From NCBI RefSeq assembly GCF_021134715.1, contig NC_060019.1, forward strand, positions 9,686,001 to 9,750,000: a stretch of DNA of 64,000 bases. The letters are read 5' to 3'. The DNA comes from Daphnia pulex. Taxonomy: Eukaryota > Arthropoda > Branchiopoda > Diplostraca > Daphniidae. The number at the start of each line of letters is the position of its first letter. Position 1 is the stretch's first letter. The notes under the pieces were generated by a model. It saw only the letters and a list, made by a program, of their open reading frames with translations, ran no database searches and was not told the origin of the DNA. Made by a program: the position numbers and the translations under genes. This document shows, piece after piece, positions 1 to 64,000 of this stretch.

Positions 1-3000
1 AGCACGTGTGTTGTATAGAAAACGGGAGCGCGTGCGTGTTTTTTTACGTTTTTTTATATTTTTTTTTTACTCCCCTCGGCTCCTTTTGACTCGACAGGAG
101 AGCGTTTCGTTTTTTGTGTGTGTGATGTAATACATAACAGAGTGCCCCTCTCCCCTTTCATTTGGTTTTTTTCTTCTTCTTTTAAAGAGGGGCATATAAA
201 TAGAAGAGAGAATATAAAAAAAACAGAATGGGAAGTAAAAAAGAAAAAAAAAACACGAGAGGGATTCCCCCTCCAGGATTCCCGGCTTTTTCAATGTGAC
301 GTCACATCTGTTTTTTATTTTCTTTTTTTCGTGTTGAAACGACAACATTTTCATTGATGGAAAAATGTTTAATTCATTTTTTGTTGTTGGGTTCGTGATT
401 GACGTTAGGCCGTTTTCTTATCTGAACGCAATTGAACTTTCAAACTTTTTTATCTGATTTTGTTTTTTAATTTTTTTTTAAAGAAATTTCAACGGTTTTT
501 TCAAGTTTATTTTGGGGTTCGTGATTTTATTTTTTCGTGACTTGCTGATGAACATTTATTGAATGAGTCTGCTGTTTTTGAGCGATTAATTTATTGTTTC
601 GGTTTTTTCGGTGATGTGGAATTTGGTCTCTGTCCTGTTGATTCACTTGATCCTAGACAAAGGTCAGAAGTCCATTTTCATCAGCATGTTGCATTCGATA
701 AAATGCCAAAGTAGACAACGTCCTTCATATAATTTATCAGTTCTTTACTTTTTTCGATTTCGTACCGGATCCTGAACTTGCGCAACTATTGCACCTTTTG
801 TTTCAAAGGTTTTCGTTGTTTCTTTGTCGACCTATTATTGGTTTTTTCGATTTCGCCCTGTCATTCTGACACACTGCCTTTTATTTGGGAATTGATGAAT
901 CATTTCGTATTCCGTAATTGTCTACCCGTAATGTTTTTCATTCAATTTGCTTGTGGTAGGGAAAAGATTACAAAGTTATTTCGAGTTTCGGAGCTGTCGG
1001 GCCGGCCGATCGTTGCGAGGGTTACTTGTTTGTGTGTGTGTGACTGTCGTGAGGAAGTGAAAAATAAAAATCCTCTGAAAAGTATTTGGGAGAAGGGTGT
1101 AGTTTCTACACGTATTTTTTCTCTTCCTTTCTCTCTCTCTCTCTTTCTCCCGCTTGGGTGGTGTAACGAGGAGTTGGGTGAACTTGACACGTGTGTGAGA
1201 GAAACCCGCAGCACCACCAGACCGCAACCCCCGAAAAGTTGCGTTCACCGCCCTTTTTCTTCTTCTTCGGTTTTGGCGCAACAGTCGAAGGGAAAAATAC
1301 AAAAAAAAAATGTAGGTCACAAAACAACCAGCACATACGAGAGGGAGGGAACGTCGTCGGTTCTCCGCTGCGTGCCGGCCAAAAGCGGTTGGAATATATC
1401 GTGGGCATTTCCTATAGACATACACACACACACAACTATGTGCGTGTGTACATTGACGAAGTAGAAAGAACAAAATCTAGAAGGCATTTCATGGAGGAAT
1501 CTTTGAACGTTTTTCGCCAAAGGGAATGTATCAAAGAAACATTGTACCAGCACCACCAGCACAGACAACTCGCGCCCCCCTTTTTTCTCCCTCCTTCAAA
1601 TTGTGCCAGCCTTTTGCTGGACGGTTGTGGCGTTCTTCGTGTTGTTATTCAACACACGGAAGATGGCCCTTTTTGGCTTTCTCTTTCAGCGCCTCCCTCT
1701 TTTTCTTTTTTTCTTTTTCTCCCTTTTCCCGCGATTCGGAGTAAACAAAATTTCTTCCGATAACACCGCCTTCTTCTTCTTCTTCTTCTGGAGAGAGTAG
1801 GGGCTGGCTGCTGGATGCAAAAATATGCGCAACAATCCATCGTCCCTTCAGAGCTCGGGCTCTCTCATCTATAACTTTCTTCTGATGCATATCATCATCA
1901 TCATCATCTTTTTCTTCTTCTTTTTCTTCTTCTTGAGGGGTTGCGTCATCATCATCGTAGGGGATGGGATCTCCATGGATGTTGTTTTGCCACAGCGGAG
2001 AAGAGAATATATATACAAGGGTAAAAATAAGGGGCCGCAGATAAACATCAAACTTTTTCCTGTGGGTTTGCTGCTGCTGCTGCCCATACGGTTTTTTTTT
2101 CTTTCTTAACATTTAGAAGATTCTCCTCTGTCACGTCATCAGGAGCAACTAACTGTACACACACAGTTCTTCTCCCCCTCTCTTTCAGAATTTTTTTTTT
2201 TGTTATTCTTCTTCCTTTTTGGCAGATAGGGAGAAATCATATTAGATTGTCTGTCTGGGCACCGAGCCCTTTTATATTATTCTTTCTCTGTTTTTGGCCT
2301 GTCGTGTCTTTTTTTTATTTTTCGCTATCTCGTTTGAAAAAGGTTCCTGTGCCGCAAAAGAAACCATCTTCTTTTTTTCCACCTGATATTTTTTTATTAT
2401 TTGACTGTTGTGTGTGCAAAGGTCCTCTTGTTTCTCTTTCTGCTTAAATGGGTTGCTGGAACTTTTTTGCAGTTTGAAATGGGGGAGAGAAAAAAGGTCG
2501 AGCGGCACTTTCCTCCCAAATTGCCCGTGCCTCTTTTTTGGCGAAATCCTTTTTGCAATTGAACTAACCGGCACTTGAAGAATCTTTTTTTATGATTATG
2601 TGTCTCCTTTTTGAACTTGATGACTCTCTTCTTGTCGAGCTTGTTGCTGCATCCCCTTTTTTTTTTCGCCAGCGCACTTGCGCATCTATACGCACTTGCT
2701 CCTTTTTCTTCTTCTTCTTCTGTGATATTATTATTTTAACAGCTGGGGGGACAGAGGACGAAACCTTCTTTGACTGTCGCCTTGGCAGATTTTTATTATT
2801 TTTATTGACTTGTTATGCTCATCGTTTTACTTTGGTCTGCCAGGAGAAGAAGAAGAGACACTGGCAGCAGCCCACTTCCGTCTGGGGGCAACCTCTTTTT
2901 TCGCACAAATAACCTGTCGATGGGTAGTAGACAAGGCCCACAAAATCTCTATATGTGTGTATTTGAGCCATTCAAGCTTTAACTTTTATTATTATTATTA

Positions 3001-6000
3001 TTACGGGCTTTGGAAATGTTGGAGAAGAAGAAGAAAAGGAAGCCTTTTTTTCTTTTGGCCTATCTGATTTCAGTCCCGACACAGCGTCATACAGAACTGT
3101 ACGTGATGGCTATACCTATTTTTCTGTGTCATTCATTAGAGGCCTATTTATTAGAAGTAGAAGCCTTACCTACTACTTGTTTGTCACATTTTTCCCCCCT
3201 TTTTTTTCTCTCCCTTCAGACTGGGGGAAAAAAATTGGCCTCGTCATGTTTTTATTCATTTTCGTACTCTCTCTGGATATCATATCGAAGGCTTCCCAAA
3301 TTGCCTCTTGATTACCACTTGCTTGAGGAAATTGTAGCGTAGAAAGTTATTGATTTAGGTGCTGGGCATTAATTGGCTAAAGAAAGACGATTAAATTCTG
3401 TAGGGAAATAAAAATCGTTTAGCAAAAGAACCCGAATAATTTGACACTTTTTGTAACTTTTCGGAAGAACACAAGACACTAGCGCCTACAAAATTTGTAT
3501 TTTTTTAAATGGTGGCAGTATTTAGTACATTTGAGCCGAGAAATTAGTTTCGGCATTATTTGACACCCTTCTTTTTCATTATTTCTTTTCGTTAGTATGG
3601 GATTGGCCGTCAAATTTTTCTGCAAATTCATCGGGCGTTAAAACACGACGGGGGATCTCTCGCGCGTCTTCCGACTGCTGTTTCTTACACTCAGTGCAGA
3701 AAGGAACTTTTCTTCTTCTTCTTCCTTGATGTTGTTGTTGTTGAAGAAGAAAGAAGAAAAAAAACGGGGCCTCCAAATTGTCTCATCGACAGGCGAAGCT
3801 ATATAACAAATGACCCCAATGTTTCATGCTGCCCAGTCCGAGTCAACAACAACACACACACAAATGGTGCAAGTGCCTTTTTCCTTCTTTCTCCCCTCGA
3901 CCGAAGAACCTGACTAGGCAAAGAGCAACACAAAAAAGGGCAAATATAAGAGAGAGAGAGAGAAAAGTTATTATACATACAAGCGCAGGAAATAGGAAGA
4001 AGGAGAGAAGAAAAAAAAAGGGCTGCGCTTATATTATATTTATATTATATTGATGCGAAAACAGTAGAGAGGGAGCCTCTCTTCTCTTGTCTTTATGTTT
4101 TCTTCTCTTTTTTGCGCACAAAATGGGGCCGAGAAGGGGGGAAGAAGAAGCAGCAGCCCCGCATCAACAAAGCTTTTGACCCATTTAAAAGCCATTTGCA
4201 ATAACACAGCCCTTCGGTTTTTCTCTCTATATCCCCCTCCGACTCGCTACTTGTTTCGTCTTCAGGATGGCGTGTCCCAAGAAGAAAAAAAAACACCATC
4301 AACCCCTTGCGTTCATTTGCTTTTCGCCTTGCACATAATAGATGTGTTTGGGTTCTCTTGTGCCAAAAATGACCTTTTTTTTTCTCTTTCAAACTTGTTG
4401 GCTCGACTTTCGCGTTTGCCATGTGTTACGAACGTCGTTACGTCACGGATGATGATGACAACAGACTTCTTTTGGGGGAGAAACTGTTTAGCCGAAAAAG
4501 TGTTTTTCGGCCGTTGGAGTAGTAGAGAGATGGGGCATGGGAAAAAAGTGATGGACGCTGGTGAGCAAGTGTCTATTATTGCATGCGAAAGAGAGTTGGC
4601 CAAATAGCGTCAAGATGGCAAAGAAAAGAAAAGGCATCTCGGATAACCGTTACACAAAGTTTTTCGCAATAGCGTCCCTTCTAACCCCAGAGAGAGAGGG
4701 TCTAGTATTTGCTAGAGAGAGAGGGGAGGCATCTTGTTACATACAACAAGTTTTTCAACAAACGGCGAGAGTTATGCCAGGTCCGTTCGGCCTCGACGGC
4801 CCAGCATATTGTGTTACGTATGGGGCCAGAGTTTAGCTATAGATAGTGGAGAGAGAGAGAGACCTTTTTCGCCCTTGCCAACTGTTGTGTATATTTTATG
4901 TATATGTGTGTCGGTGTGTCCTTCTTAACTACTTCGGCGATCCCTCTCTCTCCGTAGGGGTTAGGTGGATTCGCAACTGTCTTTTCTCTTATATAAGCCA
5001 TAAAGGGAGAAAAAAGGTTGTTGTCTGGGTATTCTTTTCTAGGTCAAACACCGCCGGAAGGAATTTAAAGTTCTTCTTCTTCTTGTCGTTGATTATTTAT
5101 AAAAGAAGAAGAAGAACAAACGCGGATCTGACTAGGCGTACAACTCTTTTGTATTGTAGAATATGGACCAACGCCGCCGCCAAAAACCAAATAGTTTTCT
5201 GGGGATCGATTCCGGAGTAGTAGCCAGCCAGCCAGCCAGCCCCTTTATAATAAAAAAAACCACGCCAGCTCTAGGCAGCAGCTAGAGAGCCTTTAAAGAA
5301 GTTTGTTTTGAAAGGTCCTCTGAATGGGGGGCTCGGATGGAATCCCATGGATTTCCGAAATGACTGGACATGGATATAGTTCCGCACTACCCCGGATAGT
5401 AGTATAGTTGTCCTCTCTCTCTTTCCATCCGATGTCTCACCTTGGCATTGCTGGTGTTCACTCTGATGTGTGACATCATTGACCACCCCGCTCTTTGGCG
5501 ATTCACAAAATTTTCTATAGAGGCGGCCATATAGATTCGGCGCAAAATGCTGCACTGCGCCGTACATAGTGTAGTAGATGACCCCCTATTCTTTCATGTG
5601 TCGCCCTCCCCCTTTGGCCGCCGTCATTCCGGCTCTCTCTCTCTCCTTATCCGCCTTCTTGGGCTGGTCCCTTTTGATTTCTCCCCTTCCGAAAATGCGA
5701 AAAACCGTTGAGACGGTTATAATATAAACGCGCAGTTGAGAAAGAGATACAGTGTGAGCGCATTTTTTCGCAATCGCCTTTTCTAGTCTGCACAACAATC
5801 GCAATAACTAGCGAAACCCCCACCCACCCAACCCCGCCGAAACCTTTGAATGAGAGAGAGGCCACACCTCTTTCGGCCTGTGTTTGTCTTGGCGGAGAAA
5901 CATTTCGCTACAATCGTAATGATTTCGCGGAGCACTATCGGAATGAAAGTTCCTGTATAGTCTGCCGGTTACAGTCGAGTCGAGTGTCAGTCTGATTTGT

Positions 6001-9000
6001 GAGTGTCCAATGTGCACAACATTCGTCTTCTAATAATTTGCCATCCGTTTGGGACTTTAAACATTTTTGTTTTTTATTTACTTTGATCCATCGGTGCAGG
6101 AGTTCCAATTGAATCGGCCGTCCGAGTCTTGCGGTGCCTGGCCGTGAAGGGTCAACCCGAAAGTGCTGTGTGTCTCGTTTTGTGCGTGCGCCCTTTTCTC
6201 TTTTCGGCTGAATCGAGTGCCAATCGTTCGCGGACAGACCCTGGCGACGTACAACATCCAAGTAAAAAGTAAGTGTTTATCGCTTTGATTTTATTACAAC
6301 AATTTGGCGGGGGGATTCAACCCTTGCCGCTCTTTTTTGGGACCGTTATTCTTGGCGGATGGATTGGGTTAGAATTTTGTTTTACAGCGACTATGGCCCA
6401 GTTTGGCAGAAAAATACGGGCCCCAATTTGTTTGTTGGTCTGTTTGAGTTATTTTGGCCGATAGTAAAAGTAACAGTACAGTACAGAGCAGTTTTATATG
6501 GCGTGTTTCGGCGCAGAGAGGGAAGGTACTATACAATCTAACTGTACATTTTTGCCTGACCCTTTTTTGAAAAGAAGGAGGAGGCTGGCTGACTTTGGTC
6601 TGCAAGTTTTTTTCGAAATTGTAATTGTCAATATAAATATTTTTTTATTGCGCCTTTCAGGTCATTGCCAAATTTCCCACGTTCCGCACTCTGCGAGACT
6701 TTCTTGGCCGTCTCTTATTTGTTTCATTTTCGCTGTCCGCTATAAAACAAGGACCATCCCCGAAAGACCAGCCCAAACAACCCAACAGCAACAACAACAA
6801 ATCACCGTAAGTGCGGAATGTTTCTTCTTCCTTCTCTTGCGCTCGATGCAAATGCTGGCCGCCATTTTGTCTGTTTTTTTTTTTTTGGATCGGGTGGTGG
6901 GGAGAAAACGATATGCGCGTGCTGTTTTTTGTTGGTAGCGCCGGTACAAGACACACGTGCCCGTGATTTATAGCGGCAAGGCTTTTGATCCCCACACATT
7001 ATGTGGAATCGACATTATGTGTCTATCTGTTCCGTCCCCGATGGATCTCTAAAAAAACAGTAACAGCCAATAGTATCGCAGGGGGGACGACTCTCTGTCG
7101 CCCACAAAAAACAGAAACTCGTGCCGGCGATTATCGACGACGACCGACGCTCCATTCCCATTCGTCGACGCCCTCCCCATCGACACATAAAAAAAAATGC
7201 ATTCACATTTTTTTATCGAGTTTTATTTTTTCTTCTTTTTATGAAGGGCTCATAGAAAAAGTTAAAAAAAAAAATAGGAAATGGTTTTTTTTTTCTTCAT
7301 TTGCTAGGAATCGTTTCTATTATTGCGCACATTCATTTTTATGTGTGAATTAATGTCTTGTGCCTGCTGCTGCAAGGCCTTCCGTGTCACCGGGTGTTTC
7401 TTTTTTCTGATGTAACGAACGAACGGGGGGTGGGGCCCTATTGTGTCATCATCGTTAAATCAAGAAAAAAAAATGGTTCCAACTGTTTGTGATTGGACCG
7501 GAATGGAATAAACTGTACGTGCCAGTTGTAGCCGCAGATGACGCCCATTGATGATGGTCCCGTCTACTTGCATTTACAAGAGACGCCCTAAAAAAAGAAA
7601 AAAATCTTTTCCCCAAAGAAGAAAAAAAAAATGGGCAGAATTGTGTAACAAAAACAGAATTGTACAAATGTGACAATCGTCATGGAGTTGTATTTCTCCT
7701 TTTTTTTTTCGCTCTCTTGATCCATTCAACAAACCAAAAAAAAGGGGATCCAAAAAAAAAGTTGGTAGCACCACACACACACACACGGAAGGAACACAAA
7801 ACACAAAAGCCGAAAAAAGGTGACGAGCCGAAAAGTAACAGCCAGCACAATTTTTTTTTCTTATCCTATTTTTGGAAGCTGTGAGAGAGAAAGAGGATCG
7901 ATACATATATATATTGTATTTAATGCTTTCTCTCTAATACTATAAGGGATAGAGAGGAGGGGGGGACCTGATAACACGTAACGTCTCTTTCTCTCTTGTG
8001 TGTTGTTGTGTTCAAATCTATATATCCCCCCTCCATTGGACGCAATTGCCCGAGTAGACGCAAATAGTAGAAAAGCTTATGTGACTCTGCGCGACACAGT
8101 CGAGTGAGGGGGAAATTTTTTTTCCTTCTTCTTCTTATTTTCTTATGTGTCGTGTGTCTATCTGTTTTCGCCCGGCTGTTTGCTCCGGCCCGGGGAGGTT
8201 TCGGTGAGGCACCCGATATAGTATAATGCTGGTCAAGAGGGGTGACGCCGTATTTCTCCTTTTTTTTTTTGTTGTTATTATTCAGCTCTGTGTGCTGTGC
8301 CACAGTCGATAGCTGCTGCTGCTACCCCGAAAAAATTTGGTTTCTATAGATTTTTCCATCCCGGTCGTATGTGGGGACCCTTTTCTCTTTCTATTTCTCT
8401 TTCTGTAGTTACTATTGAACGGGCCAACACTTGCGTCAATAGCTTATAAAAGCAATCATAATGCTGGCGACGCTAGGAATCTATATAGACTATGGTCTTC
8501 GTATTACTATGACGGTGCTATACTACAAGGGTGGAGTAGTAGTAGTAGTTGTCGAAAAAAGGGGGTTCTCTTCTTTCTCTTTATTCTATTTTTTGATCTG
8601 GAACCAATAGGACTCCAACGGTTTCACCGATTGGTTCTCTTTCCGCCTCCCAAAAATAGGAAGAAGAAAAAATATACATCGACAGTAACATTTTTTACAG
8701 GGTGGGGTTGGGAGGGTTATCGACGGGGGTTGGGTTGCTCTATGGGCGCATCTGCTGTGGTATGGGCCTTCCATGTTCTATAGGGGAAAGAAGAAAAAAA
8801 AAACAGAAAGTGAAAAAAAAAAAGTTGGGAAACCCCTTTTTTTGTGTTGGTCGTATAGGGAAAAAGGGGTATTGACTAGATTCCTATTGGTTCCACTTGG
8901 TTCCTCCCCCTTTTTCACGAGAACACACCCACCGCAACTCTTTGACGGGACGGGTCCACCACCATCCAACTCGAACACCCACCTGTTGTCTGGACGTTCG

Positions 9001-9253
9001 AATAGCTTTTAAAAGAAAAAATCCATTTCCTCCTTCGTTTCCTTTTCGTTGATCATTTTCTTTCTCGGTTTGGGTTGTCTTGGCAACCCGAAATCTGAAT
9101 GACTATCTTTTTATTTTTGAATGATGGTATATTGTGTTGTTTATCGTAGTGGCGATGGCAGAAACGCTGTAGGTGCGTGATGGGTTGTGGCGGCGCCAAA
9201 TTCAATTGGGAAGTAGAAGGGGAGAGAGAAAGAGAGAGAAGAAATAGTAGTTG
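1..9253. other. Gene-poor pyrimidine-rich region
   Basis: No supportable gene was seen. The stretch is dominated by T-runs, TTC/GAA triplet runs and CT dinucleotide tracts, which create many open frames made of Phe/Leu/Ser or Lys/Glu/Arg. These frames lack domain-like composition and phase-consistent splice partners. Short hairpins formed by TTC-runs facing GAA-runs recur, for example at about 3710-3760 and 5072-5116. A TCAGTC initiator-like motif with a downstream GTAAGT donor occurs at 5987-6269 and is discussed in the findings. By position this could be upstream regulatory DNA of Krüppel, but nothing in the sequence proves that. Confidence 0.6.
5222..5241. repeat. (AGCC)n tetranucleotide microsatellite
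   Basis: About five perfect AGCC units stand between two T/A-rich segments. It is a simple sequence repeat with no sign of function. Confidence 0.8.
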
Positions 9254-9470
9254 CTCACGTAACGAAGCCTATTCAATGCCCTGAAGACCTCTAGCCCCCC
9301 CTCTCCCGACAGAGTTTTGGGTTGATCGATAAACATCGAAAAAAGGCCAGACTCGGCCATTGCGTCGCCCAAATAATCGCCATATTCGTCGTTACACCTA
9401 AAATATCTTTCTGCTGCCCTATTGGTATATTTCTTTAGCAGATGGCGGAGGATCATGACCGAAAAAAAAA
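9254..9470 (-). other. Orphan coding-like segment, possible exon remnant
   Basis: The minus strand is open through a stretch with balanced amino-acid composition. It includes DEYGDYLGDAMAES and LEVFRALNRLRY, unlike the low-complexity frames around it. It ends at a reasonable donor (TAC then GTGAGC at about 9258) and has an ATTTTAG acceptor-like site near 9400. No partner exon and no family is recognised. It may be a decayed exon, a transposon remnant or chance. Confidence 0.15.
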
Positions 9471-12400
9471 ATGTAAACTTCATCTCTCTTTTTGTATTTA
9501 TTCCCTCTTGAATTTCTGTGCAATGAAAAACTTATTGCCAAAAACCAGTTTCGGTACGGTCGTTCAAATGGTCAATCATCTTCTCTATGCACCACCGTTG
9601 TGGGCCTCTCTCTCTCTCCCCCCTTCAAAATAATATTTTCCAGTCGAAGCTATAGAGTTCCGTTGTTGTGTTGTTGTGCGAGTCCAAAATCGAATTCGAT
9701 CCAGGCAGAAAGCAGCGAGTTCCTTTTAGCTGCTGCTGCTGCTGCTGTCTCGCTTGCGGATTATTTCCGGCAAACGGTTCAACGGATTTCGATGGCAAAC
9801 ACATTCCACCAGTTTTCATGGTCTAAATAGAGCGCGCCCTATCGCACACACACCAAACAGTTGGCTTGGAAGGGACAACAATTCAATCGAGTCAGAATGC
9901 GATCGGTTCCGCACATTTCGACACATCATCTTCTCCGACTACTTTTTTTCTTTCTTTCTTTCTCCTTTGATATGCTCGGGTATATATATATCTATCTGTA
10001 TCTATCAAAAGAGATGTTACACCGGATTTTGATTCGGTTAGACTATCCTACTGCCATCACCCCTCCTCTTGCATTTCATATCTCTCTCTCTCTCTAATAA
10101 ATGTATAGATACGGCCGACGTTTGAATTATTGAGTGGATAGGAAGAAAAATCTAGTTTCTATTATTGACATGCAGTTGGCGTGCAGAGGGGAAATCACAA
10201 GTCGAGTCCGGTGATCTCTGATGCGTCAACGAGAGCGAACGAGTCGAGTTGTTGTGTCCCCCCCCCCCTTTTTGAAATAATATTAAAAAAATATCAAGAG
10301 CTTCAGCAGCAGTTGTACGAAGAAAGAATTCGTTTATTATTGATTCGCTTATTGTCTGGCATATATAGATATAGCCCCCACGAGTGCATCCCATATCTAG
10401 GAGTGGGAAACGAATAAATAAACTCGGTACTCGTCATGTGCCAATTGTGCGACAATAAGTCAGTCCAGACTCATCGCACGTGGGCAGAGCTTGGTCCAAG
10501 CTTGGGGCCTGGATCCTCTTCTTGTTTGTCTTTGACTGCTGGGATTCCTTTTGTTGGCAGCACAGGAAATGGGGATGAAAAGGCAACACGAGTGGGATGA
10601 TTCAAACTATTGAAGGAAAAGATGAGTTCTTGTGTGTGTGTGTGTCCGCAAAAATATTGCGTGATTTCTTTTCGTCCTGCCATTCTTTCCCTCTTCCGGA
10701 GTGGAAAGAAGAAAAAAAGGAAGCACACTTGAAAGTTCATATCCGTACAAAATGTTTAAGAAGTCGGCAGCAGCTGTCGATCCGCCACAACGGCGGTGGC
10801 GGCCAGGGAGGCGTCGGCCAACTTGGCAATCCGACAAAAGATGACAATGTCCAATTTTTTCTTCTTTCGACACAATCAGAGAAATTCGGATGCAATAAGA
10901 AACTCCTACGTAATTCTATTGGATTCCCAAAATATTTTTCTTTTTTTTTTCTCGTTATAAAAGTTCTCGTTATATAAGTGGAATTAAATAATCAAGTTTA
11001 CTTAACTATATCGAATGCTGAAATATTTATATGCATGGGAAAAAAGGGGGGAGAAACGGAAAAAAAGGAGATCGAGTTTTTATTGGGAATCTGAGAGATT
11101 GTGATCGGGTTTTGTCGGGTCCTGCGGGTTCCTCCTTCTCTTTTACAATTCACGTACATGTTGGAAGGGGGTTATATCTATTAGGGACAAGCCTTTTGCC
11201 AATAGGGGATGAGCAGCACACTGCAATGTATATAGCAGGAGCAGCAGCGCTTGGCAATAAATAAAAGTAGGACTCAGAATGGCCGCCTCGCCTGTTCCAA
11301 ATCTTTTTTTCTTTTTCCCACAGACAAAAACGGGACTGAATTGCCAGTGCAGTTGTGGAAACTCTTCTTCTTCTTCTCCTCTTGTTTGTCTATGTGTGTG
11401 TGTGTTTCTTAGCTATCCCCTTTTTGGACGGGCCGGTCCCTTTTGTGTGTCAACCTCTTTTCACTTTTTCCTACCTTGGAAAAATTTGGACAGAGAAGGA
11501 GGAGCCATGAAAAGTTTGGGATGCAGTTACACACATTGGAAAACACTTTGGGCTTTTTCTCTCTCTCCCCAACCAGCCCTTTTGTCGTAGTTTTTAGCTT
11601 TTCATTTTTAAAATTCTCTCCTCCCCAGTCGTCGTTACATATATTATTATATGGAGGGGAAATTGTATATACGACGCGCTATAAAAATGCGCGCAGTTTT
11701 TGAATTCGGCATCACGACGCGTAGAGAGAGAGGGGAGCGTTTGACGATTCGAATCGGAACCATTAGCCCAGCGCCATCATCGCCGTCACAAATGATTGAT
11801 CGTGTAACCCAATGATTCTCAGCTTTTTTTCATTCCTCGGAATAGTTTTTATTCGACTGCTACTGCTGGGCTTAACTCTAAAGTGATTCTATTTAACTCA
11901 CTCGGTTTACTTTTTAAGCGACTGAAGTTATATCGTTGGTGGTCCTACAAGAGAGACCCCGGCTGTTTTTCTCTTGAAAAATCACGGTCTAGATCGAATT
12001 TCTCCGGTAACAGGCCCCAAATCTGTCCCCCCAAAAAGTAAAGAGAAAACGTTTTAAGGCCAATAAATCAAAGTTGGCAACAGTTGGCAAAAAGAACAAG
12101 AAAAGGTCTTGTTCTTCTTCTTCGCTGGATATATAACATATATATATATAAAGGCGATGGCGAAAAGACGTGCGGAACGAAAAACCAGTAGGGGGAAAGA
12201 GAGAGAGAGAGGCTCACCCAATTGGGTTCTCGTCTGTCTGCGAGACATTTTTGGCAAACAAGAGATGACAGAAGAAGAAGCAGGGGGGGGGGGGGGGACC
12301 TTTTTTCTTCTCTTCTGGTTGCAAGTTGTCGCGAACGGTCAGTCAACGTGTGTGTGTCGCCGGAATTCCGCCCTTATAAGATTCTATTCTTTTTTTTTTC

Positions 12401-15400
12401 GACCCCCTACTTTCTTCTGGCTGGGGCCACAACGTAAGAGACAGCGTCTGCCATCAAGATGAGGAGACTCTTTTTCTGGTTTTCTTCATCTTTCAATTTC
12501 CCACGCTCTTCTTTTTTTATTTTTTCGGATTTTGGCAACAAACTTTTTTTTCTTCATCATCTTCCAATTTTTGCGTCACCAGCGCAGAAAAACAGGAACA
12601 ACGGTCATTCCATTTTCTGAAAAGACTCTTGTGGAAAACACAATTTCAGTCCGGTGACTGAGGGTTTTTTATTTTTTTTATTTCTTATTTATTTGGTTCA
12701 TTTCATTCCACCTTGTTGTCGATTCCAATGAAAATCCGCATCAGCTTCTTGGTCCGTCAGCCACCGAAAAGAAATGCTTATCATTTGGTCACTGACCGAT
12801 CTCCTATATATCCCTAATGATTGATGGAACACAAAAGACTTGCTTCTTTCTTTCTTTCTTGAAAAACCGTCTTCCATCTTCTTTCCTATTTTACACTCAA
12901 ACGCAACCGCCGGTCTTTATTGCAACTGAACAAACAAATTCAATGATGGGCGCTACTACTACTTATACTCCAACCATCCATCCATCATCAATTTTTTCGT
13001 TTTGTTCAACTTGTTTGTCATTTTCTTTTTACATCATTTTCTTTCTCATTCTCGTCTGCTATTACATTCACGACGCCCATTGGGGTTTTTTTTTCTAGAA
13101 AATCCCCTCGACTAAATCCCCCCCCCCCTTCATTGATTGTCTGATAAGCCAATCAACACGCCAGAGCATGCGTCGTAGCGATAATCGTTCTCTCGACACC
13201 CCTTTTTGTAAGGGAGATGTTTAAGGGTGGCGGGGGGTTGACAGCCACCCAAAAAAAAAAAGGGTTGGCCCTTTGAGAGGGCACATGGGGGTTTGACCAC
13301 ACACACACAACCAAAAAAAAAAGGAGTGAAAATAGGGGGACTTTTTGTCGGCAGGGTCGGGTAGTATAGATGGGTGGTGTTATTGGCTCTTGTGATCTGT
13401 CAGGGGTTTTGGTGGGTGTGGTTGGCGCGTGTCCAAAGGGGTTTCCCTCTGGTCCGGCAATAGCGGCGCATGCGCTTTCAAAAGACATAACATTTCAATC
13501 GAACTAGATAGCCATCAAACTAAGATATAAATTGCGTGGTTTTCTTTTATTTTGAGTTGACAGACGCGTCATACTTACATAACTAGGCCTACATGTCATC
13601 CAATCGAGAAGGACCTAGCCTAACAGATCTTTCAGCGTTTCTCCTCCTACTAGTGGAAAGAATATGTTGAGCAGAAGATGTGAACGACATCCGGAAGTTC
13701 CGGCACGTTTCCTTCCTCCTCCTCCTTCATCTTTTTTTCTTTTGGTTTTTCTTTTAAATATTTTCGACGGAAGGGCTCGGCTCCAACTTCCTCTCTCAAT
13801 CGTGGGCGCCTTCCGCATGGATTCTCCGCAGCGGTTTTCTCTAGTCAAAAAAGACATTTTCCGAAGAAAATAAAAAGGAAATACATAAATTTGTATACGC
13901 AATTGCTTTCTCGAGTTGAAAGATTTCTTGGACCGTGTAGAGAGCCGAGTTGCGGCTGGCTGATCTATAAGTTTCGGTCATTATATCAATTGACTTGCGC
14001 GCCAGGCTCCTTTTTCTTTCTCTCTCTCATAGGATGACGTTGTGTAACCTATTGGGTCAATGGTGTAGTAGCATCGCCGGCAAACAGGAGCATCAAAAGT
14101 ATATCTACGCCGAGTGAGGGTTTTTTTTTCTTTTTTCTTTTCTCTTGACGATGATGGATGTGAGCGATTGCAGAGCCTTGCCAGCTCGGGGCTACATTCT
14201 ATGACCCCCTCCAATACAATTAGTCTGTTCTTCCATACTCTTGTGTGTGTGTGTGTGTGTGTGTGTACGGAACTCTTACACATCCATACGCATAGATGAT
14301 GTAGTACATTACACACATCTCGGGGATTCTATATTACGTGCCAGAGAGCCCCAGAAAAGAGTGGGAGGAGGCACTACTACGGCTCGGGGGGTGGTTTGAA
14401 TAGAAAATGACCGTCTATAATATTCAGCGATTCGAGACCCAAAAGTTCCTTTTTTTTTCTTTTCTTTTTTTATTTTTTCGCTTGATGCTCATCGAAGGTC
14501 TTGTAAGAGTTTTTCGGCCCCTGCGGATAGATTATTCCTGCGTGGAAGAGAGTCGGTGTAGAAGAGAAAGGAGGAGACCCCGTTGGCGAAATCCACGCAG
14601 AGCCCCCAGTTGCTGTTACCTGCTCTCCGTTAGATTACCACCTCCGCCAACCTTTTCTCCCTCTTCTTCTTTTTTATAATTATTGCATCGTTTCTTTTCC
14701 GAAAATCTCCCAACAGCAGCAGCAGCAGCAAGCAGGACAGAACAGGTAGATGAATTCCTCGGGTTCGGGTTCCTCGACCTCTAGCGGCTTCATTTTTCCG
14801 TAGTCGTGGAGAGAAAAAGGGACGCGCTTCTGCTCCCATCTTGATATGCATTTTTGGTTTCCTTCTTCTTCTTCTTTTCCAGTTTTTGATATCTGCCAGA
14901 GACATCAAAGATTCGAATGTCGTTTTCTGCTAGGCCTTGCGTGCTGTGGGCACAGTGCCTAATGGATCATTCAGAGACCAGTGAAAAGAGAGAGAGAGAT
15001 GTTATTCGGTCATCTTAAATATTTTTGTTTCAGGAGGGGATCGCTTCTTTCGTTGTTTCTGGTTCAGCACAGCGAATCATCGAGTCCCTTTCTCTCTATT
15101 ACCATGATAATTGTTTTAGAGGTCTAATATACGGCTTCTTTATTTTTTCGGGCTCCTGTGACGTCTACTGGACACTCCTCTCTCTTTCTCTCTCTCTCTC
15201 GAGGGGTTATATCCATCCAGGGATCGGGTGGATGTAGCGAAAGGTCAAAGGTTTTTTCGGCTGTGGAGAGGATTTTTTCGGGGGTTTTTGTTTGGCTCTC
15301 CAAGGGGAGAGAGAAAGAAAAAAAAGGAATCGGCCAGCAGCTGCGCCAAAAAGCTCCACATTGCCAAGTTGTGTGTGGAGAGAGGGGGTGAAAAGAGAAG

Positions 15401-17138
15401 GGCAGGAACAGGGTTCTGCTCTTTGCTGTACCTCACACACATACACAGTGTCCACGTCTGGTGTATCGCATCCAATGGCAACCAAGGCAGGACTCGATCG
15501 ATTGGCAAACGCTGATTGGTTGACTGAACACATGAGGAAGGAGTGTTAGGGGGATGCCACACTTTGCGACATTTCCCGACGTAAAAAGAAAAGAGAGAGA
15601 GAGAGAAAGAAAAAACTTGATAATCGCATTTTCCTCGCGTTTCACAAGTGGATGAAGATGTAAAAGTGTAACACCTTCAGCTGGGGGCCTCTCTCTCTCT
15701 TTTTTTTTATATTTTTTGACCATCCAATGGCTTCACTGGCCCCCTTGGATAGGTGTGTACATCGTTGATTCCGCTCACGATCGCGCGGGATCCAACTTTT
15801 TTCTTTTTGGCGTGATGAAATCCTTTCGGCCGCTAGAGGACTCGGCGAGGCCTAACAGGAGCTGTTGCTCCCGTTACAAATGAAGAGAGAGAGAGGGAGG
15901 AAAAAATAAGAGCGCCTCTTTTTTTCTCTCTCTCTCTCTCGTTGTAATATATTTTGGTGGGGCTGAATGTGGGGGAGGGTGGTATCGATCCGATGTGTAG
16001 TGCCGCTTTACTTTTTATATATCCACGTAGAGAGATGTATATAGTCTAACGGATCCAGTGTGGAAGCAGCAGCAGTCGTCGTAGTATTTCTTTGATCCTT
16101 TCCGTCAACTTGGGAATCAAAATAGGGCACGTGCCTCTCCCTTCTTCTTCGCTCCTGTACTCCCCCACCAGCAGCAGCAGCAGCAGTTGCTCCTCTTGAG
16201 CGCATCACGCGGTACACCCCCTCGCTCACTTTCGCTCTCTCTCTCCAACCAATCCAGCTATTCTTCTTTTTTTTTCTATTTGGGTACGTTATATAACCAT
16301 CGACTCTCTTATCTGCACGCTGGTAACACCAATTTATTCTTCTTCTTGTACGTGCAGCGTAAAGAGAGATAGAAGGAAGAGGAGGAGGGAATTAACTGTG
16401 AACCATTTCCCACTTCCCGGGCACCCACCCATTCTGTGTAGGGGTTGAGGGTTTTTTATTATTATTTTCTTTAAAAAAGATTGACGAAGACGAGGTTTGA
16501 AATTGGATGATTGGGTCGTTATGGTTACCCCCTTTTAGGTTATCCTTTTATTATAAAAAAAAGGAGGCGACAGGTAAGAACTTTGTGAGTTGCTACCATT
16601 TCGACTTCGATACGGACGTTTTTACCTGTCAAAAGTCTGGCGGCGAATGAATGAAAGTTATGACACACACTATGTTTGGCAAGACAAATTCCAATCGACC
16701 ACCTTGAAATGAGTCCTGCCACTTTGTTTGTTTCTTATCAAATATTTTGTCTTCTCCGAATCAAAAATGACCACACCCAAATATCTTTTGATAATTTTGG
16801 GTTTTATTACCCAATTTTTCTTTTTCTTTCGGTCTCACGATGCTGCAGGATACCACCTATCATGTCCTTCTTTTTTTTCCCCTGCAGGAGGAGGTGGGAG
16901 TGGGGGGGGGGTTAAAGCCCCCCACATCCCTCTAGGGTTAGGTTGGTTACACGTATAGGGAGGAAAAATGGGGGTTAGTACACACACTAAGGGTGTGCCT
17001 TGTACTATGTAGCCTATGCCTATGGAACTTTTTTTTTCCCTTTTTCGCCCCTTTTTCCACCGTGGGTCTAAGGGGGGAGAGAGAGGAGGAGGGGAGGGCC
17101 TATGCGGAGCGGAGCAGAGGTTCGATTTTTTTCGTGTG
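9471..17138. other. Intergenic region upstream of Krüppel
   Basis: No gene is supported. Composition continues as T-rich and CT/GA-rich tracts, with CAG/CTG triplet runs near 9731-9748, 14715-14732 and 16171-16186 and several homopolymers. The open frames are short and low in complexity. Position makes it a plausible home for Krüppel enhancers; this is inference only. Confidence 0.55.
14242..14266. repeat. (TG)n dinucleotide microsatellite
   Basis: A perfect TG tract of about 12 units. Shorter TG/AC tracts occur near 1426, 10630, 24398, 27672 and 29147. Confidence 0.85.
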
Positions 17139-17178
17139 TCAGTCAGTCAGAGAAGTGCCGGCTCGACGATAGGACGTG
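17139..17178 (+). promoter_or_regulatory. Krüppel core promoter: Inr plus DPE
   Basis: Two overlapping arthropod initiator motifs TCAGTC occur at 17139-17144 and 17143-17148. Taking the A of the second (17145) as +1, the sequence GGACGTG starts exactly at +28 (17172-17178). It matches the downstream promoter element consensus RGWCGTG at its strict spacing. No TATA box is seen at -30. The Krüppel ATG lies 695 bp downstream. A strong GTAAGT donor at 17287 and an ATTTTAG acceptor-like site near 17750 suggest the leader may contain an intron. The element match is seen; assigning it to Krüppel is inference from position. Confidence 0.6.
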
Positions 17179-17839
17179 TGTGCTCCGCGTTCGCCCTCGC
17201 TAGACACATTATACAAGGTGGCGGAGTGTGTATAACGTTGTGTGTTTTGTGTATGTGAGAGTGTGTATGTGTGCGTGTGTATCTTTGTAAGTTGTATGCT
17301 TGTTGCCTCTATTGCGCCATACACTGAGCAAAGAAGAATCACACGATTTATACACACAGCCGAAGAAGAAGAAAAAATTGAATTAAAAAAACGAAACGAT
17401 ATCACTTCCAGATGACTATTGCTCGTCCTGCCGAACGTTCTTATTCAACTCGAGTGCGTGGGGGATAGTGTCGATTCCACTATTTTTTTCCCCAATTCAA
17501 TTTTTTTTTCTTCTTTTATTATCGAAGAAAAAAAAAAGCCAACACGTGTCTCCCCTATTTAACCGCGGCACGCGACCCAATTGAACTATACGAGAGCAAA
17601 AAAAAAATTTGGGAGGAACTAATTGAATGTAGTTTTTATTTTCCTCCCCTTTTGTCAAAGACCTTTTTTTCTTTCTTGAACGTGATTTGACGAGTGAGTT
17701 GAAACATAAAAAAAAAAAGAAACAAACAGTGAAACTGTTGAAACATTTTAGTGACGTTGTCGCATCTTCTAATGATTAGGCGCAGCCGCTTTTGGTGGGT
17801 GTGTTGTCGTCGCTTCATTAGAGCAGCCGCATCATCGTC

Positions 17840-20800
17840 ATGGCTTTGTCGTGTTTAGCCGGCACCAATCCCGTTCTACCCGTCAACTCGAGAACTTCAT
17901 GTCCCGGTAAGTTTGAAAATTTAATTTTCTTCTTTCTTCTTTCTTTTCTTTTGAAAAAAATAAATTGATCCTCCCACGCGCTTGTTTTAATAATTACCTA
18001 TCAATCTTCGTTCGTTCTTTTTCGCTCGTGTGTGAAATCATTCATCCGTTTGGGGAAGAAAATTTCATTATCTCGCTATCGTGTCGATGACGTGTTCCCA
18101 ATCTAATAATATGACACATTTTTTTACGCCAGAGAGCTCTCGTTTCCTTCATTCGAGTGTTTCCTTTTTGTGATCCCCCTGAAACCTTTTTTTTTTTTCG
18201 ATCGATTTCAATTGGGGTTTTGTTTTGTTTTGTTATTTTTTTTTCTCTCACCGAAGCGACGGGCCTATTTTTCAATTTTTTTGTCCTCCCCCGTCCAAAT
18301 GATGCCCTTAAATTCATATCCAGTCTAGACAAGGGTGGGCGGAGTCAAAGGGGCCCAGCGAAATTGGATTACGATCACGTCGAAAAAGAAAAAGGAAAAA
18401 AAGAATAGAAAAATGTCATCAAACAGGATTCAGTTAAAACTCTTTAAAGATTAGCCCCGGCATAGTTTTCACGACATGTCAGTAACGTGAAATGTGTACA
18501 AGCCTAATGCGTGTTTCGCACTACGGCGCCTCTAGGCCTAAGCGGAACTCGCCGTAATTTTATTTTCTTTTGGTGGGAAAAAGTGACATTTCAAAAGTCG
18601 AAGGTCAAATGTTTTTTTCCTTATTGGCTTTCCCCCACCCCGATAAGTTGGGTAATTGAAACGTGTAATGAAAACGAGGAAATTTTTCGATTGCAGTTGG
18701 TGGATCAGCGGCTTCCGGGCGCAGTGGTGGCGTCGTCATCAAGACGGAAGCGGGAAGCGTCGAGAATATGCTGGAAACGCAGTGTAACGGCGATCCCAAC
18801 AACAGTTCGAGCGTAGGCGGCGGCCAGCAGTCCAATCCTGGAACGCCTTCGCCCAACAACAGCAGCAACGACGGACCAGTCGGCGGTGGCCGATCCGGCA
18901 GCGCTTTATCGGCTCCATCGCCCGTCGGCGGCAATTTGACTATGCCGCTCTTTTCTCACCACCACCATCACCAGCAACAACAGCAGCAGCAGCAACAGCA
19001 TCAACAGCAGCAAGCTGCTCTGGCAGCCGCCGGTCTCTTCCGGGCCGCCAGTTTGGCTCAATCGTATCCGGGTGGAATGGTCGGGCAACTCGGTCCGCAT
19101 TCGCACCACTTGCCGAGTTTGATGGCCAGCCTGCAAGCCGTGGCCTCGGCCGGAGTTGGCGGAGTGCCGCTCCATCACCACCACAATCAGCAACGGGCAG
19201 CTGCAGCCGCCCTGGGTGGACTCCTGCCCGGCGTGACGCTGCCGTTCAACTTTCCGTCCATGTCGCATCAGCATCAGAGCGCGTTGCTCAATTGGTCAAA
19301 ATTGGCGCAAAGTGCGGCGGCGGCGGCGGCGCTCGGAGTCGACGGACTCGGTTCCATCATCCAGCAACAACAACAGCAGCAGCAGCAACAACAACAACAT
19401 CATCTTCTTCATCAGCAGCAGCAGCAACAGCAACTGTCGCCCGATTCGTCGTCCAATCCGGTGCGGAAGAAGAGCAACAACAACAGGAATAACGGAACCA
19501 ACAACCACAACAACGCGACGCAGCTCCCGCTGGTGACGAACGGCTGCTACACGGGCGGATTGATCGTTTCGCATCACACCGATCACGTCCTACCGTCGGT
19601 TGTCCACCAGCTGACCAAGAACAACTCGAAAACGGCCAACAACAAGACCAACAACAAACCGGTCAAGGCGGCCGTGGCCCGTCGCAACGCCAAAAACAGC
19701 AACACGATCCGCAACCAGGGTCTGCAGGATCACCATTTGCTGCTGGGCGGTGGCGAGGACAACCACCACCACCTCAACCACCACCTCAATCACCACCACC
19801 ACCACCTGGCCAACACCATCATCGGCAGCGTCGGCATCAAGCCCAGCGATTTGATCATCACGCCGGATGCCGATCCTTCGATGGTGAGTCCCGTTGCCAG
19901 CAGTTCTCCTCCGTCGGTGAACGGTTCGAGCGGTGGGAGCAGCAGTAGCAGCCGCAGCTCAATCAAGTCGGGAATCAACCCGGTCTCCGGCTCTGGCGGT
20001 CAGACGGTGAACAACACGAGCCAGTTGCAGTCGGGCCAGCAGACGGACAGCCGCAGTGTCTCGTCTGTGGTGGACAACGTGTCGCTGACGTCGTCGTCGC
20101 AGCAGCAGCAGCAGCGGGACAAGGTGTTTAGCTGCTCCATCTGCCACCGGACGTTCGGCTACAAGCACGTCCTGCAGAATCACGAGCGGACCCACACGGG
20201 CGAGAAGCCGTTCGAGTGCAAGCAGTGCGGCAAGAGATTCACGCGCGACCACCACCTCAAGACGCACATGCGCTTGCACACGGGCGAGAAGCCGTACAAC
20301 TGCACGCACTGCGACCGCCAGTTTGTCCAGGTGGCCAACTTGAGGCGCCACTTGCGGGTGCACACGGGTGAGCGGCCCTACGCCTGCGAGCACTGCACGT
20401 CCAGGTTCTCCGACTCGAACCAGCTCAAGGCCCACAATCTCATCCACAAGGGCGAGAAGCCGTTCCAGTGCCAAATCTGCTCCGGCAAATTCCGCAGGAG
20501 GCACCACCTCATGCACCACAAGTGCCAAAAAGATCCGGCCGGATCGGGCGGCAGCCACGCCAGTAGGCCCATTGGACTGGTGGCTGCCAGCCGGACCAGC
20601 ACCAAAATGATTGGGCTGACCAAAGATCTCCACCATCTGGTCGATGACGATCTGGAGAGCGAGCCGCCACCAACTCCGTCCAGTTGCTACGCCAGTCCAC
20701 CGGATGAGGACGACGAAGATTTGGAGGAGGAAGAAGATTTGGTCATGCCGTTGATGAAACAACAACAACAGTTGAAAGCCATGAGTCAGCAGCAGCAACA

Positions 20801-21239
20801 GCAGCAGACGGGCAACCGAGGACGGAAACCGCGGGAGACGAGACGGGTCATCCGGCCGTCTGAGAATGTCGGCGCAAAGAGCAACGGCGGAGTCGGGCCG
20901 ACCACTCCGCAAGGTCCCGAGCAGACGGAACCGGAGGATTTGTCGACGTCGTCGCGAATGCGCCACGCCTCGACGTTCAGCGTCGGATCGACGGGCGGAT
21001 GGAGCGCCGCCGGATCGGTTTCCATCGATTTGAATTCGGATCGCGACGACGACGTGGAAGAGGAGGACGAAGACGACGTGGTCGACGGGCTCCTGGGTGA
21101 ACCTCACCACCACCACGACATGGACGACGAAGAGGACGACATGTCGGACACGGCCGATCTCATCCAGCATCAGCGCAAGAAGCAGCGCCGCAACGCCCTC
21201 GATCTCGTCCACGCCCGCAACACTCAGGTGGCAAAGTAA
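17840..21239 (+). CDS. Kr: Krüppel gap-gene C2H2 zinc-finger transcription factor
   Basis: Two coding exons, 17840-17906 and 18697-21239, join in phase across a GTAAGT...TTGCAG intron and give 869 residues. An in-frame TAG at 17819 supports the start. Five C2H2 fingers lie at about residues 502-632 and closely match fly Krüppel, including [28 protein letters not shown] and [15 protein letters not shown]. The fifth finger ends in the shortened H-x-C form also found in the fly protein. A CtBP corepressor site, EPEDLS, lies at about residues 767-772 within a segment (EQTEPEDLS) identical to the fly one. Near the N terminus, VIKTE fits a SUMO consensus. The rest is low complexity (poly-Gln, poly-His, Asn-rich, acidic), making it much longer than the roughly 500-residue fly protein. 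It should act as a nuclear DNA-binding repressor in early patterning. Confidence 0.95.
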
Positions 21240-23684
21240 AAAAGAAAACAAAATAGAAATTTCGTGTTTTTAAACCAAAACAAAAACAAAACAAAAAAAG
21301 AAACCACAACCAAACCAACGGAACAACATTCGCTTTATATCAAACTTTTGAGTAAACAACATTTACACCAACGACAGGGTTTTTCTCTTTTCAAACAAAA
21401 AACAAAAGATTATCTTTTTTAACTTTATATTATCATGAATTATCGTGTTTATAATATGTGTGTCACTTGTCTGTTGTGTCAAATTCTCTTTACGATTTTT
21501 TTTCCTCCTCTTCATTTGAATTTTTTGAATTTTTCTTCGAAGAATCGTAAACGGGTAAAAAGTAAAAAGAAGAGAAATGTGCGGAATCCGCGCGCCGATT
21601 CCGCCCATCGAAAATCCGATTTAACCTTTTTTTTTTCAAAATTTTTAGAAACGCCCTGGACTATTTGTAAGGTCCAGATTTGAAATTCCCCCCCCCCCTC
21701 TCGCTGTATCGCTCCTAACCCCTCCAATCAACCCCCGTAAACTCCTTTTTTAATTTATGGCTTGTTGTCATTCATGTCAAAATGAATGTCGTGCCGGTAT
21801 TTTTTTTTTATTTGTCATTCCCGTCCCACCCCTTACATCCCCTCCACCTCCCTAAAACACACACCAAACACACATCAGCCTTATATATATACATAGCATC
21901 TATTATATAATTATGTCTGGTGTGGGTTGGGTGTTCCAGAGAGAAACGGAAGAGAGAGCAACGGCCAGAATCACACACACTCACATACAAACTAATGCTA
22001 CTACTACTACCCCCTCTTCGTTTTACCTATTAATTTTCACCATCCTTGACATTTTTTTTTTAATTATTTTCACGCTCCTTAAAAAAAGAAAAGAAAAATC
22101 CTCCCAGCCGGAACATCGGTAGCATTTTTGAACAAAAAAGTTTTGAAAAAATCCTCCCAGTGAACACAACAAAAGATTTTTGGAAAGAAAAGAAATGGAG
22201 TTCCGCAACAACAACAACAACAGCAACAACAGACATGGAGAGAGAAATGCGCAACGGGTGGTTCCGATTCGGTCAACAATGGCGACAGTTTGATAGGAAA
22301 CGATCGAAAAAGATAAAGACGCGAGCGTTCGCCTTTGGGTTGTTGCTTGTGTGTTCCAGTTGCGCATTTTTATTCATTTTGGAACACTACAATCAAGCAA
22401 ACACAATAGGGCACACAAAGAGAGAGAGGAAAACATGGCGAATGACTAGGCAATGCTGGGCAGAAAGTGGATGGCTTCTTCTTCTTGGTCTTCTTGCATT
22501 TCTCCCTACACCGCCACCCCCACACTGGACTTTTTGTGATGTGCATTGTGTGTTACACGATGGTCGGCGGCCATTTTGTTTGTATGTTGTGTGTGTGTCG
22601 AGTCTGGACCAACACCCCCTCACCCCCATAATGTTTCTAAATGATTTCAATATGTGAGAAATTTCTAAGTTTCGGACTAATTACGTCGGAGAAGTTGGTT
22701 TTGAAATCAAAAATCGAGCGCGGGAAAATTTAAATTTCTTTCTTTTAAAAACAATTTTTGAAAATAATTCAAATTATATTGAATTCATATAAATATGTAC
22801 GTCTTCCTATCAACGAAAAAACGACAGTTCCTCTTTGTTTCTGGGGCGCTGGACTCAATCAACGATAATTGATCCGGCAAACCAAGAAAGCCACACACCC
22901 AAGTTCCTAAAAATTCCTAATGTGAAAGAAAATTAATGATAAGAATTGATAATAACGTGTTTCTCTTTTCCTTTTTTAAAATTACTTTTTCTCTCTTCAT
23001 TTTCGTATATTAAATTTGACTGTAAGATTTAGACGAATTTCAATTAGGTAGTGTGATTATTTCTCTCCTTTTATTACGTCGTGTCATGAGATAATGATCA
23101 ACGTGCACCTCAGGGTTTTTCCTCTTTTAATTCAAACATTTTTTTTTTGTGTGTGTCGATTGCATCATAGTTATATTACCCACATTCTTTTTTCTTTAGT
23201 TTTTCGAATATTTTTGCGTGTAATTTAATTTTTTTTTCTTTTTCAATTTGGCCCAATTATTACGTAAACTTTTGCATTCAATTTTGTTTGGTTTTGATTC
23301 ATTTCGATTACGGGTATTCAGTTGGTTTTGAATTTTGTTTCGTTGATTGTCTCTCTGTGTTTGAGTAAGTGTCGTCTATTTCATTTTGTAATTTTGAACG
23401 ATGGGATTTCCTTAGTTTTTTTTTTTTATTATTATTTTTTATTCTGAAATGGATGGAAGAGATGGAGATGAGACTCTAAAGAGATGTGGTATGGCCGGCC
23501 CTTTGGAACCAAAACAAAACAAAACCGTCATAGCCGTCATTTGGATGAAAATCCGGTGATGATGTTGTTGTTGTAATAACGTTGGGAAAGGTGTATGAAA
23601 AGATTGTGGCAAAAGGAAAAAAACGACAAATTCAGGCAAAAATATTTATTTTATTTTTTTCGGGTGGGCGAAGTAGATTAACAA

Positions 23685-23690
23685 AATAAA
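23685..23690 (+). terminator. Candidate Krüppel polyadenylation signal
   Basis: First AATAAA on the plus strand after the Krüppel stop, about 2.4 kb downstream. A GT/T-rich stretch follows. Transcript data would be needed to confirm; further AATAAA sites lie near 24292 and 25086. Confidence 0.3.
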
Positions 23691-26600
23691 AAAGTCAGTA
23701 ATGTCGAGGGACTAACATTTTTTTTTTTTAATACTTTACCCCAGAAATTTTTCACGAATTAAAACTAAACAGGGTCAGACACATTTTTCCTACAAATCTT
23801 TTCTCTATTTCCTCCCTGACATTTTTTTTCTGTTCTCCAAATTAATTTTTTTTTCTCGTCTGCGTCCAAAACAAAAATCGAGTTGACGTTGAATTGTGCC
23901 TGCTGCTGCCTGCCTGTGTTTTGATTTGTACAGTCTCTTAACTATAAAACCTTAAAAAAATTTTCCTCTTTACTATGACTAAGACTTCTATAATCATCAC
24001 CTTATATTTCATATTGTGTGACTTTTTCCTGTCTCGACTAACCACCCACAAAAAGTAACTATCTTCCCTCCCCCAAAAAATTTTCACGCATCTTTCACTA
24101 ACCGAATCAAAATTAGTACGTATACGTCTGTCTCTTTATTATTATCGTGTAATTACAAGTCACATGGACCTTTTTTTTTTTACAAATTCATTGAAATTCA
24201 AAAAAACAAAAAATTTCTTTTCGTCTTGTTTGTTTGTTTGTTGGTTTTAACCTTACCCCCACACTATTTCGATTCAATAATTAACTACTAAATAAAAATA
24301 AAAAAATTCAACAAAAATAAAAAGGCAAAAACAACGGTTCCTACAGGGTGTGTTTTTTTGTTTTCAAACGAATAAAAACAAGTTTGTTTGTGTGTGTATC
24401 GTGTGTGTGTGTGTGCGTGTAGTACTTTGGATGACGACCAAAATATTTTTTTTCTTCCTTCACTTTTTTTTAATTCATTCCCCCCACCACTTTTTTTTTT
24501 TTGCTCTTTTGTTACATCATCCCTTTTTTTTCCTGACCGACCAAATTCTATAATAACCCTGACACTACCTCACACAATTTTATTTTCCCTCCTACTGTGT
24601 AAATGTGTGTTGTATCCACCCCACAGATTGATTAGTCGGATCACGAGGATATCAAGACCAGAAGCTCTTTTTTTTTCTGTATCTGAATTTCTATCTCCCC
24701 CTCTCTCTATCCATTATATAACTTTACCTCCACCCCTCCTTGACACTATAAAAAAAAAGGGAAGATAAAAAAATGAAGAAGGAGAAAAAAAACTACACTC
24801 TACAAATACAAAAAAAAAATAAAATCTGAAAAAAAAAACTTTTTTTCAATGGAACACGAGTCCAATTTTTTTCTCTTCTTTAGTTGATAAGTACGTTGGA
24901 TGTAGGGGTCCTGAATGGGGGAGAGGGGCAAAAAAAAACAACATTACATCACACAATGGAGAAAGAAAAAAATGGAAAGAAGAGCTGAGCGGTGGCGCGT
25001 GCTGATGGAGCGGCTAATTTCTCGGATAAATAATATCCAATTTTTTTTTTCTCTCCATTCTTCAGGGGTTTAATCTGAAGAAGAGAAATAAAACTTATTT
25101 TTTTTATACGTATATTTACAAGGGAGGGTGGAATGATCCTTTTCTTCTTTTATGTCGAAACTGTCACGATTCGAGATGGAAAAAAAAGGTACGGATGATT
25201 GACAAATCACACAGAGTATAGCTAAAGCCTCTTTCCTGTTTTTTTTTCAGTGTTGTTGTTGTTACTTGTATACTTCCCTCCCAGACAAAAAAAAGGGGGA
25301 ACTTGACAAGAGATCAGAAACATGATGATCGCCTGTCATGAACATAGTTGCGGCTTGTTATCCCTTTTCAACCCTTTTTCTTGGCCAGGAGAACTAAAGA
25401 AAACAACAGAGTCAACAACATACACAACCCAAACCACCGAGGTATTTATTTCGTGAAAGTTTTTCTTTAGTAGTAAATAATATTGTAGCAGTAGTTATAA
25501 ATTCCAAAAGAGACTAAAGTTGCACTCTAAGAAGAAAACGGGAACTTTTTTCTTTTTTAAACTTTCCCTTTTGGGTGGAAGACATTTCTGAGTGTAAGAC
25601 ATTTTTTTTTTTTTTCATTCTTTGTGTGTGTCTGGTTAAAAAGAAAAGAAGGCTGGTTGTCCTAACCGTCGTAAAGCCGTTAACCATCATCGCCCGAGCC
25701 ATTAGCCATAAAACGATATATCCTTGTAAGTCGCGCGCACGTCTCCTCCGACCTCTCTCTCTCTCGCTCCCACAAAAGGACTTTTTTTCTTCTTCTTCTC
25801 CTGGCAGTAGAAAGAGTTGTACAAACTTTTACGAGGCCTTAAAGGCCCCCAACCCTTCGACGTACATGGCAAGTACATGCACAGTGTTATATGGACAAGG
25901 ACTGACACCGCCATGGGTCATCTTTTCGACCGCGACTTGGATGACCCAAGCAGACCTGGTTCTTCTTCTTCTTTAAAGGAAATCGAGGACCTGAGACTTG
26001 CTGACCTTGTTTTGCGGTCTCGTAAAAGTAAAGAGGGGCGGATCAAAGGGGCAAACGCGCAACTTTGGACCTCCAAAGTCAAGGGAGAATCTAACGGACT
26101 GTGTGTGTCTTCACAGGCCTTGTAAAAAATAAAAATAAAAAGCACAAAGAAGAATTCCAGCCACCCCCGACTCACCTAGATCTAGGGCTGTATAGTAATA
26201 CAACATCCTTTTTGAATAACAACGTCACAGTCCGATAGCCGAGCGACGGTTTTACTGCTAATGGCCAAATCGGTGATGGTAACGCAGATGAGTCATTAGT
26301 TCTGCCCTCTCTCTATAGAGTCTCCAGCGTTCTTCTTCTTCTTTTTCCAAGAGAAAAGAAATACCCCGAAAATAACCCACAGCTCTCTCTGCTTTTTTAT
26401 TATTATTTCTTTTTTACACACCACCACAACCATATCACCTATATAGTATGTACACATGTATATAAGACTCTGGGCTCCAAGTATTGATTTTCTTATTCCC
26501 CTTTCACTCTTTTTATTCCCTTCAAACTATGTGCTTTCCGTACACACGTTGACTGTATTACTACACTATACTCCGCATAGGAGTTGCACACTCTTTTCAT

Positions 26601-29600
26601 CCCACTTCAAGATCTGCACCCCACTTTTTTTTCTTCTTTTTTTCCAACGTAGAATTAGGGTCTAAAGAAGAAGAAGAAGGGGGGGGGGAGGCATCAGCGT
26701 CGCGACGCTGAATCAGTCAATCAATAAAATATAGACTTTTTTCTTTCCCTTCTTCTTCTTTCGTGCGGTTGTGTATTTAGATATATCTAGGTGCGTAACA
26801 TCCCTTACATACGAAATAGGCCGACTATTTTTTCTCCGGAAAGATGTTGGCATTGTATTTTCATTTCAAAAATATGCGTTTTTATTTTGTATAGGCAAGA
26901 AGTTAGGGTTCTGTTATTTGTCTGTGTTTGCCATCTTCACGCGCTAACGGTCGGTCCCCCTCTTCTTAAATACATAAGAAGAAGAATTGAGGTCAGCGAA
27001 ATAACCCCCCCATCCGAAAGAGGAGTGGGGAGACTGTTCATTTTTGCGGATGCTTTCACTGACGCAATTCGATACCCTTCCCAGAGGGCCACCTTTTCTT
27101 CTTCTTCTCTATAGATTATAGACGTGTGCATGTTAGATTTTCTTAGATGTATCGCTTAAGGCCTCGAGCTTAGAACGTTGGAGGTTAAATATGTAATGCC
27201 CATCATCGACCCCACTGGTATCTAATCTAACATTCGCCATGTTTTTCCGTAGTTTCTCCTGGTCATCATCCGTAGACTCTTACGTGTATTGCGTGGGTCG
27301 TCCGCGCCGTAATAATAAATGTAGACGCGTGGGATCATTCGAAGCGCATTCCTCGCCGCAACCAGGAAGAGAAGTTGGAGGGATCTTTTTCGTACTAGGG
27401 GGGGTAGAGAGAAAGAAGAGGCTGCATCATTCATATAAACGGGGGATATACAACCGCGATATATACAGAAAGAAGAAGGTAAAGCCACCACACAGACTCT
27501 TCTGCCGAGCTTTTGTGTCGTGTCAAAAAAGTTTCTCGGATTTTTTTCTTTTTTTTTCTTTTGCCTTCATCATCGTTGCATCGCGGCTTTGAATAGTTGA
27601 GAATCCTCCGCCTTCACCTTCCCCCACGCAACATCAATGACGCGTTACACAAGACATCTAGAAGACCTTTTTGTGTGTGTGTGTGTGTGTGTCTATTTTT
27701 CTCCCACATCCATCCCTCTCTCTCTGCTGCTGCTCACTGTATCCACTCGACTCAATCTATTGATCCGCCCTTTGCGGTTCTCTTCTTGTGATTCTCATAG
27801 ACGAATGCGTGTGTACCGCCAACGCCGCCCAGCCATCGGAACTGGGTGGAAATTGGTCGACGCTCGGGTTGGCCGCTCTCTCATCGGCCGACGGTCTACA
27901 CACAATATAACTCGTTGCATTATTCGCCCCATCCACCCACACGTCCTCCTCTTTACTTTCTCGGCTGGCAACATTTTCCCCCCGTGATTGACTCTCCCTC
28001 TTATTCCCCAGTTTATCCCGACGACCAATCGTTCGCATTCATTCAGTATATTTATACATTGACTATATAGCTATATAACTGGGAGACTGCTACATTGTCG
28101 GACACACTAACTGGTCTCGGAGGCGGTTGCCATGGTTTCCATCCATGGGAACCGAAAAGGACTCTTCAACCGATACAACTTTTTGAGGGTTGCGACTCTC
28201 ACGCGGTCACGAATGCTGCTGTAATTTGCCACTTTACTTTTCCCGTGTACTTTCATTCATTCACTCGCGGTCTTTTTGGTTTGCTTGGCAATTTGAAATC
28301 GATAGGCGACCGAATAAAAAATGACAAAATGCTGGTGGGGACTCTCAATTGGAATCCCGATTCCGGTTGGACAAATCGATTGGCTGTCATTTTTATTCCT
28401 TTTCAATCCCACGTTGTGTAATCAAATACTGTAATTATTAGCCGACCTGTGATTGTGTCTGTCTGGACCAAAGTTCTGCGCTGTCTCATTCTATATTCCG
28501 CTCTCTTTTCAAGATTGAAAATTACTAACCAATTCATCCTGCTGGCGTCCTCTATTGTTATCGGACATTCGGTATCTCGTCGTCACACACACAACGGCCA
28601 TGATTGTTTTGTTCCCAATCAATGTGATGCGGCTACTCTTTCATTCTATTCAAGAGAGAGATGAGAGAATGTTGTTGTCTCTACGAGAAACGAGGAAATG
28701 GAGACCAACAATTGTTCCACCTTGTCACACACACAACAGTCGGTGGGTTGTTTAATTTTTGACCCAAAATTCTTCGACGGCCTGCCGTATACCCTCCTTT
28801 TCGTATATATAAGAAGGTAAAGAATAAACACGGACTCTTCTTCTTCTCCCCTCTCCACATAACACGTATACACACGGACATTGTATGTCAGTTCTTCTCT
28901 CCTCCCCCCCCTCTCTCTCACCTTTTTCCTTTACTTTTTCCTATTTTTTCGCCACCGTGTCACAGGTGTTATTTCGTCTTTTTCTTCGCGTGTCTGGGAA
29001 CTTTGGAAGAAGAAAATTTCGGTCGGTTGCCCACAAAACTCCCCTTCTTTCATTTTTCTTTCTTGACTTATTATATTCTTATTACATTAATCACACGTAT
29101 AACGCCCACTTTGTCGCCTATTATAGAATACGTAACAGCCATCCCACACACACACACACACACCTGTTTCTCATGGTTTATATATTTTTTTTTCAATTTT
29201 CATTACCATTGATTTGGTTACAAGAAATTTGATTACAGGAAGGAATTAATCGAAAATGTTTCAGAAATCTTGTCGTCCTGCTCAAGGAAATCAAAATTGT
29301 TGTTGTGTAGTATCATCGATAACATTTTACGGCAAAGAAATGACATCTCGAGTCAATCAATAATAAACACTGTTTACACTGGGGGTATGTCTTTGTTTTT
29401 CCAAGTTATTCATTCTCGTTTGATATTTGGAGCCGCAAAGGTGGAGAAGAAATTGACATTCGCTTACATCTATTCTATAGACAAAGAATAAATGATGGGA
29501 GAAAATACCGTTACCTCGATGCATTTGGGGTCATACATCAAATCGATACGGCAATACCTTTTCTGTGATGAAAGATCTGTGGCTCAGCCGCCCACGATTA

Positions 29601-29784
29601 TTCAAGTCGCTTTGAAAACCCCCCGTTTCGTTTCAAACTCATTTATTATTTCTTTGGCGGTAAAATCTCGAGCTGCCATCTAGCGTAAACATTTTAAAAC
29701 ACACTGAAAATGCCCAAATTAACAAAATAACGAATATGAATTTTGAAAATTAAAAATCGAACAATAATATTCTTATTTCGTCTT

Positions 29785-29790
29785 TTTATT
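29785..29790 (-). terminator. Candidate polyadenylation signal of the TSR/CUB receptor gene
   Basis: TTTATT on the plus strand is AATAAA on the minus strand, about 335 bases past the stop codon at 30125 in the direction of transcription. Confidence 0.4.
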
Positions 29791-30124
29791 CATCATTTAA
29801 TTCAGAATAAAAAGTAGTTTTTTTTATGTTGGATCTCAAACAAGACATTTAAAACCCCTAGCGACGTGAACGCCATCTGCCAAGCCTTTTGGAAGCACTA
29901 ATAGGAGACAACCAGACACAGACACAGTGCAGCCGACGTTGGAGAGCTAATCACGTGTGCTGCTGACAATAGTTTTTAAAATTTGATCAATCAAATTGAA
30001 TTTTGAAAGACTATATACGTAGTGACTCTAAATTTAATTCCAGAACTTATACTGTCTATTTTTATCATCCAAGGTACTAATAGTTACTGATACATTCAAC
30101 ATTCGAGTATATTAAATATTAACA

Positions 30125-33100
30125 TTAAGCACACGAAGAATCATCGTCGTCTAAGGACGTTCCTAGTTCAGTTGATTCGTCAATGGATTCACAGTATTCT
30201 ATGTCGTGTACAGATTTTTCAACTTCAGCCTCGTCCCAATAAGTTGAATCGTCGGCTAAACAACGAAGAAAAGAATCTGGTGCATCACATCCAGCATTCC
30301 TTACATCCAAGTCATAATAATCAAACTCTAGATCTTGATCTGGATCGAAAATGGCTGAACAAGACTGGGTCATGTTGGATCGAGTGATGCTATGGGTGTC
30401 AGTCTCAGCCAGAGATTGTGATGCCATCAGCACTCGACTGCTGACTGTGTTGAGTACTTTCTCCTCTTTGAGTGTTACATCTGACTCTGTGCGAGTGATC
30501 AACGACATTTCAATATCTTCTGGAGATGGACATCGTTTACCCTTGGAATTGAATCGTTGGCTAGTGTCGATCTGTTGCTGACGCCGGAATCCAATCGGGG
30601 ACATAGTTGAGGATCGACTCAGTCGATTCATTCTGCGAGATTTCTCCGTCGATAAGAAAGGTGAGTTTGGCAAAGACTTTTGTAACCGAATCAGATTGCT
30701 AAATCGTTTTGGTACCAGCCACCTCTTTTTCTCTGGTAGGTCCATGTCCGCATTTAAAGTTTCAACCGATGACAACGAAGTGGCCGTAGACACCAGCTGA
30801 TATTCGCTCGCCCCAGACCAAAGACTAGTGCTGTCATGCCGTTTGCCTGCACTGCCTTTCCTGCCCTTTCGGCCGTGCTTATGATGAAACCCGCATTTGC
30901 TGTAAAACACCACCAGAAACGTAACGGCGCAAAAGAGCATCAAAAGTAGACTGGACAGAGTTAAGACTGGCGGTGGAAGCATGTGATGTTCAAGTTTCGT
31001 TCGATGTTCCAGTCCGTTGGCGTCTTCTGCTGGTACTGTACCAATAATCCAAGTTTTTACAATACAAATGTAATTAATGATAATGTCTAATTAAAGATTA
31101 TACCTGAAGTAATGCTTGTGACGAATCCAGCGACGCATTTGGAATGCGATATGGAAGGTTTTCTAGTAATGTTGAATTCAATCAGCAGCTGAGGAGAACT
31201 GGTCGTCAGAATGCCAATCAATGGAGAACTAATAGTCTCGTTATTCAGCAACGCGATCAAAGGAGAATAAACAGAAATTCCATCGCGGATTGTCAGTCGA
31301 TCGTCGGCACTGCAATCCAAACGAAGGTAATCCAAATTCAAATGAAAATGGCTGTAACTTGGAGCCTGAAAAATTAATAAGTCAATGGTAACAATTTACT
31401 TAAAAATGAACTATACTTAATTATGATCAATTACAGTAAACACCCAAGTGATGTAACCGCTAGGGCAGAGAGTGGAGGAGACGACCAACGAAAAGGTTCC
31501 ATCTCCCAGTTGCATAGTGCATCCGCACATGCATTCCGACGTTAAGTTTCCAATTGCCGGACCATCTTGCTCTTCCAGCTCCACCGACTTGTCGGTTTTC
31601 TCCTTCTGCGGACAAGATGGCGCTTCACAACTCACCGATTCAATCGGCTGGCCCTGTTTTAGGTTAAAACAGTTTTATTTTCTTGTTTAAAATAAATTTC
31701 AACCTAATTGAATATCAATAGTTTACCACGCAGAATGAACCGGCGTGTTGCGGAGAAGGCCGATCGCAGTAGCGGTAACGAAAGCGGACGCCCTTGTATC
31801 CGCAATTCCGCGACGTACATGACGAGAACGCACTCCACGTACCCCACTCCGGTTCCTGGAAAACTGATGCAGACCCAAATATAAGGCGATGTCTGGCTGT
31901 GAATAGAGCAAGGCTCCAACCCAGATGGCTCTAAATTTTCAGCGCGCCCCTCCTGCCGATAGGTAATTATCGATCTGTCTATCCTTTAGCTCACAAAAAA
32001 TGTACGACAGTACGCCCGGACGAACTATAGAGCTGTAATTACAAAGTTCGTCATGTTTGATGAAGAGACGTGACTGACATCTAAATTTTGCGCGAGCCCC
32101 GAATTTCTTGGTAGGAAACTTGCGAAACAGTCTAAACCTGAAACTTCTAGATACCGTGTTAATATCGTCAACGAAATATTTGTTGGTAGGCAGTTATTCT
32201 GTTCTTGATCCACGCGCTCCTTTCTATTGATTAAACAGATAAGACTGAACCACGCCAAAGCTTTTGTTTACTCAACAGATTGCGCTTCAGCAGTTTCCGT
32301 TTCATTTAGGCCCGTAGATGAGGTTGTCGGCAAATTGATCGAGGCAATTCAATAATCATAAAGAAACAAACAAAAAAACAAACAGCAATATCGTCTTGCT
32401 TCTGCAAAAGATACAAGACAACTCTGTTGTCTGATGCCAATCCAGATAAATGGGAAGGACTGAATTGCTACGATTTCTATCTATCCTGCGCCAAGAATAG
32501 GAGTTTGGGTGAAGGGGGGGGGGGACAGAGGGGGTGAATTTTAGTGTATGCGTATTCAACCCTCCCATCCTTCGATTCATGAGACCTTCTTTGCGTGACT
32601 AGTAGGGAGAGTCCCAGTGTGGTCATTAATCCAACCCAAAGGGGACGGAACGAACGGCGCCCACGAGCTGATCGCGTTCTTACACAATAACACAACAACT
32701 CGTGGAGTACTAGCTGGGTGGGTACTGGCTAGCGCTAGCCCTACGGTTTTATTTCCTTCCGAGCCATGTCTATTTTTATACATTACCTACGTCGTATGCG
32801 AAGCAGTGAAGCTCTTAACTTGATATGGTAAACTAGGATGTGGCGCAAGCTTTCACGTCACGTACAATCAATTGGTTGTTTCGTGTGTTGTGAACGTCAT
32901 CCACCTTATTGTAGTAGCCTTAAATCAATCATACATACTTGACGTGTTTTGGTACGGGATGCAGGTCTGGCTGATGTCTACAACGGCACCGTCCGTTTGT
33001 GCCAAGGTTACCAAGTGGAAGCAAAGCGAATCGAAGTCGGCCGTGCCATCCAATAAACGACAGGATAAAGCTGCGACGGAACGGTTGGGATCCAGGACTT

Positions 33101-34115
33101 TCTCTCCGATGTATTTCAAAGTGAAATCATCCGATGAAATGTTTGACAAATAAGTTTTGCCGTAGAGACGGACTCGATCTTGAGATCCAGTCAAGCAAGA
33201 CGGGCGACGGTAGAAAACTGGCAGTTCTCGTCGACACGGCAAAACGAATTTGGCTCGTACCTGCAACTGGAAATCTCCATTTAAATGAACCTGTATGGAT
33301 TCACTGGAGCCGATGATGCCGTCGTCATCTTCTTCTTCTGTCTCTTCTCCAGCATCTTCTCGAATCGCTCGAACGAAGATTCGATAGTATCCCAGATGAT
33401 CGAGATCTTGGCAGTCGAATAGAATGTCAACCCCCATTCCGCCCGTTTGCCATATGTTCGGGATGGATCGGGATGCTCGAACCGAAGGGGCTGTGCAATT
33501 ATGGCTAAAAGAGCTGTTGCCCCGGCGTCCGCAATGGACCACTTGGGCAATGATGGTGATGTTGGCATCGCGAGGAGGGTAGCATTTTAAGTGGAGCCAC
33601 TGGATTTTGACTTGGAAGGGTGTGCGGTAATTGACGAGTTCCTCAGGAGCCTGGACAAGAATCGGCGGCCAAGAAACTCTTAACTCTTGATGATCGATCC
33701 ATCGATCGTCATTGTGTTGTAACTGCACGGTGTAAAACCCAGCCCGGTTGATGACTCCGCATGGAAACGTAACGTTTCTTTCTTGGTCTCCATCGGCGCT
33801 CCTCCTCCACTCTGCAACGGCCGAGCCGTTGGCCTTGTTCAAAACCCGTGCTCCTGTCAAGTTTTCTCGAGAATCAACCGCCACGTTCAAATCTCCTTGA
33901 AGAGCGATGTAATGGAGCGGTTCGTCTTGGTATGAATCGGCGGCAACACCTTGGTACGTATACACAGATTTTACTCAAAGCAAAGAAGAATGAAAAAAAA
34001 AAAATAATCTGTTTGAAATCGTGAACAAAATCTATTAACAGTGAAATCGATTGATCAACTCACCTGACAGCCCACAGGAGACGATCACCGCCCACGTCAC
34101 CCACAACCGTCGCAT
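30125..34115 (-). CDS. THSD1-like TSR/CUB single-pass membrane protein
   Basis: Six minus-strand exons join in phase: 34115-34064, 33973-32939, 31896-31727, 31653-31435, 31365-31104 and 31035-30125, giving 882 residues. Residues 1-17 are a signal peptide. Exon 2 encodes an ectodomain with nine N-x-S/T sequons whose WPPILV and CRLLDG... regions resemble vertebrate THSD1. A thrombospondin type 1 repeat follows (EWGTWSAFSSC, FRYRYC, about 377-436), then a CUB-like module (about 455-575), one membrane span (about 603-625) and a 257-residue Ser/Thr-rich, acidic tail. It is probably a cell-surface adhesion or guidance-type receptor; no ligand can be inferred. An in-frame ATG at 34181 would add 22 residues before the signal peptide. 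The exon 3 acceptor is the least certain: a better-looking site at 31855 is out of phase. The tail carries no catalytic domain. Confidence 0.8.
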
Positions 34116-34227
34116 TTCCTTTCGGATCCTTAACTGATGGCGACTCGATTGCAGTAACACATTCAACCCGGATGGCACCATGCATACACACCGCACTATT
34201 CGTCAACCCCGGATGAAAAACAGCTGA

Positions 34228-34235
34228 CTTAAATA
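34228..34235 (-). promoter_or_regulatory. TATA-like element of the TSR/CUB receptor gene
   Basis: The minus strand reads TATTTAAG here, about 50 bases before the upstream in-frame ATG (34181) and 115 before the preferred ATG (34115). A start site about 30 bases on, near 34204, would place both ATGs in the transcript. The motif is seen; its use is inference. Confidence 0.3.
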
Positions 34236-34259
34236 GGTGAGTTCACCCTCGTCGCCGCG

Positions 34260-35925
34260 CACAATGTCCGTATAGAAATGAATAATAGAGGGAGAAATGG
34301 GACAATGGAACGACGGCCGATGGCACACCTGGAACCGAATTCTAGACTACTACTACAACAAAAACCGGGCCAGCAATAGTTGTATATATATAGCAGTCAC
34401 AAGTTTACCCCCTCACCTCTCTTCCTCGAGTTCCGTCTGTCCGGCCCACCCCCCGCTTGCGCCTCTCTCCCAACTTTCAACTAAAGAAGGGCGACGTTTG
34501 TTTCTTGTGCGCAGGTTAACTCGCGGCGCACGCGAGCTTCGATTTCCTATTAAGTGGCAAGCGCATTGCATGTGATTTATATTCGTTTGCTGGCGCTATA
34601 AATATTTTTGCGTGCTGCTCAGACTTGTGGCAGATTTCTAGATGTTTCACAGTTAAGGGAAATGCGGATTTACGGAATGTTCTAAAAGATCTGTTGAGCA
34701 GGATACCTTTCTTCTGTCGGGAATCATTTTACTAGCTTTCAACAAGGAATAATTAATTAAGGGGGAGAAAAGCTTTATTAAATTGTACTATTTTATAGCA
34801 ACGTATTACTGTCTTGCTTCCAGGTACTTCTCCTTTGACTATGCCTTACATTATTAATGATATTTTGAAATAAGATAAGTCACGCGATCCCAATAGGGGA
34901 GAGCAGCTACACCTAGCAAATTGACCCCACTGGCTCCCCACCTTCTTCCCCCTTCCTTTCGCCACTGAATAAAAATATGTTTCATTTTATATGTGACATG
35001 GGGACTGTTCGCTGGATCATCAGCAACTATAACACACCGCTATTTGCTTAAGTTGGAAAGATAGCGCGAGGCTTCGGGAAGCCATATTCAATATTAAAAC
35101 TGTCGGGTTGAAAGATTAAATGTGAAGGAAAGATAAAAAGAACTTGACAAACGTGACAGGAATATTCTCAGGTCCCTAAAAAGTTTTCCCATAAAGAAAA
35201 CGAATATTTTCCCAAAATAATGTTAATGGACTTCCTGTGATGAAAGGGATATTTTACTGCACTATTTCTGTCAAATTGAAGGGCAATTGATTTAAGAAAA
35301 ATGTACAGCAATTTATGACGATTAGTGCGAAACCAAGAAAGCTTAGCAGAAATCAAAATATGAAGAATTTAAGGCAAAATTGTTGACATAAAGACATGCT
35401 AATTGTTGTTGGTTTTATTAAGAATTATTATGACATTTCATTTTAAGTCAATACAATCTGTTCAAAGCTTGAAAAGTTCAGTGCTACCATTAGGTGGTCT
35501 AAAATAACTCAAGTAACTTTTGTGTTTTGTTTTATCCTTCTAGGAATTGCTCTCTGTGATTTGGCTTGAGTTACGTCATCGAACATTTATCTCGTCACCT
35601 GGTGGAGGTGGATAAAAGTATCTGTTGGAGTCCTTAGAGGCCCCTCCTAAAGGACTCTAGATGTCACTGCCGTTTTCTCCCGCAATAGCGATTGCTCTTG
35701 TTTAAAAAATTTCTTCACGGACCAATATTGTGTGAACATTTTTCCTTTGCTTCCAGCACTGTAGGCCCTAATGTAAATTAGTATGGCACGCCGAAAGGGT
35801 CACAAAAAAAAATTGTAAGAAAAAAAAATAAAAGTTTCTCCGCAACGCTATCTAGCGGTCAAATATATACTACATGCAAAAATTCCCTTTTCTTGCCCAA
35901 AAAGCAAAAACGCGGAAATTTTCTG
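34260..35925. other. Intergenic region, no gene seen
   Basis: Mixed-composition DNA with no long open frame. It includes an imperfect short inverted repeat around 35628-35662 and a CGCTATCTAGCGG motif near 35846-35858. The latter resembles the CGCTATCTGCTGG motif at the palindrome's inner ends. Confidence 0.5.
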
Positions 35926-36232
35926 GTTAGATCTATTGTCACGACATATGTCGTGGCGCGACGGTCAAAACTGTCTATTGTCACGACATCTGTCGTGGCA
36001 ATAAAGAGAAAATTGTCTATTGCCACGATACGCCTATACTTCCTCTCTGATCTCTCATATCGTGGCAATAACACGAATTTTGTCTATTGCCACGACATGC
36101 GTTTTCGTACTAAGTTCCACAGAAGATGTTTAGGAAAACTACTAATAGGGTAAAACTACACGTGCATAATTCGCGCATCATTTTTCTTGTCAATTATCCC
36201 GTGAAACTCAACCTTTGTTGTAATCTCCAAAT

Positions 36233-36316
36233 AAAAAATTACCCTCTCGACGGAGAATCGAACGCCATGCTATCGCATGGTGGCATTCATTGCTGACCAT
36301 TCAGCTACCACTGCTA
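36233..36316 (-). ncRNA. tRNA-like Pol III unit (degenerate tRNA or SINE head)
   Basis: On the minus strand TAGCTGAATGG (36307-36297) fits the Pol III A box and is bracketed by a perfect GCTG/CAGC D-stem. GTTCGATTC (36263-36255) fits the B box and sits in a T-arm with four of five pairs. A run of six T (36238-36233) follows as terminator. The acceptor stem does not pair and no clean anticodon arm forms, although CCATGC/GCATGG makes a perfect hairpin. It is therefore more likely a tRNA-derived SINE head or decayed tRNA than a working tRNA. Confidence 0.4.
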
Positions 36317-36345
36317 AAATTAAATTGTAAAAAACTTGACATGCA

Positions 36346-36414
36346 TAACCTAACCTAACCTAACCTAACCTAACCTAACCTAACCTAACCTAACCTAACC
36401 AAACCTAACCTAAC
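36346..36414. repeat. Interstitial telomere-type (TTAGG)n tract
   Basis: About 14 tandem TAACC units, the complement of the arthropod telomere repeat TTAGG, with one variant unit (an A for T) near the right end. The tract is internal, inside the loop of the foldback element, so it is not a chromosome end. Confidence 0.85.
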
Positions 36415-36599
36415 ATGCGTGAATGTCGAATTAAAAAAAAAAATTATGTCGTGGCAATAGACAATTTTCTCTTTATTGCCACGACAGATGTCGTGGCAAT
36501 AGACAGTTTCGACCGTCGCGCCACGACATCATGTCGTGGCAATAGATTTAACCAAACCAAATTTTCTCTGCCATAGTCGGACATTTAAAATATTTAAAT

Positions 36600-36910
36600 T
36601 CAATAGAGTTCTATTGTCGAACATGAAAATAATTAAAGGATTTATTGGAGTCTAGTAAGTTTATTAGTAGTTTATTAAATTCTAGAAAAACGTGGTCCTC
36701 TAAAATAGACTTTTATCGAGTTCTATTGTCGCGAAGTGGAGTTCTACTGTCGGGCACTGGAGTTCTATTGTCGGGTATTTTTAATAATATTTAAGCAAGG
36801 AGTTCTTATGTCTTTGGAGTTCTACTGTCGCATACAAAGAAATTTTTAAAAATTATTTGAAATATTTGAAATATTGGGGTTCTATTGTCGGTGGAGTTCT
36901 TCTGTCATTT
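36600..36910 (+). repeat. Array of GAGTTCTAYTGTCG motifs
   Basis: About eight irregularly spaced copies of a 12-15 bp motif, GGAGTTCTAYTGTCG, separated by A/T-rich spacers. The right-hand part, including an ACAAAGAAATTTT spacer, recurs at 44430-44545 in the palindrome spacer in the same order. This shows a dispersed repeat rather than local chance. Confidence 0.6.
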
Positions 36911-37369
36911 GGATTTTGGAGTTGGGTCATTGGGTCGCCATAACGACAGATTGTCCCCCCATCCGCCAGGTGACGCGAGTGTCTTCGTGAGGAACATGGT
37001 GAGGAAGAAATATTTGCCATTTGTTTCCGAGACGCTTGACTTAAAAGTGTATTCCAAATTCATTACGGAATTAAGGTGTCGATCTACATTTTCAGCCATT
37101 AAATGTAATTGGTAATGCTAGTTTGGATTTCTTAAATTCAATTAATCTTTGACGTCTCTGTCTGAATTTACAGGCAATCTGGCATATAATTTCATTTGGC
37201 CAAATATAAAATATGATGACGTGGGTCGAAACTGCTGTCCATTTTGTCGAAATGTCGGCAAATGACCAAATGTTAGCTGTACGTCTCATCTCGTGCAGAA
37301 ACACTTCAGAGCTAGCAAAGTAATATTGTTGATCAGTCTCTCTGCAACAGTGCAATAGGTTTGATTTTC

Positions 37370-37545
37370 AGGTCAGAGATGGAGATCCCTTTGCTCAACT
37401 GTTGCAGAAATTTAGAACACAACAAAGTCTGAGCTTCATGGCTGTTGTATCATTAATGTGGTTTTGTTGCAGCCAGCTGGTGGAAAGTGTGATGGGAGTC
37501 CTGTTGAGCTGCAGCCGCTGCATGCAGTTTATCGAGCTGGTGTTA
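37370..37545 (+). repeat. Diverged coding-like repeat, left-flank copy
   Basis: Reads GDPFAQLLQ...TQQSLSFMAVV after a TTTTCAG acceptor-like site. It matches the minus strand at 51990-51830 (GDPFACL...SQQSLSFIAV) with clear divergence. A weaker relative, NPDGTAQLQQ, lies in both palindrome arms (43686 and 46041). It is unrecognised, and may be a gene fragment or a transposon-derived exon that has been copied several times. Confidence 0.4.
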
Positions 37546-38454
37546 TCCCACGTGTCACTGCAGGAAAACTTCTTGAATTGGTAATTTGATTGATATTATT
37601 GGTTGTAACTTGGGAAGTCTTGTGTTTTTTTTTGTTTTTTTTTTTTAATTTTGCATTCAACTGACAAGTTTAACTCTTATGTGATGTAGAAAATTAAGGG
37701 TAACATTTCTTCCTTAATTGTTTCTTCAAAGATAGATGCATTGTTGGGCAGCTTTCATTGAGTTAACGATTTCCTTCCAATCAAACTAGAAAAAAAATTC
37801 CCATTAGTATTACCAAGTTTGTAACACATTAGAAGTATATGTACAGAATTCTTTTTTGTTTTCTTTTTCAATTTAAATTCATTGTTAATTTTAAATTAAG
37901 TAAATTTCATTTTGGTACCCATTTTCACATTTTAAAATGTTATTGTTACATTAATGTTCTTTTGCTTTGTAGGAGACTAGGAGTTCATGCCTTCATGGTC
38001 AGTTGGAGCGAGTTGGAGCTGTTTACGTTGTTGCTGTTTGGTGTCCAGTGGTTTTGCAGTCCCTTACCAGTTGAGAGATGCTCTGAAATGGAGTTTGTGC
38101 AGACTTGCAGTTCAACATCACACTTAAATGTAACATTTGTCTATGTTGGTGTCCATGCAGTGTTGAACGGTTGGGTAAAATAGTTCATGCTGCCTGATGG
38201 CTGTCGGTCTTATTTGATCGGTTGCATTTTTTCGATATGTCGTCCCTTGCTACCTGTATCGGCGTTTTGGTAATGCTTGATGTTTCGTTCAGTTATTGAC
38301 TTTAAATTAAAGTCTCTATTCTTTTTTCAGTTGAATCGTTTGCTGCCGTTCCATAGACTTGATCCATTGGTAACACTGACTGAGGAGAAGTTGCTGAAAT
38401 TCAAGACTAGTCGATAAATTATGTAGATGCTGTAGATAAATTACAAGTGCATAT
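37546..38454. other. Left flank of the palindrome, no gene seen
   Basis: T-rich DNA with one open frame (37839-38183) of unremarkable composition and no recognised domain. The last 50-60 bases before 38455 still resemble, with mismatches and small gaps, the mirror position beyond 51270. The boundary of the duplication is therefore gradual on this side. Confidence 0.45.
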
Positions 38455-38774
38455 CTGGGCTCCCTTCTTTTCTGTGGCCCCGTTTCCCTAAATAACCTCT
38501 AACCAACGCCCGCCGGTGGTCACTCACTGGCTGCGACAACCAGGAGGAAGGGAGATGTTTGGTCGAACGGGGACTTGGAAGGCGCATGATTCGATGAATT
38601 CTGTTGGAGGGTCATGAGTCTAAGCCGGAAGCCTACTATGATGCATTGCTCTCATAATAACTGCTCCTCAGCTCTCTTCGCTCTTTTTCCAGGTTCTCTT
38701 AAGTCTTAACCACGGCCGGGTAATCTCCCTGGTAGAGTCAGTCGGGCAGTGTCTCCCCCTGCTTGACTGGCTGC

Positions 38775-38940
38775 AGTTTGTACCGGACGGTTTGTTTAAT
38801 AAATAAAACGAGTATAAAAACCATAAAATGTTTTCATTTTATAAATTGTTATTCATTAATTAAATATAAATAGATAACAACTTGATTAACAAGCATATTT
38901 ATATAACATTGTTTATTAAACAGACCGTCCGATACAAACT
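38775..38940. mobile_element. 166 bp TIR (MITE-like) element, left-arm copy
   Basis: Both ends carry an inverted repeat of about 29 bp beginning AGTTTGTAYCGGACGGTY and running into TGTTTAATAAA. The internal part is A/T-rich and non-coding. No convincing target-site duplication is seen. It is a small non-autonomous DNA-transposon-like element. Confidence 0.6.
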
Positions 38941-40136
38941 CTTAGTTAGTACTATTGCTCAAAAACTGATTCTCTTGAATCAGCAGACTCGAGAGTTTAT
39001 AGCGCCGTCAAGGTAGATATTTCTGAATGGTACCCGTCTTGTCAACTGCTAATGATTCGTGTTCTTGGTTTGACAGAAGCTGTGTTGTGTGTGTTGATCG
39101 TCTCCACCATGCACGCGATAATCAAGACCAGCAACGTCTTGATCAAGAAGAAGAAAAGAACGGAGAAGCAAAGAACGACGATGCAAATAGCGGGGTGGGT
39201 ACCGCTAAATTCATTCTTAGTTGAATGTCGAATCGCTAATACCATTGTTGGTTATGGTAGAACAGTTTTCCACACTGGTACGCTGTATGACGTCGAGCAT
39301 TGCCAAAATTGAAGTGCTCTTTGAAGAACTGAGCGTCTAAATCTTCTTCAGTCAGATGAAGCTAACGGATTCGGAAATCGTCGAAGAAGCAGAGGACATC
39401 GCAGCTGAAAAAAAAAAAAACGTGAGTCAAACTCCTGTGGTTAAGTTCTGCAGCTACTCTCAACATATTTTGTCTTGTTTGCTCGTGTTGATTGTAGACT
39501 GCTTTTAAATTATCTATCAGGGAAGCCCTAATAAGAGGTCCAAGAGAAATTTATTCGGGTCAACTGATACCATGCCACGTACTAAATCGTTAATGGTTTT
39601 CAGATAAAAAATAACCATGGGAATATGGGGTCGCAGAAATAGATGTCACTGGTGGAAAATAAGAAGGTGATATGGTATTTTTCTTTTCTACTGTCTGATT
39701 TTTAAAGATTTGGTGAGGAACATCCAATCTGTCGATCGCGGTCGCTAACCAATTGTTAGAAAAACAGCACCAATAATGGTAAGAAGGTGTGCTGTGAAGT
39801 GGCGTGATAATTTTAATCATGGACATTCAGGTTTCATTTCGTGATTTGTCAGGTCGAGCTCGGATGTGCTTTATTCGAGATTTTAACACAAATTGCATTT
39901 TATACGTAAAAAAATTTATCATAAAGCTACAATGTTACAGCATTACCCGTACTATGGCTCGTCCCGGTTTGTATTGCTTTGTATAATCTTTAGTTGAACG
40001 CTAAATATATTAGAGGCTAGCTAAGAGAATTTGGCTAGATCTTTACAAGATTAGTGAATGTGATATTTTAAAGAAATTGCGTCTGTTGCACTAACATTTA
40101 GCTAATGATCTTGCATTCTTGACTACATATTTTCAG

Positions 40137-40260
40137 GCAACTTTTGAAGTTTTTGTGGGCACTGATGTGCAGAGTGCTCGTGACCAACAGATAAAATGGC
40201 CCAATCCATATTGCAAATTTGCAAGCTGTCTTCCAAAACCAAGGAATTTCTATTTGCAAG
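40137..40260 (+). CDS. Unidentified open exon, left-arm copy
   Basis: 124 bases fully open (ATFEVFVGTDVQSARD... to ...PRNFYLQ), bounded by TTTTCAG upstream and GTAATT downstream, with ordinary protein-like composition. Other coding-like pieces lie upstream in the arm, at 39085-39224 (rich in Glu/Lys/Asp) and 39356-39420 (MKLTDSEIVEEAED, ending near a GTGAGT donor), but I could not chain them into one phase-consistent gene. Function unknown. An identical copy lies at 49590-49467 on the other strand. Confidence 0.3.
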
Positions 40261-40404
40261 GTAATTATTTCAGCCAGCAATGTTTCTTTTAATTACTGTG
40301 GTAATAATTCAAGATGATGAAGTCTAATTAGGTAGAAATTAACCTTCCTGAAAAGTTTAGGAGCCATTGTTAATTTCAATTGGTGTAAAGTGAGTTTTAA
40401 GCCA

Positions 40405-40860
40405 TAATCATTTGGTATTAATTTTTATATTGGTTGTTGTAGAACCATTCCAATCCCTAGCAACGTAAACCTGCAGAAGGAAAGGCACGTAAAACTTGTC
40501 ATGCAGTGGTGTAGAGGTTGGGTGAGAACGGGATGTGTTACATAACCATTTGGTATTCATTTTGAATTTTGATATTGGTTGTTGTAGACCCACCCCCATC
40601 TCGCCCCCAGCAACGACAACCTGCAAAAGGAAAGGCACGTAAAACTTGTCAAAAAGAGGTTGGGTGAGAACGGGATGTTTTACTGTTTAGTTACATAACC
40701 ATTTTCATTTTGATATTGGTTGTTGTAGACCCATCCCCAGAAACTTCAACCTGCAAAAGGAAAGGGCAGTCCGCCTGTCCTTCACATTCGAAGGTCACGG
40801 AGATCATTACATGAAACGTGTCATGCAGTGGTGTAGAGGCTGGGTGAGAACGGGACGTGT
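40405..40860 (+). repeat. Three-unit tandem repeat, left-arm copy
   Basis: Three imperfect units of about 135-150 bp share GATATTGGTTGTTGTAG, AACCTGCARAAGGAAAGG, CACGTAAAACTTGTC and GGGTGAGAACGGGA blocks. The array ends about 60 bp before the TATA box of the first tyrosine-rich gene, so it could be promoter-proximal sequence. Confidence 0.6.
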
Positions 40861-40924
40861 TTCATCATTTTCAAGCAGCTACAATAGCCGCAAGGCTTAA
40901 GAGGTGAGGGTGATCAAAAAATCG

Positions 40925-40963
40925 TATAAAAGGAGAGAGAAAAGGCGAAGGTAAATCAGTCGA
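40925..40963 (+). promoter_or_regulatory. TATA box and initiator of the first tyrosine-rich gene
   Basis: TATAAAAG at 40925-40932 stands 33 bases before the A of TCAGTC (40956-40961), standard arthropod TATA/Inr spacing. The ATG of the first tyrosine-rich gene is 61 bases further on. An identical promoter is mirrored in the right arm at about 48764-48802. Confidence 0.65.
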
Positions 40964-41018
40964 GGGAGCATCTCCGACACGGCAACAACTGCAGCGCTCT
41001 GTCTGTCAGTTCGCATCC

Positions 41019-41945
41019 ATGGGTAAATATTCTGTCTTTTACATAGAGTTTGGTATCAATCCTTCTTTTGATTTTGTATGCTTGTTATTATGTAGAATTT
41101 ATGTTAAAATTTATAATTGTCTAGCAAACTATGGCGTAGTGCTGCTGTTGTGTGTTGAATCATTGTGGCTGGGTCGACCACTGGTGTACCGATGTCTTCT
41201 TGGTATGGCGGATACCAAACCGCAACGCCACCGCCTTACTACCCTAAAGTAACTTACGCAACGACCAGTTCCTGCACCGAGGTCTTCAAGTACTACACCA
41301 CTAAAGCACCGGACTTGAATAGCACAACTTACGCTACCCCGAGCCACTACACTGACGCCCTGAAGTATTACTCTGCCCCGAGTTACTACACCACCAAGGC
41401 GACGGAGGATGACTACGCATGCTGCCCCATCCTCCGAGGCTCATACACCGAGGCTCCTAAGTATTGCTGTGTTCTCATCTACTTATTGCACCGATTTTCC
41501 TAAATACTACTCTGTTCCCAGCTGCTACACCGAGGCTCCCGCCGATTACCACACCGAAGCTTCAAAGTACTACTCTGCCCCGATCTACATAACTGAGGCG
41601 GCCAATTATTACGCTGTCCCGACTTGCTGCACAGAAGCTGCTCTTTCGTACTACGTTGAAAAGAAATACTACACTGATGCTCCAGTTCACTACACCAAGA
41701 CCTACGCTACACCGCAGCCCCCAAGTACTACACCGGAGAAGCCGCCTACAACAACGTATGCTGCTTAGTTTACTACAGCGAGGCTCCCAAGTACTACATC
41801 ACTAAGGCACCGGAATTCTGCACGTCTATGTATGCTACCCCCTGCCTACTACAACGAGGCCCCGCATTACTACAACACTGAAGCGCTCAAGTACTACAAT
41901 ACAACCTGCGTTTCCCCGAGCTACTACACCGTGCGTAAAAGGAGT
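41019..41945 (+). pseudogene. Tyrosine/threonine-rich repeat protein, decayed, copy 1 left
   Basis: Exon 1 is only ATGG before a GTAAAT donor (41019-41022). Exon 2 begins at 41125 and would start a signal peptide (NYGVVLLLC). The main frame then reads tandem YYT-rich motifs such as KYYTTKAP, HYTDALKYYSAPSYYT and TEAPADYHTEASKYY. Such motifs typify a tyrosine-rich secreted family, probably structural (cuticle or extracellular matrix), that I associate with Daphnia. The signal-peptide frame does not match the repeat frame, a second frameshift lies near 41470, and a stop occurs at 41766 while repeat sequence continues to about 41940. The promoter still looks intact. It is most likely a pseudogene; unusual splicing cannot be excluded. 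Confidence 0.6.
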
Positions 41946-42021
41946 CTTCAAAAAAAAAAGAAGTGCCCGAACTGCAGTGCCCTCTGTCACCAACTGCTTT
42001 CCTCGTAACCGATTCGCAATT

Positions 42022-42947
42022 ATGGGTAAATATTCTTATTTTTATATTAGTTTTGTATCAATTATATTTTTTTCTATTTGTTAATATGCCTGTTAATATT
42101 TAATATTAATGTTTCAATTTATTTACTGTTTAGTGAACTATTGCGTCGTGCTCCTGTGTGTTGTAGCTGTCGTTGATGGCTGAGTCGACTGCTGGTGTAG
42201 CGATGTCTCCTTGGTATGGCGGAAACCAAACCGTAACGCCGCCGCCTTCCTACTCAACTTACGCAACGACCACTTCCTGCACCGATGTCTTCAAGTACTA
42301 CACCACCAAACCACGGGAGTTTTATACCACAACTTACACTGCCCCGAGCCACTACACTGATGCCCTGAAGTATTACTCTGCCCTGAGTTACTACACCATC
42401 TAGGCGACGGATGACACCACATGACTACGTATATTGCCTATCCTACTACACGAGGCTTCTAAGTATAACTCTGTTCTCAGCTACTTATTGCACCGATTTT
42501 CCTAAATACTATTCCGTTCCCAGCTGCTATACCGAGGCTCCCGCTGATGTCTCCACCAAGACGGTCGAATACTACACTGAAGCGACAAAGTACTACTCTG
42601 CCCCGATCTACATAACCACAACTGAGGCGGCCAAGTATTACGCAGTCCCGACTTGCTACACCAAAGCTGCTCTTTCGTGCTGCGTCGAACAGAATTACTA
42701 CATTGATGCTCCAGTCTACTACACCACGACCTACACCTAGCTACAACACCGCAGACCCCAAGCACTACACCGAAGAAGGCGTCCATACACAACTACGTAC
42801 GCTGCCTAGTTTACTACATCGAGGAATTTAAGTATTACTCTCCTCCAAACTACTACCAAACTGAGTTTCATATGTATTACATCAGCAATTCTCCCCACCT
42901 TGTCACCACTATTTACGCTACTCCGAGCTATATACCGAATTTCTAAA
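42022..42947 (+). pseudogene. Tyrosine/threonine-rich repeat protein, decayed, copy 2 left
   Basis: Same layout as its upstream neighbour: ATGG exon with a GTAAAT donor, intron of about 110 bp, exon 2 from 42134 encoding NYCVVLLCVVAVV. A TGA then interrupts the signal-peptide frame. The repeat frame (SPWYGGNQ..., FKYYTTKPREFYTTTY) has a TAG at about 42401 where copy 1 has a lysine codon. Two further frame changes follow. The two genes are tandem paralogues made before the palindrome formed, since both occur in both arms. Confidence 0.6.
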
Positions 42948-44388
42948 GTATTTTTTTGATGTGTTGAAAGATTGTTGAAATACAAGATTGATTCATAAAT
43001 CACAATTGCATGTCTATTTTCTCTTAAGTACCTTTCCTCCTGCTGATCATTGCATGATGTGAGAAAATATTTTTGAGTGCTGTGTAAACTTACAAAATAA
43101 TCGATCTTGCAAAATACAACAATAAAAATTCTAACTCTTCATAAATATATCAACTTCTTTTTATAAATTTTTTTCTATCATTAAAATTCAAAGACCAACA
43201 CAAATTTTTCTAAAAATCCAAAGTCCCACCACCTATTTTTCTGCTAAGTCCAGACTTTTGTTTTTGAAAAAAAATTTAAAAAAATTCCCCTTACACAAAG
43301 TTTTAAAAAAATTATCGCGAAAAAATTTAACTCGAATATTTTATTGTATGCAAAATTTATTTTAATAATATTCATACATCATATACATTTTTACTGTGGC
43401 CCCCAGGGGGGGGGGCCTGTCGCTTTCTCTACCGCGATAATAACATGATGCAAGTTATATGCAAGTTATTATTTGTTTGGTGCAGAAAGCTTGTTTTATC
43501 TAGCAGTTCTCGACTGTTTCAAACCTGACATTGATCAGGTTGCCTCAGTCGTATACTGCATGATTGAATGAAAACTCAAAAGACATCATCAAACTTTTAA
43601 CGCAGCAACACAAAATATCAATGGCAGAGCAATTTCATACGGCATGGATGAAAACAACAAAACAAAAATTTTTGAAGTCAGGAACCCAGATGGAACAGCT
43701 CAGCTACAACAGCACAGCAACTTCTGGATTACACTGCAATCGCATTCAGCATACAACGGTGCAATCTGTCTTTGTCACACCCTTCACCATTTGGCTGCGT
43801 CTTTGTCACACCTTTCACCATTTGGCTGCAACAAGGTAACCACCAGCATTCGTTTTACCTGTTTAAGAAAAGAAAATTATTTTCGAGAAAAACAACTGTG
43901 TACACATTATAACAAAAGAATACAAAGAGTGACAGAAAACTACGCAGTCCAACAGAATAACTTTGGTATCTGATTCAAAATTTCTCTAGTTAACTAAATC
44001 TGTAGTACTTTTGCAAGACATTTGATCAAAATAATTACTTTTTACTGTTGAATGGGGTGAGACGTAAGCCAAAGAACAGGCAGCGAGACACACGAGGCAC
44101 GCCATTTCGGAAATGTACAGGCACTTCCCAAGTCTGAGTTGAATGATTTGACAAATTGGTTTCTACATGCCAAATCACCTGTAAATTTTCACATCAACAT
44201 TTTACATTCAATACCAATAGGAAATTAACAATAAATACCTTTTAATTTTCATCGTGAGAAACGTCACAACCAACAACCCTTTTCTTCTGCGTCTTGGATC
44301 AAAATGGCCGCTAAGGGAAGCGTCCCTGAAGACACTCGCGCTATCTGCTGGACATCATACAGCCACTTATTCAATGCCACCTATTGAC
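42948..44388. other. Inner part of left arm
   Basis: Non-coding A/T-rich DNA, then an open segment (43564-43973) containing NPDGTAQLQQ, a relative of the flank repeats, and a 33 bp direct duplication (CTTTGTCACACC...CACCATTTGGCTGC, twice at about 43770-43830). The innermost 100 bp carry a CGCTATCTGCTGG motif. The same sequence is mirrored at 45339-46779. Confidence 0.5.
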
Positions 44389-45338
44389 AGCCATTAGACT
44401 CCTGTTCCAAATGACTGAACGCAACGGCTTTGAGTTCTACTATCGTTTGAGTTCTACTGTCGCACACAAAGAAATTTTAAAAATTATTTAAAATATTGTG
44501 GTTCTATTGTCGATGGAGTTCTTCAGTCTTTTGACTTTTGAGTTGTACGGTAGCCATATCAAAGTAAATTGCGTTATGGACTTGGGGTGTCAGAGGTGTC
44601 CAATAAGATGGCGTTTCATGTGATGGCGGCTTGTTGTGTCAGTGGTTGTCAAAAGCTTTCCTGTTTTTCCATGAAAATTACCGATGAATTCATCAGTAAA
44701 TTCAAGTTCTTTTCTGTGCAACTTGTTTGCGATGGGATTTATTCTGATGTGTGCTGGATCAAATTAAAAATTCCTCAATCTAACCTGCATGAAGGAACGG
44801 GAAAGGACAGTAGCATACAAGCAACCTACCATCACTACCACCAACTCTTTTATTAAAAATCTTCGTTCTGCTGAATGCATCATGCAGTCAAAACAGGTAA
44901 AAACAATAATGTCTTAGTCACAATTTTTTAAAATACTTGTTCCCTTACTTAGTTAATATTCGTCTAATTATCAGCAGTTTCTATTGATCTTGGTAGGTCA
45001 CTACCCCAGTGTGGACATGTTTGTTTTTCTGAACATGTTTTTCAACAAACAATTCATTGATGTACACGTATTATTCTTCTCTCAAAATATCATTTCATCT
45101 AGGCCATGGGTAATCTTCAGGTCTTTGCAGCAGCTTAAGAGAAGAATATGAACAAATGCAGGGCAACTTACCAACATGTGTTGTATTTTTCTGAATGTTA
45201 AACACGAGCAGTAGGTAGCCATTAACTTTAGTTTATTGGATGAATGTTGGAATATTTATTGACATATTTCCTTTAGATTCAACATGACTAACTGTTGGAT
45301 GCCAAAGTTAGTTGGAACTCAACTCACTGTACATACTC
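44389..45338. other. 950 bp single-copy spacer at the centre of the palindrome
   Basis: Sequence between the two arms with no inverted counterpart. It begins with an array related to 36710-36925 (GTTCTAYTGTCG motifs at 44430-44530). It holds one open frame (from about 44608) beginning with MAFHVMAACCVSGCQ that I cannot assign. No transposase or integrase is seen. Confidence 0.6.
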
Positions 45339-46779
45339 GTCAATAGGTGGCATTGAATAAGTGGCTGTATGATGTCCAGCAGATAGCGCGAGTGTCTTCA
45401 GGGACGCTTCCCTTAGCGGCCATTTTGATCCAAGACGCAGAAGAAAAGGGTTGTTGGTTGTGACGTTTCTCACGATGAAAATTAAAAGGTATTTATTGTT
45501 AATTTCCTATTGGTATTGAATGTAAAATGTTGATGTGAAAATTTACAGGTGATTTGGCATGTAGAAACCAATTTGTCAAATCATTCAACTCAGACTTGGG
45601 AAGTGCCTGTACATTTCCGAAATGGCGTGCCTCGTGTGTCTCGCTGCCTGTTCTTTGGCTTACGTCTCACCCCATTCAACAGTAAAAAGTAATTATTTTG
45701 ATCAAATGTCTTGCAAAAGTACTACAGATTTAGTTAACTAGAGAAATTTTGAATCAGATACCAAAGTTATTCTGTTGGACTGCGTAGTTTTCTGTCACTC
45801 TTTGTATTCTTTTGTTATAATGTGTACACAGTTGTTTTTCTCGAAAATAATTTTCTTTTCTTAAACAGGTAAAACGAATGCTGGTGGTTACCTTGTTGCA
45901 GCCAAATGGTGAAAGGTGTGACAAAGACGCAGCCAAATGGTGAAGGGTGTGACAAAGACAGATTGCACCGTTGTATGCTGAATGCGATTGCAGTGTAATC
46001 CAGAAGTTGCTGTGCTGTTGTAGCTGAGCTGTTCCATCTGGGTTCCTGACTTCAAAAATTTTTGTTTTGTTGTTTTCATCCATGCCGTATGAAATTGCTC
46101 TGCCATTGATATTTTGTGTTGCTGCGTTAAAAGTTTGATGATGTCTTTTGAGTTTTCATTCAATCATGCAGTATACGACTGAGGCAACCTGATCAATGTC
46201 AGGTTTGAAACAGTCGAGAACTGCTAGATAAAACAAGCTTTCTGCACCAAACAAATAATAACTTGCATATAACTTGCATCATGTTATTATCGCGGTAGAG
46301 AAAGCGACAGGCCCCCCCCCCTGGGGGCCACAGTAAAAATGTATATGATGTATGAATATTATTAAAATAAATTTTGCATACAATAAAATATTCGAGTTAA
46401 ATTTTTTCGCGATAATTTTTTTAAAACTTTGTGTAAGGGGAATTTTTTTAAATTTTTTTTCAAAAACAAAAGTCTGGACTTAGCAGAAAAATAGGTGGTG
46501 GGACTTTGGATTTTTAGAAAAATTTGTGTTGGTCTTTGAATTTTAATGATAGAAAAAAATTTATAAAAAGAAGTTGATATATTTATGAAGAGTTAGAATT
46601 TTTATTGTTGTATTTTGCAAGATCGATTATTTTGTAAGTTTACACAGCACTCAAAAATATTTTCTCACATCATGCAATGATCAGCAGGAGGAAAGGTACT
46701 TAAGAGAAAATAGACATGCAATTGTGATTTATGAATCAATCTTGTATTTCAACAATCTTTCAACACATCAAAAAAATAC

Positions 46780-47705
46780 TTTAGAAATTCGGTATATAGC
46801 TCGGAGTAGCGTAAATAGTGGTGACAAGGTGGGGAGAATTGCTGATGTAATACATATGAAACTCAGTTTGGTAGTAGTTTGGAGGAGAGTAATACTTAAA
46901 TTCCTCGATGTAGTAAACTAGGCAGCGTACGTAGTTGTGTATGGACGCCTTCTTCGGTGTAGTGCTTGGGGTCTGCGGTGTTGTAGCTAGGTGTAGGTCG
47001 TGGTGTAGTAGACTGGAGCATCAATGTAGTAATTCTGTTCGACGCAGCACGAAAGAGCAGCTTTGGTGTAGCAAGTCGGGACTGCGTAATACTTGGCCGC
47101 CTCAGTTGTGGTTATGTAGATCGGGGCAGAGTAGTACTTTGTCGCTTCAGTGTAGTATTCGACCGTCTTGGTGGAGACATCAGCGGGAGCCTCGGTATAG
47201 CAGCTGGGAACGGAATAGTATTTAGGAAAATCGGTGCAATAAGTAGCTGAGAACAGAGTTATACTTAGAAGCCTCGTGTAGTAGGATAGGCAATATACGT
47301 AGTCATGTGGTGTCATCCGTCGCCTAGATGGTGTAGTAACTCAGGGCAGAGTAATACTTCAGGGCATCAGTGTAGTGGCTCGGGGCAGTGTAAGTTGTGG
47401 TATAAAACTCCCGTGGTTTGGTGGTGTAGTACTTGAAGACATCGGTGCAGGAAGTGGTCGTTGCGTAAGTTGAGTAGGAAGGCGGCGGCGTTACGGTTTG
47501 GTTTCCGCCATACCAAGGAGACATCGCTACACCAGCAGTCGACTCAGCCATCAACGACAGCTACAACACACAGGAGCACGACGCAATAGTTCACTAAACA
47601 GTAAATAAATTGAAACATTAATATTAAATATTAACAGGCATATTAACAAATAGAAAAAAATATAATTGATACAAAACTAATATAAAAATAAGAATATTTA
47701 CCCAT
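46780..47705 (-). pseudogene. Tyrosine/threonine-rich repeat protein, decayed, copy 2 right
   Basis: Mirror image of 42022-42947 with the same stops and frameshifts (TGA after the signal peptide, in-frame TAG in the repeat region). The shared lesions show that decay preceded the duplication or was spread by gene conversion. Confidence 0.6.
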
Positions 47706-47781
47706 AATTGCGAATCGGTTACGAGGAAAGCAGTTGGTGACAGAGGGCACTGCAGTTCGGGCACTTCTTTTTTTTTTGAAG

Positions 47782-48708
47782 ACTCCTTTTACGCACGGTG
47801 TAGTAGCTCGGGGAAACGCAGGTTGTATTGTAGTACTTGAGCGCTTCAGTGTTGTAGTAATGCGGGGCCTCGTTGTAGTAGGCAGGGGGTAGCATACATA
47901 GACGTGCAGAATTCCGGTGCCTTAGTGATGTAGTACTTGGGAGCCTCGCTGTAGTAAACTAAGCAGCATACGTTGTTGTAGGCGGCTTCTCCGGTGTAGT
48001 ACTTGGGGGCTGCGGTGTAGCGTAGGTCTTGGTGTAGTGAACTGGAGCATCAGTGTAGTATTTCTTTTCAACGTAGTACGAAAGAGCAGCTTCTGTGCAG
48101 CAAGTCGGGACAGCGTAATAATTGGCCGCCTCAGTTATGTAGATCGGGGCAGAGTAGTACTTTGAAGCTTCGGTGTGGTAATCGGCGGGAGCCTCGGTGT
48201 AGCAGCTGGGAACAGAGTAGTATTTAGGAAAATCGGTGCAATAAGTAGATGAGAACACAGCAATACTTAGGAGCCTCGGTGTATGAGCCTCGGAGGATGG
48301 GGCAGCATGCGTAGTCATCCTCCGTCGCCTTGGTGGTGTAGTAACTCGGGGCAGAGTAATACTTCAGGGCGTCAGTGTAGTGGCTCGGGGTAGCGTAAGT
48401 TGTGCTATTCAAGTCCGGTGCTTTAGTGGTGTAGTACTTGAAGACCTCGGTGCAGGAACTGGTCGTTGCGTAAGTTACTTTAGGGTAGTAAGGCGGTGGC
48501 GTTGCGGTTTGGTATCCGCCATACCAAGAAGACATCGGTACACCAGTGGTCGACCCAGCCACAATGATTCAACACACAACAGCAGCACTACGCCATAGTT
48601 TGCTAGACAATTATAAATTTTAACATAAATTCTACATAATAACAAGCATACAAAATCAAAAGAAGGATTGATACCAAACTCTATGTAAAAGACAGAATAT
48701 TTACCCAT
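47782..48708 (-). pseudogene. Tyrosine/threonine-rich repeat protein, decayed, copy 1 right
   Basis: Mirror image of 41019-41945, with identical predicted peptides and the same frame breaks. Its TATA/Inr promoter is mirrored at about 48764-48802. Confidence 0.6.
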
Positions 48709-48866
48709 GGATGCGAACTGACAGACAGAGCGCTGCAGTTGTTGCCGTGTCGGAGATGCTCCCTCGACTGATTTACCTTCGCCTTTTCTCTCTCCTTTTA
48801 TACGATTTTTTGATCACCCTCACCTCTTAAGCCTTGCGGCTATTGTAGCTGCTTGAAAATGATGAA

Positions 48867-49322
48867 ACACGTCCCGTTCTCACCCAGCCTCTACACCACT
48901 GCATGACACGTTTCATGTAATGATCTCCGTGACCTTCGAATGTGAAGGACAGGCGGACTGCCCTTTCCTTTTGCAGGTTGAAGTTTCTGGGGATGGGTCT
49001 ACAACAACCAATATCAAAATGAAAATGGTTATGTAACTAAACAGTAAAACATCCCGTTCTCACCCAACCTCTTTTTGACAAGTTTTACGTGCCTTTCCTT
49101 TTGCAGGTTGTCGTTGCTGGGGGCGAGATGGGGGTGGGTCTACAACAACCAATATCAAAATTCAAAATGAATACCAAATGGTTATGTAACACATCCCGTT
49201 CTCACCCAACCTCTACACCACTGCATGACAAGTTTTACGTGCCTTTCCTTCTGCAGGTTTACGTTGCTAGGGATTGGAATGGTTCTACAACAACCAATAT
49301 AAAAATTAATACCAAATGATTA
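48867..49322 (-). repeat. Three-unit tandem repeat, right-arm copy
   Basis: Inverted copy of 40405-40860, with the same three units in the same condition. Confidence 0.6.
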
Positions 49323-49466
49323 TGGCTTAAAACTCACTTTACACCAATTGAAATTAACAATGGCTCCTAAACTTTTCAGGAAGGTTAATTTCTACCTAAT
49401 TAGACTTCATCATCTTGAATTATTACCACAGTAATTAAAAGAAACATTGCTGGCTGAAATAATTAC

Positions 49467-49590
49467 CTTGCAAATAGAAATTCCTTGGTTTTGGAAGACA
49501 GCTTGCAAATTTGCAATATGGATTGGGCCATTTTATCTGTTGGTCACGAGCACTCTGCACATCAGTGCCCACAAAAACTTCAAAAGTTGC
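49467..49590 (-). CDS. Unidentified open exon, right-arm copy
   Basis: Inverted copy of the exon at 40137-40260, with both splice sites preserved and an identical predicted peptide. Function unknown. Confidence 0.3.
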
Positions 49591-50784
49591 CTGAAAATAT
49601 GTAGTCAAGAATGCAAGATCATTAGCTAAATGTTAGTGCAACAGACGCAATTTCTTTAAAATATCACATTCACTAATCTTGTAAAGATCTAGCCAAATTC
49701 TCTTAGCTAGCCTCTAATATATTTAGCGTTCAACTAAAGATTATACAAAGCAATACAAACCGGGACGAGCCATAGTACGGGTAATGCTGTAACATTGTAG
49801 CTTTATGATAAATTTTTTTACGTATAAAATGCAATTTGTGTTAAAATCTCGAATAAAGCACATCCGAGCTCGACCTGACAAATCACGAAATGAAACCTGA
49901 ATGTCCATGATTAAAATTATCACGCCACTTCACAGCACACCTTCTTACCATTATTGGTGCTGTTTTTCTAACAATTGGTTAGCGACCGCGATCGACAGAT
50001 TGGATGTTCCTCACCAAATCTTTAAAAATCAGACAGTAGAAAAGAAAAATACCATATCACCTTCTTATTTTCCACCAGTGACATCTATTTCTGCGACCCC
50101 ATATTCCCATGGTTATTTTTTATCTGAAAACCATTAACGATTTAGTACGTGGCATGGTATCAGTTGACCCGAATAAATTTCTCTTGGACCTCTTATTAGG
50201 GCTTCCCTGATAGATAATTTAAAAGCAGTCTACAATCAACACGAGCAAACAAGACAAAATATGTTGAGAGTAGCTGCAGAACTTAACCACAGGAGTTTGA
50301 CTCACGTTTTTTTTTTTCAGCTGCGATGTCCTCTGCTTCTTCGACGATTTCCGAATCCGTTAGCTTCATCTGACTGAAGAAGATTTAGACGCTCAGTTCT
50401 TCAAAGAGCACTTCAATTTTGGCAATGCTCGACGTCATACAGCGTACCAGTGTGGAAAACTGTTCTACCATAACCAACAATGGTATTAGCGATTCGACAT
50501 TCAACTAAGAATGAATTTAGCGGTACCCACCCCGCTATTTGCATCGTCGTTCTTTGCTTCTCCGTTCTTTTCTTCTTCTTGATCAAGACGTTGCTGGTCT
50601 TGATTATCGCGTGCATGGTGGAGACGATCAACACACACAACACAGCTTCTGTCAAACCAAGAACACGAATCATTAGCAGTTGACAAGACGGGTACCATTC
50701 AGAAATATCTACCTTGACGGCGCTATAAACTCTCGAGTCTGCTGATTCAAGAGAATCAGTTTTTGAGCAATAGTACTAACTAAG

Positions 50785-50950
50785 AGTTTGTATCGGACGG
50801 TCTGTTTAATAAACAATGTTATATAAATATGCTTGTTAATCAAGTTGTTATCTATTTATATTTAATTAATGAATAACAATTTATAAAATGAAAACATTTT
50901 ATGGTTTTTATACTCGTTTTATTTATTAAACAAACCGTCCGGTACAAACT
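50785..50950. mobile_element. 166 bp TIR (MITE-like) element, right-arm copy
   Basis: Inverted copy of 38775-38940 with the same terminal repeats. It was carried along with the arm rather than inserted independently, since its position is the exact mirror. Confidence 0.6.
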
Positions 50951-51270
50951 GCAGCCAGTCAAGCAGGGGGAGACACTGCCCGACTGACTCTACCAGGGAG
51001 ATTACCCGGCCGTGGTTAAGACTTAAGAGAACCTGGAAAAAGAGCGAAGAGAGCTGAGGAGCAGTTATTATGAGAGCAATGCATCATAGTAGGCTTCCGG
51101 CTTAGACTCATGACCCTCCAACAGATTTCATCGAATCATGCGCCTTCCAAGTCCCCGTTCGACCAAACATCTCCCTTCCTCCTGGTTGTCGCAGCCAGTG
51201 AGTGACCACCGGCGGGCGTTGGTTAGAGGTTATTTAGGGAAACGGGGCCACAGAAAAGAAGGGAGCCCAG

Positions 51271-53371
51271 AAATGCACTTGCAATCTAATCTAACATCTA
51301 CACAATTTATCAGTCTCTCGTCAGCTTTCACCAATGGATGAAGTCGGGTCCAGTGGATGATCAGTAGCGAAGAGTTACCCTGTAAGCAGAATGAACATTT
51401 ATTTGGATGACAATAATTTTAAATAAGATTTTAGCGACAGCAAGCAATACCTCAATTAAGAGGGTCCGTTTAAGGAAGTAAAAAGGGAGATTCACAGGTA
51501 GCAGTTAACGGGTTTTCAAACATGGGACCTTGTTGACTGTGTAGTCGTCGTCCTTCTTCAAACGATATGACTTCTCATAAGGTCTGGTATGCAAATTTAG
51601 AGAGATGTAGTTTAGACCCTGCAAATATATAAAAAAAAGAAAGGCATCTTGTTTATAATTTCTTGTTAATGTGCTTGACGTCTAAAATGATCTAAAAGAT
51701 TAATTTAACAGTTATTAGTATACACTTCACATAGTCGCTTTAATAGATGCAAATTAATACTTTTAACACTCACAAGTGAACAACACACTTTAATTAGCTT
51801 CAGCCTAGACTGACACATTGAGAACACTTCAGGATGACATCACCGCTACAGACTGCTTGCAGCAGCTGCAGCTCAACTTGAACTCCTTTTTCACCGGGTG
51901 GTTGCAATGAAACCATCTGCATGACAGCAATGAAGCTCAGACTTTGTTGTGATCTCAAATTATTTGATAGACAAGCAAATGGATCTCCCACCTGAACATA
52001 AACTAATAAAATATATTGCATTATAGCAGGGAAATTAATCAACAAATTTAAATTTACAGTGTACAAGAATGCAATTAGAACCAATAGCTAAATTATGTTG
52101 TAATTGTTATTAATTAAAAACAGTTAAACTTACCTCAAAATCCTAATCTAAATTTGTTTTGCTTTTTGGAAGTAGCTTAAGAGGTGTATTGTGTAACTTA
52201 GGAGCAGCGAAGTTTCCCAAGAGGATTCTATCTAGTAGGGCATTTAGCCCAGACCCAGACAAAGCTGTCGCATTCCTATGCTGCTCACTAATCATCAATG
52301 GCCATCGAACCTAATTAGAAGAAAGAAAGATTAATCACAGGTAAGGCTCAGTTCAGAATGACAGGACTAAAGCTAAAAGGGTGATACGTAGAGGTAGCTC
52401 GACGATATTTCGTCAACAATCTGGAATCACTAACAGTAACAGATGAGACACAAAAGCGAATGTCATGCTGCCTTCCTCTCATTGTAGAAGCAATGGGGGG
52501 ATTTCGTCTGTTGTGATGTGCTGTGATGCTGCGGTGGTGAATTTTTCATTTTTGGGTGAAGACGAGATACAAATTGAAAGGGGAGAATATTATGTGAGTA
52601 TCAAAGTCTTTGATTGTTAGTTATTCTTGCAATTGAGTGTCAACCAGGGTGTAGAGCGGACATTTTTTTCATGTTACTGTTAAACGTTTCTTTTTTGTGG
52701 CGCTAATAACATAACTTACAGATAATCTGTGATGATAGAGGTAATGGATAATAGATAATAAGATGATGGAGAATTCCTACAGCGTCGCTTCACCAATATC
52801 ACCATAGTCTCTATCAGTCTATCACTCTGCCAAAGTGCCCCGATCACTCACTAAGCGGCGCCTTATTCGACTTACCCACCCACCCCCCGACTGCTCGTCG
52901 TTTTCTATCAGGGAAATAACAGCAACGTTGTATTTTAGAAAAACATTGTCTGCTAGGGCTAGGGCGGCTAGCTCACCTAGCTGACAAAGACAAACAGCAG
53001 TTGACTGTTGTCATTTAGCAATGGAATGTCGTTATTTTTTGGAGTTCATTTTCTTATCTGGATAAAAAATGAATGGAGGAATACAGCTGCAAGGCTGAAA
53101 AATTTTCCAAGATGCCCAATCCTTTTAGAATCATTACTACTAGTCTACTACTACCTCTGATAGGAATTCAGAAGCATAAGCGAGCATAAGTTGCACCGGT
53201 GGTTAAAATCATATCAACCTGTTTTCAACAATGGGTTAGGAGAAATTGTAACAAGTTTAATTACATTTCATAGCTGAGAATATTGCTAATATGGCTGTCA
53301 TCATCAAAGAAGCTATTTCTGGCTGCAATTTGGGTACTGTCAGATTGTTCAACAATGGAATGAGTTACACA
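51271..53371. other. Right flank of the palindrome to IFT88
   Basis: Mostly non-coding A/T-rich sequence. The only feature recognised is the diverged coding-like repeat at 51830-51990 on the minus strand. No gene supported. Confidence 0.5.
51830..51990 (-). repeat. Diverged coding-like repeat, right-flank copy
   Basis: Minus strand reads VGDPFACL...SQQSLSFIAVMQM after a TTCAG acceptor-like site, homologous to the plus strand at 37370-37545. The two copies are inverted relative to each other, like the arms, but much more diverged. Confidence 0.4.
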
Positions 53372-53385
53372 GTTGCTATGGTGAT
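53372..53385 (+). promoter_or_regulatory. Candidate RFX X-box upstream of IFT88
   Basis: GTTGCTATGGTGAT matches the ciliary X-box (GTTGCC AT GGYRAC) with one change in each half-site. It lies 61-74 bases before the IFT88 ATG, the usual distance for RFX sites. C. elegans osm-5, the IFT88 orthologue, is a classic X-box gene. A TTTCAG just before the ATG could be an acceptor, which would put the site in an intron instead. Confidence 0.45.
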
Positions 53386-53445
53386 TGTTTGTTTTGACCT
53401 TACATATTACTACTTAGAAGTGATCATATCTTTCAGTGATATAAT

Positions 53446-56400
53446 ATGGATAAGTATAACATGGAAACGTATGATGAAGATGATCTTTATTCTGGATTCA
53501 ATGAATTTCATCCTACACTGAACACATCTAGCCTCATTCAAGACTCCCTATCTAGAGATGTTAAAAACCAGCAGTCAATGCTACAGATGCAGGTAATGTT
53601 AACAAGACTATGTAAAATGTCTCAGCGGTTTTATTCATTTGTTTAGTGGTACATTAATAAGATTTCCAAATATCAATTTTCATTTATTTATCATCAATTG
53701 CACTTGATATTAGCAATCAAGAGTGGTTACAGCATCTCGTGGTGGGGTTCCAACTGCAGTTGCCAGACCAGTAACTGCAATTCGTGGAGCAGGATATACT
53801 TCATCAAGATTGGCAACAGCCAGTCAGGTCTACGATCCTTTGAATCAATCTGGCAGGGTTACAACACCATTTTCAGAACCTAAAGCTGTTGATCCGTATG
53901 TAGCTTTTGTTGTCAACCCAAACTTATTACACAAAATTCATTATAATCTTACACAGGCCAGAAAAGCAGATGAAAATGCTGGAAAGTAGCATACAACAAA
54001 TTATAGAAGAATCAATTGTGGCTCACAGTAAAGAGGAATTTAGAGTGGCACTAGACAAGGCCAAAGAAGCGGTCAATAAAGAACGAAGTCTTATACGTCA
54101 AAAGGAGCAATCCGGCATGGGGGAATCGAATAGCGACCTCGCTTTCATGGTAATTACGATCTGCGCCTTGATTTGCTTTAAAAAATTTGCTATTCCATGT
54201 TTTTTACTAATACGAAGAATTTTCGAATAAACAGGTGCTGTTCAACCTAGCGAATCAGTACGTCGGTAACGGACTGTTTTCAGAAGCCATGTCGTCCTAT
54301 CAGCAGCTAATTAAAAATCGTTCTTTCGCCAACATCGGTCGACTGCGACTCAATACCGCCAATTTACATTTTCGTCTGGGACAGTACGCGCTCTCACTCA
54401 AGCAGTATCGAATGGCTTTAGATCAAGTTCCGGCTCACTTTACAACATTAAGGTAGTGTAAATGGCTGTAATAACATTTTCATTATTTGTTTTAGAACTA
54501 ATTCTCGATTACTCTTGCTAAACGAATTCCTTATTAGGACGAAAATAATGCAGAACATTGGCTTGCTGTTTATCAAAATGGGGCAGTACAACGACGCCTG
54601 TACGAGCTTCGAATTTGTTATGCAAGAAAAGCCCGACTTCAAAACTGGTAAGTCAATTTCAAATTGGTTTAAATTTATTGCTTTACCCTTTTTCCTGATG
54701 CCAAAACGTCAAACATTCAAAGGTTTACACATGGTGCTCAGCTACTACGCCTTGGCAGATCGGGAAAATATGCGCAAATCGTTCCTTCGCTTGCTGGACG
54801 TTCGTGCCGAGTCGGACGATTTTGATAAACTGGTGCCGGAGGTTAATAAGATGCTCTGCCTCATTCTCAATTTGAATAATCTCGTGTGCTCAGTTCTGTT
54901 GTTTTGTTTATTTTTCTTCTTCCCCCTCTCCTGGATAAATGATGTTTGCACAGGGTGACGCCCAGTGGAATTCGTTGCGTGAAGCGTTGAATAACGATTC
55001 GTTACACCGTTTGGAGCGTCAGGCCAAATTTGAAGGTGAAAGGTGCATATTGATGGCCGCCAAGTTAATCTCGCCTGTGATCGAAGATACTTTTAGTGTT
55101 GGCTACCAGTGGTAAGTTGTATAATTTATTCAAATCCGTCGTGGGGGGATGTTTGATAAATAACAATGATTTATGTCCAGGTGCGTCGAGGCCATCAAAG
55201 AGTCAACCCACAATCATCTGGCAGACGATTTGGAGATCAATAAAGCCGTACTCTTTCTACGCCAAAAGGACGTGGCCCTGGCTACCGAAACGCTGAGGAG
55301 CTTTGAAAAACGATCCAGCAGAATGGCTACCAACGCAGCTGTCAACCTGTCGACAATTTATTACCTAGTACGTTCAACGCCTACTGCATAAATTTACACA
55401 ATCGTAAACTAATTCCGTTTTTTTCTTTTCTTTTTCTATTTTTTTACTAACGATATGATTCAGCAAGGTGACATAGCCAGCGCTGAAAAATACGCCGAAG
55501 TGGCTAGAGATTCGGATCCTTACAATGCGGCCGCCTTCGTCTGCTTAGGCAATTGTTCACTCCGCCGAGCGGATTACAATAAAGCTCGCGATTTTTTCCT
55601 TTTCGCTTTGGATAATGACGCTGCTTGTGTGGAAGCCCTGTACAATCTCGGTAAAGAAAAAATGACGCATTCAATTCAATCTGGTCCGTTTTCCTAAAGA
55701 ATGGGTATGACAATTTGAACGTGCAGGTCTGACGTACAGATCAACAAACCAACTTGAAAAAAGCCTGGAACAATTTGTCAAACTGCAGATGGTCCTGCGT
55801 CATCAGCCCGAAGTTCTTTTCCAGGTCGCCAGTCTCAACGAGGAGCTCGGCAACGACGAACAAGCGATTGAATGGTGGACATTATTTTGAATGCCTAAAT
55901 CTTTTGGAAAGCCTCTGAATTGAAAAAGTCTTTTGTCCAGGTATTTGCAGGTCCATACGGTCGTGCCGTCCGACGAAGGCGTTCACCAGAAACTAGGCGA
56001 AACGTTCGATCGCCTAGGAGACAGGCAACAGGCTTTCCAATATTATTCAGATGTAATTTAGGTTACGGCTGCTATGCATCGACCACACAGTCTCAACTTT
56101 GAATAATGTAAAAACTTGTTTTTTTTTAAATATTTTATTTTACAGTCCTATCGTCACTACCCGTCGAATTTGGAAGTCATTCGCTGGTTGGCGGCCTATT
56201 TCACGGAGATGCATGTCCCTGAGAAAGCCATTGCCCTGTACGAACGTGCCGGACAAATGCGACCCAACGAAGCTCAGTGGCCCTTGGCAGTGGCGAGCTG
56301 CACTCAGCGAGTTGGAAACTACCATAAAGCGCTGCAGATTTTGAAGAGCACTCGCTCCAAGTTCCCCGAGAATATCGAGTGTAATATGCGTGTTTTACCA

Positions 56401-57051
56401 TATTCTTTTATGACCTAGTAAAAAAACAAAAAAAAGGAGCAAGAGGAACTGTGAGATATTCAAAACCGCCCATCAAATAATCGCATCTTTGCAGGTTTGA
56501 GGGCCCTGATCCGGTTGTGCACGGACCTCGGTCTCAAGGAGGCGGGCGACTATGCATCCGATTTACGTAAACTGGAGCACAGCCAGAACGAAGCGAGTCA
56601 GGAGAATAAGCGAACTGGCACAAGTGAGATTTCCGAAAATTATTGCCAATTTTTGTTTTTCAGCTGATGACAAAAAAAACTAAAAAAAAATGTTTTCTTT
56701 TTTTTTTTTTATCTGTTTGGCTTCCAAAGGCGTGACCTATAGCAGCGGGAGGGGATCACGATTGAGTTCAGCGGCTAGCGGAATCGACACCATTCTGAAA
56801 AGCCAACCCACTTCGGCGGAATCGCTGTCTAATAAACCGACTAGTTCCTACCAAACGACTCCCATCGGTAAGTAACATCCATTCAGTTTCCGCCTAGAGT
56901 GAAAAATAACCGAAAAAAATGTTACACGAAATCAGACACGAGTTACCAGGATCAACTGGGCCCACTGCAGGAGCGTCCGAAAACCAGCCGCCGGCTGATG
57001 ACTGTCGAATCGGATGATCTGGATGTGGGCAGCGATCTGTTGCCTCTTTGA
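53446..57051 (+). CDS. IFT88: Intraflagellar transport protein 88 (IFT88/Polaris)
   Basis: Fifteen exons, all with GT-AG ends and consistent phase: 53446-53592, 53714-53895, 53957-54149, 54235-54452, 54538-54647, 54723-54841, 54954-55111, 55181-55367, 55464-55650, 55727-55874, 55941-56052, 56146-56380, 56495-56623, 56730-56867 and 56936-57051. They give 792 residues (human about 830). The N terminus has the conserved DEDDLYSGFNEF and RPVTAIRGAGYTS segments. Tetratricopeptide repeats fill about residues 175-710, with family signatures such as KIMQNIG, DLEINKAVLFLRQKD, FPENIECLR and RLCTDLGLK. The C terminus keeps QLGPLQERPKT and ends SDLLPL. It is a core IFT-B subunit needed to build cilia; in arthropods these are mostly sensory-neuron cilia. 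The first intron (121 bp) is the longest; the others are 61-114 bp. Confidence 0.97.
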
Positions 57052-57298
57052 ACACAGCCCAGCCTCTGTGCAGTGCACTCTTCCTGATTTTGTAATCTGG
57101 GAGGAGGGGGGGAAAGAAGAAAAGAGGATGCGAACTGTTTATCTCTCTACACGCACTCCGGGTAATTGTTTTCCGGTCCATTGATTGTGTAATCACCCGG
57201 CACGACTTCATTCCGCTAAACTGAAAAGAAAGCGAAAAACCTATAAAAGTTTACGCTGGAACGTTGTGTACTTGCATAACGCTGTACAAATTTACAAC

Positions 57299-57304
57299 AA
57301 TAAA
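57299..57304 (+). terminator. IFT88 polyadenylation signal
   Basis: AATAAA about 250 bases past the stop codon, followed by an A-rich then GT-rich stretch. Confidence 0.6.
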
Positions 57305-57608
57305 AAGAAAAGTGGGGGCAACACAGTTTGTCTCGCTAAAATTAGTCGGAAATCATGAATCAAATTGAATTGCTTTTGTATGTATATATACTTTACTTAT
57401 ATGTAGTTCCTTTTTTTAAAATTATCGACTGGTACACAGCTAAAATCTAAAAAAAAAAAAATCAATATTACATTTGTGAAATATTCGGGATAGGAAGATG
57501 GGGGGGAAACGGGATACATGTGTGGGAGTCCATTGATGTTTTATTTTAAAAAAAAAAGGAAGTTGGTACGTAATACTGTTTTTTTTTCTTCTTCTTCGAG
57601 AATAAAAA
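57305..57608. other. Short convergent intergenic interval
   Basis: About 300 bp of T/A-rich DNA between the 3' ends of IFT88 (+) and the transporter gene (-). It carries the likely polyadenylation signals of both, so the two 3' UTRs nearly meet. Confidence 0.6.
57540..57545 (-). terminator. Candidate polyadenylation signal of the SLC16-like gene
   Basis: TTTATT on the plus strand (AATAAA on the minus strand), about 65 bases past the stop at 57609. Confidence 0.45.
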
Positions 57609-60600
57609 TCACACTGAAGTGGTGATCTGTTCAATCACGTCGACGTCACGCGTGAGGACGCTGACGTCGTGCCACGTGTTCTGGCGTCGGAGCAGCTTGG
57701 GCGGCAGCCGGGGAATGCCTTGCTCCCGGTAATGAATCCCGTAGTCGCAGGTGCCGGCCTTCTGAAGCAGTTCAGGATCGCTGAGACTCATTTCGCGAAG
57801 GGACCGCTTCAACATCCTGTACCTCTTGACCTGCGCAATTGAAAATAAAACATTTTCTTTTTAATTTTAATATTCAATTTGAAGATGGGGAGGGAAAAAA
57901 AAAGTCCCGACAGTCACGCCGGATTCAACTTTTTCCCTAGTGCAACTTTTTCCGTCTCTTTCAAGTAGTCAGGAACAGATTCCTCGAATGGCTGGATATC
58001 TCTCTGCAAGGCTTTAGAAACTAAAGTTTACTTCAGAGTTCTCGAGGAACAGTTGGGCCGTCTGAAAGACGCGGGCACGAGGAATTACTTATCTGCATGA
58101 CTACGTGGAGCCTGCGTTAAGATTCTCTCTGCGTGCCGGCCTGCAACTCACCTAAAATATAGCGCCCACCCCATTCAATCTCGGATGGGATAGAACATAG
58201 ACCCTCCTTTATTGTTCGCTCTCCCTCTCTGTGTCGCCAGCCAAATCTCAAATCCTGTGGCGCATTTACGGCATGAGTTGCTATGCTGGCCAGCCAGCCC
58301 ACTGGGTCTCTGAGGAGAGACGGACAACTTGGAATATGTTATGGGTAGCCGGACTTGATTGGGGGGGGAGAGCGGACGAGGGGGATAATGTTGTACCTCG
58401 GGTGGAAGTTCCGGTATATCAATGGCGTCGGGCAGTTGCATTTCCGAGTGGATTTGGCAATCGTCGTCGATGTAGTCGTCGTCGTCGTCCAGCGGCAGAC
58501 CGCAGTCGGCGCAGCTCTGGCAAATGTCGCACTCGCCTTCCATCGCCAAGTGGTTGCAGCTGCCCAGGCAACCGTTCCAGTACTCGGCGTCCCACTCAAT
58601 GTCGAACGGGTAGCCCGGATTGGAGGCCGACTGTTTGAGCGGGCAGGCCGTCGGATGGTGGAAATGCTGACCGTGGCTCATGGGCTGCAAACTCATGTCG
58701 GGGGTCCCGTTGAAAAATTCCGCAATGGGATTCCGCTTCCACGGGATGGCGTGCAGGCCGAGTTTGAGGGCGATCCGCCGGCCGAGATTCTTGGGCAATT
58801 TGAGCGGATCCTGATTGTCCAAGTGCGGAGGCGGTGGCGGGGGCGGCGGGGGCGGTGGTTGCGTGCAAGTGCAAACGTCCTGGTGAACGGTCCGGATGCT
58901 GCTGGAATGTGCCGGCTGGGCAGAGGCAGAGGCGGCGGCGGCGGCGCTGCTGCTGCCGTTGCTCATTTGACTCCTGTAAATCAACGGCTCCTGACTGCAC
59001 TTGTCTCTAGACTCTTTGTGGTTGCTGTGATGGTGGTGGTGGTGGCCGCTGCTTCCAGCGCCGTCCGACGAGCGGTGGTGGAACGACGGCGGCGAGGATC
59101 GGCGTCCCAGGAACAAATTGGGCGGCGCCGCCCGTCGGTACATTTTCGATAGGAAGAGCAGCGATGCGCCGATGACGGTGAAAGTGAACGAAAAATAATA
59201 CCCCGCCCGCGGAGTACTTTGATTGATGTAACCTGCCAATCGAAAGAAAGTAAAGAAATATGAATGCCGGCCGCGGAATAATAGAGAGAACAATCGACGG
59301 ACCCGAGTCGAAGGGAGACGGGGGGATTTGGCCCAGCGCATATTAAAACTTTTCTAGAAAATATGAGGGGAAAGAAAAGAGGCCGCCGTCGCTATGAAAC
59401 TCGTCGGGAAAATGCCAATCGCCACATGTAATGAAGTTGCTCCCGCCGTGTGGGTCCGTTTTCTTTTTGTGCGTGCGTGAATCACACAGAGGAGAGGGGG
59501 AAGTTATTACCGGCCACAAAAGAGCAAAGACATCATAGGGTGCGGCCGAATGCGAGCGGGGCCAGCAGAGAGTTTTCATGGGAAATTACGGACCTAATGA
59601 CGTAGCTCAAATGGCCTATTTCTCATTTGGCAAAAAGGCTCAGAAACAGTTGACTCAGATGATTACTATTATTATTATTACTATTATCATTTCTCTTAAC
59701 GGTTTATGTTTTATTCGATTCTCGATTCTCTCTTCCCCCCCCCCCCCCATCCACCCGACAATCGCCACTTGGCTGGCCAAACACATTTCGGTTCTCTTTG
59801 TCGGCAGCCGGACGTAACGACGTGTGTTTTCAACTCTCTCTCTCTCGCTGTGTAGTTCTTTTTTTATTATTATTTGCCGGACAAACGGAATTGCGCCTAT
59901 GGGCCGGCCGCCATTATAATAATGGTTATATGAGACTACATATTCCCCAGTTCGCCCAGCTCATATTATTTACAGTACACAGCAGCAATCAAGGGGCCCC
60001 TATACAACTTGTCCGTAGCTCGAGATACCGCGGGCTATTCAAATCGATCGAATCGCCGCCTATTTCCGTGACCGTTCCCAACTTAAATGGCATTCAAATG
60101 TTATTAGAATAGAACGTGAATGTCGTTACATCTCAAAAAGCAATGTCGCTCTAAATTTTCTTGCCCCAGCCAGCACTCGACGCCCGACGCAAAACAATTT
60201 CTTTTTTAAAAACAGGGTCGAGTAGTGGACGGACGGACGGTTGAGTGGCATAGGCCATTAGCGCAGTGATACGCAATCCGTTGGAACAACGGGCCGGCAT
60301 ATAAGAGAAAGCGGGCTAGACCGTCATTATGTTACAAGCCGGGCACCGTCTCTGTATATAGTACAGATCCCATCAACTGGATCACATGTACACCAGACTA
60401 AATGACGTGAAGGAAAAAAGAAATAAAATAAAGTCGTTTTTTATTTTATTTTTATTTCATATTATTTAAGTGACTGCCATTTGATTGCTTATCTCGACCT
60501 GACTTGTCACTCAACCGCATTTTTATAGATCATGTCCAGGGCCTGATTTCTATTACAAGACGGCCCTCAAGAAATGACTCTGCCCAGCTCTGCCCAGCAT

Positions 60601-63360
60601 TCTAGACGAAGTGCTTCTAGTTCTAGAACTAAGTATACAACTATGATTTATTGGTGTCCAGCATTTACCTGCTATGGGGACGCCGAAGAGAGTTGGCAAG
60701 GAGCGGACGGCCAGGACGAGGCTCCATCCTCGGGCGAATTGCCTGGCACGGACCCTGTCCAGCGTGTACTGGTGGACGGCGTACTGGTAGCCGCCCAGGC
60801 AGAATCCGTAGAGCCAAGCGAAGAGGACGTAGCCGTGGTAACCGTTGACCGTGGCCAGCGCCAGCAGTGACAGACCTGAATAACAACAAAAGAAAAGCGG
60901 AAATGATGAGGAAAAAAGTTGAAGTTGGAAGTCAAAACGGAGATTGTTATGTTGTTGTGGTTGTTACCTATTCCATAGAGCGTGGCCTGACATAAATACT
61001 GAAGTGAAATGAGGCATTGTGGGCTGGGCCGGAGGACGACTAGGCCGACGATGACTGTGCCGGCCGCCATGGCCAAACCCATGAAGGTGTGAATCAGCAA
61101 CAAATCGCTGGCCTCCAAACCGTCCTCTTCTCCTTGCAGCGCCTGGGCGTTTAATAGAAATGGACGTCGTCATATTCTCTCACATCATACAAAACAATCA
61201 TCAGACCCGCGACCGACACTCATTGTTTGTTCTCTTTTCAATGCTGCTGCTGCTGGCCAGCCGTGAAAGAGTGAGAGAGAGAGATAGGAATTTATGAAGA
61301 GAGAAAACGGCCCATCTTATATGTCCGGCTCATTTTCTTTTCTATATACAAGCCTCCCCCCCAAAAGGGGAATTTTTCCAGGGGTCTACAACAGCAGCGT
61401 GAGTTAATCAACTCTTCGTTTGTTATGCATTAGACACGCACTCTTTTTTCTTCTTCTTCTCTCACACGAGTTGTGTGCTTATTTCTGCCTCTATTTTTGG
61501 TGCTGGACCGGGAGTGGGATTCTCATTGAACGACACGTCATCCAGCCCTGCTGCTGCTGCTGCTCCCCCACCTCCCTTGACAGGTACACCACGTAACCTC
61601 TTTCTTCTTTCGTTTGTTTCGTTCGTTCGTGCTCGTCTATAAAAGAAAAGAAAAGAAAAGAAGAAACGCTTCTCCTTTTTGTGCGGACGTAAAAGGCAGC
61701 CATCAATTCGTTCCAGCTCGGCGATTTATGTAAATCGTAGTAGTACCGCGCAGCCTATAGCCTACACTGGGCCGGCGGGCGAATTTGGCAGCTTTTATCT
61801 TGTCACTGCAGGTGACTGGCATGCCGGGCAGCCGGGCTGCAGCCCGGAAGAAAATACCAACCGAGAGTTGGGGGTCCCGAAAAAACGTTGCCAATTCCCG
61901 ACAATAAAATAAAAATTGTGTGTGTTGCCCGTCGCGGTTTGAGTCATTCGTCGGTGGGGTGGGATTATATGGGAGAGAGAGAGACTTCAAAAGAAGAAGA
62001 AGAAAAAGAATTCAAAATGATATTACCAGATAAAAGAGCGGAGTGTAGGCGCCGATGGCTCCGATGCCGGACGACAGGAGGATCATGCGGAGGCTCTTGA
62101 GTCGCAGAACGGAGAAGTCGAAATAGGGCGGCCGGTCGTTGCTCGGCTTCCCTTTGACTTTGACCTGTCATCGCCCGTGAGACCGCACCAAACAACAAAC
62201 AAACACAAACAACAACAAAATGTGTAGAGCTGCTACTACAAACCATTTTTTGTTTCTTATTTTTATTGCCTTAAAAGAAGAAGAAGAAGAAAAGAGCTCA
62301 GATGTTTGGGTGAAAAAGAAAAAAAGGGTGGCCCCCGCAACCTTTCTCGGGAAAATTGATCGGGTGATAAAAATTTACGTAATACCATCAGCTGAGAGAA
62401 GACATGAATCACCACGGGAATTTCAACGGGGAAAAAAAAAGACGAGTCTATATTTATAATGACCGGAAACCGCAGTTTTTCACGGAAGAAAAACGAAAAT
62501 AAAAAAAAATTTGATGAAGTTTTTGTTTGAACAATTTATACCCTTCATTTTTTTTTTCTCTCCTACCGCAAGTTATTTATTTTTTGGGTTAAATGATGTG
62601 ATATCATTTTGCGTTGAAAGCTTCAGAATTTTCGGTTCGACCGCAAAGTAACTGAACTGGATAATAAATAACGCCCGCACCGTCCACGATATATTTGATC
62701 GTCTCATTCGACTTCCGGCGAACGAGACACCCGCCGGTCTTGTCTTTTTCGCTTTCAAATCTGTTGCGCACCGTGTGCGATCCAATTTTAGTTCTCAGAG
62801 CCAATAAAAATCTACAACTGCTGCTGCACACGCTATGCGCTACACTAGATTGCGCCACCCGCAAACGTCAATTTGCCGTTTCCACCTCCTCAGAAAACGA
62901 AATGAAAGTTTTTGTGTCTTCCCCCAACTGCCCGCCGTGGTGGCACAAAAGTTTTCATTAAGTTTTGGGAAATTTGGCTGTTGAAAATTTGCTGGGAAAT
63001 GAAACCAAAAACCAAACTAAGCAAGCGCGGAGAGCGCCGTTCTTCTGACAACTTTTTTCTCACACACAGACAAGGAGATTGGGGCCCAGTTATAAAAAGT
63101 AGCTAATTAAAAAAAGGGCCACGTCACGCCCGTTAGAGTAATGCATGGCCAGTGAGAGAGAGAGAGAATGAAAAATCATTAAAATGAAAATTAAAATGAA
63201 AAATGAAAATGAAAACACGCACTTTTTTGCGCTGAGTCTTGAGATGAAGGATGGCCCTTCGCTGCGGGTGGTAGAGACTAGCCGAACGATAGAAGGTGCC
63301 CAGAAAGAAGGCCGACAGGAGGAGTCCGGTCGCCGCTTGCAGTCCAAGACGCCAGCCCAT
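57609..63360 (-). CDS. SLC16/monocarboxylate-transporter-like protein, 3' part
   Basis: Six phase-consistent exons on the minus strand: 63360-63223, 62164-62027, 61142-60968, 60875-60669, 59232-58397 and 57830-57609, giving 571 residues. They encode the second half of a major-facilitator fold. GWRLGLQAATGLLLSAFF fits TM6, and segments through FSVLRLKSLRMILLSSGI, ASDLLLIHTFMGLAMAAG, YGFCLGGYQYAVHQYTLD, LPTLFGVPIAGYINQ and YYFSFTFTVIGASLLFL fit the later spans. TM1-5 must lie upstream, beyond 64000. The family moves monocarboxylates or related small acids across the plasma membrane; the substrate is not predictable here. The tail is long and unusual: a His tract, 11 prolines, a Cys cluster (CDICQSCADC), an Asp-rich run, and a C-terminal TTSV that fits a class I PDZ ligand. 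The large exon could read through to a stop at 58175, but the GAG/GTACAA donor at 58397 joins cleanly to the conserved-looking last exon. Confidence 0.8.
59233..60668. other. Large intron of the SLC16-like gene
   Basis: 1.4 kb between the TM11-region exon and the next upstream exon. It holds a C-run at 59736-59748 and T-rich DNA. No nested gene or RNA was recognised. Confidence 0.6.
61143..62026. other. Intron of the SLC16-like gene
   Basis: Simple-sequence tracts (CT, TTC, a CTG run at 61545-61563). No other feature. Confidence 0.6.
62165..63222. other. Intron of the SLC16-like gene
   Basis: About 1.06 kb with GAA runs and an A/T-rich middle. Open frames on either strand lack domain features. 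Confidence 0.6.
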
Positions 63361-64000
63361 CTGACTGGTGGAAGACAATCGTCAACACACAACAAAAAAC
63401 AAAAAACAAGCAAATTTAAAAAGAAAAATCAGCCAAGACAAATAGAAAATATGTTTTCTTTCAGAAAAGACTAGAGAAAGAGAATAAACAATAGAGGAAC
63501 CAACAGGAGCAAACTGTGCACTTCTTTCACTCGAGACGAGGCCAATGTTATCTATAAAATCACGCCGAAAGAGCTCGTGTGTTTGTAGTAGTAGTAGTAC
63601 AACAATTCCGTAATGAACAACCGCATCAGCAGCAGCAGCTGCCGGGGGGGAAATGAAAATTCCGGAGCATCACACACAGAGAGCGGCTCATTAGTCAAAA
63701 GGAAAAAAAAAAAAACACCTGGGAAAACACACACATACAAGTAAAGGGAAAATAAGTTTTGGTTGTTTCCCTGGGCAGGAGGAGCAGGAGCAGCACGCTT
63801 TGTCATCATGAAGTTGTCTCCTTTGGCGGGTTTTTTTGAAAATAAGGAGAACATTTTTATTTGTGTGAATTTGAACAACAATGAAGCAGGTGGCGTAGTT
63901 ATTAGGCGCTTAAAAAAAAAGCCCTCCCCGTCCAAAAAAGGGAACCAAAAGATTGAAATAAATTTTAAAAAGTAAAAAGAAAAAGAAAAACTAACCCGAG
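63361..64000. other. Upstream intron of the SLC16-like gene, runs off the window
   Basis: The exon at 63360 begins mid-protein after an acceptor (CCAGTCAG), so this stretch should be intron. No exon encoding TM1-5 is visible before the window ends. Confidence 0.5.

Follow-up and report, generated by a model that had tools for sequence, protein, structure and literature searches.

A large palindrome in Daphnia pulex is one of a dispersed family whose arms appear to be homogenised by gene conversion

The 64,000 nucleotides of Daphnia pulex DNA analysed here (the window) contain a real palindrome of about 13 kb, and this palindrome is one member of a family of large palindromes dispersed across the genome. 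Comparison of sequences within and between the copies makes it very likely that the members of this family are old palindromes, homogenised by gene conversion from arm to arm.

BLASTN of the window against itself aligns a left arm of ~5.98 kb (38413..44388, + strand) with the inverted right arm (45339..51311, - strand) over 5977 columns at 99.816% identity (E 0.0). The alignment contains 6 mismatches and 3 gap openings, and chance does not produce an inverted match of 6 kb at such identity. Realignment with MAFFT gives 10 substitutions and 2 indels. The near-perfect inverted arms reported in a preliminary description of this DNA are confirmed by the self-BLASTN match, and we find the inner edges (44388/44389 and 45338/45339) and the 950-bp spacer between the arms (44389..45338, +) as given there; the autosomal-looking, eukaryotic setting that it proposed also fits. 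Inside 38455-51270 the description had noted one substitution and one 2-base length difference, and these are present at 38599 and 39420. All 10 arm-to-arm substitutions lie in an edge zone at 38421..38599; nine of them, with a 1-base indel, fall at 38421-38453, outside the earlier bounds. From 38600 to 44388 there are 0 substitutions between the arms, and the 2-base indel is the single difference.

The search for relatives covered one genome assembly (133.19 Mb, 13 contigs). With the best 150 of 1219 candidates scored, and 150 of 161 matches listed, a protein query returned at least 150 hits in at least 56 loci, so some partner arms may be missing from these counts. Among the listed matches, 26 of the 56 loci, on 10 contigs, carry both strands, head-to-head in all 26, while 30 show a single strand only; identical scores were obtained for 38 of the 44 same-range pairs listed. 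Ten other loci, selected for their paired look from about 15 paired loci, were fully read, and every one is a giant palindrome, with arms 97.4-99.9% alike. Besides the eleven fully read loci, 16 more have mirrored protein hits among the listed matches. Copies of the family are numerous and dispersed, and their long inverted arms measure ~4-9 kb; arm length, spacer and flanks vary among them.

An arm core present in all 11 fully read loci (40900..44360 in the window, +) was used for comparisons. In the window it shows 0 differences in 3461 sites from the core of the right arm (45367..48827, -). Arms of the same locus are 99.68-100% identical over the core in 11 of 11 loci, against a mean of 92.6% (range 90.0-98.0%; 220 comparisons) for arms of different loci, and in a tree of the 22 arms every left arm pairs with the right arm of its own locus, nine pairings being forks at 100/99-100 and two being identical pairs. 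Across the 11 loci, 341 locus-private substitutions are found in both arms and 16 in one; the exception is C2_4.05, the sole locus with more private changes in one arm (8) than in both (6). Of the 219 arm-to-arm substitutions, 205 lie in the fifth of the arm nearest the spacer or the fifth farthest from it, with the counts for the inner fifth inflated because arm bounds were partly set by hand. GC-biased conversion was not detected in a comparison of arms with spacer (Fisher p = 0.42).

The spacer had been described as unique; it is a portion of a dispersed repeat, with 84 matching pieces genome-wide. An open-frame remnant within it (44614..44853, +) also has 84 matches across the genome, many of them containing stops, and it matches no Pfam family. 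It is homologous to seven other centres, in comparison with which the window is without ~0.3 kb beside the right arm, and spacers of related loci differ from it by 9-16%. Loci C1_5.23 and C5_8.30 have a spacer in common, in opposite orientation, and spacers are likewise common to C1_4.44 and C7_11.2 and to C12_9.82 and C2_1.22. Since the spacer is homologous across loci, the plan of arm, spacer and reversed arm predates the divergence of the copies. Seven spacer-bearing loci, not selected for paired arms, were viewed over ~3.2 kb each: inner arms are 100% alike in L033 and L034, 97.1% in L032, 96.7% in L030 and 89.6% in L031, and within the stretch viewed L037 has one arm and L038 none, with no inverted arm pair in either. 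In L033 the identity of the arms extends for a further 68 bp inside the spacer, at a place where the right end is of a different kind in L031, L032 and L034, and this extension shows an apparent copied tract. Relative to the window, L030 is 90.8% alike in the spacer and 82.9% in the inner arm; this unequal divergence may reflect a reshuffling of arms and spacers among loci.

A plan common to copies that have diverged by up to 18%, yet with arms nearly or wholly identical within each of the 11 copies read, points to copying of one arm onto the other. The preliminary description had listed arm-to-arm conversion as one explanation, and the family-wide identity, the spacers, the tree, the private changes and the edges all support it. 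Copying would happen in situ at each locus, through homologous recombination between the inverted arms of a chromatid folded back on itself, or of sisters, which in the absence of a crossover would amount to gene conversion. Tracts would rarely extend to the arm ends, so that differences collect near the edges and the sequence lying farthest out diverges, as in an inverted pair at 37326..37548 (+) and 51832..52045 (-) that is 70% alike (E 1.9e-24; the lowest E in 50 control comparisons was 1.9e-5) and that we read as probable older arm sequence beyond the reach of conversion. The earlier outer edges do not limit the repeated sequence, as relatives match the left flank of the window out to 36949; this outward continuation of the left arm (36949..38412, +) is common to relatives, and the right side here is not near-identical to it. 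The right flank (51312..52058) comes from another repeat subfamily, with matches to C1 (51200-52174, 87%) and C12 (51200-52058, 84%). Outside the left arm lies spacer-like sequence found by self-BLAST (36718..36924, +), of which 36800-36924 is 80.8% identical to 44432-44545 in the spacer.

Two broken genes of the YTEAPKYY-repeat kind lie in the left arm (+), at 41010..41783 (approximate bounds, taken from the direct repeat) and 42013..42824; they form a direct repeat at 78.5%, and self-BLAST places their mirror copies in the right arm (-) at 47944..48717 and 46903..47714, respectively. In two segments each, pN/pS is 0.64 and 1.24 for the first gene and 0.49 and 0.76 for the second, 13 stops occur across the four segments, and a single open frame over either gene, with frames read without introns, was found in no locus listed; to judge from their sequences, the arm genes look like pseudogenes. 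Divergence along the core is 5-12% per 200 bases. That the arms are identical because selection acts on their genes was rejected in view of these pN/pS values (0.49-1.24), the 13 stops and the lack of a conserved stretch in the core. As the genes look broken and no core stretch stands out, the arms are probably homogenised as a side effect of the palindromic structure rather than to protect genes. No Pfam family scored over the cut-off in ten arm frames and eight spacer or flank frames, one frame (54515-54955) lying outside the palindrome. With no Rfam match at the gathering score and no tRNA found, a functional RNA was rejected as the identity of the palindrome. For the 191-aa repeat frame in L027, no relative with a solved structure was found.

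The lack of any difference between the cores in the window is what would result if each locus had undergone its own very recent inverted duplication, but this explanation is highly improbable: diverged loci have homologous spacers and inner ends, diverged inverted homology is present outside the arms, and one locus after another would have had to rebuild its second arm at an identical position. A very recent event at the window locus alone, as raised in the preliminary description, is not supported, given a plan and spacer common to loci whose spacers are 9-16% different from that of the window. That description had also raised an assembly artefact, in which false inverted copies come from collapsed repeats or from long reads that are chimeric or folded back; foldback artefacts of long reads are indeed known, as mentioned in PMC12870357. 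We regard such an artefact as scarcely credible here, because eleven fully read loci of one family share homologous centres and have arm differences at the edges that are their own, 16 more are mirrored among the listed protein matches, left and right flanks are unlike, and L037 and L038 show a single arm and no arm, respectively, over the stretch viewed.

A less improbable alternative, although still an unlikely one, is a family of foldback-type DNA transposons with very long inverted arms that has picked up host genes, the identity of the arms coming from recent jumps or from arm copying in transposition. A short motif of the CACCAGGTAGCGCGAGTGTCTTC type lies by the inner end of the left arm (44328..44350, -) and of the right arm (45377..45399, +), with an inverted copy near the outer limit of the sequence that continues the left arm (36964..36986, +); its 21-base core occurs at 166 places genome-wide at <=2 mismatches, the reversed pattern at 0. 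These inverted motifs near inner and outer arm ends are in favour of an element, as are the dispersal of copies over 10 contigs, the pseudogene-like cargo, the existence of spacers without arms, and the end of the relatives' similarity to the window at 36949-36960, <=15 bases outside the outer motif, like the end of an element. However, none of the 11 loci has the outer motif (<=4 mismatches) on both sides, 4 having it on a single side and 7 on neither; several loci have flanks that by eye are alike for some tens of bases past it, and the outer ends of the palindromes have no common sequence. Target-site duplications were not found at the palindrome ends, where direct words in 30-bp flanks reach <=7 bp (no shuffled control; one of the 22 ends was cut), and no Pfam transposase was found among the 18 frames scanned in the arm, spacer and flanks. 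The outer arm of C5_8.30 fully matches only its own two arms, other matches being partial, and recent jumps alone fail to explain private changes in both arms with unlike edges. A foldback transposon as the route of spreading is nevertheless compatible with conversion, and the copies may have spread by segmental duplication, ectopic recombination or a foldback-like mobile phase. We give little credence to a further reading, that the palindromes are selfish units spreading as self-complementary hairpins, one arm being rebuilt from the other at each copying, so that the mirror form itself would be inherited with neither fixed ends nor an enzyme of their own.

The copying of one palindrome arm onto the other is best known from human sex chromosomes, and most work on gene conversion in palindromes concerns a small number of sex-chromosome cases whose genes are important. 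The present family provides eleven copies that were fully read, out of what are probably more than 26, spread over many chromosomes and carrying seemingly dead genes, with arm lengths, spacers and flanks that vary. It makes it possible to ask what governs conversion rate, tract ends and bias, and whether a large palindrome can endure when its genes are under no selection. In the middle three fifths of the arms (~35.1 kb) there are 14 substitutions. Combined with the D. pulex mutation rates quoted in PMC12926508 (2.30-4.53e-9), and with equilibrium assumed, this gives a rough estimate of ~1-2e-5 conversions per site per generation, of roughly the same order as the loss-of-heterozygosity rates quoted in that source (6.47e-6 for D. 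pulex, 2.62e-5 for D. obtusa). These observations are relevant to assembly and mutation work in Daphnia.

An earlier description of this family was not found in the literature searched, a weak result as subscription journals lay mostly outside the search. Two-strand loci lie on 10 contigs and not on a sex-limited or non-recombining chromosome, unlike ampliconic palindromes of the sex-chromosome type. Arms of Y palindromes are longer than those of the Daphnia family. The likeness to human and ape sex-chromosome palindromes is that inverted arms are >99% alike and, according to the accounts consulted (PMC3723533, PMC8981503), kept so by arm-to-arm gene conversion; the Daphnia family differs in its presence on 10 of 13 contigs, its pseudogene-like contents and the lack of detected GC bias. 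With the foldback-like transposons Tm1, Tetris and Galileo, as portrayed in the sources consulted, it has in common dispersed copies, long inverted arms and internal repeats, but two-sided common ends, target-site duplication and transposase were not found in it. Palindromes also occur in other parthenogenetic invertebrates, the rotifer Adineta vaga (PMC7953838) and the springtail Folsomia candida (PMC5490193); D. pulex, for want of an annotation, was left out of the palindrome screen described in PMC7953838. As presented in these two papers, those palindromes are blocks of gene order, unlike the Daphnia family, and for F. candida the authors, faced with widely varying Ks, stated that concerted evolution is no explanation (PMC5490193), whereas in the Daphnia family concerted evolution is strong.

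The preliminary description had claimed a near-perfect palindrome here, and this was borne out: positions 38413-44388 match 51311-45339 in inverted orientation at 99.816% over 5977 columns, around a spacer of 950 bp. Between 38600 and 44388 the left arm shows no substitution relative to the right arm and a single 2-base indel, at 39420; the remaining differences, 10 substitutions and a 1-base indel, all lie within 38421-38599 (BLAST sets these edge differences somewhat otherwise, with 6 mismatches and 3 gap openings). Outside the arms, beyond sequence that is not alignable, an inverted pair (37326-37548 with 52045-51832) persists at 70%, with an E-value of 1.9e-24; the best of 50 control comparisons made elsewhere in the window gave 1.9e-5.

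Searches of the genome (133,188,837 bases in 13 contigs, the window being 9686001-9750000 of contig C3) with pieces of the arms yielded many scattered copies, many of them as a plus followed by a minus copy with the inner ends facing. Ten of about fifteen paired-looking loci were fetched for full reading, and all ten proved palindromic; identity in the main inverted match ranges from 97.4% to 99.9% and is lowest in C2_3.81, where the match runs through the centre; as these loci were picked as paired, the palindromic share of the ten is uninformative on the family. Sampling without choice for pairing was provided by a protein query (the best 150 of 161 matches; 150 of 1219 candidates scored), for which the 150 matches listed group into 56 loci. 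Among these matches, both strands occur in 26 of the 56 loci, on 10 contigs, with plus left of minus in all 26 and the reverse order in none; 30 loci show one strand only, and scores are identical in 38 of the 44 pairs having the same query range and scores at most 5 bits apart. Ten of the 26 two-strand loci belong to the 11 fully read (the window palindrome and its ten fetched relatives), C1_5.23 being absent from the 26, and the other 16 are known only by mirrored hits, some also by their centres.

Across the core, the arm section at 40900-44360 present in all 11 fully read loci, between 0 and 11 differences separate the left from the right arm of a locus (99.68-100%, 11 of 11 loci); cores of different loci are 90.0-98.0% alike, with a mean of 92.6% in 220 comparisons. 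Both arms of a locus cluster together in the tree of 22 arms for all 11 loci. Private changes, scored in gap-free columns with all other loci agreeing, are shared by both arms of the locus in 341 cases and confined to one arm in 16, the exception being C2_4.05, with 6 shared and 8 confined to one arm. Of 219 between-arm substitutions, 205 fall in the end fifths, 97 outermost and 108 innermost, although part of the inner count represents a small unlike spacer, since in four loci with the palindrome running through the centre the inner bound was placed by hand near the midpoint; for C1_5.23 the inner 3.3 kb alone was used.

The spacers are likewise homologous between loci, as seen in shared pairs and in an alignment of eight centres including that of the window, which lacks roughly 0.3 kb adjoining its right arm. 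Among seven spacer-bearing relatives viewed over about 3.2 kb, spacer identity to the window is 84-86% for L031-L034 and 91% for L030, whose spacer and arm histories differ relative to the window; inner arms are 100% alike in L033 and L034, 97.1% in L032, 96.7% in L030 and 89.6% in L031. Judged from these alignments, the palindrome plan predates the divergence of the copies. Without arm-to-arm copying, the arms within a locus would be expected to be at least as different as the spacers, which argues for copying of one arm onto the other, whether in place or during movement. The edge differences favour copying in place, as does L033, where the 100% stretch reaches locus base 1554 (1486 in L031, L032 and L034) and the right end bears the letters of the left end; L031, L032 and L034 keep another sequence there. 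We consider it highly likely that these are old, dispersed palindromes held alike through arm-to-arm gene conversion. An inverted arm pair is absent, within the 3.2 kb viewed, from L037 and L038; as the spacer sequence of L038 (1230-2352) is armless and that of L037 (1276-2321) has one arm, spacer and arms are separable modules.

Each arm carries a tandem pair of frames with a high content of Y, T, A and P (for example YTEAPKYY); the two are 78% alike in the window. A single open frame spanning either arm gene was found in no locus of the frame listing, and frame changes recur, by eye, at similar positions across loci. Four segments of the arm genes gave pN/pS of 0.49-1.24 and 13 stops, the divergence profile along the core showed no conserved stretch, and none of 18 frames tested against Pfam matched a family over the cut-off. 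Read as intronless frames, the arm genes look like pseudogenes, though a weak coding function is conceivable. The likeness of the arms is probably owed to the palindrome structure alone.

Adjoining the palindrome, at a chromosome-internal position, is a TAACC array of 13.8 copies (36346-36414), which we take to be the arthropod telomere-type repeat. It is enclosed by the two members of an inverted repeat, each about 113 bases long (35916-36028 and 36449-36564; 93%, with 42-base units), and 35916-36564 looks like a small inverted-repeat element. To the right, many sites on contig C6 match 51200-51727, and several of them pair up in opposite orientation at a distance of about 4-6 kb, as C6:3529793- does with 3533662+, which suggests a second, shorter palindrome family. 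Between 8.7 and 12.9 Mb of C3 lie scattered copies matching 52064-52700 at 77-85%. Further away, an 823-aa open frame with a series of C2H2 zinc fingers (18768-21239, plus strand) presumably resembles the gap gene Kruppel; its matches among solved structures are other zinc-finger proteins.

A short motif is repeated near the inner and outer arm ends, and similarity of the relatives to the window ends at 36949-36960, at most 15 bases outside the outer motif copy (36964-36986), as would be expected for the end of an element. This outer motif is, however, one-sided in 4 of the 11 loci and on neither side in 7, and the flanks of several loci are, by eye, alike further out. The palindromes terminate at different sequences, with target-site duplications not found (a search with no shuffled control and one end cut), and the outer arm of C5_8.30 (2001 bases) is matched in full only by its own two arms, the next-best match being 528 bases at 90%. 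Although the family may have spread like a foldback transposon, we have not filed it as such.
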